A stretch of 64,000 nt of DNA from assembly GCA_020055645.1 (NCBI GenBank), contig CM034547.1, positions 28,520,513 to 28,584,512 of the forward strand. Reading direction: 5' to 3'. Shown piece after piece: positions 1 to 64,000 of this stretch. Each line of letters begins with the position of its first letter. The first letter of the stretch is position 1. The DNA is from Tomocerus qinae. Taxonomy: Eukaryota; Arthropoda; Collembola; Entomobryomorpha; Tomoceridae. The translations under genes and the position numbers were made by a program. The notes under the pieces are model-generated. The model made no database searches and had not been told where the DNA came from. It saw only the letters and a program-made list of their open reading frames with translations.

Positions 1-1066
1 GTTGGAAAGAAATTGGATAAACTAGGAATGAGGGGCTCAAACACAGCAGAATTAATTTTTGAAGATGTGAAAGTTCCTGTTAGCAATGTATTAGGAGAAC
101 TGAATAAAGGTGTGTATGTATTATTCAGTGGATTAGATCTAGAACGTTTGGTGTTGGCAGCCGGTCCAGTTGGGTAAGTAGGAAACTCTTTTTGATTTGC
201 AAACTCTTAGCTTCAATGTAGTGTTATCTAATTTCACAAATTTAATCAAATCTTAGTAAACTAGATTTTTCTGGTATACTAGAACCTAGAAATAATTATA
301 GCATCAGGTCTGTGTACATTTTGTCTATATAAATTTTTGTGTAGGATAATGCAAGCTTGTGCTGACGCAGCGTTTGACTACGTTCATTACCGGAAACAGT
401 TCAATACAAAAATCGGAGAATTCCAACTAATGCAGGTATAATTACTTGGCGAATAAAATGTACGATATTATGCTCTAATTCAATCCTAGATTTGTGTTTG
501 TATTATTTCATTAATTCATTTTTAGGGTAAAATTGCTGATATATATACAATTCTAAGTGCTTCTCGAAGCTATTTGTACAGCGTAGGACGAGCTGTAGAT
601 CTGGGCCATTGCAACAGGAAGGTACTATTGTATGCTGATAATATGATACTAATTTCAATATGGGCCACTTTCAGATAAATATTTAGCTTTAATATAAGGA
701 AGGAGGCATATATGTATCATTTGCTTCTTGGTGTATTTTTTGAATTTTAAATTTTAAACCGTATTAGGACTGTGCCGGAGTGATTCTTTACACAGCCGAA
801 AATGCAACGCAAGTTGCACTTCAGGCTATTCAATGCTTAGGTAGGTAAAATTTATTTCTTTAATTGTCAAAAGATATATGTATATAACACTATTGTATAA
901 TATGACCGATCTTTTAATGCTTTTTTCAGGAGGTAATGGATACATTAACGACTATCCAACTGGAAGATATCTGCGAGATGCTAAATTATACGAAATTGGT
1001 GCTGGAACATCAGAAGTTCGTCGTTTAGTTATTGGTCGTTCCCTAAATGCAGAGTACAAAGAATAA
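1..1066 (+). CDS. Ivd: Isovaleryl-CoA dehydrogenase, C-terminal part (5' end outside window)
   Basis: Mitochondrial flavoenzyme of leucine catabolism that oxidises isovaleryl-CoA to 3-methylcrotonyl-CoA, passing electrons to ETF. Exons seen: 1-173 (continues upstream), 345-435, 526-621, 768-840 and 930-1066; all junctions have GT-AG signals and compatible phases, and the stop is TAA. The first exon carries [14 protein letters not shown], whose Glu is the catalytic base characteristic of isovaleryl-CoA dehydrogenase (human E254 region). Near the C-terminus the motif [14 protein letters not shown] lacks the catalytic Glu used by most other acyl-CoA dehydrogenases, which supports IVD rather than MCAD or SCAD. 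Other family hallmarks are [20 protein letters not shown] and [13 protein letters not shown]. Introns are short (about 90-170 bp). The N-terminus and transit peptide are not in the window. Assignment is from family knowledge; confidence is high. Confidence 0.95.
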
Positions 1067-4000
1067 AAAGTAATTTTCAATTGTTAACATTATGCTTTTG
1101 TGAAGGCAGTATTTTACTTAAAATATAAATTCTCTAATTAGCCAGACATTAAACATTGAAATTATAAGTAGACGGATAGTGGAGAGCATGTATACGGACA
1201 TTAACCGTCATTATACATTTCCACTCTCAATCTCAGTTTATTTTCTGACAATGCAAAGTTAGAATACCAAAGCCAAACTAATATATTTGGGTACATTTAT
1301 CATGACAGGTTATATTATTAGACGCGTATTTAGTTCTAGTTGTAGAGCAGAATGATTTAAAAACAAAAATATTCATTAAAATATGTTTTGAAAAATACTA
1401 GACATTTGTAATGTGGTAGTAGGTATTGTATTATTATGTACTATTTGATAGAACTACAGGAGGGCATGTCTTATACTGTCATATTATTGTCATTAGCAGG
1501 CACTAGAAGCTTAATATTATAAGCTTTAAGATGTCTTGTAGGTTACAGTTATTTTATTATGTACAATGTTACAAAAGGAACATTAGGGTGATTTTGCTTG
1601 TTGATTGATATGAACGTACCTATACAGGTTTTATTTAGGTAATCAAAACCAGCCAGTATAAAAGGAAAATAGTCTAAAATATATGTAATGAGTAAAGTAA
1701 TGACTTAGTTCTCAGAATTTTGAAGAATTCAGAAGTGAGCTTTTCTTATAATCAGTTTCGAGTAGAATCAATGCAATTTTATGTTGGGTTTTCAACAATG
1801 CAAAGGAGTGAATGCTATTGTAGAACGTCATAATAGTGTATAGGGTACATCTATGATGTAAGAGATTTTGAATTAAAATAGTACTAGTATTTAACTCCAG
1901 GTTTTGCGTGCAAAAAATAATTCCGAAAACGTGCTAGCTGAAAGAATAAAAAAATTCTAATCAGTTTAAGTGACTTGCGGAGGGACTCTGGAAATAATGT
2001 CTTATTCTTAATGTTGTAAATATCTTAGATTGAAATTACAATTTTAGAAATGCTCGAGATATAATATACTAATCTTTGTGCATAAAATTCTACATAATAT
2101 ATTTTTGAATCAAATAAATATCTAATTTTTGATTTATTAAATATCTTAATAAATCATTGGTTTATGCTGTTCCAATGATAATAAATGCTTTCAGCATCAA
2201 TATTCATATACACGTTTGTGGAAAACGATTTGCAAAAATTCATTTTTATTCCTGCAATGACCTCAATTTCCACATTTTTCTGTGATCTTGTCAAGCAAAA
2301 TACTCTTTTATTGTGAGGCTGAAAACAGTTCAGAATTCAACCTTGCTTTGATAACAACATTTTCGTATCTGATTTGGTACAAACATTTTACTACGCAGAT
2401 TACAACTTTATTGTGTTTTAACATCTTATTTTGCATCATCTTTTTACATTTTTTTTATAGCATACTTGTCACAAACATGTCTTGGTGATTGTAAATCAAG
2501 TGGGCTACCAGCCACCAATCGACCATAAAATCTATTTCCTAGTCAGGTAGTGTTGAGGTGTGAGTGCGCATATAATATACTTTAGCATTACTTTGACACA
2601 GCATTTCCTCGATGGTTCGATAAATAGACTTTAATTGAGTTGAACCATGAAAACAATAAGTTAGTCACGAAAAATCTTAATAAAACATGTATTTACTAGG
2701 GTCCAATTATCGTTTGAGCCGGAAACTAATAATATTTCAATCTGTGCGATCTATCCATAAAGTTACCCACATACTTATATCATCTAACTAAATTAATAGC
2801 ATGACAGTAATTCGAATGATTTCCTACGTTTGTAAATATAAATTGCAAATAAATTAATTGCGATAGAAAAGGTTGGTTTTAACGAATAAAAAGCCTTCGC
2901 TTTAATATGATTTTATGGTTAGAGGTAAATTAAATTCTGTGTGCAGTGCCCACCCGCTATCTATGTATGTCATGTAAATTGGCGACTATAGTGATTGCCA
3001 GATTCCGTGTGATGGTGATTGTAGACATCAGTCAGTCAGAAGTCAGAACAATTCCCAATTTCACACCCACCTGCTACACTCTCATCCGAGAGTGTTAATA
3101 AGTAAAGGTAATAATCAGGACGTGAGTGTTGCTGTAAAAGTTTTTATGTGTGTCCATCATATAAAATATTGAACGCCTGCTGTTCTGTCCTACTCATTAT
3201 GTGTTTGTGTTGCGAAGCAGAAAGAAAGAGATTTAATGTTCGTAGAGACTATGCAGAGTCATACTTCATTTTAGGTGAAGCCACATCAACACGTCACATC
3301 ACAAAGCTTGAAAAACAAAAACAAAATGTATATCAACCGAAGAAGACAAAAGAAGGCTTTCATACCTTACCAAACATACCTTCAAGTTTATTGCCTGCCT
3401 ATCTATAGCCCTCATTCTCTCTGTATACATTTGTATATGTAATCTAAGTAGGTATACCATAAAATTCATCTAATATATCATATACAGGAGTTTTCACGCT
3501 AATAAACACAATTAGAAAGAATTGCATGGCAAAGCCTATTAGAACAATCTTCAACTCGCTTTCTCAATTGTGAACGCTTATAGAATTACATTCGTCATTC
3601 CTTTGTATCAATGTTGTTTTAGCATCGTCCCAAGATTCATCTTAAATATGTCATTCACGCACATGCCTAATTGATAATGCTACATTAAACATTCAGCCGA
3701 GGACAAAGAGCCATACGTTTGCAGCTTTAAAAAAGTATTCATACATTCTATTCGCAGATTAAAGCTACATTGTGTAGTCAATTCTTTATACCTGTTAAAT
3801 ATTCATGTTGGTTTAGGGACTTATCTACAGATATGCTAAGCTCTTATGAAAATCTGTACACGAATGTAGATTGTAGACTAAACCTTATTTTACTTATCAT
3901 CATGTATGTAATGATGTAGTATTTTTCTACATTTGAGAACAAATGTAAATTATTTCCACGAAAAGATTTCCATATTTTTATCGTGAGAAAAGTAAAGGCT

Positions 4001-5282
4001 GAGCAGCGTAATGTAATGTGTGCACTACATAAATACCAACAGAGTAGATTGACATGTACTTAATATTAGCTTAATAGTTGCACTGCCATAAATTTGCAAT
4101 ATTTGCAACGGTTGTGGTTAAGATTTTTGCACTTTAGGTACCTTTATGCATACATAGGACAGATAGATTATGTATTTACAAGTAAATGGCAAAGTACGGT
4201 ACAAAGCGATAAAGGAGACAATCATCGCCATATAGGCTTTAAAGAGTTTTTTTTATAGTATACCGTTTATTCTAAGTTGTACCTGTACATAATTGGAAGA
4301 ACAATGATGGAAATAATGGTAACATTAATAGAAGTATTTATATATTAGTAGCTAAAGGCAATGGAGCTGACAGATTGAACGCATGTATGTATCTACACAC
4401 CGCTAAAAGAAACTAGCACAGAAAGAGTCTGAAAGGAGCAATTTAGAGAGGCAGATATATAAATCCCCAGGCGAATTTCTCATTCCTTAAGGTGACATTA
4501 GAGAGATGTACAATAGTAGGCTATTTTTTGCCAACTGCGAATCTGACTGTGATTGTTGGAGACGTAAGTAGTAGGACGTCGACGCAGGGATGAGAAATGA
4601 GATGAGAGTGATGTGAACAGATTGAGACGGACTTATTGTTGGGTTGACTGACTTAACTCATATTGTTGTGACTATTATCTGTAACGTAAATGGTGGCAGT
4701 CAGTCGTTGTCGTAAGTATGTATACTATTTTGTGCATGCACATGGCATATAGTAGTAAATGTCTGGGACATTCATTCATCTTAGCATTTATAATGACGCT
4801 TACACGTTTACGGACAAACTCTGGTAAACTCTATAACCAAGTATTAGTCGTAGTAAACTGCAATTGTAAATGTAAAACATGCACATGAACACTGGGACGT
4901 GGATGGGCCAACTGCAGAACAACTAACTATTTAGCTAAACTCTCACGGAGGTAGCAAATAGTAATTTAGTCTCGAGGAACTGTACCTGCCGTAGTTTGGT
5001 TATTTTTATTATTTGCAGTTCTCTTTTGGGCTTAGTTAGATAAAGACACCAGTTTAGATTGGCTTATCTCAGAAGGGAGCATCGATTGTCGGGTAATACA
5101 AACAAATGATTTACAGAGGGACATTTGTATCAATTGATCAGTGTACATAAAACTGTTGCTCCTCTTGTGCCATGTCCGAAAGAAATTGATTGATGTTTAG
5201 AATTATTTGTTTGCTCCAAATCGGCTTCGTGTGTGGCTTTTGTTGTTTGCACATTGGATCACATCTTTAAGGAAAGAGCAAA
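1067..5282. other. 3' UTR and intergenic region without recognised gene
   Basis: AT-rich sequence between IVD and PDSS2. The first part must hold the IVD 3' UTR. Small open frames occur (for example 3148-3408), but none resembles a known family, has splice support or shows coding-like composition. No tRNA or clear repeat array was seen. Confidence 0.5.
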
Positions 5283-8187
5283 ATGTGGACTTTATTAGGG
5301 AGTCGACGGCTTTGTCGAGTGTTTGTGAAAAGTTGTTTTATCAGAAAGAGAAATTTAGCGACCATAAATACAAATAATCCTGTTTACTCGCCAGACTCAC
5401 CAAATCCTCTCTCAATCAGTGACATTTTAAATAAGGTAAAGAGCAGAGATGGACTCCCAGCTATAACTCCTCATGTAGAGCATCTTATTGGAAGAGCTGG
5501 TCATCAAGAATCAACTTCACAAGATAACACACAAACTGATAAAAAAGAAATGGGAGGATTGGACATTGCTGATAAAACACAATTTATTCTACAGTCGGCA
5601 CATCCTGTACGCTACATGATCGAGAGGTCAGTCTAACCAATCAATGATATTTAATGCCATTCGTGTGTATGAAACTTATACAGCTACATAAAATGTATTA
5701 TTTATAAATATCCATGCTGTCTGTTTGAAGTTGTATCTGATCTCTGTATCCTTTAATGTTCTACGATAAAAAGCGATAAGTCATGTCAAGTGAAAGCTTT
5801 TATATTTTATGCATGCGACTCCTCTTGCTCTGCTCTCCTTTCAATTATTCATGATTTCTATTTAAAAATCTTCAATGTTGCCCATTGTGAAAAGGTTGTT
5901 TACAATTCACAATAACAAATTCTCGACGAAAGGCAAACTCGTTTTATTACATCTCATTTTAAATTGTTTCATAAAACCAGAGGACAACTCTCACAAACCA
6001 TATGCGCGATATTTTATGAGTGCGATAAGCTAATGTGTAACTATCTCTAGCCGTAAAAATACATGCACTTCAAACACACTATTTTCTGTTCGTAAACAAC
6101 TTTGAAGCACACTCTCATCATTAACATTTACTTCTAATTACCAATACTTTTAATGAGGCTTGTTTGTCCTAGCCTGCATGTAATTAAAAACATTCTATGC
6201 TGACACGAGCAGTTGTAATTACTAGCTTTTCTATTTCTACACGCAAATGAAATTACGTGACTAGTACTCAATTTGATTCTGTAGGAAGGAAAAGTACAAT
6301 TGACAATTTGAAATTAATTGTACAATGTAGTGATGAGTGGTTAATAACTGCTATTAAAAGCGTTGTAGAGTTTTATAGGATAAAAACAAGTAGTAAACAC
6401 CTACAACGAAGCATAAAATTATGGCAAGGATTTGTGTTTACATGGGCAGAGTATAGATCTTATGTAAAATTCATCCTACTGACCTCATTTAATGTCATAT
6501 CGAAAATCGAAGAATCTTGAGAATGTACAAGTATACTAATAATATCCTATAGATATATGTTTGCAGATGAATAAGCTATAAATACACCTTGAGTTAAGTA
6601 GTAACATTTGGGAGGTTGCGTTTATAGATATTTGTCTACAAGGAGAAACTTCTTGCTACCGGATGAGTTCGAGGATATGATTTATCATTGCTTGTAACTT
6701 ACTATGCATTAGGTCCTTGTCGTATTTAGGTACATTAATCCTTTGGATTTATGAAGCGCGTAGTAAAAGTGTATTTACTAAATATAGGTAGTAACTTAGT
6801 GTAAAAGAGATTTATGTATGTAGTAAAATTCTCTAAATGTTTTTGCAGGGAGATTAAGAATTTAGATGACAACATTCCAAAGAATCCTAGTTACCACAAC
6901 TGGCTAACGATTTTCGGCAGGAGTCTTGGCATAACGAATGGGAAAAGCGAAGAAGAAGTCGGCAAGTTTGAAGGGATTCTTAAAAGCATAGCTTCGGCAT
7001 CTGAGTGCGGGATGTTTTCATCAGATATTCACCAAACAGTTGTCAACATTCCCAGTAACCTTGAACCTGCAAGCACCCGAGCTCATTTCAATCTAGGGAA
7101 TAAATATGCTGTCCTTGTTGGAGATTATTTTGCAATCAGATGTATATTTTTTGCAGAGAGAGCAAAGAGTAGCAAAGCATTTCTTTCAATAACAAGGGGA
7201 GTTGAAGAATTCACCTCAGCTCCATTTGCTTCGTCGCTTCTAGATTCAAAAACTAGCTATCCTATTCTCCTGTCTTCTGAAGCCACTCTGGAGGATTGGG
7301 TGACGTACAACTGGAAATCTTCTGGATATTTCTCCGGAGGTCTTTATGCTATTCTAACCTTGATGTCCGAAGAACAATGCTCCAATGCTATCACCGATTG
7401 CTATCAACAAAGTATTTCAGAGAAAATGAAGAAATTTGTTCCTAATATCTCGGTATTGTTGAAAGCTGTCAATGAGATTCAAGAATTAGAGAGAGATGAT
7501 AATCTAATGATGTCCCCGTTTACATTGACATCTTTGCCCGCGGTTCTCTACCAAAGAAGCGTTCCTGGGATCTTTGAATTTTTTCGAGGACGAGGATATG
7601 ATTTTAATATGGATGATCTCAAACAGGTCAGATGTCATCTTTTATTTCGTTAGATTGCTCAATTTCTGCTCTCATTTCAATACATTAACATATCAACTGT
7701 AGCTTTAATGTATACTCAAAAAAGTTTCGATATTTATGCACGACAAATATAAAGCTTTATCTATGCATAAACAAAGATGATTGATGGGTGGAAACTTTTA
7801 GTATGTAATATTTATCAGATCAAATCCCCCAACTTTTAATGAATGCTGATTTAGCGGATATATTTGGTTTTTCCTCAAGTATTTATCTCGTTCTTTCGTA
7901 AGTTTATGTTTATTTATCAAATGTTTTTCTGTTTTTTGCAGCTGAGAGAAGAAATCAGAACAAGCAGTGCTCTCAACGAGGCTAAAGATATTTTGAGATA
8001 TTTCGCTAAAGAAGCCACAGACGCTTACTCTACCATTGCTGTAGATCCTTTTTACACGACCGTTTTTCATCAGTTGGTTGATGCTCTCGTCTGTGACTGC
8101 ACATCATCTGTTTCCACAAGATCTACTAATATTGACAGTGTTTTGGCACTACATCAATCCATGACGAAAAAAGCCAAGCAGTTGTGA
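5283..8187 (+). CDS. Pdss2: Decaprenyl diphosphate synthase subunit 2-like protein (PDSS2)
   Basis: Non-catalytic partner of the trans-polyprenyl diphosphate synthase that makes the ubiquinone side chain in mitochondria. Three exons, 5283-5626, 6849-7626 and 7942-8187, join in frame to 455 residues (human protein about 400). The N-terminus (MWTLLGSRRLCRVFVKSCF, then RKRNLA) is basic and suits a mitochondrial targeting peptide. Subunit-2 landmarks are GNKYAVLVGDYF (human GNKIAILSGDFL), a TW/DW segment followed by SSGYFSGGLYA, LTSLPAVLYQRS, and the C-terminal LREEIRTSSALNEAKDILRY. The aspartate-rich DDxxD motifs of catalytic prenyl synthases are absent, as expected for subunit 2. Sequence is divergent from vertebrate PDSS2, so the family call is firmer than strict orthology. 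Intron 1 is 1.2 kb, intron 2 is 315 bp. The start is the first ATG of the open exon. Confidence 0.85.
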
Positions 8188-11100
8188 GTTGTCGCTCTAA
8201 AATGACATACTCTCAGAAAGTTACCTAAAATAACAACCCAGTGCAGTAAAATACACAAAACATTAAACAGAACAATCCCATAAAATATTCCAATTCAGAA
8301 CTGATTCCTTCTGTTCTTCCGACTTATCAGTATTCATTATAATGTATTATTAAGCCATTACAAAATGTACCATTTATACTACCATTTACAAACATTGAAA
8401 CAGGATTTTCTAATGTAAAATGTCTGTCTTACCTATTATTGAGGGTGTATTGCTAATAAGTAAAATACGATTGAATTTTTAGACTCTAAAAACGAGTAGA
8501 AATGCTAAGTATTTTTGTACTTTTTTGATGCATTTATGATTCAGCTCCTAATAAACTTCTTATTAGATTTTTCAGAAATCAAGTGATTACCATTTACTAT
8601 TAGATTACTTGTAAAGAGTACAAAATAATGAATTATTGTACACTATCTCTGTGCATACTAGTAATTCACTCCTTTCCTTGTTCCTTATCCTTATTCCTTA
8701 CATGGGATAGGATTATATACCTACATTTGCAATTTGCATGCGTTGCTCCTTGATAGATCTTTATACGGAGAGACTGAGAGACACTAATAAACAACTTGCA
8801 ATTAGAATTAAAAATCGTGATTTGGTAATAAGATTAAGTGTTAAGTAACAACGTGACAGGCTCATAACTAATATTCTTTTGATTCCGAATTTCAGTTCAA
8901 TGAATATATTATAATGTATTTATTATACTACATTCTTTTAATAGATGACAGTTCTTTAGATGGTTTGTAAAAAGGTCTTTATGTTACTATGTATGATCCT
9001 GAAATCCGTAATTGACTTAATTGCGTGCCATAAAATATGACTTTTGTGGAAGTAAATGCCTCAGAGATGCAACTGTTAATCATAGGGAGTACAAAAACAT
9101 AGACAAAAAGTATTTGGGTTTTAAATATTTATTTTTTCAATTGTGTTAACATCGTAGTCATATGTGAATAATTAAGAATAGAGCTGAGCTATGTGAATAG
9201 TTAAGAGTTACACATGATGACAAATATGCATATATTATATTCAGGTACCTTTTGAAGCATTGCTTTCCAGGTATCATCATCGACTTAGACACCAACAGGA
9301 TTTCGGCAAGAAGTATTGACATCATAGTAAGTCTACCATCCGTCCATTTCCACGGGAATGATTACTTACCACTGAAGATTACAATTTTAGGGTCCAGGTC
9401 CAACTATTCGACAATGTGTTTCTTTTGGTTGTCGATATCATAGCATCCGTATCACAGTCATCTGTCATCTGGCTGGACCATAAATCGTCTACTTCTGCAG
9501 GAATCTGACTAAAGATGGGATCATTTCTGATCCGGTATTCGCATAAGCGAATATTTATTTTGCTCTTCGGAGAATTTGTGGGTCCCCGAAGGGACCCGGG
9601 GGACTCCTCTTACGAGAAATCCCGGACAAAATTTAGGATTTAGTGGAAAGGGATATAATTTTCTTAGTATTAGGGGATAAATTTTTATTCGAAGGATGGG
9701 ATAGAGCCAATGTGGGATTAGCCAATAGGAAGGTAAGTGGGATAGGTTGATTTGAAGGCCGAATTGAATGATTCTGATCGAATTTCGATGCGTTTTACAG
9801 TATTTATACGTTAACAAACTATAGTTCTAAACTAATTATTACATATTACTAAACGAATTGCAAGATAAATCACATAATTTTGGTACTGGCATCTTAATAA
9901 ATAGGGCGGGTGTGCATTATAACAAATATATATTGTTACCTAAATATATTATGGCTTTGACACTATGGTTAAGATTAAAACTAATAAATGGTCGAATAAT
10001 CACTAAATCAAATGCCGATTTGCCGATAGTCTTTCATCATAATAAAATATCATAAAATTGTACATTTCTACTTGGACGTAATGTAAATAAATGCAGATTG
10101 CATGAGTATCAGAGTTAATGAATCCCAAGACAATCTAAAGTATTTTTACATAACACTCTCAGCTCAACGTGGGTACGGTTCATTGTAAATGGTAAGTAAG
10201 ACTTTTAGACAAATTAAATCATTTCTATTTAATAAGTAGTAATAACACTAAAAATTTCGAGACTCTCAGGGGTCTAAGGTACATCAAATTAAAACAAGCT
10301 GCCAATCTGATTGAAATCAGGTAACAATGGTTTGAGGCGACAATAACAATATTACTCCATTATCAAAACTATTTCTATAGGAAATACGGTTGTGGTAAAT
10401 GTGTATAAACTAATTTAACGTTTACTACCATAATCAATATGTCAAATACGTATTCGGGTGTTTTTTGCATTCAACTACGTATAGTACAGTAGTGTATGTC
10501 AACAGAAGGTAATTATAACATAATATTAGATAGATACTGATATTCAGCAGAATTGTACGTATAATATTATTAGATATTTTTAGTAGGAAAGACAAAGAGT
10601 ATAGTACAATAGAGAACAGATTTGATTTGGTTGGTTATCCAATTGAATGAACCAATTTGACTTAAATATATAGAGATGTACACAGATACATTTATTTATC
10701 TATTTTAACACAAGTAAATACAGTATACATATTATGGGTAATTTTACAATTATGTACAATCGTTCATGACGAACGGTTGTTTCTTTTGTAAGCACGATAA
10801 TTGACGACCGAAGACACAAAATAAACTGATAATTAATACAGAAGACATAATACAGTTCAGTGGCAGGTATAGACTTTTTGTTTGTGTACATTGAAAATAC
10901 AAACTAGAAGAATAGTATAACTAATATGAATAAAATGGAACTTTTTTGGAACTTTTTCTCATTCTTATAATTATAAGGTAACATGAAATAAACAAATCAA
11001 AAACACCTGAGATGCACCACAGGCACTCTCGCATGCATACTCCATCATTTGGACAGTAGGACGAAATTGATCTCAACAGAGATGAGTCATGAGATTCGAA

Positions 11101-14100
11101 ATCGTCAATATGGACAGGCACTCTCTCATCCAACCACTCATCCCATCACTTGGAAAATGTGTCCGTAAATATGAGGGGATGACAATAAAATATTTTATCT
11201 CCTCGCCCATCTTTACGCAGACATTTCCGTTCACATGACATGAAAGACTAAAATTTGAGCAGGGAAATACTTTGTACTCCATTGTGTGAATAGATCTGCT
11301 TCTTGCACTTTGCAGTTTATCATTTTTCAAACATTCGAATTTCCAATGAGTTTTTGCAACAACCTCAGAAACCCTGAGCAGGAGGACATGGGCACAGTCA
11401 TAGTGCCTACCCAGTGCGCAATTTTCGTCGTCGTTACATCAACTTTTAATTTTGACCAATGCAATGTGTGTATTCACTCATACCTTTGAGTCCAGGTACT
11501 AGTGGCAGTCTTATGGCAGTTTTGCACTTTTAAAAAATTTTGATTTCCTCTTTGATTTGATTGCAATTCATACAGCCTTCATCATAGGCATGCATTTCTT
11601 CATTAGTAGTAGGTAGGTAGTATATTTCCCTGCTTGTACATTTTGGCTATGTATGTATGTGTCAAGTCATAATGAATAATTATGTTTTATGTAAATTAAA
11701 CTATTTCGATATACTACTTATAGTAAGACTTATTATTTTAGTACTGATATACATTCAGTAAGTATGCTATAAACTAACCACGTCTTAATAACTAATAATT
11801 CTATAATAGATATAACATAGCTATAATTAAAGTTAATCTTATACTAGTAACTAAACATAATACTAGACACTAATCGCTAGATAGGAAAGCAGCAGGTGTG
11901 TGATGTAAATTAGATAGATAAAAGTGCTCTTGTTTGGTTTTGGTATTGCAGCTAAGCTAATTAACTAACAGATTATACACTTGATTTGTAATATCGTAGT
12001 GCAGTCGTGTACTTCCCACTGGTAAGTATCATATCTTATGCGATTTTATTAAGTTGAACTTTAACATACACCCATTCGATAAATACACGATTCACGACGA
12101 TTTTGTTTGATTATCCAGTACATATTATTACAATTGACTGTTTTCGCCTGTCTGTTTAAGTCCTCTGTACTTTCCGTTGTTATTTCACAGATTTGTACCT
12201 GATGCAATGGAGTGCCCAATTTAATGAGAATTGATAACAGCACACTTGCGTACATATTGTAGGTAGAGTACAGATAGCAGAGCAGGACAAGCTATACCTA
12301 AATAAACACTTGAACATTCGAATTAAAACGGTACGACGGAGATTTTGTGTGCCTACATACAAAACACGAAAAGAGAAAGAGTGTACCTTGACAGTGTGTT
12401 TCAACATATTAAATCTTAGCTTACATTCTAGTGCACTGGTTTCATTACTCTTACTAGTAGCTAGTGTACAATTGTTACAATACGATTAGTAAATTTTGCT
12501 GCGAATATCGGAAAGACGCAACAACATCGGTAGATTTACTAGGATTGGACTTATACATTGTTAGCCGATTAGCTGTGCTCAAGTACAGTCAGTCAACCAG
12601 CATAAATTCAACTATAAATGCTCTACATTACGAGATGTTTTTAAAGCTTGTCTTCTGTTACGTAAGTTCAGTACAGTGCCTACATAACATATTTGCATAT
12701 TATTGGTTGTTGATGTAAGAACGATGAGTAATGTAGTTTGTAGTTGGTTCGTTGCTTGCTATATTAGGTACGTTGTATTTGGAGGTGTAGCTACCAATTC
12801 AAGTTGCTTCTTGTGCTTTCGAAAGATTACGTTTGTAGTAATTGTAATTCATTGTAATCAGCAGTAGTGTAGCTAGTAATAGGTATTTTTGACGGAAGAG
12901 TATTATTATGTGATAGCACAGACCTTAACCAGACTTAACAGTATAGACACACTGTACTCGGGTCGGGTGGATAGAAATCTCCTACATTCTTATACATATT
13001 TGAACAAGTATCCTATTCTTATTTACCTTAATGTCTACTAGGAGTAAGTTAAGCACTTTTACAATTCAAACGTCAATCGAATTAATCACAAAATTAACCT
13101 TTCTTTCAATGCATTCGCTGAGTCTGTGCTTTTGCATGGACTGGACTGGATTATTACAATTTTAACCACACTAGGACAGTTTAATCATGGACCCAAGCTA
13201 GTCTGTCTATGTAAGATTCAAAAAAGCTCCTAGACGACTTGGCTCAAAGGTCAGTCATAAAGTCGTAGTATATTCACAAACCTTTTCAATTTGTCCACAG
13301 ACATCATTTCATTCGTTACATAGACCGTACCTAGTAATGTAATGATAAATAATAAATGCCATCAGCCAGCATAGCAGGGGCGTACCTATGCTGAAATGCA
13401 ATACTTATTAACACCCGGGCATCATCTCTTAGTCTCAACAATACTGCAATGTCAATCTCATTTGTATTTATAATAAATATTTCCATACCCTCTGGAGCCT
13501 TTTCTCTTTTTTACTTTCCTTTTTCATTATTTTTAAACAGGCTGGACGGGTGATATTGCCTAACAACCCTTTTCCTGCATGGCTTATAAATATTAAATCC
13601 CCCTCTCATCAGTGCCCACCAACACAACATACATACACCTTAGTGAGTGTATAATAGTATTCGGTTAAATTGTTTATCGCAAGTTGCCCGGCCCTATAAT
13701 ATACATTTCGTACCTACATAGGTAATAATGTGTCAATATGATATAGTGATGACTCTGCATAGATACGCCCTCGACCATTCGGAGTACATTAATATAAAAA
13801 CCACCCCTTTTGTAGAAAATATCAACTTATCCATCAACAGCCAACCTTCTCCAGTAAGTATTTGTCTCCTTGTAGCAACTTCGTCTCTTTGTACCCTAGA
13901 CATCACACAAATCTACTAGGTCAATTAGTATAAAAACTACTACATATAACGTGGAACATGCTCACTTATCATAGTACAGTACAGAGACATGTTTCTTATA
14001 ACCCTACTTGTACATACACTACAACTTGAAATGCATGAGAGTTCGTACACACCCCGTCTCAACTACGTCACAATTGCATAAAGCATCTGTACGTAAATTA

Positions 14101-16307
14101 AACAATTTAATATCATAGTATATACGGCACTGACATACATCCCACCCTCCTCTCATCTTCATAAAGCTTTTTTACATGCGGATTATTTTGCTGACTGAGA
14201 TACTGATCCGCATTACAAGTCAATCTTGAATTGTACATGTCTCTTACTTACAAACTAACAGTTATAGGTGAGTCAAGATGGTAATAATACTATTAAATCT
14301 GTTCCCCGGTACATTTCTCTAAGCACAGACATGGAGACCCTGTTGTGCATAGACTCCTCATAATTGTACGCAATAATATAACGCACTAGCATGCGTCGTG
14401 CGTACAAATCTCTATTTTAAGTCGTGTAGTAAGAACCTACTGGAAAAGGAGACATCAATATATCCACCCGAAAACAAATAACTTATTAGATCAGAATCGA
14501 CCATGGTATGTGCACTATTCTATTCTTGAAATCAACCGTCAAATAAAACTTTGGCTTGGTTGCTTCTCCTTCCTTCGCTCCCTCCCTCTCTCACAGTAGT
14601 TGTACTACTTAATTGCTACACCTTATCAGTTTACGCAGTGGTGATTCTTCAATACAACACAGACTATATCATTACCTTTAAAGAGACATTGCATTGAGTC
14701 TGCAATAATGGCCACTACGGTAAATGAATTGTAGCTACTACTATTGAGGTTCCTTATGTATATCCTATGTAAGCATTATCAAATTAAATAGTCCAATCAA
14801 AAGAAAACATAACACTTTAGAGGTATATCTTATATGTAAAGTAATTATCCATATAGTATAGGTATCTTATATATATAGCACTGAGGGGACTGACATTATC
14901 AATAGGAGATGCTTTGCTTTGTTTACCGCTTCCTTAATTCTTAACAATAATGATAATTTGTTAGTACCTACACTGAATGTGATTAGGTACTGTGTACATT
15001 GGTGGTTTGGTTACATTCAATATGTCTCGAGGAGCAATGTAAGATTCATTGGTATACTTGTAGTAATAGTAGTATATAGTATAGTGATTAATAGCATTTC
15101 AGGGGGCTTAGTTATATCTTAACAGTATTAATAGACCCTAAATCTAAAACTTAAACCTAAATGTTACGTGTATCTGTATATCACAGTAAACCATTACTTT
15201 CTTGTGGCCCAGTAGTAAAAAGTACATTAATTAAAATTTAACACGCGAGAAACAATTTAAAAGTCCAATTACAATAGACACTTATTGGATTTAGAACCGA
15301 ATAATAATATAGAGTATAGGATATAGGTACTTCTAGTACATTACATAATTAAGGTAAAGTCAAATGGTAATATAGAATCTATAATATACGTAAGTATCTA
15401 TTTCAAATCAGATTACATTTGCTGAGACACTCGATCGTCTTTGTACTTTTATACCATACCTGAGTATGGTATATACCTAAACATTATTATATACCTTTGT
15501 TTGTGTTACACTAAATATATGTAGTATACATACAGACGGTACACAATTATTGGAGTTGTCGATACGAGGTATTTATACTAGGTATATAGTAAATGTTGCT
15601 GAGTCGTCTTTGATGCGCCAGAGGTGAGTGCGTATACAAGTATAACCATACAAATGAAATGAGAGGACATACACATAGACACTAAGTAAATAGTAAGTAG
15701 TAGTAATTCGTAATTAACATAACAATAGAAGACGGATCGAATTATTTGGTGAAATGAACAATATCAGTAACACATGAAATGACTGTAACAAATAATAATT
15801 AAAATGACATATGGTGGATAAAAAGAGAGATCCGCGTCGCGTCTCTTGCATATGTATTGTAAAAGGAGATTACCTACACACAAAAACAAACGTTCTGTTG
15901 TATGGGACTAGAAAGTAAGTAGTTTCACTGATGTTGATTCTTGTGAATTAATGGTTACTCTTATAATATAGTTTTATAGCTAGTTAGCATGTATGTAGTA
16001 GTAATATGTATTTTGGACTCATTGAGAAGTCTTAAGTCAGACTAAGCCGTAGAAGTATGTATAATAGTATTTTGCTTGCGTGTCAATCAATATGTCGAAT
16101 CTTACAACTAAATCTTAATAATTCTTTCAGTTTTCCATAGTCATCTAAATAATCAATCCATAAACCAAATCTAAGACGCGATCCAAAAATTATCTTGACA
16201 ATCCGAATGATAGTCACCGTTTCACTTCGTATCGATATACGATTAATGCTTTCTGTCTGTTCATAATTTGTTTGTGTTACACGGGGAGGCTTCTCGGCGG
16301 GACAAGC
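8188..16307. other. Long intergenic region with no supported gene
   Basis: About 8 kb of AT-rich sequence. A short open stretch near 9240-9500 has somewhat higher GC and a few coding-like codons but matches nothing I recognise. Around 9585-9610 there is a small GC-rich palindrome. Part of the right end must be the 3' UTR of the minus-strand gene at 16308-17009. I see no RNA gene or mobile element with clear boundaries. Confidence 0.4.
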
Positions 16308-17009
16308 CTAGCAACCAACTTTCACTTGCGGAACAACATGAGGCTCACTTATGACTACACGAGCGCCAAACAGTGAAGCTAAATCAATGGCAAATTGACT
16401 ACCAGTACTAGAAGAGTTTTGCTGCTGCTGCATCATTTTTGGAATCGGGGATGACGGCTGAGATTGAGATCGGAGAGCTGAATCAGTCCATTGAACGGGC
16501 GGCGACGGAAGAACCGCAATCGACGGCACAGTGTCAAACTTGGCTCCAGCGTAGTACTCGCCCCCGTTCCCCCCACCATTCTTCATCAACACATTCCTGG
16601 CATGGATGATTGACTGAGTATTCGGAGGGGTAAAAGCTTTTGGTCGAGGCTGAGCTTGCATTTCGGGACCCCCGCCCCGAGCCAGTCTTGCCTTGTGATA
16701 TTGCACTTGGGCTGCCAGGGCCATTTGGTGTTGAATCCCATAGCCCACGAGGAGGTGGTTCTTCAGCTGACCTCCATTGTTGATTGGGATACTGCCGCTG
16801 CTCGGCGATTTGGTCACAGCGATTGGCTTCGATTTCGAATTGTACGCGGGGGAATTTGTTTTCTTCGTCTTCCCTGACTGATTCAGCTTCGCTTTTGTCA
16901 TGCTGTCTTTGGCTTGGTCGTAGAACCACGACTTGCTCCCCGTCTTACTTTTCACCACATGAGGAGGGTGTTGCTGAATATCGATTATCATCTCAGATCC
17001 AGGTCTCAT
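16308..17009 (-). CDS. PNRC-type short-linear-motif protein (decapping adaptor / nuclear receptor coactivator-like)
   Basis: Single coding exon of 233 residues; an in-frame TAG 15 bases upstream of the ATG fixes the start. Most of the protein is low-complexity and basic (Lys/Ser-rich residues 20-75, Gly/Asn tract 144-150, Gln run 194-197), so it is probably disordered. The diagnostic piece is YAGAKF at residues 153-158 followed by LPSPPVQW at 167-174, matching the YAGAKF...LPxPPxxW block of vertebrate PNRC1/PNRC2 and resembling yeast Edc1/Edc2. In those proteins the PPxxW motif docks on the EVH1 domain of DCP1 to stimulate mRNA decapping. The C-terminal IDLASLF (208-214) sits where PNRC2 has its LKTLL nuclear-receptor box. 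Function is inferred from this motif only. GC content is higher than in the surrounding DNA, as expected for real coding sequence. Confidence 0.75.
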   Translation of the reverse strand: MRPGSEMIIDIQQHPPHVVKSKTGSKSWFYDQAKDSMTKAKLNQSGKTKKTNSPAYNSKSKPIAVTKSPSSGSIPINNGGQLKNHLLVGYGIQHQMALAAQVQYHKARLARGGGPEMQAQPRPKAFTPPNTQSIIHARNVLMKNGGGNGGEYYAGAKFDTVPSIAVLPSPPVQWTDSALRSQSQPSSPIPKMMQQQQNSSSTGSQFAIDLASLFGARVVISEPHVVPQVKVGC

Positions 17010-20000
17010 TTCGGCTACTAGCTACTTTTGTAGTACTGATACTTTTTCAACAGCGGTTTATGATGGATGAGATCGAATTCTACACAAAATATAAAATCAC
17101 ACAGTTAGTCTCAGTCAACAAATTCTCAGCGAGTTCACACACAGTTCAAATAAGGACACCGCCAGTCCACCACCAGTTCAATAACTTAATAAACACTTGC
17201 TTGTCATGAAAACACATATATTGATTTAAAGTTCATCCACAGACAGACCAACTATTGCGCGACACAAATAAAACGGTCACGCCATATTATCGTTATTTGC
17301 AACACACTCTATGCAGTACTGGTTTCATTTAGTATTTGCACCACACTCTACACGAAATATGTTGTCTCTACTCTGTATGTATGTACAACAACCAACCAGC
17401 ATCAAACGAGTGTAGATTTACCAGATTATTACATTTACCCAAAGAAGTATGTCATATTAACATCCACTAACGTCTCTGTACACTCAATGTGCATGTATTT
17501 ACTACTTACAATTATACAAACAGAGCTAGCTCCTCAATTTTGCTCTTCGTAATTTGCAACATGTATGTACTTAGCTTGTAACATCTATATAATTCTATTA
17601 TATGTACAGTTTGCTCAATATAACGGCTAGTCCACCCTGACATGACATGAAATGCTAGGTTAATGGGTTTTGCCTGTGCAATTGAGCATTAATAATACAA
17701 ATATCGTGCTCTTAGTCTCTTTTCTCTAATCATACAACCATTCTAACTTATACTTGTACTATGTACCGTAATAAACAGCGCTCTACATACAAAAATCACA
17801 CCGTAAGTTGTACTACATACACAAATCAATCTACAACTTTTCAGTATCATTTCTCCCTTCATAACTGTGCTGGTAAATATATTATTAAAACTTGAGCTAA
17901 AAGGGTAATCTATATTTGCCCTTATTTTCTTCCCTACTAAACTTCGTAAACATCAATTTACACTGTTTTAGTTCAATTCTAACAAAACCGAAATAATTGA
18001 AGCAAATGATATCGCCTAATTGGCTTTATTTATATTTCTGTTCTACAATTGCACAACAACACAGCAGAGTGTATTGAATATCGCTGTGGTATTGTGTTTT
18101 CGAAACGACACTTCCAAATAAATTGCTATCAGGGCAAATTCAGGATAAGGGTAGGCCGCATTTTATATTAATAGAACTTTGCAATAAGGAAAATATAATT
18201 TTGCAAGAAGTTAAGCTATATACGTCAGTAACCATGTACGTACACAAACGGCTTATGTTATATCTGTAAATTAAACCGAAAGGAGCTTAATAGGCAGTAA
18301 ACCAGTATAGCTTTGTAGAGCAGAGTCCCACTACACTTATGAATTATGTTAGTTAACATGATGAAGCATTTATTTTATCTCATTTGGCTATGCTGTGCCA
18401 AAATAAACAAGTATACAGTAAAGCCAGAAGCATATTTCGAGAGCTAATGTACCTTTGACGTTGCGCATTCGTAACAGTATTTCAGAGAAACAAGTATTAC
18501 TGTACGTAAAAGTTACAATACGCATTTACATTCTGCAATTAAGTTAAAGTGCGCAAAATGTTGAGCACAGCTATATTGCATTGATACTCTACATGAATGT
18601 GCACTTTTGGGGATTCAGCACATTTTTCCTCATCACTATACGAATGTACCTAATGCGTATAATCCTTTTTAATTAATTTTATATGTAAAGTACTGTGACA
18701 AATGCTATACAGCTGCAAGTATTTGGAAATGTCATACGATGGTGCCAATGAATGTAGTATGTGTGCTAAGTGCCTTAACAATGCGTATATTTATATATAG
18801 CAAAATCTAGATCTGGATGCACATTTTGCACAATTTTTATAGCTATTTTGCAAGCTGCACTAACTCTTATCATTGGAAAACAAGAAAGTTTTTTCATCCC
18901 AAACAAATAAAACTACCCGTTTCCAACTGCTTTATATTATTAAAAGTGGTGTGGCACAAATTCTACTTCTCACGACACGAAGTGCCTTTTGTTAATCAAC
19001 TGCGTGTAAACTTTATTCAATCTACTAGAAGTAATTAATTATGAGAACCAAATCAAGATTCTCATTGCAAAGACCTTTTCCAATGTGAGTTGGTCAACCT
19101 ACCTAATTATACAGGCAGGTTATTATAATGCAATAATATAGCACACGTATATTCATAAATATTATAAGTGTATAAGCTTATACGAGGAGCAAATCTTATT
19201 TACTTAACATTGCATTTTGTGCAATAGTGACTCGTTAATATAGCTAAAGTATATCTTTGTAATAAATTCAAATGAGAATTCATTTTCTCATTCCCATCAA
19301 GATAATTCCAAGTACCTACCAACCTACCTACCTCGCAAACACTTGGCAAGCAGTAGCTTGTAATTGTAAACGATATCTACCTACTTATAATATCCCCATA
19401 TAACATCTTTTAGCATGATACACAGCAAGTCTGTACAACTTATTGCCTCTAGCGATCATGTCTGTAGTGCAAAAATAATTTTTATGCGAGTATCATAGTA
19501 ATTGTATAGGGCGAGCGTATTTTGCTGTGTAACAGAGTAATGTATATAAATGTTCACTCACTCATTACAATATATCTACTACTATATAGCCAACCAATTC
19601 TCACCCACTCCACTGTATATCTAGTTTGTAGGTGTATAAAACGAATAAGAAAGAAGCCAGTTCATTTAGATGAAAATAATGTTCATGACTGTTCTTCCAT
19701 TTTCTCGTTTGCAGTTCTACAGACTCGTTCACCTGACTCACCTCTGGCTTATCTTTATTATCTATCTAACCAATATATATTTTATGCCACGAATTCGCAA
19801 TATTACTATCAGCAGCCTAGTGAATGCCACACAAACGTCATGCAAACAAATAACAATGCTAGCCAGTTTACAGACGTAGGCTATTGTTCACAAATACAAC
19901 TCATGCCTATTATGACGCTTTATTAACTATAAAAAGTACTAACGTGAATACATGGATGACTCATTCGCTTACCATGTGGATATTATTGCGTTTCATTCTT

Positions 20001-22149
20001 GCAAATTGAGATAAGGTCTTGAAGAAGTTATTGCGAGGTGAATAAAGCTGATTGCTATTTAGAAGTTATTATTCACTTCTTAGAAGGAAGGTTCATTGGA
20101 TTTAAAATTATTTTTCAACACTTACGTGCGATAGAACTTAATATTTTAGCAAGTATAAAGTTGCGGTTAGATTGGCAAAAATTAACTGCCTATTCTCCTG
20201 ACTGACGCACATTAAGCTAGTTAGCAATATAATACACCACAAACATAATAGTTGTAACGTTGTAAGTTATTTAGCAAAACTGTACAACAGTATTTACAGA
20301 AACATTATGTGCAAATACAGGATGTGGTACAATAAAAGAAGGAATAAAAACTTTTAATTGCAGATCAACCCAGAAGAATAAATAAGCTACACTTTTTGAT
20401 CTATTTTGCCAACTCAGTTAAACTACTGGTTGGGAGAATTACAACTGATGACAATACATATTTAAACCTTATGGGTTATTATATTTCTTAGTATATAGCT
20501 TCTTGGATGCTTTGTTCAAATTACTAAATTTCAAGGGGAACTATTAAGCAAATGACGAGATGTGGAATATCAAGCAAGAAAATAGTTATCAGCAAGATTA
20601 TAATTTGCATATGAATAATCCAATTGAACTGCTATGCTCCATTGCTTTTGTAGGACAGAGGACATAGGCATTAATTTTAATATGGTACAAACATATTGGA
20701 ATCTGTAGTCCATGAACAAATGTTTCATATTTCAAAGTTTAGATATGCATGTACAAGAAAACTACTCCAACCAGAATTTTGTCTTGAGTTATGAGTTTTT
20801 GCGTATTAGAATAGTATAAGAATATTGTATTCTATTAAATATGTATTGGAAAATTCAACCCAGAGATAAGAAAGAAAGAATACAGACAATTGCATACATA
20901 AATAATATGAATCTATCTAACCAGAAGGATAGTGCAGATATCAACATACGCCTTCATAAACTTATTTTTCAACTTTCTTGAGGAAGCACGCTTGCATGGA
21001 TCCAATGGGCCATGTCTTTACAAATCATAATATTGTACACCATGAGAAACTATATAGAAACAGGAGTAAAGTAGGAATAAAAAGTAAGGAAGGAGAAATA
21101 AATGGTATAATTCTAAATGGGTATGCGTAGTACCTATGTAGGATGCAAAACAAGTTTAGCAAAAACTAATAAAAAAATCAATTATGTGACAAACCCTTGC
21201 TAGGAGATAAAAACAGTCAAAATAAGAAAGCTGTTCAGGTTGGCTGACTCCCTACCCAAATTATTTCAAAAGATTTATCTCTTCTGGATTCTACTTAATT
21301 CATATGTATGCATGTTGTGATACTACTGCTAATCTGTCTCTGATAAAGAAACCAAATGTAAATTTAGTGATAACGAGTACACATGTGCATCTATATGCTC
21401 AATTATAATAATAAATATGGAACACTCTTCAAGATGTATAAAGTCCATATACTATTAAAATTTCCTGGCAGATCTATCTACGTGCAAATACAAACGTAAT
21501 CATCTCTGTACATTTAATAAAAGTTCTAAACAGTACACACTAGTGAATTGAAGTGCTTACTCACGAACACGTATATAATTTTAGCTTCAAGCACCTAAAT
21601 AAAATAAATATAGTAATAAATACACTGTTGTATGGTGTATACACATCACTAATCTCATATTTGTGCTCATTTCATTTACAAAGGGATAGATGAGTGACAA
21701 GTCAAATGGCAAACATCATATTATTATCTAGGATGGCTAGTCAAAAGCCAAGAAGGAAGTTAAAACACTCTCAATCTAGCTACTTTGCTAATGGTTGGTA
21801 TACGATTAGAAACATTAAGTATTAATGCATGTGATAAGGAGGAACACATTTTTTGGCAAGGTCTTTTGCGAAATGTTTTTGTGGTGTTCATGTAAATTGC
21901 GTTAAACGCCGTCTCGTCTTTAAGTTAACAAAGAACGCATCCAAAATTCACATTTTGCCCTTCAGTTCAAATCAGTCACAGGATTGTACAGAGGGCCATT
22001 AGAATGTAAGTGTTTCAAATATTTAATTCACTAGGAAACTATTCAAGATTAGCATACAAAACCAAAAGAGGAGTTTCAGGATGTAAGTTGTGATTATAAA
22101 CTCTCCTGCCCTGCTTTTAGTGACAATATCCAACTAACTACTATGCTAC

Positions 22150-22420
22150 TCAAGATGCCTCGAATTTGTCACTCTATAGTAACGCATTTGTTTAATATCA
22201 ACTCCATTACAAGGTGAAGACATAGAGGGGGTTTCCCGGATTTTTGCACCCAATCCGTATTTACTTTCTACCACAGAGAGGTAGGCACCCAAACCAAATA
22301 ACCATGGTTACTTTCGGCCTGGGTGTTTACTTCTCTGTGGCAGTGTACGTAGAATTCGAATTGGGTGCAAACTCGGGGAATATCCTTCTATGTCTTCACC
22401 TTGTAATGGAGGCATCTTGA
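22150..22420. repeat. Imperfect fold-back (inverted-repeat) element
   Basis: The ends 22203-22224 and 22389-22410 are exact reverse complements over 22 bases (TCCATTACAAGGTGAAGACA at the left start). Further inward, TGCACCCAAT pairs with ATTGGGTGCA and CCACAGAGA with TCTCTGTGG, leaving a centre near ACCATGGT. Just outside, TCAAGATGCC (22150-22159) pairs with GGCATCTTGA (22411-22420). The arrangement suits a decayed MITE; no convincing target duplication was found, so no superfamily is assigned. Confidence 0.7.
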
Positions 22421-25400
22421 TGCTACTAATAATATGTACAAAACAATATGTTGAAAGCAACCTACTAAATATTAGTTTAAAGCTAGCCACATCATTACAG
22501 GACAAAGCAACTTGGAAATTTTAGTGACAGTGACAGAATATGAAAGGGAAAAGAGAAAACTTACTTTTAGAAAACACTACATGTAAAAATTAGAGTTTCA
22601 GATACGAGCCATGTACCTACAAATACATTCACAATTGCTATCAGCCAGCATATAAAATGCGTCGCTGCTTTTTTAGTTGTTAAATTGCGCATATCTTTTG
22701 TGTTATTTATGTGTACTTCTATAACCTAACTCTTAAGTCAATGTATAGTAGAACATATTTAACTACCGAATTTATTTAGATCAAAAACTTGATACTTTGG
22801 GAAATTAGTTTAAATTAAACCTTGTTACAGCAAAAAAGGCTCTCATGTACGCATAAATTACGGATTTAAACTGGCTAGCAACTTATCAAGGTGGTAAGCA
22901 AAATTTACTCGCAATTCTTAAAATGTTTCCTTTGTTACTGCCTAAAACATTTGTAACTGCGTATATCCATTATAATATGGAAGCCACAAACCTCTATGGT
23001 GAAAATGCTCAGGTTAAAAATAGAACTATTACTGAATTATTGTGTGCAGTTTATCTATTCGTCAGCTGAAATTGCTGATTATCGTATCATGTCTTGTTTG
23101 TGTCAACTTTGTAACATGAAAATGCTTTTGGAAAATGCTAAAAAATACGAGGACGAAAAATATATTCCCTGCCAAGAAAATAGCCACAGCTGGAGATAAA
23201 AAACATGAAACAAATAAATCTGTGACTCATGATTCATGCAACCGCAATGCCAACGTGTCTAATTAAGTACATGCACGCATGTACTGCGTATTTATTGGCA
23301 ATGGGCATTTTTAGTTGTAACGAAAGTTCTACGAAATCTTAGCCGAGCGTTTACAAAAGTGCTTACTACGTTTATTACGAACATTATAATCGTAAACCTT
23401 AAAATGAAGTTCTTAAAATAGGATAGCACTAAAAGCTCATTTTAACCCATAATACATGAGGTAATCTTGCCAAGCTTTCGACATTTTCAACATAGTGGAC
23501 TGTTGAATGCAACACGGATGTGTATTTTCTGTTTTGTTGTACAAAATTACAATTGTAAAGGGAATGGACTTAAATAGATAGGTACTAGGTTAATTGTTCG
23601 TTGTACGTTTTCAAAACCTAACGCCTAAGCTAATTGGGTTCATCATGTACATTCTATTTATACAAATACAAACCCATGAAATCTGTACTAAAGGTACAGA
23701 CAGGAGGCACCGTTTTCAGAGAATTGGTAGCTTAATATTTTACCACTGCAGGAATATTCTCGCAATGTCCTGAAGCAATAGAGCTGAAAATATCTCTACA
23801 ATATTACAAGTTATGAGAGATATGAGAGTTAAAGGTAAGAGAGAGGCAAGCTCTATTTTCCTCTGAACGTATGCTTTACATATTAACCCTTTATAGCCTG
23901 GAGCTATCATGCACCTTTCTTTGTCCTAAAACCTTTGCACGACTGCCTGCTGTTGCCTTGCTGTACATATAGACCTGATTACATCTTTTAACATTCTCTA
24001 CTTGCATTTACACCTATTACACTCGACTATGTGCATATAAGGTTTGTTATAACTCTATACACTTCTATAGATACAGTGTTTTACCTCTGTCCTCTGCTTC
24101 ACATTGATTTTTTGCTAGAAAGCCTGTTCTACTCACAAAACGAAGTCATGTTACACTCACAAACAACACAATAAAATCAGCTCTCTATTCCCCGTGCATA
24201 TGTGCTTTATACGCAACAGTTCGAAGCAGTCCTCTTAAAAACGAATAGCAAAGGGTAAGGGGATATCTGCGCCTGTTTTGAGTGACTGTCTGTCTATACA
24301 CAAATATATTATTGTATTTATGAGCACATGTAACGAAACGAACCAAATATCCTTTGCATTTGCTAGCAAGGCAAAACCAGAAGCAGAACAAAGGCAATAG
24401 AAAATATTCTACGTGCACAGTTTACAGAACGCAATAATATAAAGGCTTTAAAGACACCTTCCAAATGCATCTACAGACAGACACAAGTCCCTGTACTTAA
24501 ATGAACCTTCTATTTCGGCCTTCTATTTACCATTGCATTGCCTCTACAAACGGTCGTTTTACCCTGGACAATAAGTTTCCCTAAAATCAAGATCCCTATA
24601 ATAATGTGAATAGAACATTCAAAAATATCTAATATGCCTACACAAAGGGTGTAAATAATTTAACTGCTAATATTACAGCTTTAACAAGCCACAACAGCTT
24701 CATCATGTATTCAAAGAATCACTTAACGTGGTAAATTAACTATTTCATACTGTGGAAATTAAATTGTAAAAATGTGTACCTTAAACATACGTGAAATAAG
24801 CACATAAGCATAAAATATTTAATATTATAGAAGAACGCCTCATTTTTGTGCTCCAATAGTTTAATGTCTCTAATGCGGATGAATTTGTTGAATAAATCTC
24901 ATCAAGCACTATTAATTGTATTAGCCATTACAAAAAATGTTAACCACTCAATGCAATGCAGGGACAGAAGTTATGAATTGCTGAAGTTATTTTATGCATC
25001 ATAATAATACAAGAAGGCTTTAGGATTTCAATTCGTGCATTTAAATAGGCAAATTGCATTTTGGTACACTAAATCATTCGGAATCGGTGATTGCATTAAT
25101 AGTATGTGCGTTTTTGTTCTTACGCATTAAAAGTCCCACATGTTATAGGACTGCACTAAAAAGTCTATATAGTTTAGTTTGTGTGGTATAAGTATAGCTA
25201 TTTCATATCATTATAGTCAGATAGTTTGCATTTTTTGATGCCAAATAAACAGTGCAGTGAGCAGTGTGCGCAGTAGGGCTTAGTGGATTTTTGGCTGCTA
25301 AGACTCCGACTCTGAACTGAACATATGGAAAAGTACAGATACAGCGGATACCTAGAGCCACACTACAGCACGTACAGCATTGCATTTTTAGAAGTACCTA

Positions 25401-28400
25401 GCTCCGACTCGGAGTGAAGCACGGAATAACAATCCATAAAGCATAGCTCTATACTCTTGTCTTTGTCTGTATAGCCAAGCTCACTCTACGCTGTTGTTAG
25501 GGAGCACAGCTCCAAGAGGTTGGATATACCTACATGCATCAAAAATTGTAAAAAGTTGTTCTAAAACAATTTTGGCCAAACTAAATGTATTTAAACATTA
25601 GTCCTACATACCCACTAAAGATATATGGATCACTTGGACAAAAATTGCAAGGCTATAGCGATGCATTTGGACATGAATGTAGTGTAACCCGCAGAAAAAA
25701 GAGCTGTAGTACTAAATTGGTATCAATACTATTATCCCCCAATAGCAATTAGAAATAAATTTTACTGGGTAGAATAATGTCTACTATTTTGAAGTATAGA
25801 GGAAATAAAACCAGTTTGTACTAATAAACCTATAATCATTACAATTTTTCTCCCAACTTTAACACGAAATGTTCATTGTTAGAAAATCTACTGCGTAGCT
25901 AGCCATGGCTGAACTGTGCTGAAGTGTATTTACTGCACGAGTTTGTTTAGGTATACCATTTTTACATTCGTATCCGATCTTTGATCTTCAACGACCGTCC
26001 TACGAAGAAGGACAAATACAGCTTCAGCGCATAGCTACAGCTAGAGGCAAGAGTAATAGAACGGAGACGTACATTGTACATAAAAGTGCTTGGTTTTGTT
26101 ATATTTATGCACATCTATAAGCACAAAGCATAAAATGGATGTGATTTACTTATATATATATAAGTATACTGTTTTGAAGTACTTTGTGGATGAAAACACT
26201 GCACGTACAGTACAGGGTACAGTGATACCCACTAGTAAACGTAAGCTTAAGCTTATAAAGTGTTCTATATTGCTACAAAGTTAAAAAATGTGCAATTTAG
26301 AAAGAACTGATTAGATTACAGTGACCGTTCCAGCCCATCGTTTATGTTATACACTAGCAAAGTTATAAAAAGTTGCTGTGCAGGAGATTTGATAGCTATA
26401 ACTTACTCGCTTGAATTAAAAATGAATAATAAAAGCAAAGATGCAGCTGTATATAATATTTTACTAAGGACAATGATACCAATGTACTGTGCAGATTCTG
26501 TACACAGTGGTTTTATGTTTTAATAAAATACCTAACTACTAATAAAAAAAATTCAGTTTTCAGATGCTAACAACTGTATTGTAGTACAAAGGTGGTTAAA
26601 ATACTTGCCCTTTTTAATCAATCAATTCTTATTATATTGTAACCTATATACAAATAGATGTAACTGAACTTGGATACTTAAAGGACAATAGAAGCAATTG
26701 ATTTAGACCCCTAACTGACAAAGAAGTTCAACTTCAGCTATAGCTACTGGCTTTATTAATGTTTTAAATTATAACTGACCCGTTTAACAAATGCCATGTA
26801 CACAATAGAGTTTTATGATGTTATTATTGAATTTTAATATGAAATAAATGATCCAGTTCCAAGGATTGAAGATAAAGTGATAACCCTGTACAGTACAGTA
26901 TTGCATATACAAAGCTATAGAATTGGTAGTAGTAGCTGTGTAAAATGGATGACGCTATTAGAAAGTGTATAGAATAGAAACAGTACCTAACAATGTACAA
27001 GTGTAGCTGTCCTGTGTTGGGACATATGGACAATTTCTGTACAAACAAGCAGCCTTAACTAAAGTCCTTAAATTACAAGTTCCAATATAAATTAGAATAA
27101 CTTACCAAGGAATTCTGGTCTATGATGGAAAACCAAACCACGGATGGAATAAGATGTTAGGAGGTTGGTATTAACCAGATCACTGGAAATCGGAAACTAA
27201 CGCGTAGTCACTCTAAACTCCTTTCTCCATAACGGAACACTACATACTGAAGCTCAACTCAAAGGTGCATTTTACCCAGTCAGAATAGAAGCCAAGAGAA
27301 GAACGACGTCAGTTAGGGGGTCACATAACAACAAGAACCAGCTGCATCGATTATTCTCCGGCCGTAGTACCTCCCTCTTACTATTTTCTAGCACTTGTCC
27401 AAATGCTGAACACTGCTTTTAGGATTTCATGGGTTAACAGAACTTTTCTGCGATGGTGTTTTGTAGGCAGAGTTTATTGTGAGGCATTGCGTAAAACTAT
27501 CTCTATCTTGGTTAACTGGGGAGGAGTTTGTACCTAAATTTCCTGTATAAGCTCCTCTTACCTTTGCAGCAAAATATGGTCCCCACTAACAGACCTTCTA
27601 GAATATATCGCTCAATGCTGTATCTTTTCTTTACTTGTTCGACTTGCTAGCAAACATCATTTTATGCTCAACCATAAGCTGAACTAAAAGGGTAGTATAG
27701 CTATAGTGGCACAAATGGCAGATAAATATATGATAATGTAGCTCAAACTTGGCAAACACATCAACTATCTCTAGAACCAGTTTTTTCTGGATTCTTTTAA
27801 TTTTAGCTGTTTAATACAACTGCTCAAGAAATTGATTATCATTGGATTTTGCACTATGTACCAGAATTTACCCACAATATAAAATATACCTCAAAAATCA
27901 ACCCAAATGCTTTGTTCTAGCTTTTATATTTTTGTATTAGTATACCCCTAACAAAGTTGGTGCATTATCAGTAAATGTAATGCTATAAATGCCATTTCTT
28001 CCTTCAATGGGCAGCCAGCTTAAAGAGTAACGGCCAACATTGAGAAAATCGAAGATCTGCATATAGAAGCTTTTCTATATGACTACTTGGATATTGTATA
28101 GAACAGTTTATGTACATAGAGCTAGATGTACAAGCGATGAAAAAGCTCACCTTTTCATACTACGAATTGGTATTGAGGTACTGTAGCTGCTCTTATACTG
28201 TTCGAGTACTCCGCATTACTTTTCTACCAAACACTTAAGAACGTACCTTAAAGGCGCCAGGCCTACATGCAGACTAATTCAACTTTCCTATAATCCCAAA
28301 TATTGAGCTTTCTTTGGGTCATGAGAGGTCACCAACAGTATCTACGTCTTGAATGATCCGTGACTTGTTTGGATTACAAAATATCATAAGCGTAGCCTCT

Positions 28401-28865
28401 ACAAACTCTTATATAGCTACACACTATATAGTACACATCAATATAATACATTAGATTTATAGTCAAGGCTTATAAAAACTTACACATAAATTTAAAAATT
28501 ACGAAAAATCATAAAGTATAGAGGAAATAAAACACTTGTACTGTATTTTAACAGTTTTGTAACCATCTATGTTTCTTCAGTGCTTCAGTTTCTTCAGCAC
28601 ATACAAATGTTTAACAATGTACATAAATGAATGATCCATCTGTATTAATTCATTTCTTTTGCTTTTTTAGGACCATTAAAACATTGAAATAATTTTATTG
28701 TTACACATAACTTGCCCAACATTAACATCTATTAGACTTGCGAGGCAAATCTAGAGGTTTGGTATAGTCCAGAAGTTCAGAATTTTTAAGGAGAAAAAGT
28801 ATGGGTATAGTTATGTTAAATTGTATTTATTAGGTTTGTTAGGTTCGGTCAAGCTAGATTAGATA

Positions 28866-28946
28866 TACAGGGTATCAGCAAAAAATGTGAAATTTTTAGT
28901 TGTTTTAGAACATGTAAAATTTTACATTTTTCGCAGGCACCCTGTA
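28866..28946. repeat. Short 81-bp inverted repeat with TACAGGG/CCCTGTA ends, MITE-like
   Basis: The two halves pair along most of their length: TACAGGGTATCAGCAAAAAA at the left and the complement of GCGAAAAATG...TACAGGGTGCC at the right. Ends rich in TACAGGGTG are common in small Tc1/mariner-type and related miniature elements of arthropods. Flanks offer only a possible TA duplication. Confidence 0.55.
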
Positions 28947-29730
28947 TTTAGGTTAGGTGAATATTTTCTCGTTTATTATACGCGTTCGAGAAGATAGGAA
29001 ACCATTACCGTTAGCCACGATATTTCCACGGGTTTGGTAAATTCACGCTAATTTATGGCATCTAGAATTTCAGCCCCATATTAATCTTTCGGAAGAAACG
29101 GACGCCAACATTCACATTCACTATACACATTCTTAGTACATAGCATTCTAGAACAATTTTCTAATTGAATAGGAAAATATTGAAAACTTGTTAAGACTTT
29201 TACCAAATAATATGAGGAAAAATCATTTTCTCATATTAGGTACACCAATTTCCGATACAAGCAAACAAGTAATTATTATGTGCAATACAAGTCAAACTAG
29301 CTTAAATTAACTTCTAAACCAGCGTAAAATCTTTCAAAATTACTTTTCAATTCAATATATGCTTAATTTTCACTTTTAAATATCCATAATATAGGCTTTG
29401 CTATTTTGCTATGAGAGTTAACTATTTAATATCCAAATTCAAATACATATTGTAATAAACACGTCTACCTCACTAACTACTAACTAGCTATATAAATATT
29501 TTAGGGTGTTCCTTTGATATTAGAACAATAAAGACATAATTGTAAGTAAGATGTATATATGTGGTGGAAATCAAACTGATCAACATGTAATATAATATTT
29601 GTTTTTAATTCAGGTTTGAATGTTAGGCCTGGTAATTTACTGTTTTAAAAAATATTCATACATAGTTTTATATAAAAGACTAATGTAAAAATCTAGTTTA
29701 CATAACAATTTGATTGGGCTTAACACATTT

Positions 29731-30180
29731 CTACTTTTTAGCTTTTTTAGCGGAGGACTGACTACTAGACGAGCTGGAATTCTTACTACCAGAAGCATCA
29801 ACTACAGTTTCAGCTACCAAAACTCGGAAAGTTTTTCCATCGGCAGTTGCTCGCTCTTTGGCGTCACTTTCAATGTTATCATTAATTGTTCTAGTAATAG
29901 CATCACGTAATGATCTAGTTGTTTTCTTAGGTAGAGCAGGGCGATCTGAAATGAAACAGTAAAAATTGTTAGGACTCTTGTTAGGACTACAATAAATTAA
30001 ATAAATATAATCCATAACCTTTAAAAAATCTTAATTGTGTATTCCTTTTCACTTTACAGGTTAGATACGATAGTAAGTAAGCTTCTTACTTTTCTTTTGA
30101 ATATCCTTCTTCTTAGAGATTGCTTTCCCCTTAACTCCTGTAGGCAGTTTAGCTTTAACCTTCAATTTTCCTTGTGGCAT
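29731..30180 (-). CDS. UPF0390 family protein (DUF2462, Leydig cell tumour 10 kDa homologue)
   Basis: Two exons, 30090-30180 and 29731-29945, join as 91 + 215 bases to give 101 residues. The N-terminus begins MPQGKLKVKAKLPTG and continues with KGKAISKKK, and exon 2 opens with NRPALPKKTTR, the small Lys/Arg-rich pattern of the UPF0390 family (human C19orf53). The intron interrupts the Asn codon between the two parts and has GTAAGA and TTTCAG signals. The C-terminus ends in a Ser run and a KKAKK tail. The family is small, basic and probably nuclear or nucleolar; its function is poorly known. The next gene upstream on the same strand is MDP1 copy A, 1.4 kb away. Confidence 0.7.
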
Positions 30181-31590
30181 TTTGATTTGAAGACTCGCTT
30201 ACTAGGGGAAATAAAAGGAAATAAATAATAGTGTCGTGTTTAGTTGCTAGTTTCTACTGACGTTCTTTCTAGTATATATAAATATTATGCATATTGATTA
30301 TAGATATATATATTGAGAATTGAGATCAATATTATATATTTATGATTATTTATAAACCGAACATGTAAATCAGTAAATCTTTTTTGACTTGTGTAATGAA
30401 TCCTGTAGCTGGTAGCGAAATTCAGACTTTCAGACTCGAAATCTGAATCTTTTTGAACTTTGAACGAACGAATCTTAAAACCTTACAAGATGTGTGGAAG
30501 TGATTAAATTTTTATCTCACCTTGTTCAGCAGAAAAAAGAACGAAGAGGAAAAGAGAAATCAATATCCGAAGATGTTTTCTTAGAATTAAAATTCTGTTA
30601 ACTATATGAGTCTAAAATCTCACGTGTGGTTATGCTTTGCCTTGTGGTGATTTGATAAGACCGCTGCCTGCATTTGCCCAAGGTGAAAAAGATGATGTCA
30701 GTCTAGTATAGTGTACGTACAACGTACGTATTTACGTACTTATTGGGTACGTTTTACTTTTACATTATTACCTTACTTACTACTTACCTGCATATGCATC
30801 TACACTCCACGCACTCGTCCCTTAGTCATTAGCATCATCATTATTTACAACATTCATGATCACAGAATCGCTTAAATGGTCGTCACCAACCATGGTTAAT
30901 TATAAACATAGTCATATTCATATGCCAAAATCCGAAAAGTCGAAAAATATAATTCCGGAAAGTCTTGTCGTGCTTAGAAGAATATAATATGACTTTAAAT
31001 TTTAGACCATTTGAGCCTCCTTACATCGTTATTTTGCGCATTGCAAATTTTTTGTCCGGGAGCTGGGCTCAATGGGAAAAATTCTGGAAGCGCAACTGGC
31101 CACGAAAATTCAATTTGAATACTAATTTGCACTTTGCATCGGTTCTCTTGAGGTTTTGCAGTTGAGTTATAGAAATTGCAAAGTGCAAATTGCAAAGCAA
31201 AGGTGTAACAGGCCCCAGTACTCAACCAGTACTCAAAAACAGATTTTAAGATTTTTTTTCGATTCGCAAAATGTACGTAAATAAATAAATACGTATGCTA
31301 TCACTATCGCATCGCATTAGTACATCTCATGTTGAAAAAAGCCAACTTCTTTTTTGAACTGGAACTATTCTTGAAATGAAACCAAAGCTTCGACAAACAA
31401 AAGTGAAATTTTCATGATTTGGAAAGTTCAGGTCATGAGCTCAACCAATTCCTTACTTGTATTGGAACAAATTAATGAGCATGCCCATGCCATCAGGCCA
31501 TCAGTTTCTTCATAAATCGCTTTTAATTTCTATTAAACATAAAAGAAAAGAACTAAAGCTCAAATAAAAGATTCAAAATTTTCGTTTTCA
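30181..31590. other. Intergenic region between UPF0390 and MDP1 copy A
   Basis: Contains the presumptive UPF0390 promoter (just above 30180) and the 3' UTR of MDP1 copy A. A run of TACGTA-type repeats lies near 30713-30760. No coding sequence recognised. Confidence 0.4.
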
Positions 31591-32608
31591 TTAAAGTTTA
31601 TTTTCTTCAAAGTTTGCTATTGAATCTTTAATTAGTTTCATATTGACTCCGTTTTGGACCAAGATGCACTTGACGCCAACTCCTTTCATATCTTGAATGT
31701 TTCTCATTTCGTCATCGAAAAATAGAATTGAACTATAGGGAAGCTTTGTTTCCTCAGCGAACCTAATTTCACATAAAAAAGGTAGCGTTTTATACTAATA
31801 TGCTGTAAGCACACAGATAACCTGGGAGTATGACCTTTAAAATTGCAAAACAATTATTTGTAAAGATTTTTGTTAGAAATATATACAAGTGCATGTCTAT
31901 CGTCTATCCTATCTTTTCTCCGTTTTGACAGACTTACACTTTAAAATGGTTTATTTTACACCCAGGATAGATTTCTTTGTATTTGAAGTATTTATTCCAA
32001 TCAAATAAATCAAGAAGCTGTTTGGCTCCTTCAGGTTTAGTCGTTCTTGAAGCCGCTGCAAGTGTGTAGCCTTCTTGTGTCAGATATTCTAATACTGCTG
32101 GAACCTCTGGATAGCATTTGATATCTTCATTATATTTATCCACAATTCGGGTCCTGTAAATGAGTAAAGAATACTTTTACTGTACACAATTTTTGACGTA
32201 TCACTTGTAATTATACGTATTTTCCATCTACATCTACATACATTTTAAAAGACTCAATTTTTTTTAGTAGTATTATATGAGTTCAATAAAAATTGATGTT
32301 ATGCAGTTATGCCCTAGTCATTATCTCTATCTGTATAAAAAATCGATGCATCCATGATGCATCACACAATAATTAAATGTTAAGTAGAAAGTACCCTTTC
32401 ATAAAGAAAGGAGGATTGACTGTCGAGTCCACATGAAAAGGCCACAGCGTACAATCTAGAATAACATGATAAACCATTCTTTAGGCTTTGGCAGAATTTA
32501 TGTATGTAATTAAGTACTTATGCAAGGCTAATTAACAAAGTATTATATTATGGCAAGTAAGTAACCAATACCGAGATCAAAAACGATTAAGCCTGGTCTG
32601 TTAGCCAT
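31591..32608 (-). CDS. Mdp1: Magnesium-dependent phosphatase 1, copy A
   Basis: Small HAD-superfamily phosphatase, cytosolic, proposed to act on protein tyrosine phosphate and glycation-derived phosphosugars. Four exons: 32572-32608, 32395-32455, 31938-32153 and 31591-31762 give 161 residues (human MDP1 176). HAD motif I is FDLDCTLW with the nucleophile Asp11 and general acid Asp13, formed across the first intron. Motif II lies in AAASRTT, the family signature YKEIYPGCKINHF follows, and motif IV is ILFFDDEMRNI. The C-terminus is GVKCILVQNGVNMKLI with a short tail. All introns are GT-AG and phases agree. It shares exon lengths with copy B (37059-38802). Confidence 0.9.
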
Positions 32609-34842
32609 TTGTGATATAGTTCTGTAGATTCGATTCACAATGGAAAATTGTCTCAATACTACTTGAAAATTAATACCGTCCTAGAATTGAATAGAATGTA
32701 AAAACACTATGTATATTCCTGGAGCAATTATGAAAGGTCGTGCTGAATACTTTTCACAAGTCTGTGTAATTGCACTTGTATTTATTCTAAGACATAAAAA
32801 CTAGTTACTTTGTGGTTAAAGAATGTTCGTTATTAACAACATTATTAAGTACCATAAATATTATATTTTGAAGATTCTTTGGGAATATGTTTGAGCAGTT
32901 TATGGTGAGAGAGAACTATGAGTAGCAGACACAAAGAATGAAGAAATAGGTTCAGATTTTTGCTAAGGTTAATAATAGAATTATATGATCGTATGATTGT
33001 TTATAGCAATATGTCTATAGATTGGAAGTTTTGTCTACACTACTATTCTGTATAAACAGTGTTGGGTTCAGTCAGTATACCTATAGTAATAACTCCAACA
33101 TGTTATCCTGATATTGTGAATAATAATAACCGAATTTTTAGCTGGGAAAGTAAGGTAAAGATAAACTAAAGTAATAGAACGCAACTTGTGTAAATTTGGG
33201 AATCAGAAAGAATATGAGACTCGTTCAGTTATCAGGTTCTCTGGACTGTAAGCAGATACATGTTGAAAGTGTCGTTAGTTGGGATATGGGAAAACATGCA
33301 TGATTATGATTACACTATACTACGTTATACAATTAGTTTATAGTACTGCAGTGTAGTGATTAACATGATTCCATTTCGCAAATATACGGAATACGGAATA
33401 TGTAGCATAATTTGAGTTGAAAAGCCTATTACCCGGGTTTTTAAAACAGTTGCACCAACCAAGGAGTTGTTCTTACTCGTCTCACAGAAAAGATTCTCTC
33501 TGACGAGTGATTCACAACACAACCTTAACTCAAACTTTTATGCACTACGCACAAATGAAATCTCCTGAGACAATCAACTTCCTTTTATCACACTAGCAAA
33601 AACTTATTTATACCCGAGAAAATTTCATATTTAAAGATAAAGTGATGAACTGGGCATCCTTAGACCCGTACGGTTACATTGAATAACTCTTACACAGACA
33701 TCACTCATGTCATACATAACACTCATATATAAGAGACTTACTCCGTTACTCCTAAAAAGTAGTCCTAATCCTAATGTTGTAGTTATAATATTGTGTAAGG
33801 GAATATCGAAAAGTGATTGAATGCATAACTGCAATTTGGGCTCTGCTGTGGTTAAACAAGGGATCATAATATAGCTGAGGGTTAATCGGAATATTTACTC
33901 CTAGTTTCTCGCACCGATTATAGACGCAGCAGACCCCTCGGCAATTCCTTCTGGTCGAAATTTGATAATTTTATATTTAATTTTCCAATCGTTTCCTCCA
34001 ATTAGTATTTTTAGACACCAAGGATGAAGAGTAAAAAGAGTGGTGGGGAAAAAATGGATAGGATCGCACTCCTAAAAGACTTTTCATATAATGCCAGTTA
34101 GTACTATAGTACTGTGTGTTTGACTGTGTGTAATGCAGCTTATGCAATAATATCAGCTTAAGATTGTTTTTCAGTTAAATAATATTAAATACATTGAAAA
34201 CTAAATTCATTTGTGAACCTTATCAAGGTGTTACGAGTGTGGATACTTAAAGGGAGAAAATTCCAATGCAATTAAAAACATTCAAGTAATATCTCTGGAA
34301 TAGGAGAAAGAAGTGGACTTTTGTCAATCCCGGCTTAGGTGTCAATCCCGGACAGCAAACTCTCAAGGTCAGGAGAGTTTGCATGTCATGTCCCTGCAGG
34401 GACATGTTCTTCCCTATAAGTACACAGTCCCTATAAGCATTGGCGAAAGGAAAGTTCTACTTTGATTTGATGGTTAGGAAAGTGTTTGATCCCGGTTTTC
34501 CCATATGCCTTGATTATTGATCATAATTCAGTGCGGGTCGTGGGCGGAGTGCGTGTTGTGATCAGTGATCGAAGATCTTGGTGTTCCGGAATTTAATGTT
34601 CCGATTCTCGATTTGGGACCTTGTTGTTCTTGCTGTTCTTATGCAACCTATACACAGCGGCTTTCTTGAGTGCAGCGGGAAGTCTGCGTTTGTCAAATTC
34701 TGCGATGAGGGATTAATCGGAGAATACTTCGCAAAATTATTTTATTACAATTCAATTCAACTAAAAGTTAGTTAAAGAAAATTAAACTATTTCGAGTAGA
34801 ACCTATTTTTGTGATCGGCTAGGTAAAACTGCTTAGGGTAAA
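32609..34842. other. Intergenic region between divergent genes MDP1 copy A and PSMG3
   Basis: MDP1 copy A starts at 32608 on the minus strand and PSMG3 at 34843 on the plus strand, so both promoters should lie here. Around 34330-34440 are short self-repeats (TCAATCCCGG twice, CCCTGCAGGGACATG). A 65-codon plus-strand frame at 34578-34775 is probably 5' leader. Confidence 0.4.
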
Positions 34843-35232
34843 ATGTCTCTGGATACTGCTTACCCTGTTAAAAATTTATCTGCCGTGACAAAATCTTTAA
34901 CGACAATATTTGCCCAAGTTTATAGCAATCGAGTGTTTGTCGTGATCACTGATAAAGATACTCACAATTTTGGGACATTAATCCAAGTAAGAAAAGATTA
35001 CAGCGTTAATTTTGAGGAAGGAAACGACTTATGTACTGAAAACGAGACAACCTTTGATATTAACGTGCTATTCGGTGTTGAAAAACCAGAGTATCTCCTT
35101 GCGGCTAGAATTTTTGGTTCAAAGCTTAGCATTGAAAAACCGATTTTATTTAGCTTAGCCATTAAAAACTTTGAAAAACAATATTTGCAGGAAATAACCG
35201 ACGAACTAACCGATCTTCTTAAGTCAGCATAA
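34843..35232 (+). CDS. Psmg3: Proteasome assembly chaperone 3 (PSMG3/PAC3)
   Basis: Intronless gene of 129 residues (human PSMG3 122). PAC3 with PAC4 helps to assemble the 20S proteasome alpha ring. The small beta-rich fold of the family shows as VFVVITDKDTHNFGTLIQV near residues 31-49 (human LVLVTQFGKMGTLVSLE), then DINVLFGVEKPEYLLAARIF (human KVLLGQDEPLIHVFAKNL) and a final amphipathic helix ending TDELTDLLKSA. Divergent overall, so the call rests on order of motifs and length. GPN2 follows on the same strand 284 bp downstream. Confidence 0.8.
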   Translation: MSLDTAYPVKNLSAVTKSLTTIFAQVYSNRVFVVITDKDTHNFGTLIQVRKDYSVNFEEGNDLCTENETTFDINVLFGVEKPEYLLAARIFGSKLSIEKPILFSLAIKNFEKQYLQEITDELTDLLKSA

Positions 35233-35515
35233 AATATCGTCAATCGTGGGCAATTTTACCAACAACCATCGCTGCTCTGTGTTGTTCTGTTATCTTTCTT
35301 TATTCCTTATTGTACACATAGGTCATAGGTTTACTTATAAACAAGTCTTTCAAATTAATCTATATAGTCTAATATACAGAATTACAGAACTGAAGGAATT
35401 AGATAAACCAAACCTAATAAACTGTTTACTTCAATAGGGGTTTGTTGTTGGTAAACATTTGGTGATTAAATTAAGGTTGATATTAAGGTTTCGTTACATT
35501 TTTTGATCTTCAAAT

Positions 35516-36660
35516 ATGGAAAGTATGGATTACTCCACCAATGAATCCGCAAAATCATCTGTTTCTGCCAACGACATCAATGGCAGTGCTGGGGCTACTG
35601 CATCCGGTGTTATTTTTGGGCAAGTTGTTCTTGGCCCACCTGGATCTGGGAAAACTACGTATTGTTTCCGAATGGCAGAGTATCTTAGAAGCAAGTTTGG
35701 CAAAGAGAATGTCATAATCGTCAATCTAGATCCGGGAAATGACAGTTTGCCTAATGAATGTGATATTGACGCCTGTGACATCATATCAGTGGAAGACGTA
35801 ATGGATAGATTACAGCTTGGTCCAAATGGAGCCTTGATATATTGTATGAAATTCCTGGATGAAAATTTTGAAGTAAAGGTTGTGCACAAAATTAAGGAAA
35901 GGCTTGCATCTCTTCAAAATAAGGGACCGCATTGGGTTATTTTTGACATGCCTGGTCAGGTAATATACTACAAATTGCAAAAGATTTTCTAAAGTGGAAT
36001 GCACATTGGTACAATGTACAACATAATTTTCTAATTGGTTAATCGAATTTATTTTTAGGTTGAATTAAATACTCATGTGGATTCTGTTAAAAATATTGTG
36101 GATCAATTGGGAAGTTCTGGATTTCGCCTTTGCTCATTACATTTAGTTGATTCACATTATTGCTCTGATCCAGGTAATATTTTAAATTGAGTCAGTAAAT
36201 TATAGCGAAGCTAAGCTATGTTTTAAAATCACTCTAACTGTATATCACTTTTACAATTTTACCTTACCTTTTCAGCAAATAAAATATAGTCCATCCAAAC
36301 ATAAAATAAGGTTTATTTATTGCAGGGAAATACATTGCTTGTCTTCTCACGAGCCTGACCACAATGCTACACATAAGTCTTCCTCATATAAACATTTTGT
36401 CTAAAATTGATTTGGTGGACAAATATGGAAAATTGCCGTTCAATTTGGATTACTATACAGAAGTACTTGACCTAAATTACTTAGTCGATGTTTTGGACAG
36501 TGACAAAGGAACCAACAAATACAAGGCTCTCAATAGTTCCATTGCCGAGCTGGTGGACTCATACAGTCTTGTATCATTTCAAGTGCTAGATGTGCAAAAT
36601 GATTTATTAGTGGAAAAATTAGCTACACTTATTGACCGAATTCTAGGTAGAATTATGTAA
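35516..36660 (+). CDS. Gpn2: GPN-loop GTPase 2 (GPN2)
   Basis: GTPase needed with GPN1 and GPN3 for assembly and nuclear import of RNA polymerases. Exons 35516-35959, 36059-36173 and 36326-36660 give 297 residues. After a Ser-rich 30-residue N-terminal extension comes the P-loop GPPGSGKTTYC, then NLDPGNDSLPNECDI, the GPN loop in LGPNGALIYCMKF, the G3 element DMPGQ at the first exon border, VELNTH and HLVDSHYCSDP, the G4 region ILSKIDL, and YGKLPFNLDYYTEVLDL, all typical of GPN2. The protein ends at DRILGRIM, about 45 residues earlier than human GPN2, and I find no convincing extra 3' exon. It lies tail-to-tail with MDP1 copy B (399 bp apart). Confidence 0.93.
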
Positions 36661-37058
36661 AGCTTCCTTTTTTGTTCTTATTGAGGGGAAACAAAATAAT
36701 AATTAATAATAACAACATAGATAATGATTTAATATGTTCAATTTTCGAACCGTTTATTTACCTGTTTGTAAAGAATATGTGAAATGTGTAGGGATTCTCT
36801 GATCTGTCTGCATCTGTAAATTATAAATGTGTGACGGAGAGAAATGCTCAGTATTTGTTTGCTATTGAAGTACAGATTATTATTACAGATATATTGATGT
36901 TGTTTTGTGGAAAATAAACATTGAACTGAAATTGGGAAATGAGAGCTGTACAAATATATGATTTGTTTACATCTGTTTGGAATTGTAATTAAAAATAAAA
37001 ACGTATTTGAAAATCACTTGAGAGTTTACTACACACAGTACATAGAACAGTCCATTCA

Positions 37059-38802
<1,744 letters not shown>

Positions 38803-40134
38803 AGTACAATAATGTTTCCGGTTTAATTCTAACAATAACTCGGTAACAGAAACTTTTCTGGTGAAATGTCCGTATGTTGTAGAATCAATGTAAATGGCTA
38901 AAACTAAGTGAATAAATATCATGGAAAATTACTCCAGTTATGATTCATGATTTTTGTGTAAACTTAGTAGAATTTCACAAGCCAACTTTCTCAAGGAAAT
39001 CTTATAATCTATACCTTTATTTTTACTTTTATGTGATTTTGATAACTCATTCGGTATTCAGCCAGTTTAAACTTACCGGATAGGATTTTTGCAGATTTGA
39101 ATTTGCACACTTACATAACTTATGCAATGCACGGTACGGTGAATGAGGGTGATGATACTATGGTATGGATTATGGATGGATGGACTATAATATGATACTC
39201 TCACTCACACCTGCACTCTCTCCGTCTCACGTCGCCTCGCCGGTATAAGTATGCGATATGCAATTGCAATGGAAAATTGAATGTAAACAATTAAATAATT
39301 GATGATTTCCCTTTTATGTTTTCTTTCTATCAAACACATTTGTGCCCAGTGTACAAAATTTACCACTTTTTAGCCTTTTTTACCATCACAGTGGTAAAAA
39401 TGCACTTAATGGTAAAAATGCATTTAATGGTAAAAATGGTAAATTTTAGCGATTGATTAGACAGCTAGGTACAGATACACTAGACTTCCTAAAATAAAAG
39501 TTTTAAAAATTTGTTTTCTATGAAATATTTCCAATATCAATTAAATTAATCATATTTATTTGATTGTACACCAAAAGTTATAAAAAAATGAAGAAAGAAA
39601 GATTGTATTTGGTATCGCCCATTTAAAATTGATGCTAATTTAATTGCAATTAATTTCTCAATCGGCAAGGGTTGTTAGCGCCCTCATTTGTTGAATCCTA
39701 CTCTGATTGATGAGCACTCATCAATTTGTGACAACAATGATCATCTGCTAAGCTATTTCGTACTTTGCCCCCGAATTTTGTTCAAAATTTAAACACGAAA
39801 TTGAAACTATTTTTTACCATTTTTACCATTTATACCACTTACCACTACTTTTTAGGTAGTGGTATTTAACGTTAAAATACCATTAAAAACCACTTACCAC
39901 TGGTAAGTGGTAAATGGTATTTTGTACACTGTTTGTGCCAAACAACGCATTTTTGTAAAATAACTGTGTTTATAAGTAGGATGATATGATCCAGGGCGAG
40001 TGAAATTATTGTAATAGGGAAGACAGGACAGAAAGTTGATTTTACAATTTATTTTTAACTTTTAGAATAAAAGAAACTAATCATATGTGAGAACATTAAT
40101 TTGGTTTCAATTTGTATAGCAAAGGAGCTGGTTT
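38803..40134. other. Intergenic region between MDP1 copy B and rolling stone
   Basis: Contains the presumptive MDP1 copy B promoter (38803-39300) and, at 39347-39931, the hAT-type element listed separately. The rest up to 40134 should be rolling stone 3' UTR. No additional gene is visible. Confidence 0.5.
39347..39931. mobile_element. Non-autonomous hAT-type transposon (585 bp) with 8-bp target duplication
   Basis: The element begins CAGTGTACAAAATTTACCAC and ends with the complement, GTGGTAAATGG...TTTTGTACACTG. It is flanked by perfect direct repeats TTTGTGCC at 39339-39346 and 39932-39939. An 8-bp duplication and CAGTG...CACTG ends define the hAT superfamily. The arms are filled with short GGTAAAAATG / TTTTTACCATT repeats, so the subterminal regions are internally repetitive, as in many hAT elements where transposase binds such sites. 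There is no transposase coding sequence, so movement would depend on an autonomous copy elsewhere. Confidence 0.88.
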
Positions 40135-41476
40135 TTAGGTCTCTACAATATCTTTTGCATTGTTGCCATTTTCTTGCTTTATATTACTTGTTCCGGGCAT
40201 TTCATTCTCAATTACAATATCAACAACAGCAGTAGCAGTGGCATTGGTTGTGCTTCGTTCTGTGGCAGGAGTGTTGGTGGGAGCTGTCTTATAAGTGTAC
40301 TCGTGATAGCTGTAGACATCATATTTCATTATTGAAGAGACCATAATAAGTCTTAAAATATATACCGCCCATAAGACCATATGCAAAATTCCAGCTATGA
40401 AAGCGATGAAGAAACAATATGCCACTGTCAAACCAGGGTAATGTTTCCAATTCAATATGGGATAAATATAATCCTGGTCATTAGGGTACTTTTGTTTTGA
40501 TAATTCGTAAAATCCCCTGTAAATGACATATTTCATTATAATTGGGTACATCAAACTTATTTCTATGTTCAAGTGTTCTTAGAATTCGTCACTTACGTAA
40601 AAGATGCATATATAACTGCATATACTGCCAGGTAGACAAAATGAGTGACATGGACTGGTACAGCATTAACCATTATGTCAATTACTGCGAATATACTATT
40701 TCCAGCATGAACCATATAATTTGCAGGATAGGCACAAGGAGGAATATGCATTTTATGTAAAGTATCGTTTCGGATGTTTTCCATTATTACTGGGTACAGA
40801 ACAATCCAATAAACTAATGAAATAACCAACGGGATAACGCACACGGAACTTAATAAAATCCAAATGAGCCTTTCGACGATATTTAGCTGAGTTGGCAAAA
40901 GAGTGTCCAATCTAGCAATATCTTGGCAAAAAAAGGAGAAAAAAAACTTTTACAAATTGACATTACCAATTTTTCGCATTTGTATTCATCTATTTAGATC
41001 TCCTTACCTTCCTTCTGCAGTCTTTCAGCGAGTAAATGATATAACACATTTAAAAAAAATAGAGTCCCGTATATGGCCTGAGTAACCACGGACCAATTAG
41101 TTAGATAGATTGAATAGAAAGTTCTCACTTCCGTGTCACAAGTAAGATCGACCATTATTGCAGAGATAAAATAGATCATGTAAATTGCTCTATATAGAAG
41201 ATATATAAGAGAAACTCCTTTGTTGCTCAAGAAGTTTTCCCACTGTTTAAGATTCATAATATATAACATAATGAATGTAATATTCATATGCACGGTAAAT
41301 TGTGCACGATTTAGTAAATGGCTATCAAGAATTTAGTAATATTGATTTTAGATAATGATGAACTATTTTCTTACTTCACTCTTCATAAACAATACTTTGC
41401 GAATTCCATTGGGATTCAAATCTTCTTTAAAATTTCGAAACGCCTTATGAAAGTCTTTGAATTTTCTCACTGGCAT
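40135..41476 (-). CDS. rost: Protein rolling stone-like, multi-pass membrane protein
   Basis: Four exons, 41375-41476, 41008-41242, 40597-40921 and 40135-40516, give 347 residues in consistent phase. Drosophila rolling stone is a plasma-membrane protein needed for myoblast fusion; the family is widespread in arthropods and its biochemical activity is unknown. Family landmarks are FYSIYLTNWSVVTQAIYG in exon 2, VHAGNSIFAVIDIM followed by PVHVTHFVYLAVYAVIY in exon 3, and YIYPILNWKHYPGLT in exon 4. About seven hydrophobic segments are visible. The C-terminal tail is hydrophilic and Thr/Ala/Asn-rich (APTNTPATERSTTNATATA). A decayed copy of exons 2-4 lies at 51695-52723 in the same orientation, beyond the inserted retrotransposon. 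Confidence 0.87.
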
Positions 41477-42209
41477 TTTGAATGTAAGTATCGAATATTA
41501 ACTGTGTATGAGATAACAGGGAAGAGTATTCATAATACGGAATAGATAATTAGGTATTTATCTAACGACTCGAACTTATTTACTGTGGACAATTTGTGCA
41601 TTATACTAGTTGCATATTTCTCAACTACAGCTCATTTTTAGCGGATAAAAATTATGATCTTGTATTCAAGAATTCTATTTTTATCTGAAGACTATGAACC
41701 TAAAGACTGAAGATCTTTACAAGAAAGTTTATTAAATATTGGATAGGAACAAATAGAACTACATAGTGGTAATGAGTTGGGCTTTGCTCTGATTATAATA
41801 TTATTTTGTTTTGGCTACTACTTTAGCCTTTGCTAAACTTGTTTGGCGACGAAAAGGGCTATTATCATACACAGTTAGTTAAGCTAAGGGTTTCCACGCA
41901 ACAGCAGATATATCCATTTTATGCTTAGATAATCAAAAGTGAATCATCAAATTATCCCCATTCCCCCATAATATTTCTTATGCTTTGACTTTCTTTGTAA
42001 AAAATAACCTCCAGCTCGGGGTTCCACTCAGTTCCACTATAGGTCTGGGTTGTTTTGTAATTTTGAATCATATCTGTATGTAGAGAAAAACACTCTTTGT
42101 ACGTTTGCAACTAATCAGCAATAACCTGCCTTATTCAGGCGAGCTAATACGATGTGCAACCTATAGGATAATGTAACTTATTTGATCTAGTTGTACAATT
42201 CTTTGCTCT
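41477..42209. other. 5' flank of rolling stone up to the retrotransposon
   Basis: AT-rich sequence without open frames of note; likely the rolling stone promoter and 5' UTR. The last four bases (CTCT, 42206-42209) are the left copy of the retrotransposon target duplication. Confidence 0.45.
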
Positions 42210-42702
42210 TGTGAGTGTTGTGAGAGTGTTGTGGGTGATATGAGTTAGTCTAATCTCAATGGTTGGGGATGAGGACCGGAGAAAACTAACTATTTGATCT
42301 TACGTGATGAAATGTGAATTACGAATATGAATTCAATTATGCAATACGATAATACTCACAAATGAATAATGTAAAAGGAGTAATTGAGGATATTTGTGAG
42401 GTGCAAAGATTTAATCAATTAAAGGAACTTGAAAGTAAAGAATAAGAATTGAAATAGCCAATTATAATACAAGTTAAACGCAAGCAGAGTTTATTTGGTG
42501 AACTCTACTGACTGAAATCTAGACTCGAACTGATACGCCACAAGTCGTCTCGCACGCTCGCGACTTGGCTTGTCTGGCTGTAGGCGGTACTGGCGGGTGC
42601 CGTACCAAACAACCAATGAGAGTTAACCAGATAAACACTTATCATACAGTACATAGGGTAGTTCATGCAGAGATACAACTTATACTATACTCAACTCTTA
42701 CA
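42210..42702 (-). repeat. 3' LTR of the Gypsy element
   Basis: 493 bp, TG...CA ends. Carries AATAAA on the element strand at about 42490-42495 and a GC-rich block (42535-42605) with the inverted pair CAAGTCG / CGACTTG. It appears identical to 51124-51616. Confidence 0.93.
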
Positions 42703-42853
42703 CAGCCCGCCGACCAAGACGTCAGACCTCCTGGTATGACCTCAGGTCGTCGTTATATTTTATATAATTTTAGAAATAACATCAACGAAACAATAATTCA
42801 ATTTACAAATTCAAACCTAACCATAAATCAAATAACTTATGATATAATACAGC

Positions 42854-43408
42854 TTAATGGTTATTTAAAACATACAAGCAGGAATTGCATAATAAACCAA
42901 ACGGAATATTTCGAAAACATCGTACACATTTTGAGCCATACATTACAAACGGATCAATTAATTTACGATGAAGAATTGGACACGATGATAATAAATGATA
43001 AGGCGAATCACAACGAAAACAAAGCTTAGATCTGCCTCGTCGGAATATGTTGCTTATCTTCCTAGGTGCCTCTCGCGTTACTTGTCGAGACGATGGAAAC
43101 TTAAAATTCATCAACGACGGAATGTTCTTCGTGATAGGACGTCGTAACACACGTTCAATCGGATGTTTACGAATCATTTTTGGTAGTGGAGACGCATGTT
43201 TAAATGGACTCGGATCGACATGTTTAACCATCTCATCCTTCTGAGTATTTGAATTTACGCCGCCGCCATCCTCTAATAGAGTGCGTTCCATCTCCTCAGT
43301 GATTTCCTCAATGTCCTCGTCAGAGTTGCCTGCGATGACCATTTGCTCATGTTGGGAAATACCATTAGAAATCATATCTGTACATAAAATACAATGATTA
43401 GCTTTCAT
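42854..43408 (-). CDS. Extra zinc-knuckle ORF downstream of pol in the Gypsy element
   Basis: 184 residues starting at an ATG 12 bases after the pol stop, in the position where env lies in errantiviruses. It is not an envelope: no signal peptide or membrane segment is visible. Residues 130-143 form a perfect retroviral-type knuckle, C-x2-C-x4-H-x4-C (CFRCDSPYHLLSSC). Two further Cys pairs follow (C161/C164 and C174/C177), suggesting a zinc ribbon, and one precedes (C6/C9). Between them is an acidic stretch near residues 30-46 and a basic Arg/Lys-rich region (80-127). The reading frame is open upstream through the pol stop and is -1 to pol at a run of six A (43423-43428), so expression by frameshifting is possible. 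Function unknown; a nucleic-acid-binding accessory protein is an inference. Confidence 0.65.
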   Translation of the reverse strand: MKANHCILCTDMISNGISQHEQMVIAGNSDEDIEEITEEMERTLLEDGGGVNSNTQKDEMVKHVDPSPFKHASPLPKMIRKHPIERVLRRPITKNIPSLMNFKFPSSRQVTREAPRKISNIFRRGRSKLCFRCDSPYHLLSSCPILHRKLIDPFVMYGSKCVRCFRNIPFGLLCNSCLYVLNNH

Positions 43409-43419
43409 AACCAATAAAA

Positions 43420-46400
43420 CTATTTTTTCTTTGATTTCGCCGACTTCTTTGATACCGTGGTTTTTCGTGAACGAACAGTACTTTTCGCACGGGAAGAAGT
43501 TTGGGTACTTGGTGAGTGACCATAACGCTTAATAGCTTTTGTAGCTCTACCAGCTCTAGTTCTATAACTCGAATCAGATTCTGCGTCATAGTTAGTTGCA
43601 TCCGGTTGTACACTTTCTGGTACACTGGGCTCTATTGGTTCAGGTTCTACAAAAACATTTGCAACTTCGGGAAGTTGTTCTTGTTCGATTTCAAAAGGAT
43701 TTACTACAGATGAATGTGAACTAGATGTTCCACTATTTGTTGTAGAAATAGGAGTAGAATCAGTAAATATATTTCTGGGAGTTTTAGGGGTTGTTAGTGT
43801 GGAATAGAATGAATCATTAGAAATACTATTTGAATGTTGGGACGAAATTGCATTAACATTACTTGAATGTTGGGAAATACTTGAATTAATATTACTTGAA
43901 TTTTGAGAGTGATTAGAACTAACGGGTGAATTTTGTCTAGTCTTAAAGAAATCAGGGGGAATATACATTGAATTAGTAGAAGTTACTGTAGTTGCATTTG
44001 ATAAAGTCTTATTATTTGGAAAAGGGGTAGGTATAACTGGTATACTTGAAGAAAGAAATGTAACTTCTGTATAAACAGTGACATCAGAAATATGTCCATC
44101 TCCAGTCAACGTTGGGTCAGAGATTATCGCTGGAGGGTCAGAAATTTCGGAAGGTGACGAAAATTTACTGTTCGCATCATGAAAGGCTAGTTCTGGAGGT
44201 ATTTCATCATCAGAATACTCACACTTGTAATCTATTTCAGAATCAGAATTAAATTCATCATAATATGGCTTTAATTTACGAGTATTTTCGATTCTACGGA
44301 ACATTTTAGAATTAGGTCTTAAATCTTCCAGTAAATACGTTATTGGACCAGTCTTTCTTATAACACGGAATGGACCTTTGAAATGTGCAAGCCATTTCGT
44401 TACTTTACCAGGTTCACGCCTGAAATTTACGATTAATACCTGGTCACCGTTGGAATATTCAACCATAGGGTGTTTGGAATCCCATTTTAGTTTCTGTAGA
44501 CTCTGAAAACGATTAGTTCTAAGTCGCGCAAGTTTACGTGCTCTATTTCTCCGAATCTTATGTATACTACTTTCAGAATCACCTGCTTCATATTCAATTA
44601 CCGGTGCCCATATATCACAGGGTAAACGAGGCTCTCTACCATTCATTAAGTAGAATGGACTATAACCATTTATTGAATGACGGGTTACATTACAAGTTCG
44701 TACAGCTTCAGATAAAAGTTTATCCCAATCATTATGATTATTATTAACGTGTTTAGCTATAATACTTTTAATTGTCGCATTCGAGCGCTCTACTACTGCG
44801 TTAGTGGTTGGGTTATATGCTGAAGTGCGTATTAATTTCATGTTCCAATTATTGCAAAACTCTGTAAATTCTTTTGACATAAAATGAGTACCTCTATCCG
44901 ATAGAATTTCTTTTGGACAAGTATGACGATCAATAATACATTGTTTCACGAAAGCAATTGCATGCTTCGATTCGCAATTAGGTACAGGAAAAGCTTCGAT
45001 ATAACGTGTTAAATGATCTATGGCAATAATAATATACTTATTTCGCCTAGAGGGAGTTGTATTGAAGGGTCCCATAAAATCTATTCCAATCCTGTCAAAA
45101 GGTTGATCAGGTGGACAAACGGGTTGCAATGGTCCTGGTTTAGCGGTTGTTCTACGATTAAATAATTGACAAGTTTGACAGCCTAAAATGTATCTACGCG
45201 TGTGTCTATACATTTTTGTCCAGTAGAAACGAGATCTTAACAAACTCCAGGTTTTGAAAAATCCTAGATGAGCAATTGTGTCTACGTGTACTTCATCTAA
45301 TATTTTCTTACGTAACCCTTTTGGAACTACCAATAACCATAATTTATCAGTCTCTTCTAAACCTGCGTGATATAAAATACCATCAATTAAAGAATATACA
45401 TGATATTTAGGAGGTAAGTCATAATTAGGGTCATTCTTTACTCTTTCTAGTGCTTCAAAAATAGGAATTAAAGATGGATCTTCTAACTGCTTTTGGGCCC
45501 AATCGACACCTTGGAGTGATTGCAAATATTCAGCAAAATCTAAAAGATCATTGTCACTTTCTGTACTACATTTTATTGGATTACGGGATAAGAAATCTGC
45601 ATTTCCATGACTTTTACCAGATACATATTTAATTTCGATGAATTGCATGTAAGGTTGTAATCTAAGTGACCATCTAGCTAGTCTACCATGTGGATTTTCC
45701 ATTTTAAGTAGTGAACATAACGAATGATGATCGGTGACTACAGTGAAATGTCTACCTGAAATGTATGGACGAAAAGACTCTATAGCAAATAAAATACCTA
45801 AGCATTCGATCTCAGTTACAGAATACTTCTTTTCATGAGGTTTAAGAGATCTAGAGATGTATGCTACTACTCTCCAATTACCATTTTCATCTTGCTGTTC
45901 AAGTGCTGCTCCCAAACCTAACTCTGATGCGTCGGTGCATACTCTATTTGGTACATTATCACGAGGGTGTGCCATTACAGGAGGGGAAGTTAATGCGTCC
46001 TTGACTTGTTCGAAAGCGTCTTGTTGCTCTCTCTCCCATACAAATGGTACGCCTTTACACGTTAGTTTTACTAGTGGGGCAACAATTTTGGAAAAATTAC
46101 GAATAAATCTACGATAAAATCCAGCAAAATTAACAAATGACATAATACCACGGGCATTAGTAGGAGGTGGAAAATCTCTTACTGCCTTACACTTTTTAGG
46201 GTCTGCATGTACGCCTTCAGAAGAAACAATGAAACCAAGATATTTTAACTGATTATCTGCAAAAGTACACTTAGCAGGTTTAAGTTTAAGTCCAGCACGT
46301 TGTAAAGCTTGGAAAACTGTTTCAAGATGATCTATATGCAAATCAAAATCCTGACTATGAACTATTATATCGTCTAAGTACGCTAATGCTATGGTCCACT

Positions 46401-46854
46401 TAAGGCCGCCTAATACAGCGTCAATTAAACGTTGGAAACTTTGTGCTGCATTACATAATCCAAATGGCATAACAGTAAAATTGTATAAGCCGTTAGGAGT
46501 AACGAAAGCTGTTTTGTCTTGATCTTCTTCACTAACTTTTACTTGATAATATGCATTATCACAATCTATTGATGAAAAGAATTTACAATTAGCAAAACGA
46601 TCTAAAGCGTCATCTATACGTGGTAAAGGGTATGAATCTTTAACAGTTACAGAATTAAGTTTACGATAATCAACGCAAAATCTAAGGGTACCGTCTGATT
46701 TCTCTACTAACACAACGGGTGATGACCAAGGTGAATCAGAGTGAACAATAGCACCTTTTCGTAAAAGTTCATCAACTTGACGAGATATTTCTCTCCGTTC
46801 GTTATAGCCATATCTATACGGTCTTTGTTTAATAGGGAGGGCCCTTGGTGTCAA
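43420..46854 (-). CDS. Gypsy pol: reverse transcriptase, RNase H and integrase
   Basis: Open frame of 1144 codons; no ATG is expected because it should be part of a polyprotein with the protease frame that overlaps it by 26 bases. Reverse transcriptase covers roughly residues 1-260, with motif A Asp in SSIDCDNAYY (D97) and catalytic YLDD at 159-162. RNase H spans about 300-425 with Asp308, Glu near 348 and Asp375. Integrase has the HHCC zinc finger (H523, H529, C559, C562), catalytic Asp592, Asp653 and Glu689, and a GPF/KGPFRVI-type C-terminal module near residue 810. About 250 further residues are acidic and then Ser/Thr/Asn-rich, ending in a basic Lys/Ser tail, longer than usual for this group. 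Confidence 0.93.
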   Translation of the reverse strand: MTPRALPIKQRPYRYGYNERREISRQVDELLRKGAIVHSDSPWSSPVVLVEKSDGTLRFCVDYRKLNSVTVKDSYPLPRIDDALDRFANCKFFSSIDCDNAYYQVKVSEEDQDKTAFVTPNGLYNFTVMPFGLCNAAQSFQRLIDAVLGGLKWTIALAYLDDIIVHSQDFDLHIDHLETVFQALQRAGLKLKPAKCTFADNQLKYLGFIVSSEGVHADPKKCKAVRDFPPPTNARGIMSFVNFAGFYRRFIRNFSKIVAPLVKLTCKGVPFVWEREQQDAFEQVKDALTSPPVMAHPRDNVPNRVCTDASELGLGAALEQQDENGNWRVVAYISRSLKPHEKKYSVTEIECLGILFAIESFRPYISGRHFTVVTDHHSLCSLLKMENPHGRLARWSLRLQPYMQFIEIKYVSGKSHGNADFLSRNPIKCSTESDNDLLDFAEYLQSLQGVDWAQKQLEDPSLIPIFEALERVKNDPNYDLPPKYHVYSLIDGILYHAGLEETDKLWLLVVPKGLRKKILDEVHVDTIAHLGFFKTWSLLRSRFYWTKMYRHTRRYILGCQTCQLFNRRTTAKPGPLQPVCPPDQPFDRIGIDFMGPFNTTPSRRNKYIIIAIDHLTRYIEAFPVPNCESKHAIAFVKQCIIDRHTCPKEILSDRGTHFMSKEFTEFCNNWNMKLIRTSAYNPTTNAVVERSNATIKSIIAKHVNNNHNDWDKLLSEAVRTCNVTRHSINGYSPFYLMNGREPRLPCDIWAPVIEYEAGDSESSIHKIRRNRARKLARLRTNRFQSLQKLKWDSKHPMVEYSNGDQVLIVNFRREPGKVTKWLAHFKGPFRVIRKTGPITYLLEDLRPNSKMFRRIENTRKLKPYYDEFNSDSEIDYKCEYSDDEIPPELAFHDANSKFSSPSEISDPPAIISDPTLTGDGHISDVTVYTEVTFLSSSIPVIPTPFPNNKTLSNATTVTSTNSMYIPPDFFKTRQNSPVSSNHSQNSSNINSSISQHSSNVNAISSQHSNSISNDSFYSTLTTPKTPRNIFTDSTPISTTNSGTSSSHSSVVNPFEIEQEQLPEVANVFVEPEPIEPSVPESVQPDATNYDAESDSSYRTRAGRATKAIKRYGHSPSTQTSSRAKSTVRSRKTTVSKKSAKSKKK

Positions 46855-48310
46855 TACGGTGTTGAACTAGATCACAATGACCTAATTCATTAGAATCACG
46901 GATAAAAATATTGGCATAACGCTCAAGTAAATTATAAACTCGATCTTTTTGTTCAGGGGTTAGATAATTACCAACTGTAATTTCAGATAAAAAGTTAGGG
47001 AATTGTTCTTTCAGCTGTTGGAGTCTACAATCAGAATAAGAAATACAATTATTACATTTACTACAGTTCTCATGTTCAACTGTCTCTGGTTCAGAAATAT
47101 TAGTGGGAACGGAGGACGCTTTAGAAGATTTTACCTCCTGCTCCACATCATCAACATTACAAACTATTTGTGCATCTGTGCATTCTTCATATTCACCTAT
47201 CACAGAATTTGGAAATATTTTCACAGGTCTACAATTTAAATTAGTAATGTACGTAAATGCTTGGCCGTCCTTTACTGTGAGTAAAGTACGTCCGACTGCA
47301 AGTCGCTTAGTAGTCTCAAATTCTTTTCTAGGTAAAATTAAAACTTCAGAATTAATAGAATGTTCGGTTCTAACAGGCACACGTTTAGCTATATTCGGTG
47401 GAATAATCATTGCTTTTATAGAATATACTTTTTGACTTTTTGTTACGCTAGAATCAGGTGTAAATGCAGACGGGTTAGTGGGTATTGAAAATTCTTCGGT
47501 AGGTGGCGAATCATAAGGTTCTACAGTCTCTGGCATTACTGTACTTTCGGTTGGAGGGCTAGTATAATCGAAAAAGAATTTAGAATGATCTTTGGGATAA
47601 AGTTTACGTTCTTTAGATAAATCAACGCCATATGTGAAAATGTTTTTAGTTTTTGTACCATAATTTAATTTCACCCTGTATGCTCGCAACCAATCTTGAC
47701 CTAAGACAATTTCGTTAGATAAATTATCTACTAAGAAGAATCTCCACAAAATTCTATGACCGTCTATTGTGACAAACATTTCTACTTCTTTCGAAATGAA
47801 ATAATCTTTACCATCATCTATTGAAAGCTTAACAGGAAAAGGTGTAATATCCGATACTTTATGAATGCAATAAGTTGGATGATTGCTATTGTTAAGTTTA
47901 GCCACTAAAGTATTGAATGTTTGCGTTTTAATAGCTGAAATAGTCGCACCATTGTCTACTAGTACACCATGCTTTTTACCGTTGATTTTAAGAGGTAATT
48001 CTTTAGAATATCGAGTACTATTTAAATGCCGATACCTAGCAGGATACATACCATATGGTGTATTCGTGAAAACTGTGCATGCTTCTGTCTGACTAGCTGT
48101 TACGTTACAACTCGAAGAAACTTTTTCAGATTTTACTATGACTTTCCGTTTAATATCCTCTAATGTAACCGGACACGGATTGTCTAAAGGTGGAATATCA
48201 TTAGAAACTAAAGAATTCTCTGAGGTTATGCAAGATAATATACGATTTATATTACCGTCTGACTTGCTTGTATTATTACGAATGGAAAAACCAAGAACTG
48301 AATTAACCAT
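46829..48310 (-). CDS. Gypsy protease region of pol
   Basis: 493-codon frame. A retropepsin core is seen as KHGVLVDNGATISAI with the flap-distal motif EIVLGQDWLRAY about 85 residues later. The active site reads DNGA instead of the usual DTGA or DSGA. The C-terminal 60 residues (FPNFLSEITV, ...DLVQHRIDT) are the normal lead-in to reverse transcriptase, but the frame then stops; RT continues in the +1 frame at the GGG/CCC-rich run 46835-46846. The frame is open upstream of the first ATG to about 48433. Confidence 0.85.
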   Translation of the reverse strand: MVNSVLGFSIRNNTSKSDGNINRILSCITSENSLVSNDIPPLDNPCPVTLEDIKRKVIVKSEKVSSSCNVTASQTEACTVFTNTPYGMYPARYRHLNSTRYSKELPLKINGKKHGVLVDNGATISAIKTQTFNTLVAKLNNSNHPTYCIHKVSDITPFPVKLSIDDGKDYFISKEVEMFVTIDGHRILWRFFLVDNLSNEIVLGQDWLRAYRVKLNYGTKTKNIFTYGVDLSKERKLYPKDHSKFFFDYTSPPTESTVMPETVEPYDSPPTEEFSIPTNPSAFTPDSSVTKSQKVYSIKAMIIPPNIAKRVPVRTEHSINSEVLILPRKEFETTKRLAVGRTLLTVKDGQAFTYITNLNCRPVKIFPNSVIGEYEECTDAQIVCNVDDVEQEVKSSKASSVPTNISEPETVEHENCSKCNNCISYSDCRLQQLKEQFPNFLSEITVGNYLTPEQKDRVYNLLERYANIFIRDSNELGHCDLVQHRIDTKGPPY

Positions 48311-48559
48311 ATTACTTAAAGAACGATATTTATAAATTGTAGGACTATAACGAAAACTATTAGGTACTGTAATACTAGCTAATGCTTGCTGCTCTAACTT
48401 TTTTAGGAATACAATAGAAACTATCTTTTACTTTAGTAGTACTATTAGAACGAGAAATAACAGAACGTAAATTTTTCTATTCACAAAAACTATAGACTTT
48501 GCATAAGAAACATTTTTTAGATTTTGCCCGATGGGGTTTGTCAATCTTAAGAAAGGATT

Positions 48560-49751
48560 TTAGTTTCCCGGCGGCTTTTCTGGACGATAACGATTTGGAT
48601 TTTCGTCAACGCAGCCCCTTTCTGAATCGCGTTTTAATTTCCTACAAAATCGTTTTGTGTGACCTTTGACACCACAGTAATAACAAAGGAATTCTCTTCC
48701 TCTCAGTAGGTTGAGGGGGATTAGGAGTTTGATTTTGATTCTGGTCTTGGGAAGTGGTTGGTTTTCCATGGTAAAAATTACGATTACTTGAATTACGAGA
48801 AAATGTACGACCAGAATGTTCTTGTTTAGAATTAGAACTATTTGATACTACAGGTCCAGGAACAAAACTACTTGACCGATTTCTAGAACTATCAGAATTA
48901 TTAGTACTACTGTTATTAGCATACATTTCTGCTATTTTTCGTAGCTTGTCTAGGAATTCATCACATGTTTTAATGTCTTGCCCGACAAAACATTTCTGTA
49001 TTTCGAAAGGAAGAGTCTTGGTCAACTGCTCAATTCTCTTTCTATCGGACATGGATGGATCTATGTGACGTAGTATTTCCATCTTTCTAGCTACATAATT
49101 CTGAGGATCATCACCAATTTTATACTTTAATTGGGAATTTTGTACTTTATAAAAGCTTTTCTGGGAAGTATGATCGAAAAATTTACAGAATCTAGTTTTA
49201 ATACCAACCCAGATACAATCAAAATCACGGTTAGGAGCTTTAATCTGTGTTTGAACTGAAGGTGACTCAGAGGTCCACCAATTACGCGCGTCGCCGTCTA
49301 ATACCCTATCAAAATTACATATAGCCCATTCGGAATCAAATCCATTGAAACGAATGTCTGTTTCAAACTTAGACAAGAATTCTTCGGCATCAGTTTTGCC
49401 GTCATAGTGGCGCAGTTGAGCGATTGCTTGGTGATGCAAATATAGATTAGAGGGAATGGAAAGTACTGGGACAGCATTATTACCAGCATTATTTAAATTA
49501 CCAGTATTAACATCATTACGAGTATTTGAATTATCATTGCCCGTATTTGAATTATTGGTATTATTACGTGAGTTACCACTCCCGGACTGTTGAAGTTCGT
49601 CTAGACGTTGAGTGAGTTGACGAATAATATCTCGTAAGTCGTCTTCTGTCTGCGGCTGATCAGTCGTGTTATCACTAGTCTGTCCTCGACCTCGGCGGGT
49701 TTCGTCTCCATTCTCCTGCTCGTCGCCCAAATAATTGTCTCTGTCATCCAT
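48560..49751 (-). CDS. Gypsy gag (frame broken before the zinc knuckle)
   Basis: The frame from ATG 49751 runs 369 codons to 48642. It begins with an acidic, charged region, has a Gln/Asn/Ser/Thr-rich segment and a capsid-like region (LRHYDGKTDAEEFLSKFE, then GDARNWW), typical of retrotransposon Gag. The CCHC knuckle CYYCGVKGHTKRFC lies in the +1 frame (48560-48769) and is reached only by a one-base shift near the run of five C at 48715-48719. Because capsid and knuckle normally belong to one Gag, this looks like a mutation or an assembly indel rather than a programmed site. Confidence 0.85.
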
Positions 49752-50673
49752 AGTTAATGTTACTCGATAAGCAAACTAAGGTAGAAATGAAAAAGAATTA
49801 GAATAGCCAAAGTAAATGATAAATTATGTACATTGAGTTCAAGCAGACATCGTCAGTAATTACCAGACGAAAAGATATAATATTATGATTACCGATAATT
49901 ATTCAACCAAAGTTAATTAAAGGTAAGGCGACAATGCTGATAGTGCATGTCTACCGTAGATAAATAAGTAATTTTTAGCCAAAAAGAAACTCCAAGTTAC
50001 TGATAATGCTTGCAACAGATTTTATGTCTGACAAAGGAATGTCTTTGAAACAACCTTGAACTGAACTCGCCTGATCTGTGAGTGCGGCCTGAAGGGCCCG
50101 TATCTACCACCAACAATAAAGTTCAATTCAAAATGTTACTGAAAAGAATAATGATTGTATATAGCCAAATTAAAATGTTCGTAATTTTGATCAGCTGTTT
50201 GCTTTGAAACCAAAAAGAATTTATAACCTTTAAGAAATGCGATTACGTAAAATGTAATGAATCCAACCGTTTGAGGACCACCCCAATATCGGCGATTGAA
50301 GTAAGTTTCAATTACTGAGCACAATTTGTACTCTTCGAAATCGCAAGGTAATTCTTTAGGTTGAACTTTAATATAGCAATTAAATCTGAATAATTCGTCT
50401 AGTACAGACAACGGATTAAATGGAAACATGTTTCATTATGATGAATAGTATAATTGGAAATTCAAAAAGTACTAATTAATATTTTTACCACTGAAGAATG
50501 ATTTTACGAGTAGTGTATTAAATAGATTTTTACTTACGATACCGGTGACGAAATTTACCAATACGGGAATATTTCAAATTGAAGATCTTCTGGTACTCTT
50601 TTTGGAAAATGTTACCGATTTCGACGTTCCGGAATTTTGACAAAATCTTGCGGCTCACAAAGTAATACCCCGC
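49752..50673 (-). other. Gypsy 5' leader with a 97-codon ORF
   Basis: Leader between the duplicated LTR piece and gag. It holds one ATG-initiated frame at 50136-50429 whose product has a hydrophobic stretch (TVGFITFYVIAFL) and otherwise matches nothing I know. Long leaders and upstream ORFs occur in Gypsy elements; whether this one is translated is unknown. Confidence 0.4.
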
Positions 50674-51106
50674 ATCTTGATTTATATGTATGTGAGTGTT
50701 GTGAGAGTGTTGTGGGTGATATGAGTTAGTCTAATCTCAATGGTTGGGGATGAGGACCGGAGAAAACTAACTATTTGATCTTACGTGATGAAATGTGAAT
50801 TACGAATATGAATTCAATTATGCAATACGATAATACTCACAAATGAATAATGTAAAAGGAGTAATTGAGGATATTTGTGAGGTGCAAAGATTTAATCAAT
50901 TAAAGGAACTTGAAAGTAAAGAATAAGAATTGAAATAGCCAATTATAATACAAGTTAAACGCAAGCAGAGTTTATTTGGTGAACTCTACTGACTGAAATC
51001 TAGACTCGAACTGATACGCCACAAGTCGTCTCGCACGCTCGCGACTTGGCTTGTCTGGCTGTAGGCGGTACTGGCGGGTGCCGTACCAAACAACCAATGA
51101 GAGTTA
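50674..51106 (-). repeat. Tandem duplication of 433 bp: truncated LTR plus 17 bp of leader
   Basis: 50674-51106 repeats 51107-51539 without visible mismatch. Each unit is 17 bases of leader (ATCTTGATTTATATGTA) plus 416 bases of LTR. The duplication leaves a full 493-bp 5' LTR at 51124-51616 followed by an LTR lacking its first 77 bases on the element strand. Confidence 0.9.
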
Positions 51107-51123
51107 ATCTTGATTTATATGTA

Positions 51124-51616
51124 TGTGAGTGTTGTGAGAGTGTTGTGGGTGATATGAGTTAGTCTAATCTCAATGGTTGGGGATGAGGACCGGAGAAAAC
51201 TAACTATTTGATCTTACGTGATGAAATGTGAATTACGAATATGAATTCAATTATGCAATACGATAATACTCACAAATGAATAATGTAAAAGGAGTAATTG
51301 AGGATATTTGTGAGGTGCAAAGATTTAATCAATTAAAGGAACTTGAAAGTAAAGAATAAGAATTGAAATAGCCAATTATAATACAAGTTAAACGCAAGCA
51401 GAGTTTATTTGGTGAACTCTACTGACTGAAATCTAGACTCGAACTGATACGCCACAAGTCGTCTCGCACGCTCGCGACTTGGCTTGTCTGGCTGTAGGCG
51501 GTACTGGCGGGTGCCGTACCAAACAACCAATGAGAGTTAACCAGATAAACACTTATCATACAGTACATAGGGTAGTTCATGCAGAGATACAACTTATACT
51601 ATACTCAACTCTTACA
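51124..51616 (-). repeat. 5' LTR of the Gypsy element
   Basis: 493 bp, same length and by eye same sequence as 42210-42702, followed directly by the right target duplication CTCT at 51617-51620. Confidence 0.93.
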
Positions 51617-51694
51617 CTCTTCACATACAGATTTTAAAAAAGGTCAACAAGTTTAAATAATTAATATTTTTGAGAAGAAATCCTGAATCTTGCT

Positions 51695-52723
51695 AGTGGT
51701 AGCTGTAGACATCATATTTAAATATTTTAGAAACTATCCAAAGCCTGAAAAGATATACCATCCATAAGATCATATCCAAAATTCCAGCTATGAAAGCAAT
51801 GGAGAAACAGTATGTCAATGTCAATCCAGGTTCATGTTTGCAATTCAATATAGGATAAATATAATCCATGTCGTAGGGATATTTCCCATTTACTAATTCG
51901 TAAATTTCCCTCCAAACGAAGGCAATTGAGTTTGAAATTGAAAGAGTACAAATATTATTGGAATGAATTAGAGATTCATTTACAAGGTATTGACAATTTT
52001 TAGAAACTATTATTTCCTAAAAGACGGTAAATATAAATGCATACCTATAATATATTGTCAGGTAGACGAAATGAGTGACATGGACTGGTATATTTCCAAT
52101 ATTAATACTGACACTATTTCCAGCATGTACCATTAAGTTAGCAGGAAATGCACAATCCGAAAATCCTTTATGTGCAATTGTGTCGTTTCGAGATTCTGCT
52201 GATTCGATAGGATGATAGTGAATACAGTAAATTAAATGATAGGATGACAGTAAATTAAAGTAACAACCCATGGGATAACACATACAGAGGTTGATAAGAT
52301 CCAAATGAGTATCTCCAGGATATTTAGCTGGGTTAGTAAAAGAGTATCCAGTCTAGCAACATCTGCTGCAAAACATACAGTTTTAAAGAATGAACGATAT
52401 GACTGGTCAATTCGAATTTAAAATTGGAAATATAGAACTATGAATTCATACAAACACTGAAATTCTTGTCTCAATGTCTCAAGTTCATTTCCTCACCTTT
52501 CTCTTGTAATCTTTCAGCTAGAAAATGGTACAACACATTTCCAAAAAATAGAGTCCAATATATAGCTTGAGTTACAACGGGGTATATCGAGTAGTACCTG
52601 TAGTACACAGCAACATCTGGTCTACAATGACGTCGGCAATTATTGCAATGATAAAATAATAAGTCATATATTCTGCTCTGTATGCAAGAGTAACTCCGCT
52701 GTTTCCCAATACAATGTCCCACT
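51695..52723 (-). pseudogene. Decayed second copy of rolling stone
   Basis: Reads as exons 2-4 of rolling stone with the introns still in place, so it is a duplicated gene, not a processed copy. The exon-2 copy (about 52487-52723) contains TQAIYWTLFFGNVLYHFLAE but has lost the LTNWS segment and changes frame before it. The exon-3 copy (about 52030-52370) contains VARLDTLLLTQLNI and VHAGNS, with an in-frame stop and a local duplication around TATCATTTAATTTACTGT that breaks the frame. The exon-4 copy keeps DYIYPILNCKHEPGLTLTYC but ends with TAG right after SYH, losing the hydrophilic tail. No exon-1 copy was found. Orientation matches the intact gene at 40135-41476. Confidence 0.8.
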
Positions 52724-53520
52724 GTAATAAAGATTAAGAATTAATTGGATACTGAAAACCAATTCACTAGGCTGGTTTTGAAATTTTCTTATGCATTTTC
52801 TTTATTGAAAAATAATTGGAAAATATGGGAAATTGTTTAGTGTACGTATTTGTTGAGGTGTCTTGCTTGCTGTGTCACTTATGTAATGAAGCTAATCTTT
52901 GAATATGTGTGATATGCGTTTGTATTTGTTTGTAAACATATTTTTATAGAGAAATAATGTATTTAATGTGTTTGTGTGGTAATTGTTATATTAATTGTCT
53001 TAATTCAAGTCCTCCTTGGATGAAAATTGCCCAATACATACAGACAAACAAGGATCAAGGGTAATAAACTTCTGATAGCAGTATTAAAATTAGTTCAGGT
53101 ATTCCTATTTATTATTAGGTCTGGTCAAATCTGTGTAAACTCTAAAAGTTGTGCACTTTTATGCTGGATAAACAGTACTACTCGCTTAATTTAAAAAACT
53201 GAATGCTGGCTCATAGAATTTTATTACAGTACTGAGACTAGGGAATGATATGGTTCATCAAACTCTTAAATTCTTCAATTCAAATTCAATTCAAATTCTT
53301 AAAAAAACAGCCATTTATTATCACAAACAATAGTTAATAGTACACTAACACGCATCGGCAATCGATTTCAGTATACTGTATGCAATACATTAAAACATGT
53401 TGCAGACATTTCACCAATAATGGAATAAGTAACAAATGTTATGATATATCACAGGAGGTATTGTAAATATAATATAAGTGTATAGTACACTTATAACAAT
53501 ATAATTATGATCCTCTTTAT
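52724..53520. other. Intergenic region downstream of the channel gene
   Basis: AT-rich; should contain the 3' UTR and polyadenylation signals of the minus-strand channel gene. No coding sequence recognised; a missing first exon of the rolling stone pseudogene was looked for here and not found. Confidence 0.4.
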
Positions 53521-56500
53521 TTATTTCTTGGGTTTTTCTTTGCGATGTTCAAATATATTGGAAATAAATAGTTCTGCTATTAAATTCGGATATCTTTTAG
53601 CGACCAATCTCTTTAAGAATAATTTCCATCGAGGATAGTTCTTAGCAATGTGTTTGATATCATTTTGGTGCAATGAGATGACTTCAACGTAGCCCTCTGC
53701 CCGATATGTTTTATTGTAACTGACATTCCTAAATAAAGCAGGAACTTTACCAAAAGCTATGTTAGGTCCATATTTTTTGAGAAATGTCGGTTGGCCAGTT
53801 ATTTTGTCGATTCTATAAGATGAAACTTCTCCTTTAAAAACCACGAAAACCTTTCCTTCCAAATTTCCTTGACGCATTATAATGTTTCCGGGGAGGAAAA
53901 TGTCATGAGTTAAGCGAGCGCAAATATTTCGCAACAGGCTAGCATCCTTTTCAAGGCCAAAGAATTTACACTGAAAACAATTGAAATTATTTATTATTTT
54001 GGTCTCAAGAGTGTAGAAATGAATCTAAATAAAAGCACAACATTTTACAATTTACTTATCTATCATCATGCACATAAACTCTTGGTTCACATTATATTAA
54101 TAAGTAACTACAAGGGATTAATATATTTTTTTGTGTTTTTAAGTGGAAATCAATAAAACTACCTTTTGAACACATTTGTAGTAAATTGCCGTACAAACGT
54201 CGAATTGCAATGATAGTGGGAGCACTGAAATAGCTTCAACATAAGATACTCCTCTCGCATTGTGCCATTTAATGGTGTAATAAGTCATCAACAATTGCTG
54301 ATAATCTTTTGAAAGTCCAATCCCCCCTAAATGGTTCTATAAAAAGAAAAGCAACAAATCATTTGCCTTTTAATCCATATCAACTGTATTTAAATTAGAT
54401 ATAATGTCTTACGCAAAATATGTCTGCGTAGTAAAAGAATTCTCGTCTGGCTTGATACCAGGATTGGAGACCAGTTGTCACGTTGCCTATTAATATGCAC
54501 ATTCCGAATGCACAAAATATAAAGGCGAGTATAGAGATTTCAATTTCTTCAGCGTTATTTGGAGTTATATCACCAAATCCTGTAGTGGTCAAGGTGGACA
54601 TCACCCAATAATACGAACGGATGTACCACATGCTAGGCACGTCAGTCATCTCTCGCCCCTTACGATTCAGGAACTCATATTTAACTAAAAGTTATACACA
54701 CATTCTAAATATTATGTTCCCGAATATTTGCTGTGTTCGTATTATTATAACTTGTTCCTACGTTCTTCGACCCAACTATCCCGTACGCAATCGTCCTTTC
54801 CTAGTGCATCTGATGCACAAGCGACTGCATAAAATGCACAGGCCAAGACGTGGGACACAATAAAAAAAGCAGATAGGGATATAGATATTTTAAATCTGAG
54901 ATTAGACACATCAAGATCATGACGTGCTGTCCAAAGATAACGAAAATATTCAGGCTAAAATATAAACATCGTTCATGATTATTCACATGCACAAAATATG
55001 AATAATTTGCATTACTAATCTCAAATATCTCAATCAAGGGTACTGCCTACGGTAAGGAATCAATATGCTTTACCAGGCGCAAAAATCTTATGAGAAGCCA
55101 ACGTGTATTATGTCCACCAAAGTATTGCACTGGGAGGGATGACAAGAAATCCAGTAAGAATAATCGCGGACGGAGCAAATAGCTGAAATATTAGTTACAA
55201 CAGTTAATGCTGAATTTTACAGACATAAAGAGATTGCACGATAAATATGAAATACATTTATAAGGAATAAATAAATGTAAGTATATCGTTGTATATTATA
55301 TGTCATTGTTCACAAACTTTGCAATGACCCTTGAATATTGCACACAGAATAGCCCTCGTTCTAGTTCAAGTGCAGTAAAGAAATTTACTATTATGTGGAC
55401 GAGGAAAACTCTTTCAAAAATAGACGTGCAAGACAGTACAAAATCAGTAACTGGGTCATGAACAATTCCACGGTGGTAGAAATAAACCTTGTACGATTCC
55501 AATGCAGGAGACAATATTCGTATGGCCATTACTATTGTCGAGAATATTGTCATACACTTACACAAGGGATGAATCATGTATCTGAAATAAATAGTGAATT
55601 AACTGATCCCCTCGAAAACTCTAGATTAATCAGTAACTTCAGTATAACTTAGGAAAACATCAGTATGGAAATGTACTTTCATTGTAAATTATTCAAGGGA
55701 ATAGAGAAAACTAATGCGAAAACAATTAACTAACTTTCCTGTGAAATACAAAAATTGAGATCTTGGCAGTACATTGCTATCCTTGCTAATACCAATAATA
55801 TTCGACCAAAAGGGCTTTTTTGTTTCAGTAAACGTTGCTTCGTTTCCATCAAAGACCAACCGTGTTTCGTTCTCACTAACAATTTGGCGGATTATTTCTG
55901 TAAATATCTCTTTATCTTTACAGTATTTGTCGTTATCTTCTACTTGTTTGGCTCTGTACTTTATTTCAACGTATTCAACCCCTTCTTCAGTTAAGGCAGA
56001 TACTACATTTGCCTTTAGTTCAGGGTATAATTGAAGTAAGTTTGCAAAATCATCTGCAGAAATGACATACGCTTCAACATTATTTGCTGCAAATGCCGAG
56101 TAATGTCTTGGAACTCCATAAATTAAAGAAAGTTCGCCAAACATTCTGGAAAATGTCAAATTTTTTACTAAGACATCGGGTTTAGTACCTAGGAGTGTGA
56201 TGATAAGGAGTATGTGATGCTTATCAAGAAATAAATAATTTCCTTACTCTCCTCTGGTCAAGGTACATTTCCATCGTAAATTTTGGTCGGTAATATAGAC
56301 GTCCCCATCCACTATCACATACAATTGATATTCCATATTCCCAAATCGAGCCATTCGTTGCCCGGCAGAAAACGATTCTTGCCTCATAATCTTGCTCATA
56401 GCTCTTATGCAATTACTGCCAAATTCTTGAAATAGTGGTATCTAAATTTAAATCATATAAGTACATAATTTCATATGCATGCACCCTAATTAAACTCTGG

Positions 56501-59500
56501 GAAGAAATACTGATAAGTCGTGATAGTTTTCTCAATTAGAACTTTCCAGAGAAGATTTCAGAAATCGATCATTCCGAACAAACTGGATTTTAAAACTGCA
56601 AAAGGAAAGGCTTCCACCCCACCATGCAGACTGTTATATACAACTTCAAATAACTTTTCCTCTCTGGAAATCCCATGAGACACAATGATGGTGCCTGTGC
56701 CTGAGTGAGTATATTAAATTTAATTGGATTTTACCCCATTAAACACTTCCCCAACAAATTCCTGAAACAAGTCTCCTTCCAAAATGGGATGAAGGTGTCT
56801 AAACAGCTAGAAAATATTCAATAATCAGTAATCATTATTATTCACTGATCCATACTTGTACTGAGTAAGTATTTTCAAGATTTTAGAATAAGTACAGCGA
56901 TGGAGCTACAAAAATCACTTTACATCTCTTGGTTGTATTCCTCTGGTCACAGCCCAAGTGTGCCGGAAATGGCGTCGTATATTCCTTCATTCAAAAACAG
57001 CGTATTATTTTCATAATTCAAATTAATATTCTGATGCTCAAAGTTAATTATAATATTATCCCAGCCCTTTCTCACCCACTCAGTCGTTTATGCACATCTT
57101 CACGCTTCAAAATAGTTATCAATCGATTTCTTTGTTCCCTAAAAATATGTCTATCTTGGTTACTATCAATCATGGAAGAGGACAAGTCAGCAATCATAAA
57201 TTGGTAAATAAATGTTCCTATTTAAAACATAAAGAAATTAGCCAATTGTATGTATACACAAATATACACTAAACATGTGCAGCGTAAGCGTAACTTTAAT
57301 ATGAGCATAACTATACCTATATTTACTATATAATTTATGTAAACCTACATAACTATGCCTCTAGGAAATAAATGGCAGAAAATGTTCTAGTGGTCAAAAA
57401 TGCTGTAAAGTAAAATTCTAATACTACATCAACATCAACGACCGGGTATTTACAAATTACAAGCAATTTTACTGCAGTAATGTGAAAAAATTGCGTTAGT
57501 TTGAGACTTTAGGCTATTCTATTTTTACGTCCTTTATAGCTAACTGTATTGCCAATTAAGACTTCAGCCTGCCTTCATAGGCTACTTTAGCTGCTACCAT
57601 AAAATAAAAACATTGATTTGTTTTAAAAAAAGTTTGTTGCTTTGCTTATAAAAATTAGAGCTCTTATAAGAGGCAAATAAAATTAAATGCTAACCGGGTT
57701 GGGTAAAAGCTAATATATTTCTACCTATATATATGGTAGGTAATGCTAAAATGCAAAAATGCTCAAGCGCTTAATGAGATGCATAATTGCATAAACAATG
57801 AATCACAATTGGCGATATTAGAATTTTTCGAAATGAATCCAAACATTGAAATTCAATAGGACTGCTGGTGGCCTAGTTGTGTCTGTACATAAAATATTAA
57901 ATCTTGCAAAATTTGGGGTAGTCCCGACCGACTCGTCGGTCGGTATTTCGGTTATTATGATAGTTACAAATATCATACTTTACCAACGATTATTAAGAAC
58001 ATCAAATATGGAAGTTCGTCAGCCTTTTTCGTAAAGGTATCGCCATATCCAATTACCAAGATCACTTGGGAGACATAATAGTAGCCAAGTAGAAGTCGCT
58101 CAAGTAAAACACCTTGGCCTTCTTCAAATCCGACATAATTAGGATCTATTGCCTTCAGATGGTCGAAAGCTTTTAAAAATAAAGGATTTTATATTATGGA
58201 CACTACTTTTAAGGAAAACTTAGGAAATGCCCATAATAGAGTATATATGTATACAAACCGTCTTTTTTAACAGTAATCCATGATCCTAAGCTGCAAGCAG
58301 GTAATCTGTATTCATCCCCTTCATTCCAGTTCACTATCAATTTTGGGCAAGCTGTGTTTACAGCAAACATTGTCAAAATCATAGTAAATATGAAATATAC
58401 TGCACAGTATAACCCAAGTCTAAAAATGTAATAACCTTAATCATTATCAATGCTTTAAGAACAGTATTCTTCCACAAAATGTTACATCTTTATGAAGTGT
58501 CATTTAATATGTGTAGTAAGATTTGTAATCTACCAAACTAGAAGGAAACATAACGTACATTACAATGAATCCTTTGTCAATAAATGAATCATATAAAATC
58601 CAACATGCTTCAGGCATTTTGTAAAATCTGAAAAATCTTCCCCATCGGAGCAATGAATACCAACGGTAGCCGCTGCCGTAGCCGTATATATCCGTTGCGC
58701 CATACATGTACACAATTAACTCTGCCGGACACAGTAAACATAAATCGAAGAAAAAATTTCCATGATAGACACTCTTGAGAAATGTCCTGATGGGATGGTA
58801 ATAAAGCGTTCCATCCAAATCATAGTAAGCCCAATGAAGCTTCACGTATCTATTTTGATGCACACAAAGCCAAAAGTTATTAATCATCATTCACAATTGT
58901 GTCATAACATTTAACTGTCAATAATAAATAATCCCATACAAAGAAATGAACACATAATTTATTTTTTGTTAATCCCTGTTGAAATGCACTGACAACGAAC
59001 CAGTCTGTCACTAGTCAGTACTTAATTAATTATACTTGTTATTGACAGCATAAGTCACCTAAGTCCGTTATTTCAGGGTTGATTAAAAAATAATCCTCTA
59101 CATCTGAACACAACATACGCACTCCATCGTTGACGCCACAGTAGTTAATCCTACCTATTATCATCGATGTAAATTCATTGCTTTGTTTTTTTAACCTTCG
59201 TTAGAGCGAGTTTTACTGGGAATGGAAGCTTTAAAATGAAAAACTACACTCTGTTAACTCCCTTCTGGAAGTATTAATGAATATACCAGCTAAGCCTACG
59301 TAAATATTGTCACTTGAAAGCATTTCCAAAAATCCAGCGATAGATAACATATTAACACCATATAAACAACGACAATTACTTAATTTCTAATAATATCAAT
59401 GATTATATAAGTTCGGTGAAAATCCCGAAAACTCTTACGTACATGTCTAATGAATTGACAATGTCAATAAGTATTTGAGTCACTCTTAGCCAAGGTGGTC

Positions 59501-62500
59501 TGTAGTCCATAATTGTTTCCATTATCAGAGTTAACAGCAGTGTTGTGCAATTTATACTTTGTAGAATCACCCAACATGTTGCAAATATTCCAGATGGATG
59601 AATCGTAAATGGTAACATGAACAGCCTATATTATCAAAATACCAATTTGATGCTCAATACTAAAATGTATGAAATTTTAAGCATTCATCAGGTAAAGAAT
59701 AATTGAATTAAATCATGTACTTGATTAAATTGCCATATTTTGTTCTACGAAAAGGTTCGTCATACTCTTCGACAGTTGTTCGGAAAATATTTCCAGAGTA
59801 ATCCGATTCATGTTTAGGGTACTCGATCCAAGAAGGTTGCAAAAGAGGAACTCCATTATGCCGAGTGTCCTTGAAATATTTTTTTGACGACAACTTCTTT
59901 ATGATATCTTCTTCTTCTCGCTGAATTGATTGGCAATGAATTTTTATTTTATATGAATGAAAATAACTTGCATTTTTATATTAAAATAGCAAGTATAACA
60001 TACAACAGCAGAAGCATTGAAAACATCGCAAAGAAAAATTATCAGTACGAAGTCGCTTACACAAGATTGTGCCATGAAATCAATAAAAAATTTCTCTTCT
60101 GACAACAAGTCATTAACCATTTTGAAGTCAATTGCGAGTAAAATGACGTGTCCTACTGTTCTGACAGTGTATTGGCAAGGTTCGCCATATAGCAAATCTC
60201 TAATGCCATGATACCCTGTTGCGTCCAAAATAAGTGTTGGGACTTCATCATCAGGATGTGTATAGAGCTGCAAAAAGCCATTTTAAATACGCAGATATAA
60301 TACTGAGTGCGACTAATCCTTAGAAGTTCATATCGGATAAAACGCAAAAGACTATAAACACGGAGTAAATTCCAGATAAGAAAGGAAATTGTTTATTTAA
60401 TTAACATAACATTTATTTATAAGGTAAACAAGCACTAAAACTCACAGCAATCGATCCTTTGAAAACTATGTACATCTCTCGCCTGACCTCCCCGGCGTCC
60501 ATAAAAGTTATTGACGGTGGAAGTAAGTATCGTTTTAACATTTTGCCTGCTCGTATAATAATCTCTGGATTACATTTCTACAATAAACACATTTATGAGG
60601 TCAATTTATCGTAATGGTTATTTACAGTCGGAATTCCAATGCCAATGCACCGTTAATCATGCTAAATTATGTAAACCAGATAAGGAAATGTGAATGAATG
60701 AGTAGATATACGCAACAAATCTCGTAATTGTTATGCATATCTGACTGAACAAACAGTATTTTATATGACTATTGGATTTAGTTTAGTAATGTACATATCA
60801 TATGGAATATGGATAAATGGTAATTAATTCTATTTGTTGTTTTTAGTACCGAGAAAATCGTGACTCCTTCTAAAAATGGTAAATACTCCGTATATACAGC
60901 ATCATCAAGAAGTTCCTTTGGAGCATCAAACATTAAATTATTTACTGCAATATCATTGGGAAGTGGCACTTCATATCTGAGTTGATGCTGAAGGTTGTAA
61001 TGCTCCAGCTAAAATAATTGAAAATGTAAAAGTGCATTTCATGCATAGCATGCGTTGATACGCAGGTATATTATTATCACTCTATAGCCTCCATCTTACA
61101 TAATAGTCCAACTAAAAGACGATAAACAGCAATTGCTACAAATTAAATTGATATTGATACCTACCACTCTTTCTTGAATTGATTCTCCTAAACCATATTG
61201 ATACATGAAATGCTTCATTGCTTCAATTTTTTGATGAAAAATTAATCTGAAAAAGAAATATCGATTTTAGATGATTATAATGTAAATATATACGTGTATT
61301 CAAAATATTTTCATGAATAATGAAATACGAACATGTGGTAAGATTCTCTCGAGTCTCGACATGGGCTTACCGATTCCTAATCCGAGCTGTGAGAGCAGAT
61401 GTAATGCCGGCCATTAAATACATAGTGAAGAAAACTCCAATAATCATCACCATGATAGTCCATATCATTTCATACGATGTCTGTGGAGTGTAATCTCCGA
61501 AACCAACACTGGTTAAGGTTATTGAGGCAAAGTAATAAGCCATAGAAAACTGATTAACATTTGTAACTAAATTGGCTGATACATCGCTGTCACTTTTTAA
61601 GAAGTCCACATCCATCCAATTGATATCTCTGCATTTTTTACCCCACCTGTTGATCCATTACATACATAATCTTTGTGACAATAAAAATTAAATTAATTGC
61701 TGAGTTACTCTGTTCAGTTAAAATTAATTATTAAAATTCACAAATTTGCATCCATTCTGGACCAAGGCCGCAGCCAAGGGGGGAGCACTGGACTCATGCT
61801 CCCCCCTTCTCGGTGCCCCGCACGAAATTTTTTTCTGGCTGCGACCCTGTTCTGGACCTACATATTTGCCTACAACAACAGGGGCAAATTGAACAGGCGC
61901 ATTACATTAAGATTAAATGTAATACTGATGAATTAAGGAAAATGATATTAAGTAATTATTTAACCCATTGGGGCATGCCATCCAGAAAAATGAACAAGCA
62001 GACCATTGTATGCATATCGGAAATGTAACGACAACTTTGAGAAATCTAATTAAAACCACATTGGTGTCCGGTCTGTTATCTAAATACTTAAAGTAGCGAA
62101 AGATCTGTAAAGAAATGCAAAATAAATATAAGTATGTAGAACGTAATATTGATGGTTTGATAGGGCATATTTGTAGTTTTTAGCTAAACAGCATCAATTA
62201 AGTGTAAATTTTCGAAAATACCTTCCAAATTTTGCAAAACGATCTGAGTACAATTGGAAACCACACATCAGACAGATCATAATTATAGTCCAATATATAA
62301 GGAGTGAGTTTGTCCAGAAGGGGAAAGATGTACAAATATTCAAATGGAATACAAGAAATTACGTCCAAGTAGAAGGTAAACTGGCAGCTTACGGTATAAA
62401 ATCCATCAACCAATTTATAGTATATACCTATGTAATTGCACAATATTATTTTGTAGTATAAAACATTGTTTACAGTTAGAATTTAAAACGCTTCAAGCCC

Positions 62501-64000
62501 CTGCCCTGCTTTTACCCAGCATTCAATATTAATAACAAAGGCACGAGTCGGGTAACATTATTTATTGAATAAACTCAACAATCCTATCCTATCGACAGGC
62601 TATCGACTTGCTTTGTCGATTAATTGTGTACCTACCATTTCAAGGCAGAAAATATAGCATTAAAAAGTTCTATTTACGCTTTTTACTTTTGTTTGAATAA
62701 TGCAGATGTGGGTATAAATGTGCTTGAAATATACTTATATGTACCCAGATGTGGAATTTATACTATTACTAGTAGTGAAGGGTGAGGGAGGGGTCATGTT
62801 AGCCATAGCCATACGTCAAATAAAATATTCAAGGAATTACGATCCGTAAGGTTGTCAGAAATCTGTACGTGCATTTTGATAAAACAACATCACTATAATT
62901 GCTTTAATCTTACAACGATTCAGCATATAACAATTAGACATCTCGTTTATGTTTCCCTATAAACCATATGGTACATGGTACGAAATTGGGCTAATGTAAT
63001 CTTATCAAGACAAGGAGCATTTGTCCCTTCACTACCTTTATATTCACTATCTGTAAAGCAAATATCCAGCTTGAGCTTGATTTTACAAATAATTTTAAGC
63101 ATTGCATAAACCAAGAAGGGTGTGAAAGTTGTTATAAGCAATTATTAAGCTTCCTCTTAGGTATAGTTATTGATTACTCATGATTAGGCTCTAATAAAAC
63201 GAAATTATGTGAGCGAATCATTTCAATCCGGTACAATGATCCAGTAAGAGTGCAGAAAAGATTGTATTACAATTAAATTTTTCGATAATGTACCCCAAAA
63301 GCAGATTACCCGAAGCCCGACACACTATGTCCCTAAGTCGGGTGAATTGTGGACGTGGAACTATATAGAACCTATATGTTTTTATACGCATAAAAAGTAT
63401 ACCTGTGACAGGAGCAGCACCCAGTATTTCAATAAGGACGTCAATTACATTAACAAAAATTGTGAACCATCCAAACCAAAAATGACATATGTTATAAGTG
63501 TCATCTTCTGAGCTGAATGCAGCACAGTATGGGACCGTAAATGAAACAACAGTAAGGTAGATAACAAACATATGCGCCCAAACTTTGATAAGGATAGGTC
63601 GATTCTCAATTAAAATCGGAGCAGCAATCAATCCTGAGTAGTCCATATTCTTTTCCGGAATTGTACAAAAATTAATGGAAGATAAGAATGTAGTAGTGTA
63701 AGTGCAAGGATTAAAGGATTAGTTAATCAATAGTACCTTTTTCAGTTTTTTGTTTGTGCATGGCATGTCAACTATATACACGCTTGCTTCATCCATTACA
63801 ATATCACACTTGACAATACGATTAAAACCAGTCGCTCTGTAAAATTGTTCAGTAATTTAAAATGATTAATTGGTCAGAAATCAAAAAAGGCCAATAATAA
63901 AAGTGACAGGTGAAAATAATTTATACTTTCTAAACACGACCGTGTAGTCATGATCCAAATGCTCGTTTCCAGTTGCATCAGCTCCTTTATGCTTATGTAC
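53521..64000 (-). CDS. Multi-repeat single-chain CNGK-type cyclic-nucleotide-gated K+ channel (three repeats in window, 5' end outside)
   Basis: Exons: >63927-64000, 63737-63836, 63310-63649, 62222-62427, 61965-62104, 61371-61646, 61165-61246, 60850-61008, 60446-60577, 60061-60267, 59721-59920, 59443-59625, 58559-58849, 58259-58419, 57984-58169, 57076-57217, 56924-56984, 56735-56806, 56248-56441, 55735-56145, 55318-55581, 55074-55182, 54762-54954, 54413-54684, 54163-54336, 53521-53970. All use GT-AG and agree in phase, giving 1692 residues. Three S1-S6 units each contain a pore with a K+ filter: SVGFGDYTP (335-338), VIGYGDTF (891-894) and TTGFGDITP (1430-1433), 540-556 residues apart. Each is followed by a C-linker and a cNMP-binding-like domain. 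S3 signatures are FYLDVISCIPFEY, NFFFDLCLLCPAE and FLLDFLSSLPVQYF; S4 segments are weakly basic. Only the middle binding domain has the canonical cassette FGELSLIYGVPR (1071-1082). The alternative, three separate genes, is disfavoured by continuous splicing across both repeat borders. Confidence 0.88.
57924..57943. repeat. Small perfect hairpin in a channel-gene intron
   Basis: CCGACCGA and TCGGTCGG form an 8-bp stem around the loop CTCG, GC-rich in an otherwise AT-rich intron. Possibly a transposon remnant. Confidence 0.5.
61763..61849. mobile_element. 87-bp hAT-type miniature element in a channel-gene intron
   Basis: Ends CAAGGCCGCAGCCA and, on the other strand, CAGGGTCGCAGCCA (12 of 14 matching) form terminal inverted repeats. 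Direct repeats TTCTGGAC at 61755-61762 and 61850-61857 are a perfect 8-bp target duplication. Inside, GGGGGGAGCA pairs with TGCTCCCCCC. The GC-rich block stands out from the AT-rich intron. No coding capacity. Confidence 0.8.

Follow-up and report, generated by a model that had tools for sequence, protein, structure and literature searches.

A probable CNGK-type potassium channel gene with four repeats in a single chain, one of at least five in the springtail Tomocerus qinae

A gene on the minus strand of a 64,000-nucleotide stretch of Tomocerus qinae DNA (the window; GCA_020055645.1, contig CM034547.1, positions 28,520,513 to 28,584,512), here named K1, very probably encodes a four-repeat potassium channel with predicted K+ selectivity. 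K1 is best explained as one gene for a single-chain (pseudotetrameric) channel of the CNGK (tetraKCNG) type, with at least five such channels in the genome, and this reading, including the mechanism proposed below, is considered probable. The gene covers 53521..64000, where repeats II-IV are located, and continues upstream, as seen in the gene model and in a re-derivation with the paralogue K2 as query; together, the window and the upstream DNA give 31 exons and 2,165 residues in one spliced frame. The chance of 2,165 open codons is about 10^-45, calculated from 3 stops in 64 and ignoring the freedom of splice-site choice.

Inside the window, 25 exons (63836-53521, minus strand) encode 1,637 residues, the first codon being incomplete. 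All 24 introns are GT-AG, internal stops are absent, the frame ends with TAA at 53521, and the upstream junction is still open at exon x0 (63737..63836), in the linker between repeats I and II. The next exon, D6 (63936-64060; 3' edge unsure), also belongs to this linker, and its in-window part (63936..64000) brings the length to about 1,658 residues. An earlier note on this DNA had described three complete channel units in an open frame of 1692 residues; the three pore-CNBD units were recovered at that place in one frame open at the window edge, but with about 1,658 residues, and some exon boundaries therefore differ. The further repeat that the note had expected upstream was found on exons D1-D6, which supply repeat I with its TVGYGD filter and CNBD. 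The start ATG was placed at extended coordinate 72469 (C2:28592981), a choice based only on an in-frame TGA shortly upstream.

Repeat II and the II-III linker are carried by exons A1-A9 (59721..63649), on the basis of the model, Pfam and structure matches. Exons A1 (63403-63649), A2 (62222-62427) and A3 (61965-62104) are followed by A4 (61371..61646), with the pore (SVGFGD filter) and S6, by A5 (61165-61246) and A6 (60850-61008), by A7 (60446-60577) and A8 (60061-60267), which hold the CNBD with a degenerate cassette (60061..60577), and by A9 (59721-59920); the A8|A9 edges are unsure. Repeat III and the III-IV linker, identified by the same three means, occupy exons B1-B8 including B5b (55735..59625), namely B1 (59443-59625), B2 (58559-58849), B3 (58259-58419), the pore exon B4 with a VIGYGD filter (57984..58169; 5' edge unsure), B5 (57076-57217), B5b (56924-56984), which was located in a separate step and encodes C-linker, B6 (56735-56806), and the CNBD exons B7 (56248-56441) and B8 (55735-56145), in which Glu and Arg stand in register (55735..56441). 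Similarly, repeat IV extends over exons C1-C6 (53521..55581), again by model, Pfam and structure match: C1 (55318-55581), C2 (55074-55182), C3 (54762-54954; C3|C4 edges unsure), C4 with the pore (TTGFGD filter) and S6 (54413..54684), C5 (54163-54336), and C6 with the CNBD and the stop codon (53521..53970).

Spliced alignment with K2 as query returned 23 of the 31 K1 exons exactly, whereas D1 and C6 were shortened at the protein ends, D6, A8, A9, B4, C3 and C4 had a differing edge, and one spurious 2-base exon was added; this re-derivation is not fully independent, because K2 itself was modelled with K1 as query.

The domain content of the units was assessed with Pfam and solved structures, and visual inspection together with homology served to place the transmembrane segments. 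Unit II matches Ion_trans (3.6e-8), Ion_trans_2 (8.6e-11) and cNMP_binding (6.4e-7), unit III matches cNMP_binding (2e-12), and unit IV matches Ion_trans (1.3e-13) and cNMP_binding (1.4e-6), all three cNMP_binding matches being above Pfam's cut-off; the CNBD of unit I was found at 6.9e-11 in a genome search. In unit III, the Pfam search gave no Ion_trans match at E<=1, and its front half was assigned from its match to unit I and to the paralogues. Among solved structures, unit I resembles KCNH5 (7.4e-20), unit II GORK (6.4e-18), unit III SthK (2e-23, from pore to CNBD only) and unit IV CNGA1 (4e-23). Four 6TM units are recognized by homology in one K1 polypeptide, an arrangement that recurs in K2-K5 and in the predicted protein P0006 (2,307 residues) of another springtail, Allacma fusca; its P0007 lacks repeat I and contains the remaining three units in the same order. 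The residues preceding the filter glycine in K1 repeats I-IV are V, V, I and T. A G[YF]G motif is present in all four units of K1-K4 and P0006 and in all three of P0007, the exception being K5 repeat IV, which reads GLSD.

The paralogues K2-K5 are four further loci with the four units in the same order as K1, one of the models being rough. When K2, K3 and K4 were compared with K1, counting introns of the same phase within 3 alignment columns as shared, K3 shared 24, K4 23 and K2 9 of 30 introns, against random means of 0.66-0.84. The Allacma proteins, labelled "unnamed protein product" rather than channel in the database, are 32-41% identical to K1-K4, have the same Glu and Arg pattern and are nearer to K2-K4 than to K1. 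These Allacma matches lend indirect support to the note's placing of the gene in an arthropod. In a repeat tree of K1-K5 and the two Allacma proteins (seven genes), each position formed its own group (I 98/96, II 90/89, III 99/98, IV 98/92), and the clustering of repeats with each other, named in the earlier note as a sign against the CNGK reading, was not seen. As judged from these sequences, the repeat identities predate the gene duplications. CNGK repeats have been described as pairing 1 with 3 and 2 with 4 (PMC7576140). This pairing is present in K1, with weak I+III support in the tree (85/46), but the paralogue profiles are mixed (K5, I-III best and not II-IV; K2, I-II best; K3 and K4, I-IV best), and the signature was dropped as support.

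The Glu and Arg pair of the binding cassette is in register in repeat III of all seven genes and in none of the 20 other CNBDs (I 0/6, II 0/7, IV 0/7; K5 repeat II is poorly aligned). In K1, the repeat III cassette with both residues reads FGELSLIYGVPR, while Glu and Arg are replaced by Ile and Cys in repeat II and by Lys and Ser in repeat IV. Repeat III is thus predicted, with somewhat better than even confidence, to be the sole ligand site. In CNG and HCN channels, Thr occupies the residue after the cassette Arg; at this place, repeat III has H, E, K, K, L, R and R (K1-K5, P0006 and P0007), and cGMP is therefore not predicted over cAMP. For sea urchin ApCNGK, binding of a single cGMP at the third CNBD is reported to gate the channel; for zebrafish CNGK, activation by alkaline pH is reported, and it is distinguished from the sea urchin channels that cGMP activates (both in excerpts of PMC4749565). 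Family membership is therefore no proof of ligand gating. In the proposed mechanism, a single K1 chain would fold into one pore selective for K+, binding of a cyclic nucleotide to repeat III alone would open this pore via the C-linker, and the ensuing K+ efflux would hyperpolarize the cell; in sperm, hyperpolarization may then switch on SLC9C1, a voltage- and nucleotide-regulated Na+/H+ exchanger with two likely copies nearby.

CNG, HCN and KCNH channels share the unit plan of the K1 repeats but have one unit per chain. The sea urchin sperm channels ApCNGK and Sp-tetraKCNG, like K1, combine four 6TM-CNBD units with G(Y/F)G filters in one chain, and the third CNBD, reported as functional there, corresponds to the only intact cassette of K1. 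Differences are the Thr before the filter glycine (three of four repeats in sea urchin CNGK, repeat IV only in K1), the likely terrestrial host and the number of genes, five having been found in a single genome. The zebrafish sperm channel DrCNGK is likewise a four-repeat K+ channel in which most filter Thr residues are missing; in freshwater fish, this loss has been linked to weak block by Na+. DrCNGK responds to alkaline pH and carries an insert of 42 residues in its third C-linker (PMC4749565, in excerpt), whereas the repeat III cassette of K1 is intact. Tandem CNBD channels of oomycetes and dinoflagellates also join several units in one chain, but two units are described for them (PMC7576140), and in the second and last trees the oomycete repeats included are placed apart from the K1-type repeats.

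The wrong joining of tandem single-unit CNG/HCN genes by splice prediction would also give a long frame, and some K1 exon edges are indeed uncertain, while the III-IV junction intron is absent from K2-K4. This is nevertheless extremely improbable: at 95 (II-III) and 153 bases (III-IV), the junction introns are too short for the units to be separate genes, those at I-II (x0|A1) and II-III (A9|B1) are shared with paralogues, the same unit order is found at four other loci, and one predicted Allacma protein contains all four units. Because of these short introns, the two conserved ones and the Allacma arrangement, separate transcripts for the K1 units appear unlikely. An improbable, though less remote, alternative is that CNBD units fused independently within arthropods, giving a channel that is not orthologous to sea urchin or fish CNGK but works alike. 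Four-unit CNBD proteins do occur outside animals, in Aphanomyces invadans (P0005) and Phytophthora fragariae (P0002), and two JGI proteins contain three CNBD-channel units each and the start of a fourth. Moreover, identity between the K1-type repeats and the named channels compared does not exceed 21-25%, and the protein searches brought up no CNGK from sea urchin or fish (the K3 query returned Allacma). In all three trees, the plant channel SKOR lies on the side of the K1-type repeats, which are therefore not set apart as one clade; in the first tree, built without paralogues and with one of 18 inner branches starred, repeat I adjoins SKOR (88/72). Against such a fusion, the oomycete and JGI repeats mostly fall with CNG and EAG: four Aphanomyces repeats in the second tree (94/91), and two Aphanomyces units with three units per JGI protein in the last (93/98), which left out Aphanomyces units 1 and 3, the four Phytophthora units (placed in the first tree only) and the cut-off fourth JGI units. 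The exception is Aphanomyces unit 3, beside the K1-type repeats in the first, unresolved tree (34/72). In addition, the unit number, K+ filters and surviving third CNBD are all as reported for sea urchin CNGK, and since the reported range of CNGK extends from choanoflagellates to fish (PMC4749565), inheritance requires no new fusion.

A four-repeat K+ channel could still act elsewhere than in sperm, for instance in sensory neurons or osmoregulation with paralogues split among tissues, which is a possible reading of some substance: five genes exceed the needs of one sperm role, and the linkage of channel and exchanger genes may be due to chance. Conversely, the family members studied are in sperm (excerpts of PMC4749565 and PMC8835908), a CatSper4-like EST is reported from the springtail Onychiurus arcticus (PMC2572835, in part), and K1 is linked to SLC9C1-like genes. 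The chances that the main role of K1 lies in sperm seem evenly balanced.

In sea urchin sperm, SLC9C1 acts after CNGK. Two tandem SLC9C1-like genes are situated about 60 kb upstream of K1, where exon matches give exchanger, voltage-sensor and CNBD exons in order on one strand, twice. In the L012 copy, the exchanger exon has 'Sperm-specific sodium proton exchanger' as its closest match (1.4e-95, against 4.9e-64 for the second kind), and the voltage-sensor exon best matches T-type calcium channels (4.8e-31; sperm exchanger, 3.9e-7); three of the four CNBD exons of the two copies are below Pfam's cut-off. A further channel was suspected from two Ion_trans places upstream of K1 and then rejected, as these places adjoin exchanger exons. 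A CATSPERD search gave no match in this genome, nor in controls. It is tentatively proposed that a springtail lineage retained CNGK after the move to land, with five or more channels in the family, that one-ligand gating at repeat III is ancestral and predates the arthropod-sea urchin split, and that the whole CNGK, SLC9C1 and CatSper sperm relay may persist in a spermatophore-using animal.

The CNGK species list in PMC4749565 comprises fish, sea urchin, acorn worm, amphioxus, sea anemone, tunicate, sponge and choanoflagellate, with arthropods unnamed there, and a literature search found no arthropod CNGK. With five genes in one likely springtail genome and their counterparts in Allacma, two open questions can be tested: how a single ligand at one of four units can open a K+ pore, because seven genes have their one intact site in the same position, and whether the filter Thr is a marine trait, because it is mostly absent here, as reported for freshwater fish. 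A land arthropod is thereby offered for testing the sea urchin sperm pathway.

The genome contains 31 CNBD places, 11 of them within K1-K5 and 5 unread (three on C1, two at C2:61.81 Mb), and the five four-repeat genes are therefore a lower bound. The other places include CNG-like and KCNH-like ones and some that we take to be PNPLA6/7-like, and pieces resembling single-unit CNG/HCN/KCNH genes are also present (L027, L028, L030, L031, L033 and L035).

The window, at 28520513-28584512 on contig C2 of the 334 Mb genome G000, holds the 3' three quarters of the CNGK-type gene K1 on the minus strand, the exons of which were placed by hand on the strand translation with their phases checked. Within it, 25 exons running from 63836 to 53521 (-), separated by introns that are all GT-AG, form one 1,637-residue frame ending in TAA, which bears out the multi-unit channel frame claimed at the window edge by the earlier note; the extra repeat predicted upstream was found in the next 9 kb (stretch L009), where the fourth unit, repeat I, lies on six exons (D1-D6), with a repeat-rich 5.5 kb intron between D4 and D5. 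The complete K1 model comprises 31 exons and 2,165 residues, of which 23 exons were recovered exactly on realignment with a paralogue as the query; an in-frame stop precedes the predicted ATG, and a further 5' exon is possible. All four units combine a channel core with a pore and a cyclic nucleotide-binding domain (CNBD), with segments assigned by homology. The claimed kind, a multi-repeat CNGK-type channel, is upheld. The closest solved structures for units I-IV are KCNH5 (7.4e-20), GORK (6.4e-18), SthK (2e-23) and CNGA1 (4e-23); the filters read TVGYGD, SVGFGD, VIGYGD and TTGFGD, respectively, and each putative S4 carries 4 or 5 Arg/Lys.

Judged by its sequence, K1 is likely an arthropod member of the known CNGK kind. 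The CNGK species list in the accessible part of PMC4749565 contains no arthropod, and the words 'arthropod' and 'insect' are absent from the main text of PMC7576140. Likewise, no arthropod CNGK appears in the listed titles or abstracts of papers on CNGK/TetraKCNG, four-repeat and springtail CNG channels, a scope that mostly excludes subscription journals. New beyond the earlier note are a family of at least five genes, a sole intact cassette in repeat III and a nearby SLC9C1-like pair.

A cNMP_binding search of the genome returned 31 places, and 20 stretches of 10 kb were then read for CNGK-like units by translated matching. Four more loci carry units I-IV in order, namely K2 (C2 42.16 Mb), K3 (C4 30.67 Mb), K4 (C5 4.26 Mb) and K5 (C2 10.70 Mb; stretches L023/L024, C2:10.694-10.706 Mb), the last with weak and partial matches. 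A purpose-written spliced aligner, which in a self-test returned the hand-placed exons of K1 repeat IV, gave models of 2,085-2,114 residues for K2-K4 that are stop-free, partly by construction because the aligner penalises stops, and a rougher model for K5. K1 is 34.5% identical to K2, 33.8% to K3 and 21.8% to K5, while K3 and K4 share 80.2%. Of the 30 K1 introns, 24 have a counterpart of the same phase within 3 alignment columns in K3, 23 in K4 and 9 in K2, against a mean of 0.66-0.84 and a maximum of 6 under random placement (2,000 trials); because the aligner was given proteins and not K1 introns, this agreement is largely independent support. K5 is a divergent fifth paralogue, the rough model of which has GLSD rather than GFGD in the repeat IV filter, a change that may affect a quarter of the pore.

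Among 5.8 billion proteins, searched with the in-window residues of K1, K1 repeat III and part of K3 repeat IV, the first query matched four proteins, with P0001 (1,947 aa) the best. Its four units are co-linear with K1-K5, its pores are without any G[YF]G, and its sole GFG, at 1561, precedes the unit 4 pore; P0001 is possibly a CNGK derivative that would have lost K+ selectivity. Repeat III matched only P0005 of Aphanomyces invadans, and the partial K3 repeat matched two Allacma fusca and two JGI proteins. The Allacma fusca pair, P0006 (2,307 aa) and P0007 (without repeat I), are the closest relatives among the matched proteins, and the JGI proteins P0008 and P0009 hold three CNBD-channel units and the start of a fourth. 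The oomycete proteins P0005 and P0002 (Phytophthora fragariae) have four such units each, whereas oomycete tandem channels are described as two-unit in the part of PMC7576140 consulted.

In a 44-row tree, the repeats of seven genes (K1-K5, P0006 and P0007) group by position, with support of 98/96 for I (six rows), 90/89 for II, 99/98 for III and 98/92 for IV, and the repeats of K1-K5 alone do likewise; the four-unit form is therefore older than the gene duplications. The four repeats of P0001 each fall with the group of the same position; their branches are long, and the program flags them as unsure. A single clade of all 27 repeats and the four of P0001 is not rejected (p-AU 0.44), yet the trees put SKOR on that side too. 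K1 shows the published pairing of repeats 1-3 and 2-4 (55 and 46 bits vs 12-30), which differs in the paralogues: the best pair is I-II in K2 and I-IV in K3 and K4, profile scores being mixed, and K5 pairs I-III best, without II-IV.

In the phosphate-binding cassette, the roles of a Glu and an Arg are known from CNG, HCN and PKA work. Only in repeat III do both stand nine residues apart and in register, in all seven genes. Repeat I keeps the Glu in six of six, with Tyr or His replacing the Arg; repeat II keeps it in none of seven (K5 repeat II being poorly aligned); repeat IV keeps the Glu in one of seven (K5) and the Arg in none. In sea urchin ApCNGK, according to the portion of PMC4749565 available, gating takes one cGMP, at the third CNBD; as at that ligand site, it is the third cassette alone that is intact here, as read from sequence. 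The same source attributes Na+ block to a Thr that precedes the filter glycine in three of the four repeats, and describes freshwater CNGKs without it. This Thr occurs only in repeat IV of K1-K4, P0006 and P0007, and in repeat II instead in K5; weak Na+ block would be predicted for these channels.

Exons for an Na+/H+ exchanger, a voltage sensor and a CNBD occur as two sets in tandem ~60-74 kb upstream of the K1 ATG on the same strand, within C2:28.653-28.667 Mb: the nearer at 1902-8697 (-) of stretch L012 and the second at 904-6192 (-) of L013, with 28.6135-28.651 Mb, between K1 and the pair, outside the stretches read. The exchanger exon of the nearer set has 'Sperm-specific sodium proton exchanger' as its best match (1.4e-95), well ahead of the next kind (4.9e-64). 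Telling against an SLC9C1 identity, T-type calcium channels are a better match to the voltage-sensor exon of this set than the sperm exchanger is (4.8e-31 vs 3.9e-7), and of the four CNBD exons scanned, three fall below the Pfam cut-off. In the part of PMC6660944 available, tetraKCNG acts before the sperm Na+/H+ exchanger and CatSper after it; the linkage of K1 to the SLC9C1-like pair, noticed post hoc, is suggestive only. A CatSper4-like EST is recorded from an Arctic springtail (PMC2572835, in part), and Allacma makes many spermatophores and has a densely coiled sperm flagellum (PMC9630974, in part).

Across the genome, only one weak place (8.6e-6) matches the insect odorant receptor family 7tm_6, which occurs in no control genome. 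Its near-absence is expected outside winged insects but, given those controls, is weak evidence on the host, which is taken to be a springtail or a close relative of springtails.

Elsewhere in the window, a Gypsy-type LTR retroelement (42857-49775, -) has RVT_1, RNase H and integrase domains in a pol-like frame. A membrane gene is present in two copies, one at 40138-41332 (-), in which one exon matches rolling stone (Rost) below the Pfam cut-off, and one at 51696-52740 (-), in which the frame apparently shifts between pieces. Proteasome assembly chaperone 3-like, ATP_bind_1 (GPN-type) and Acid_PPase (MDP1-like) genes occupy 34837-36657 (+) and 37326-38928 (-).
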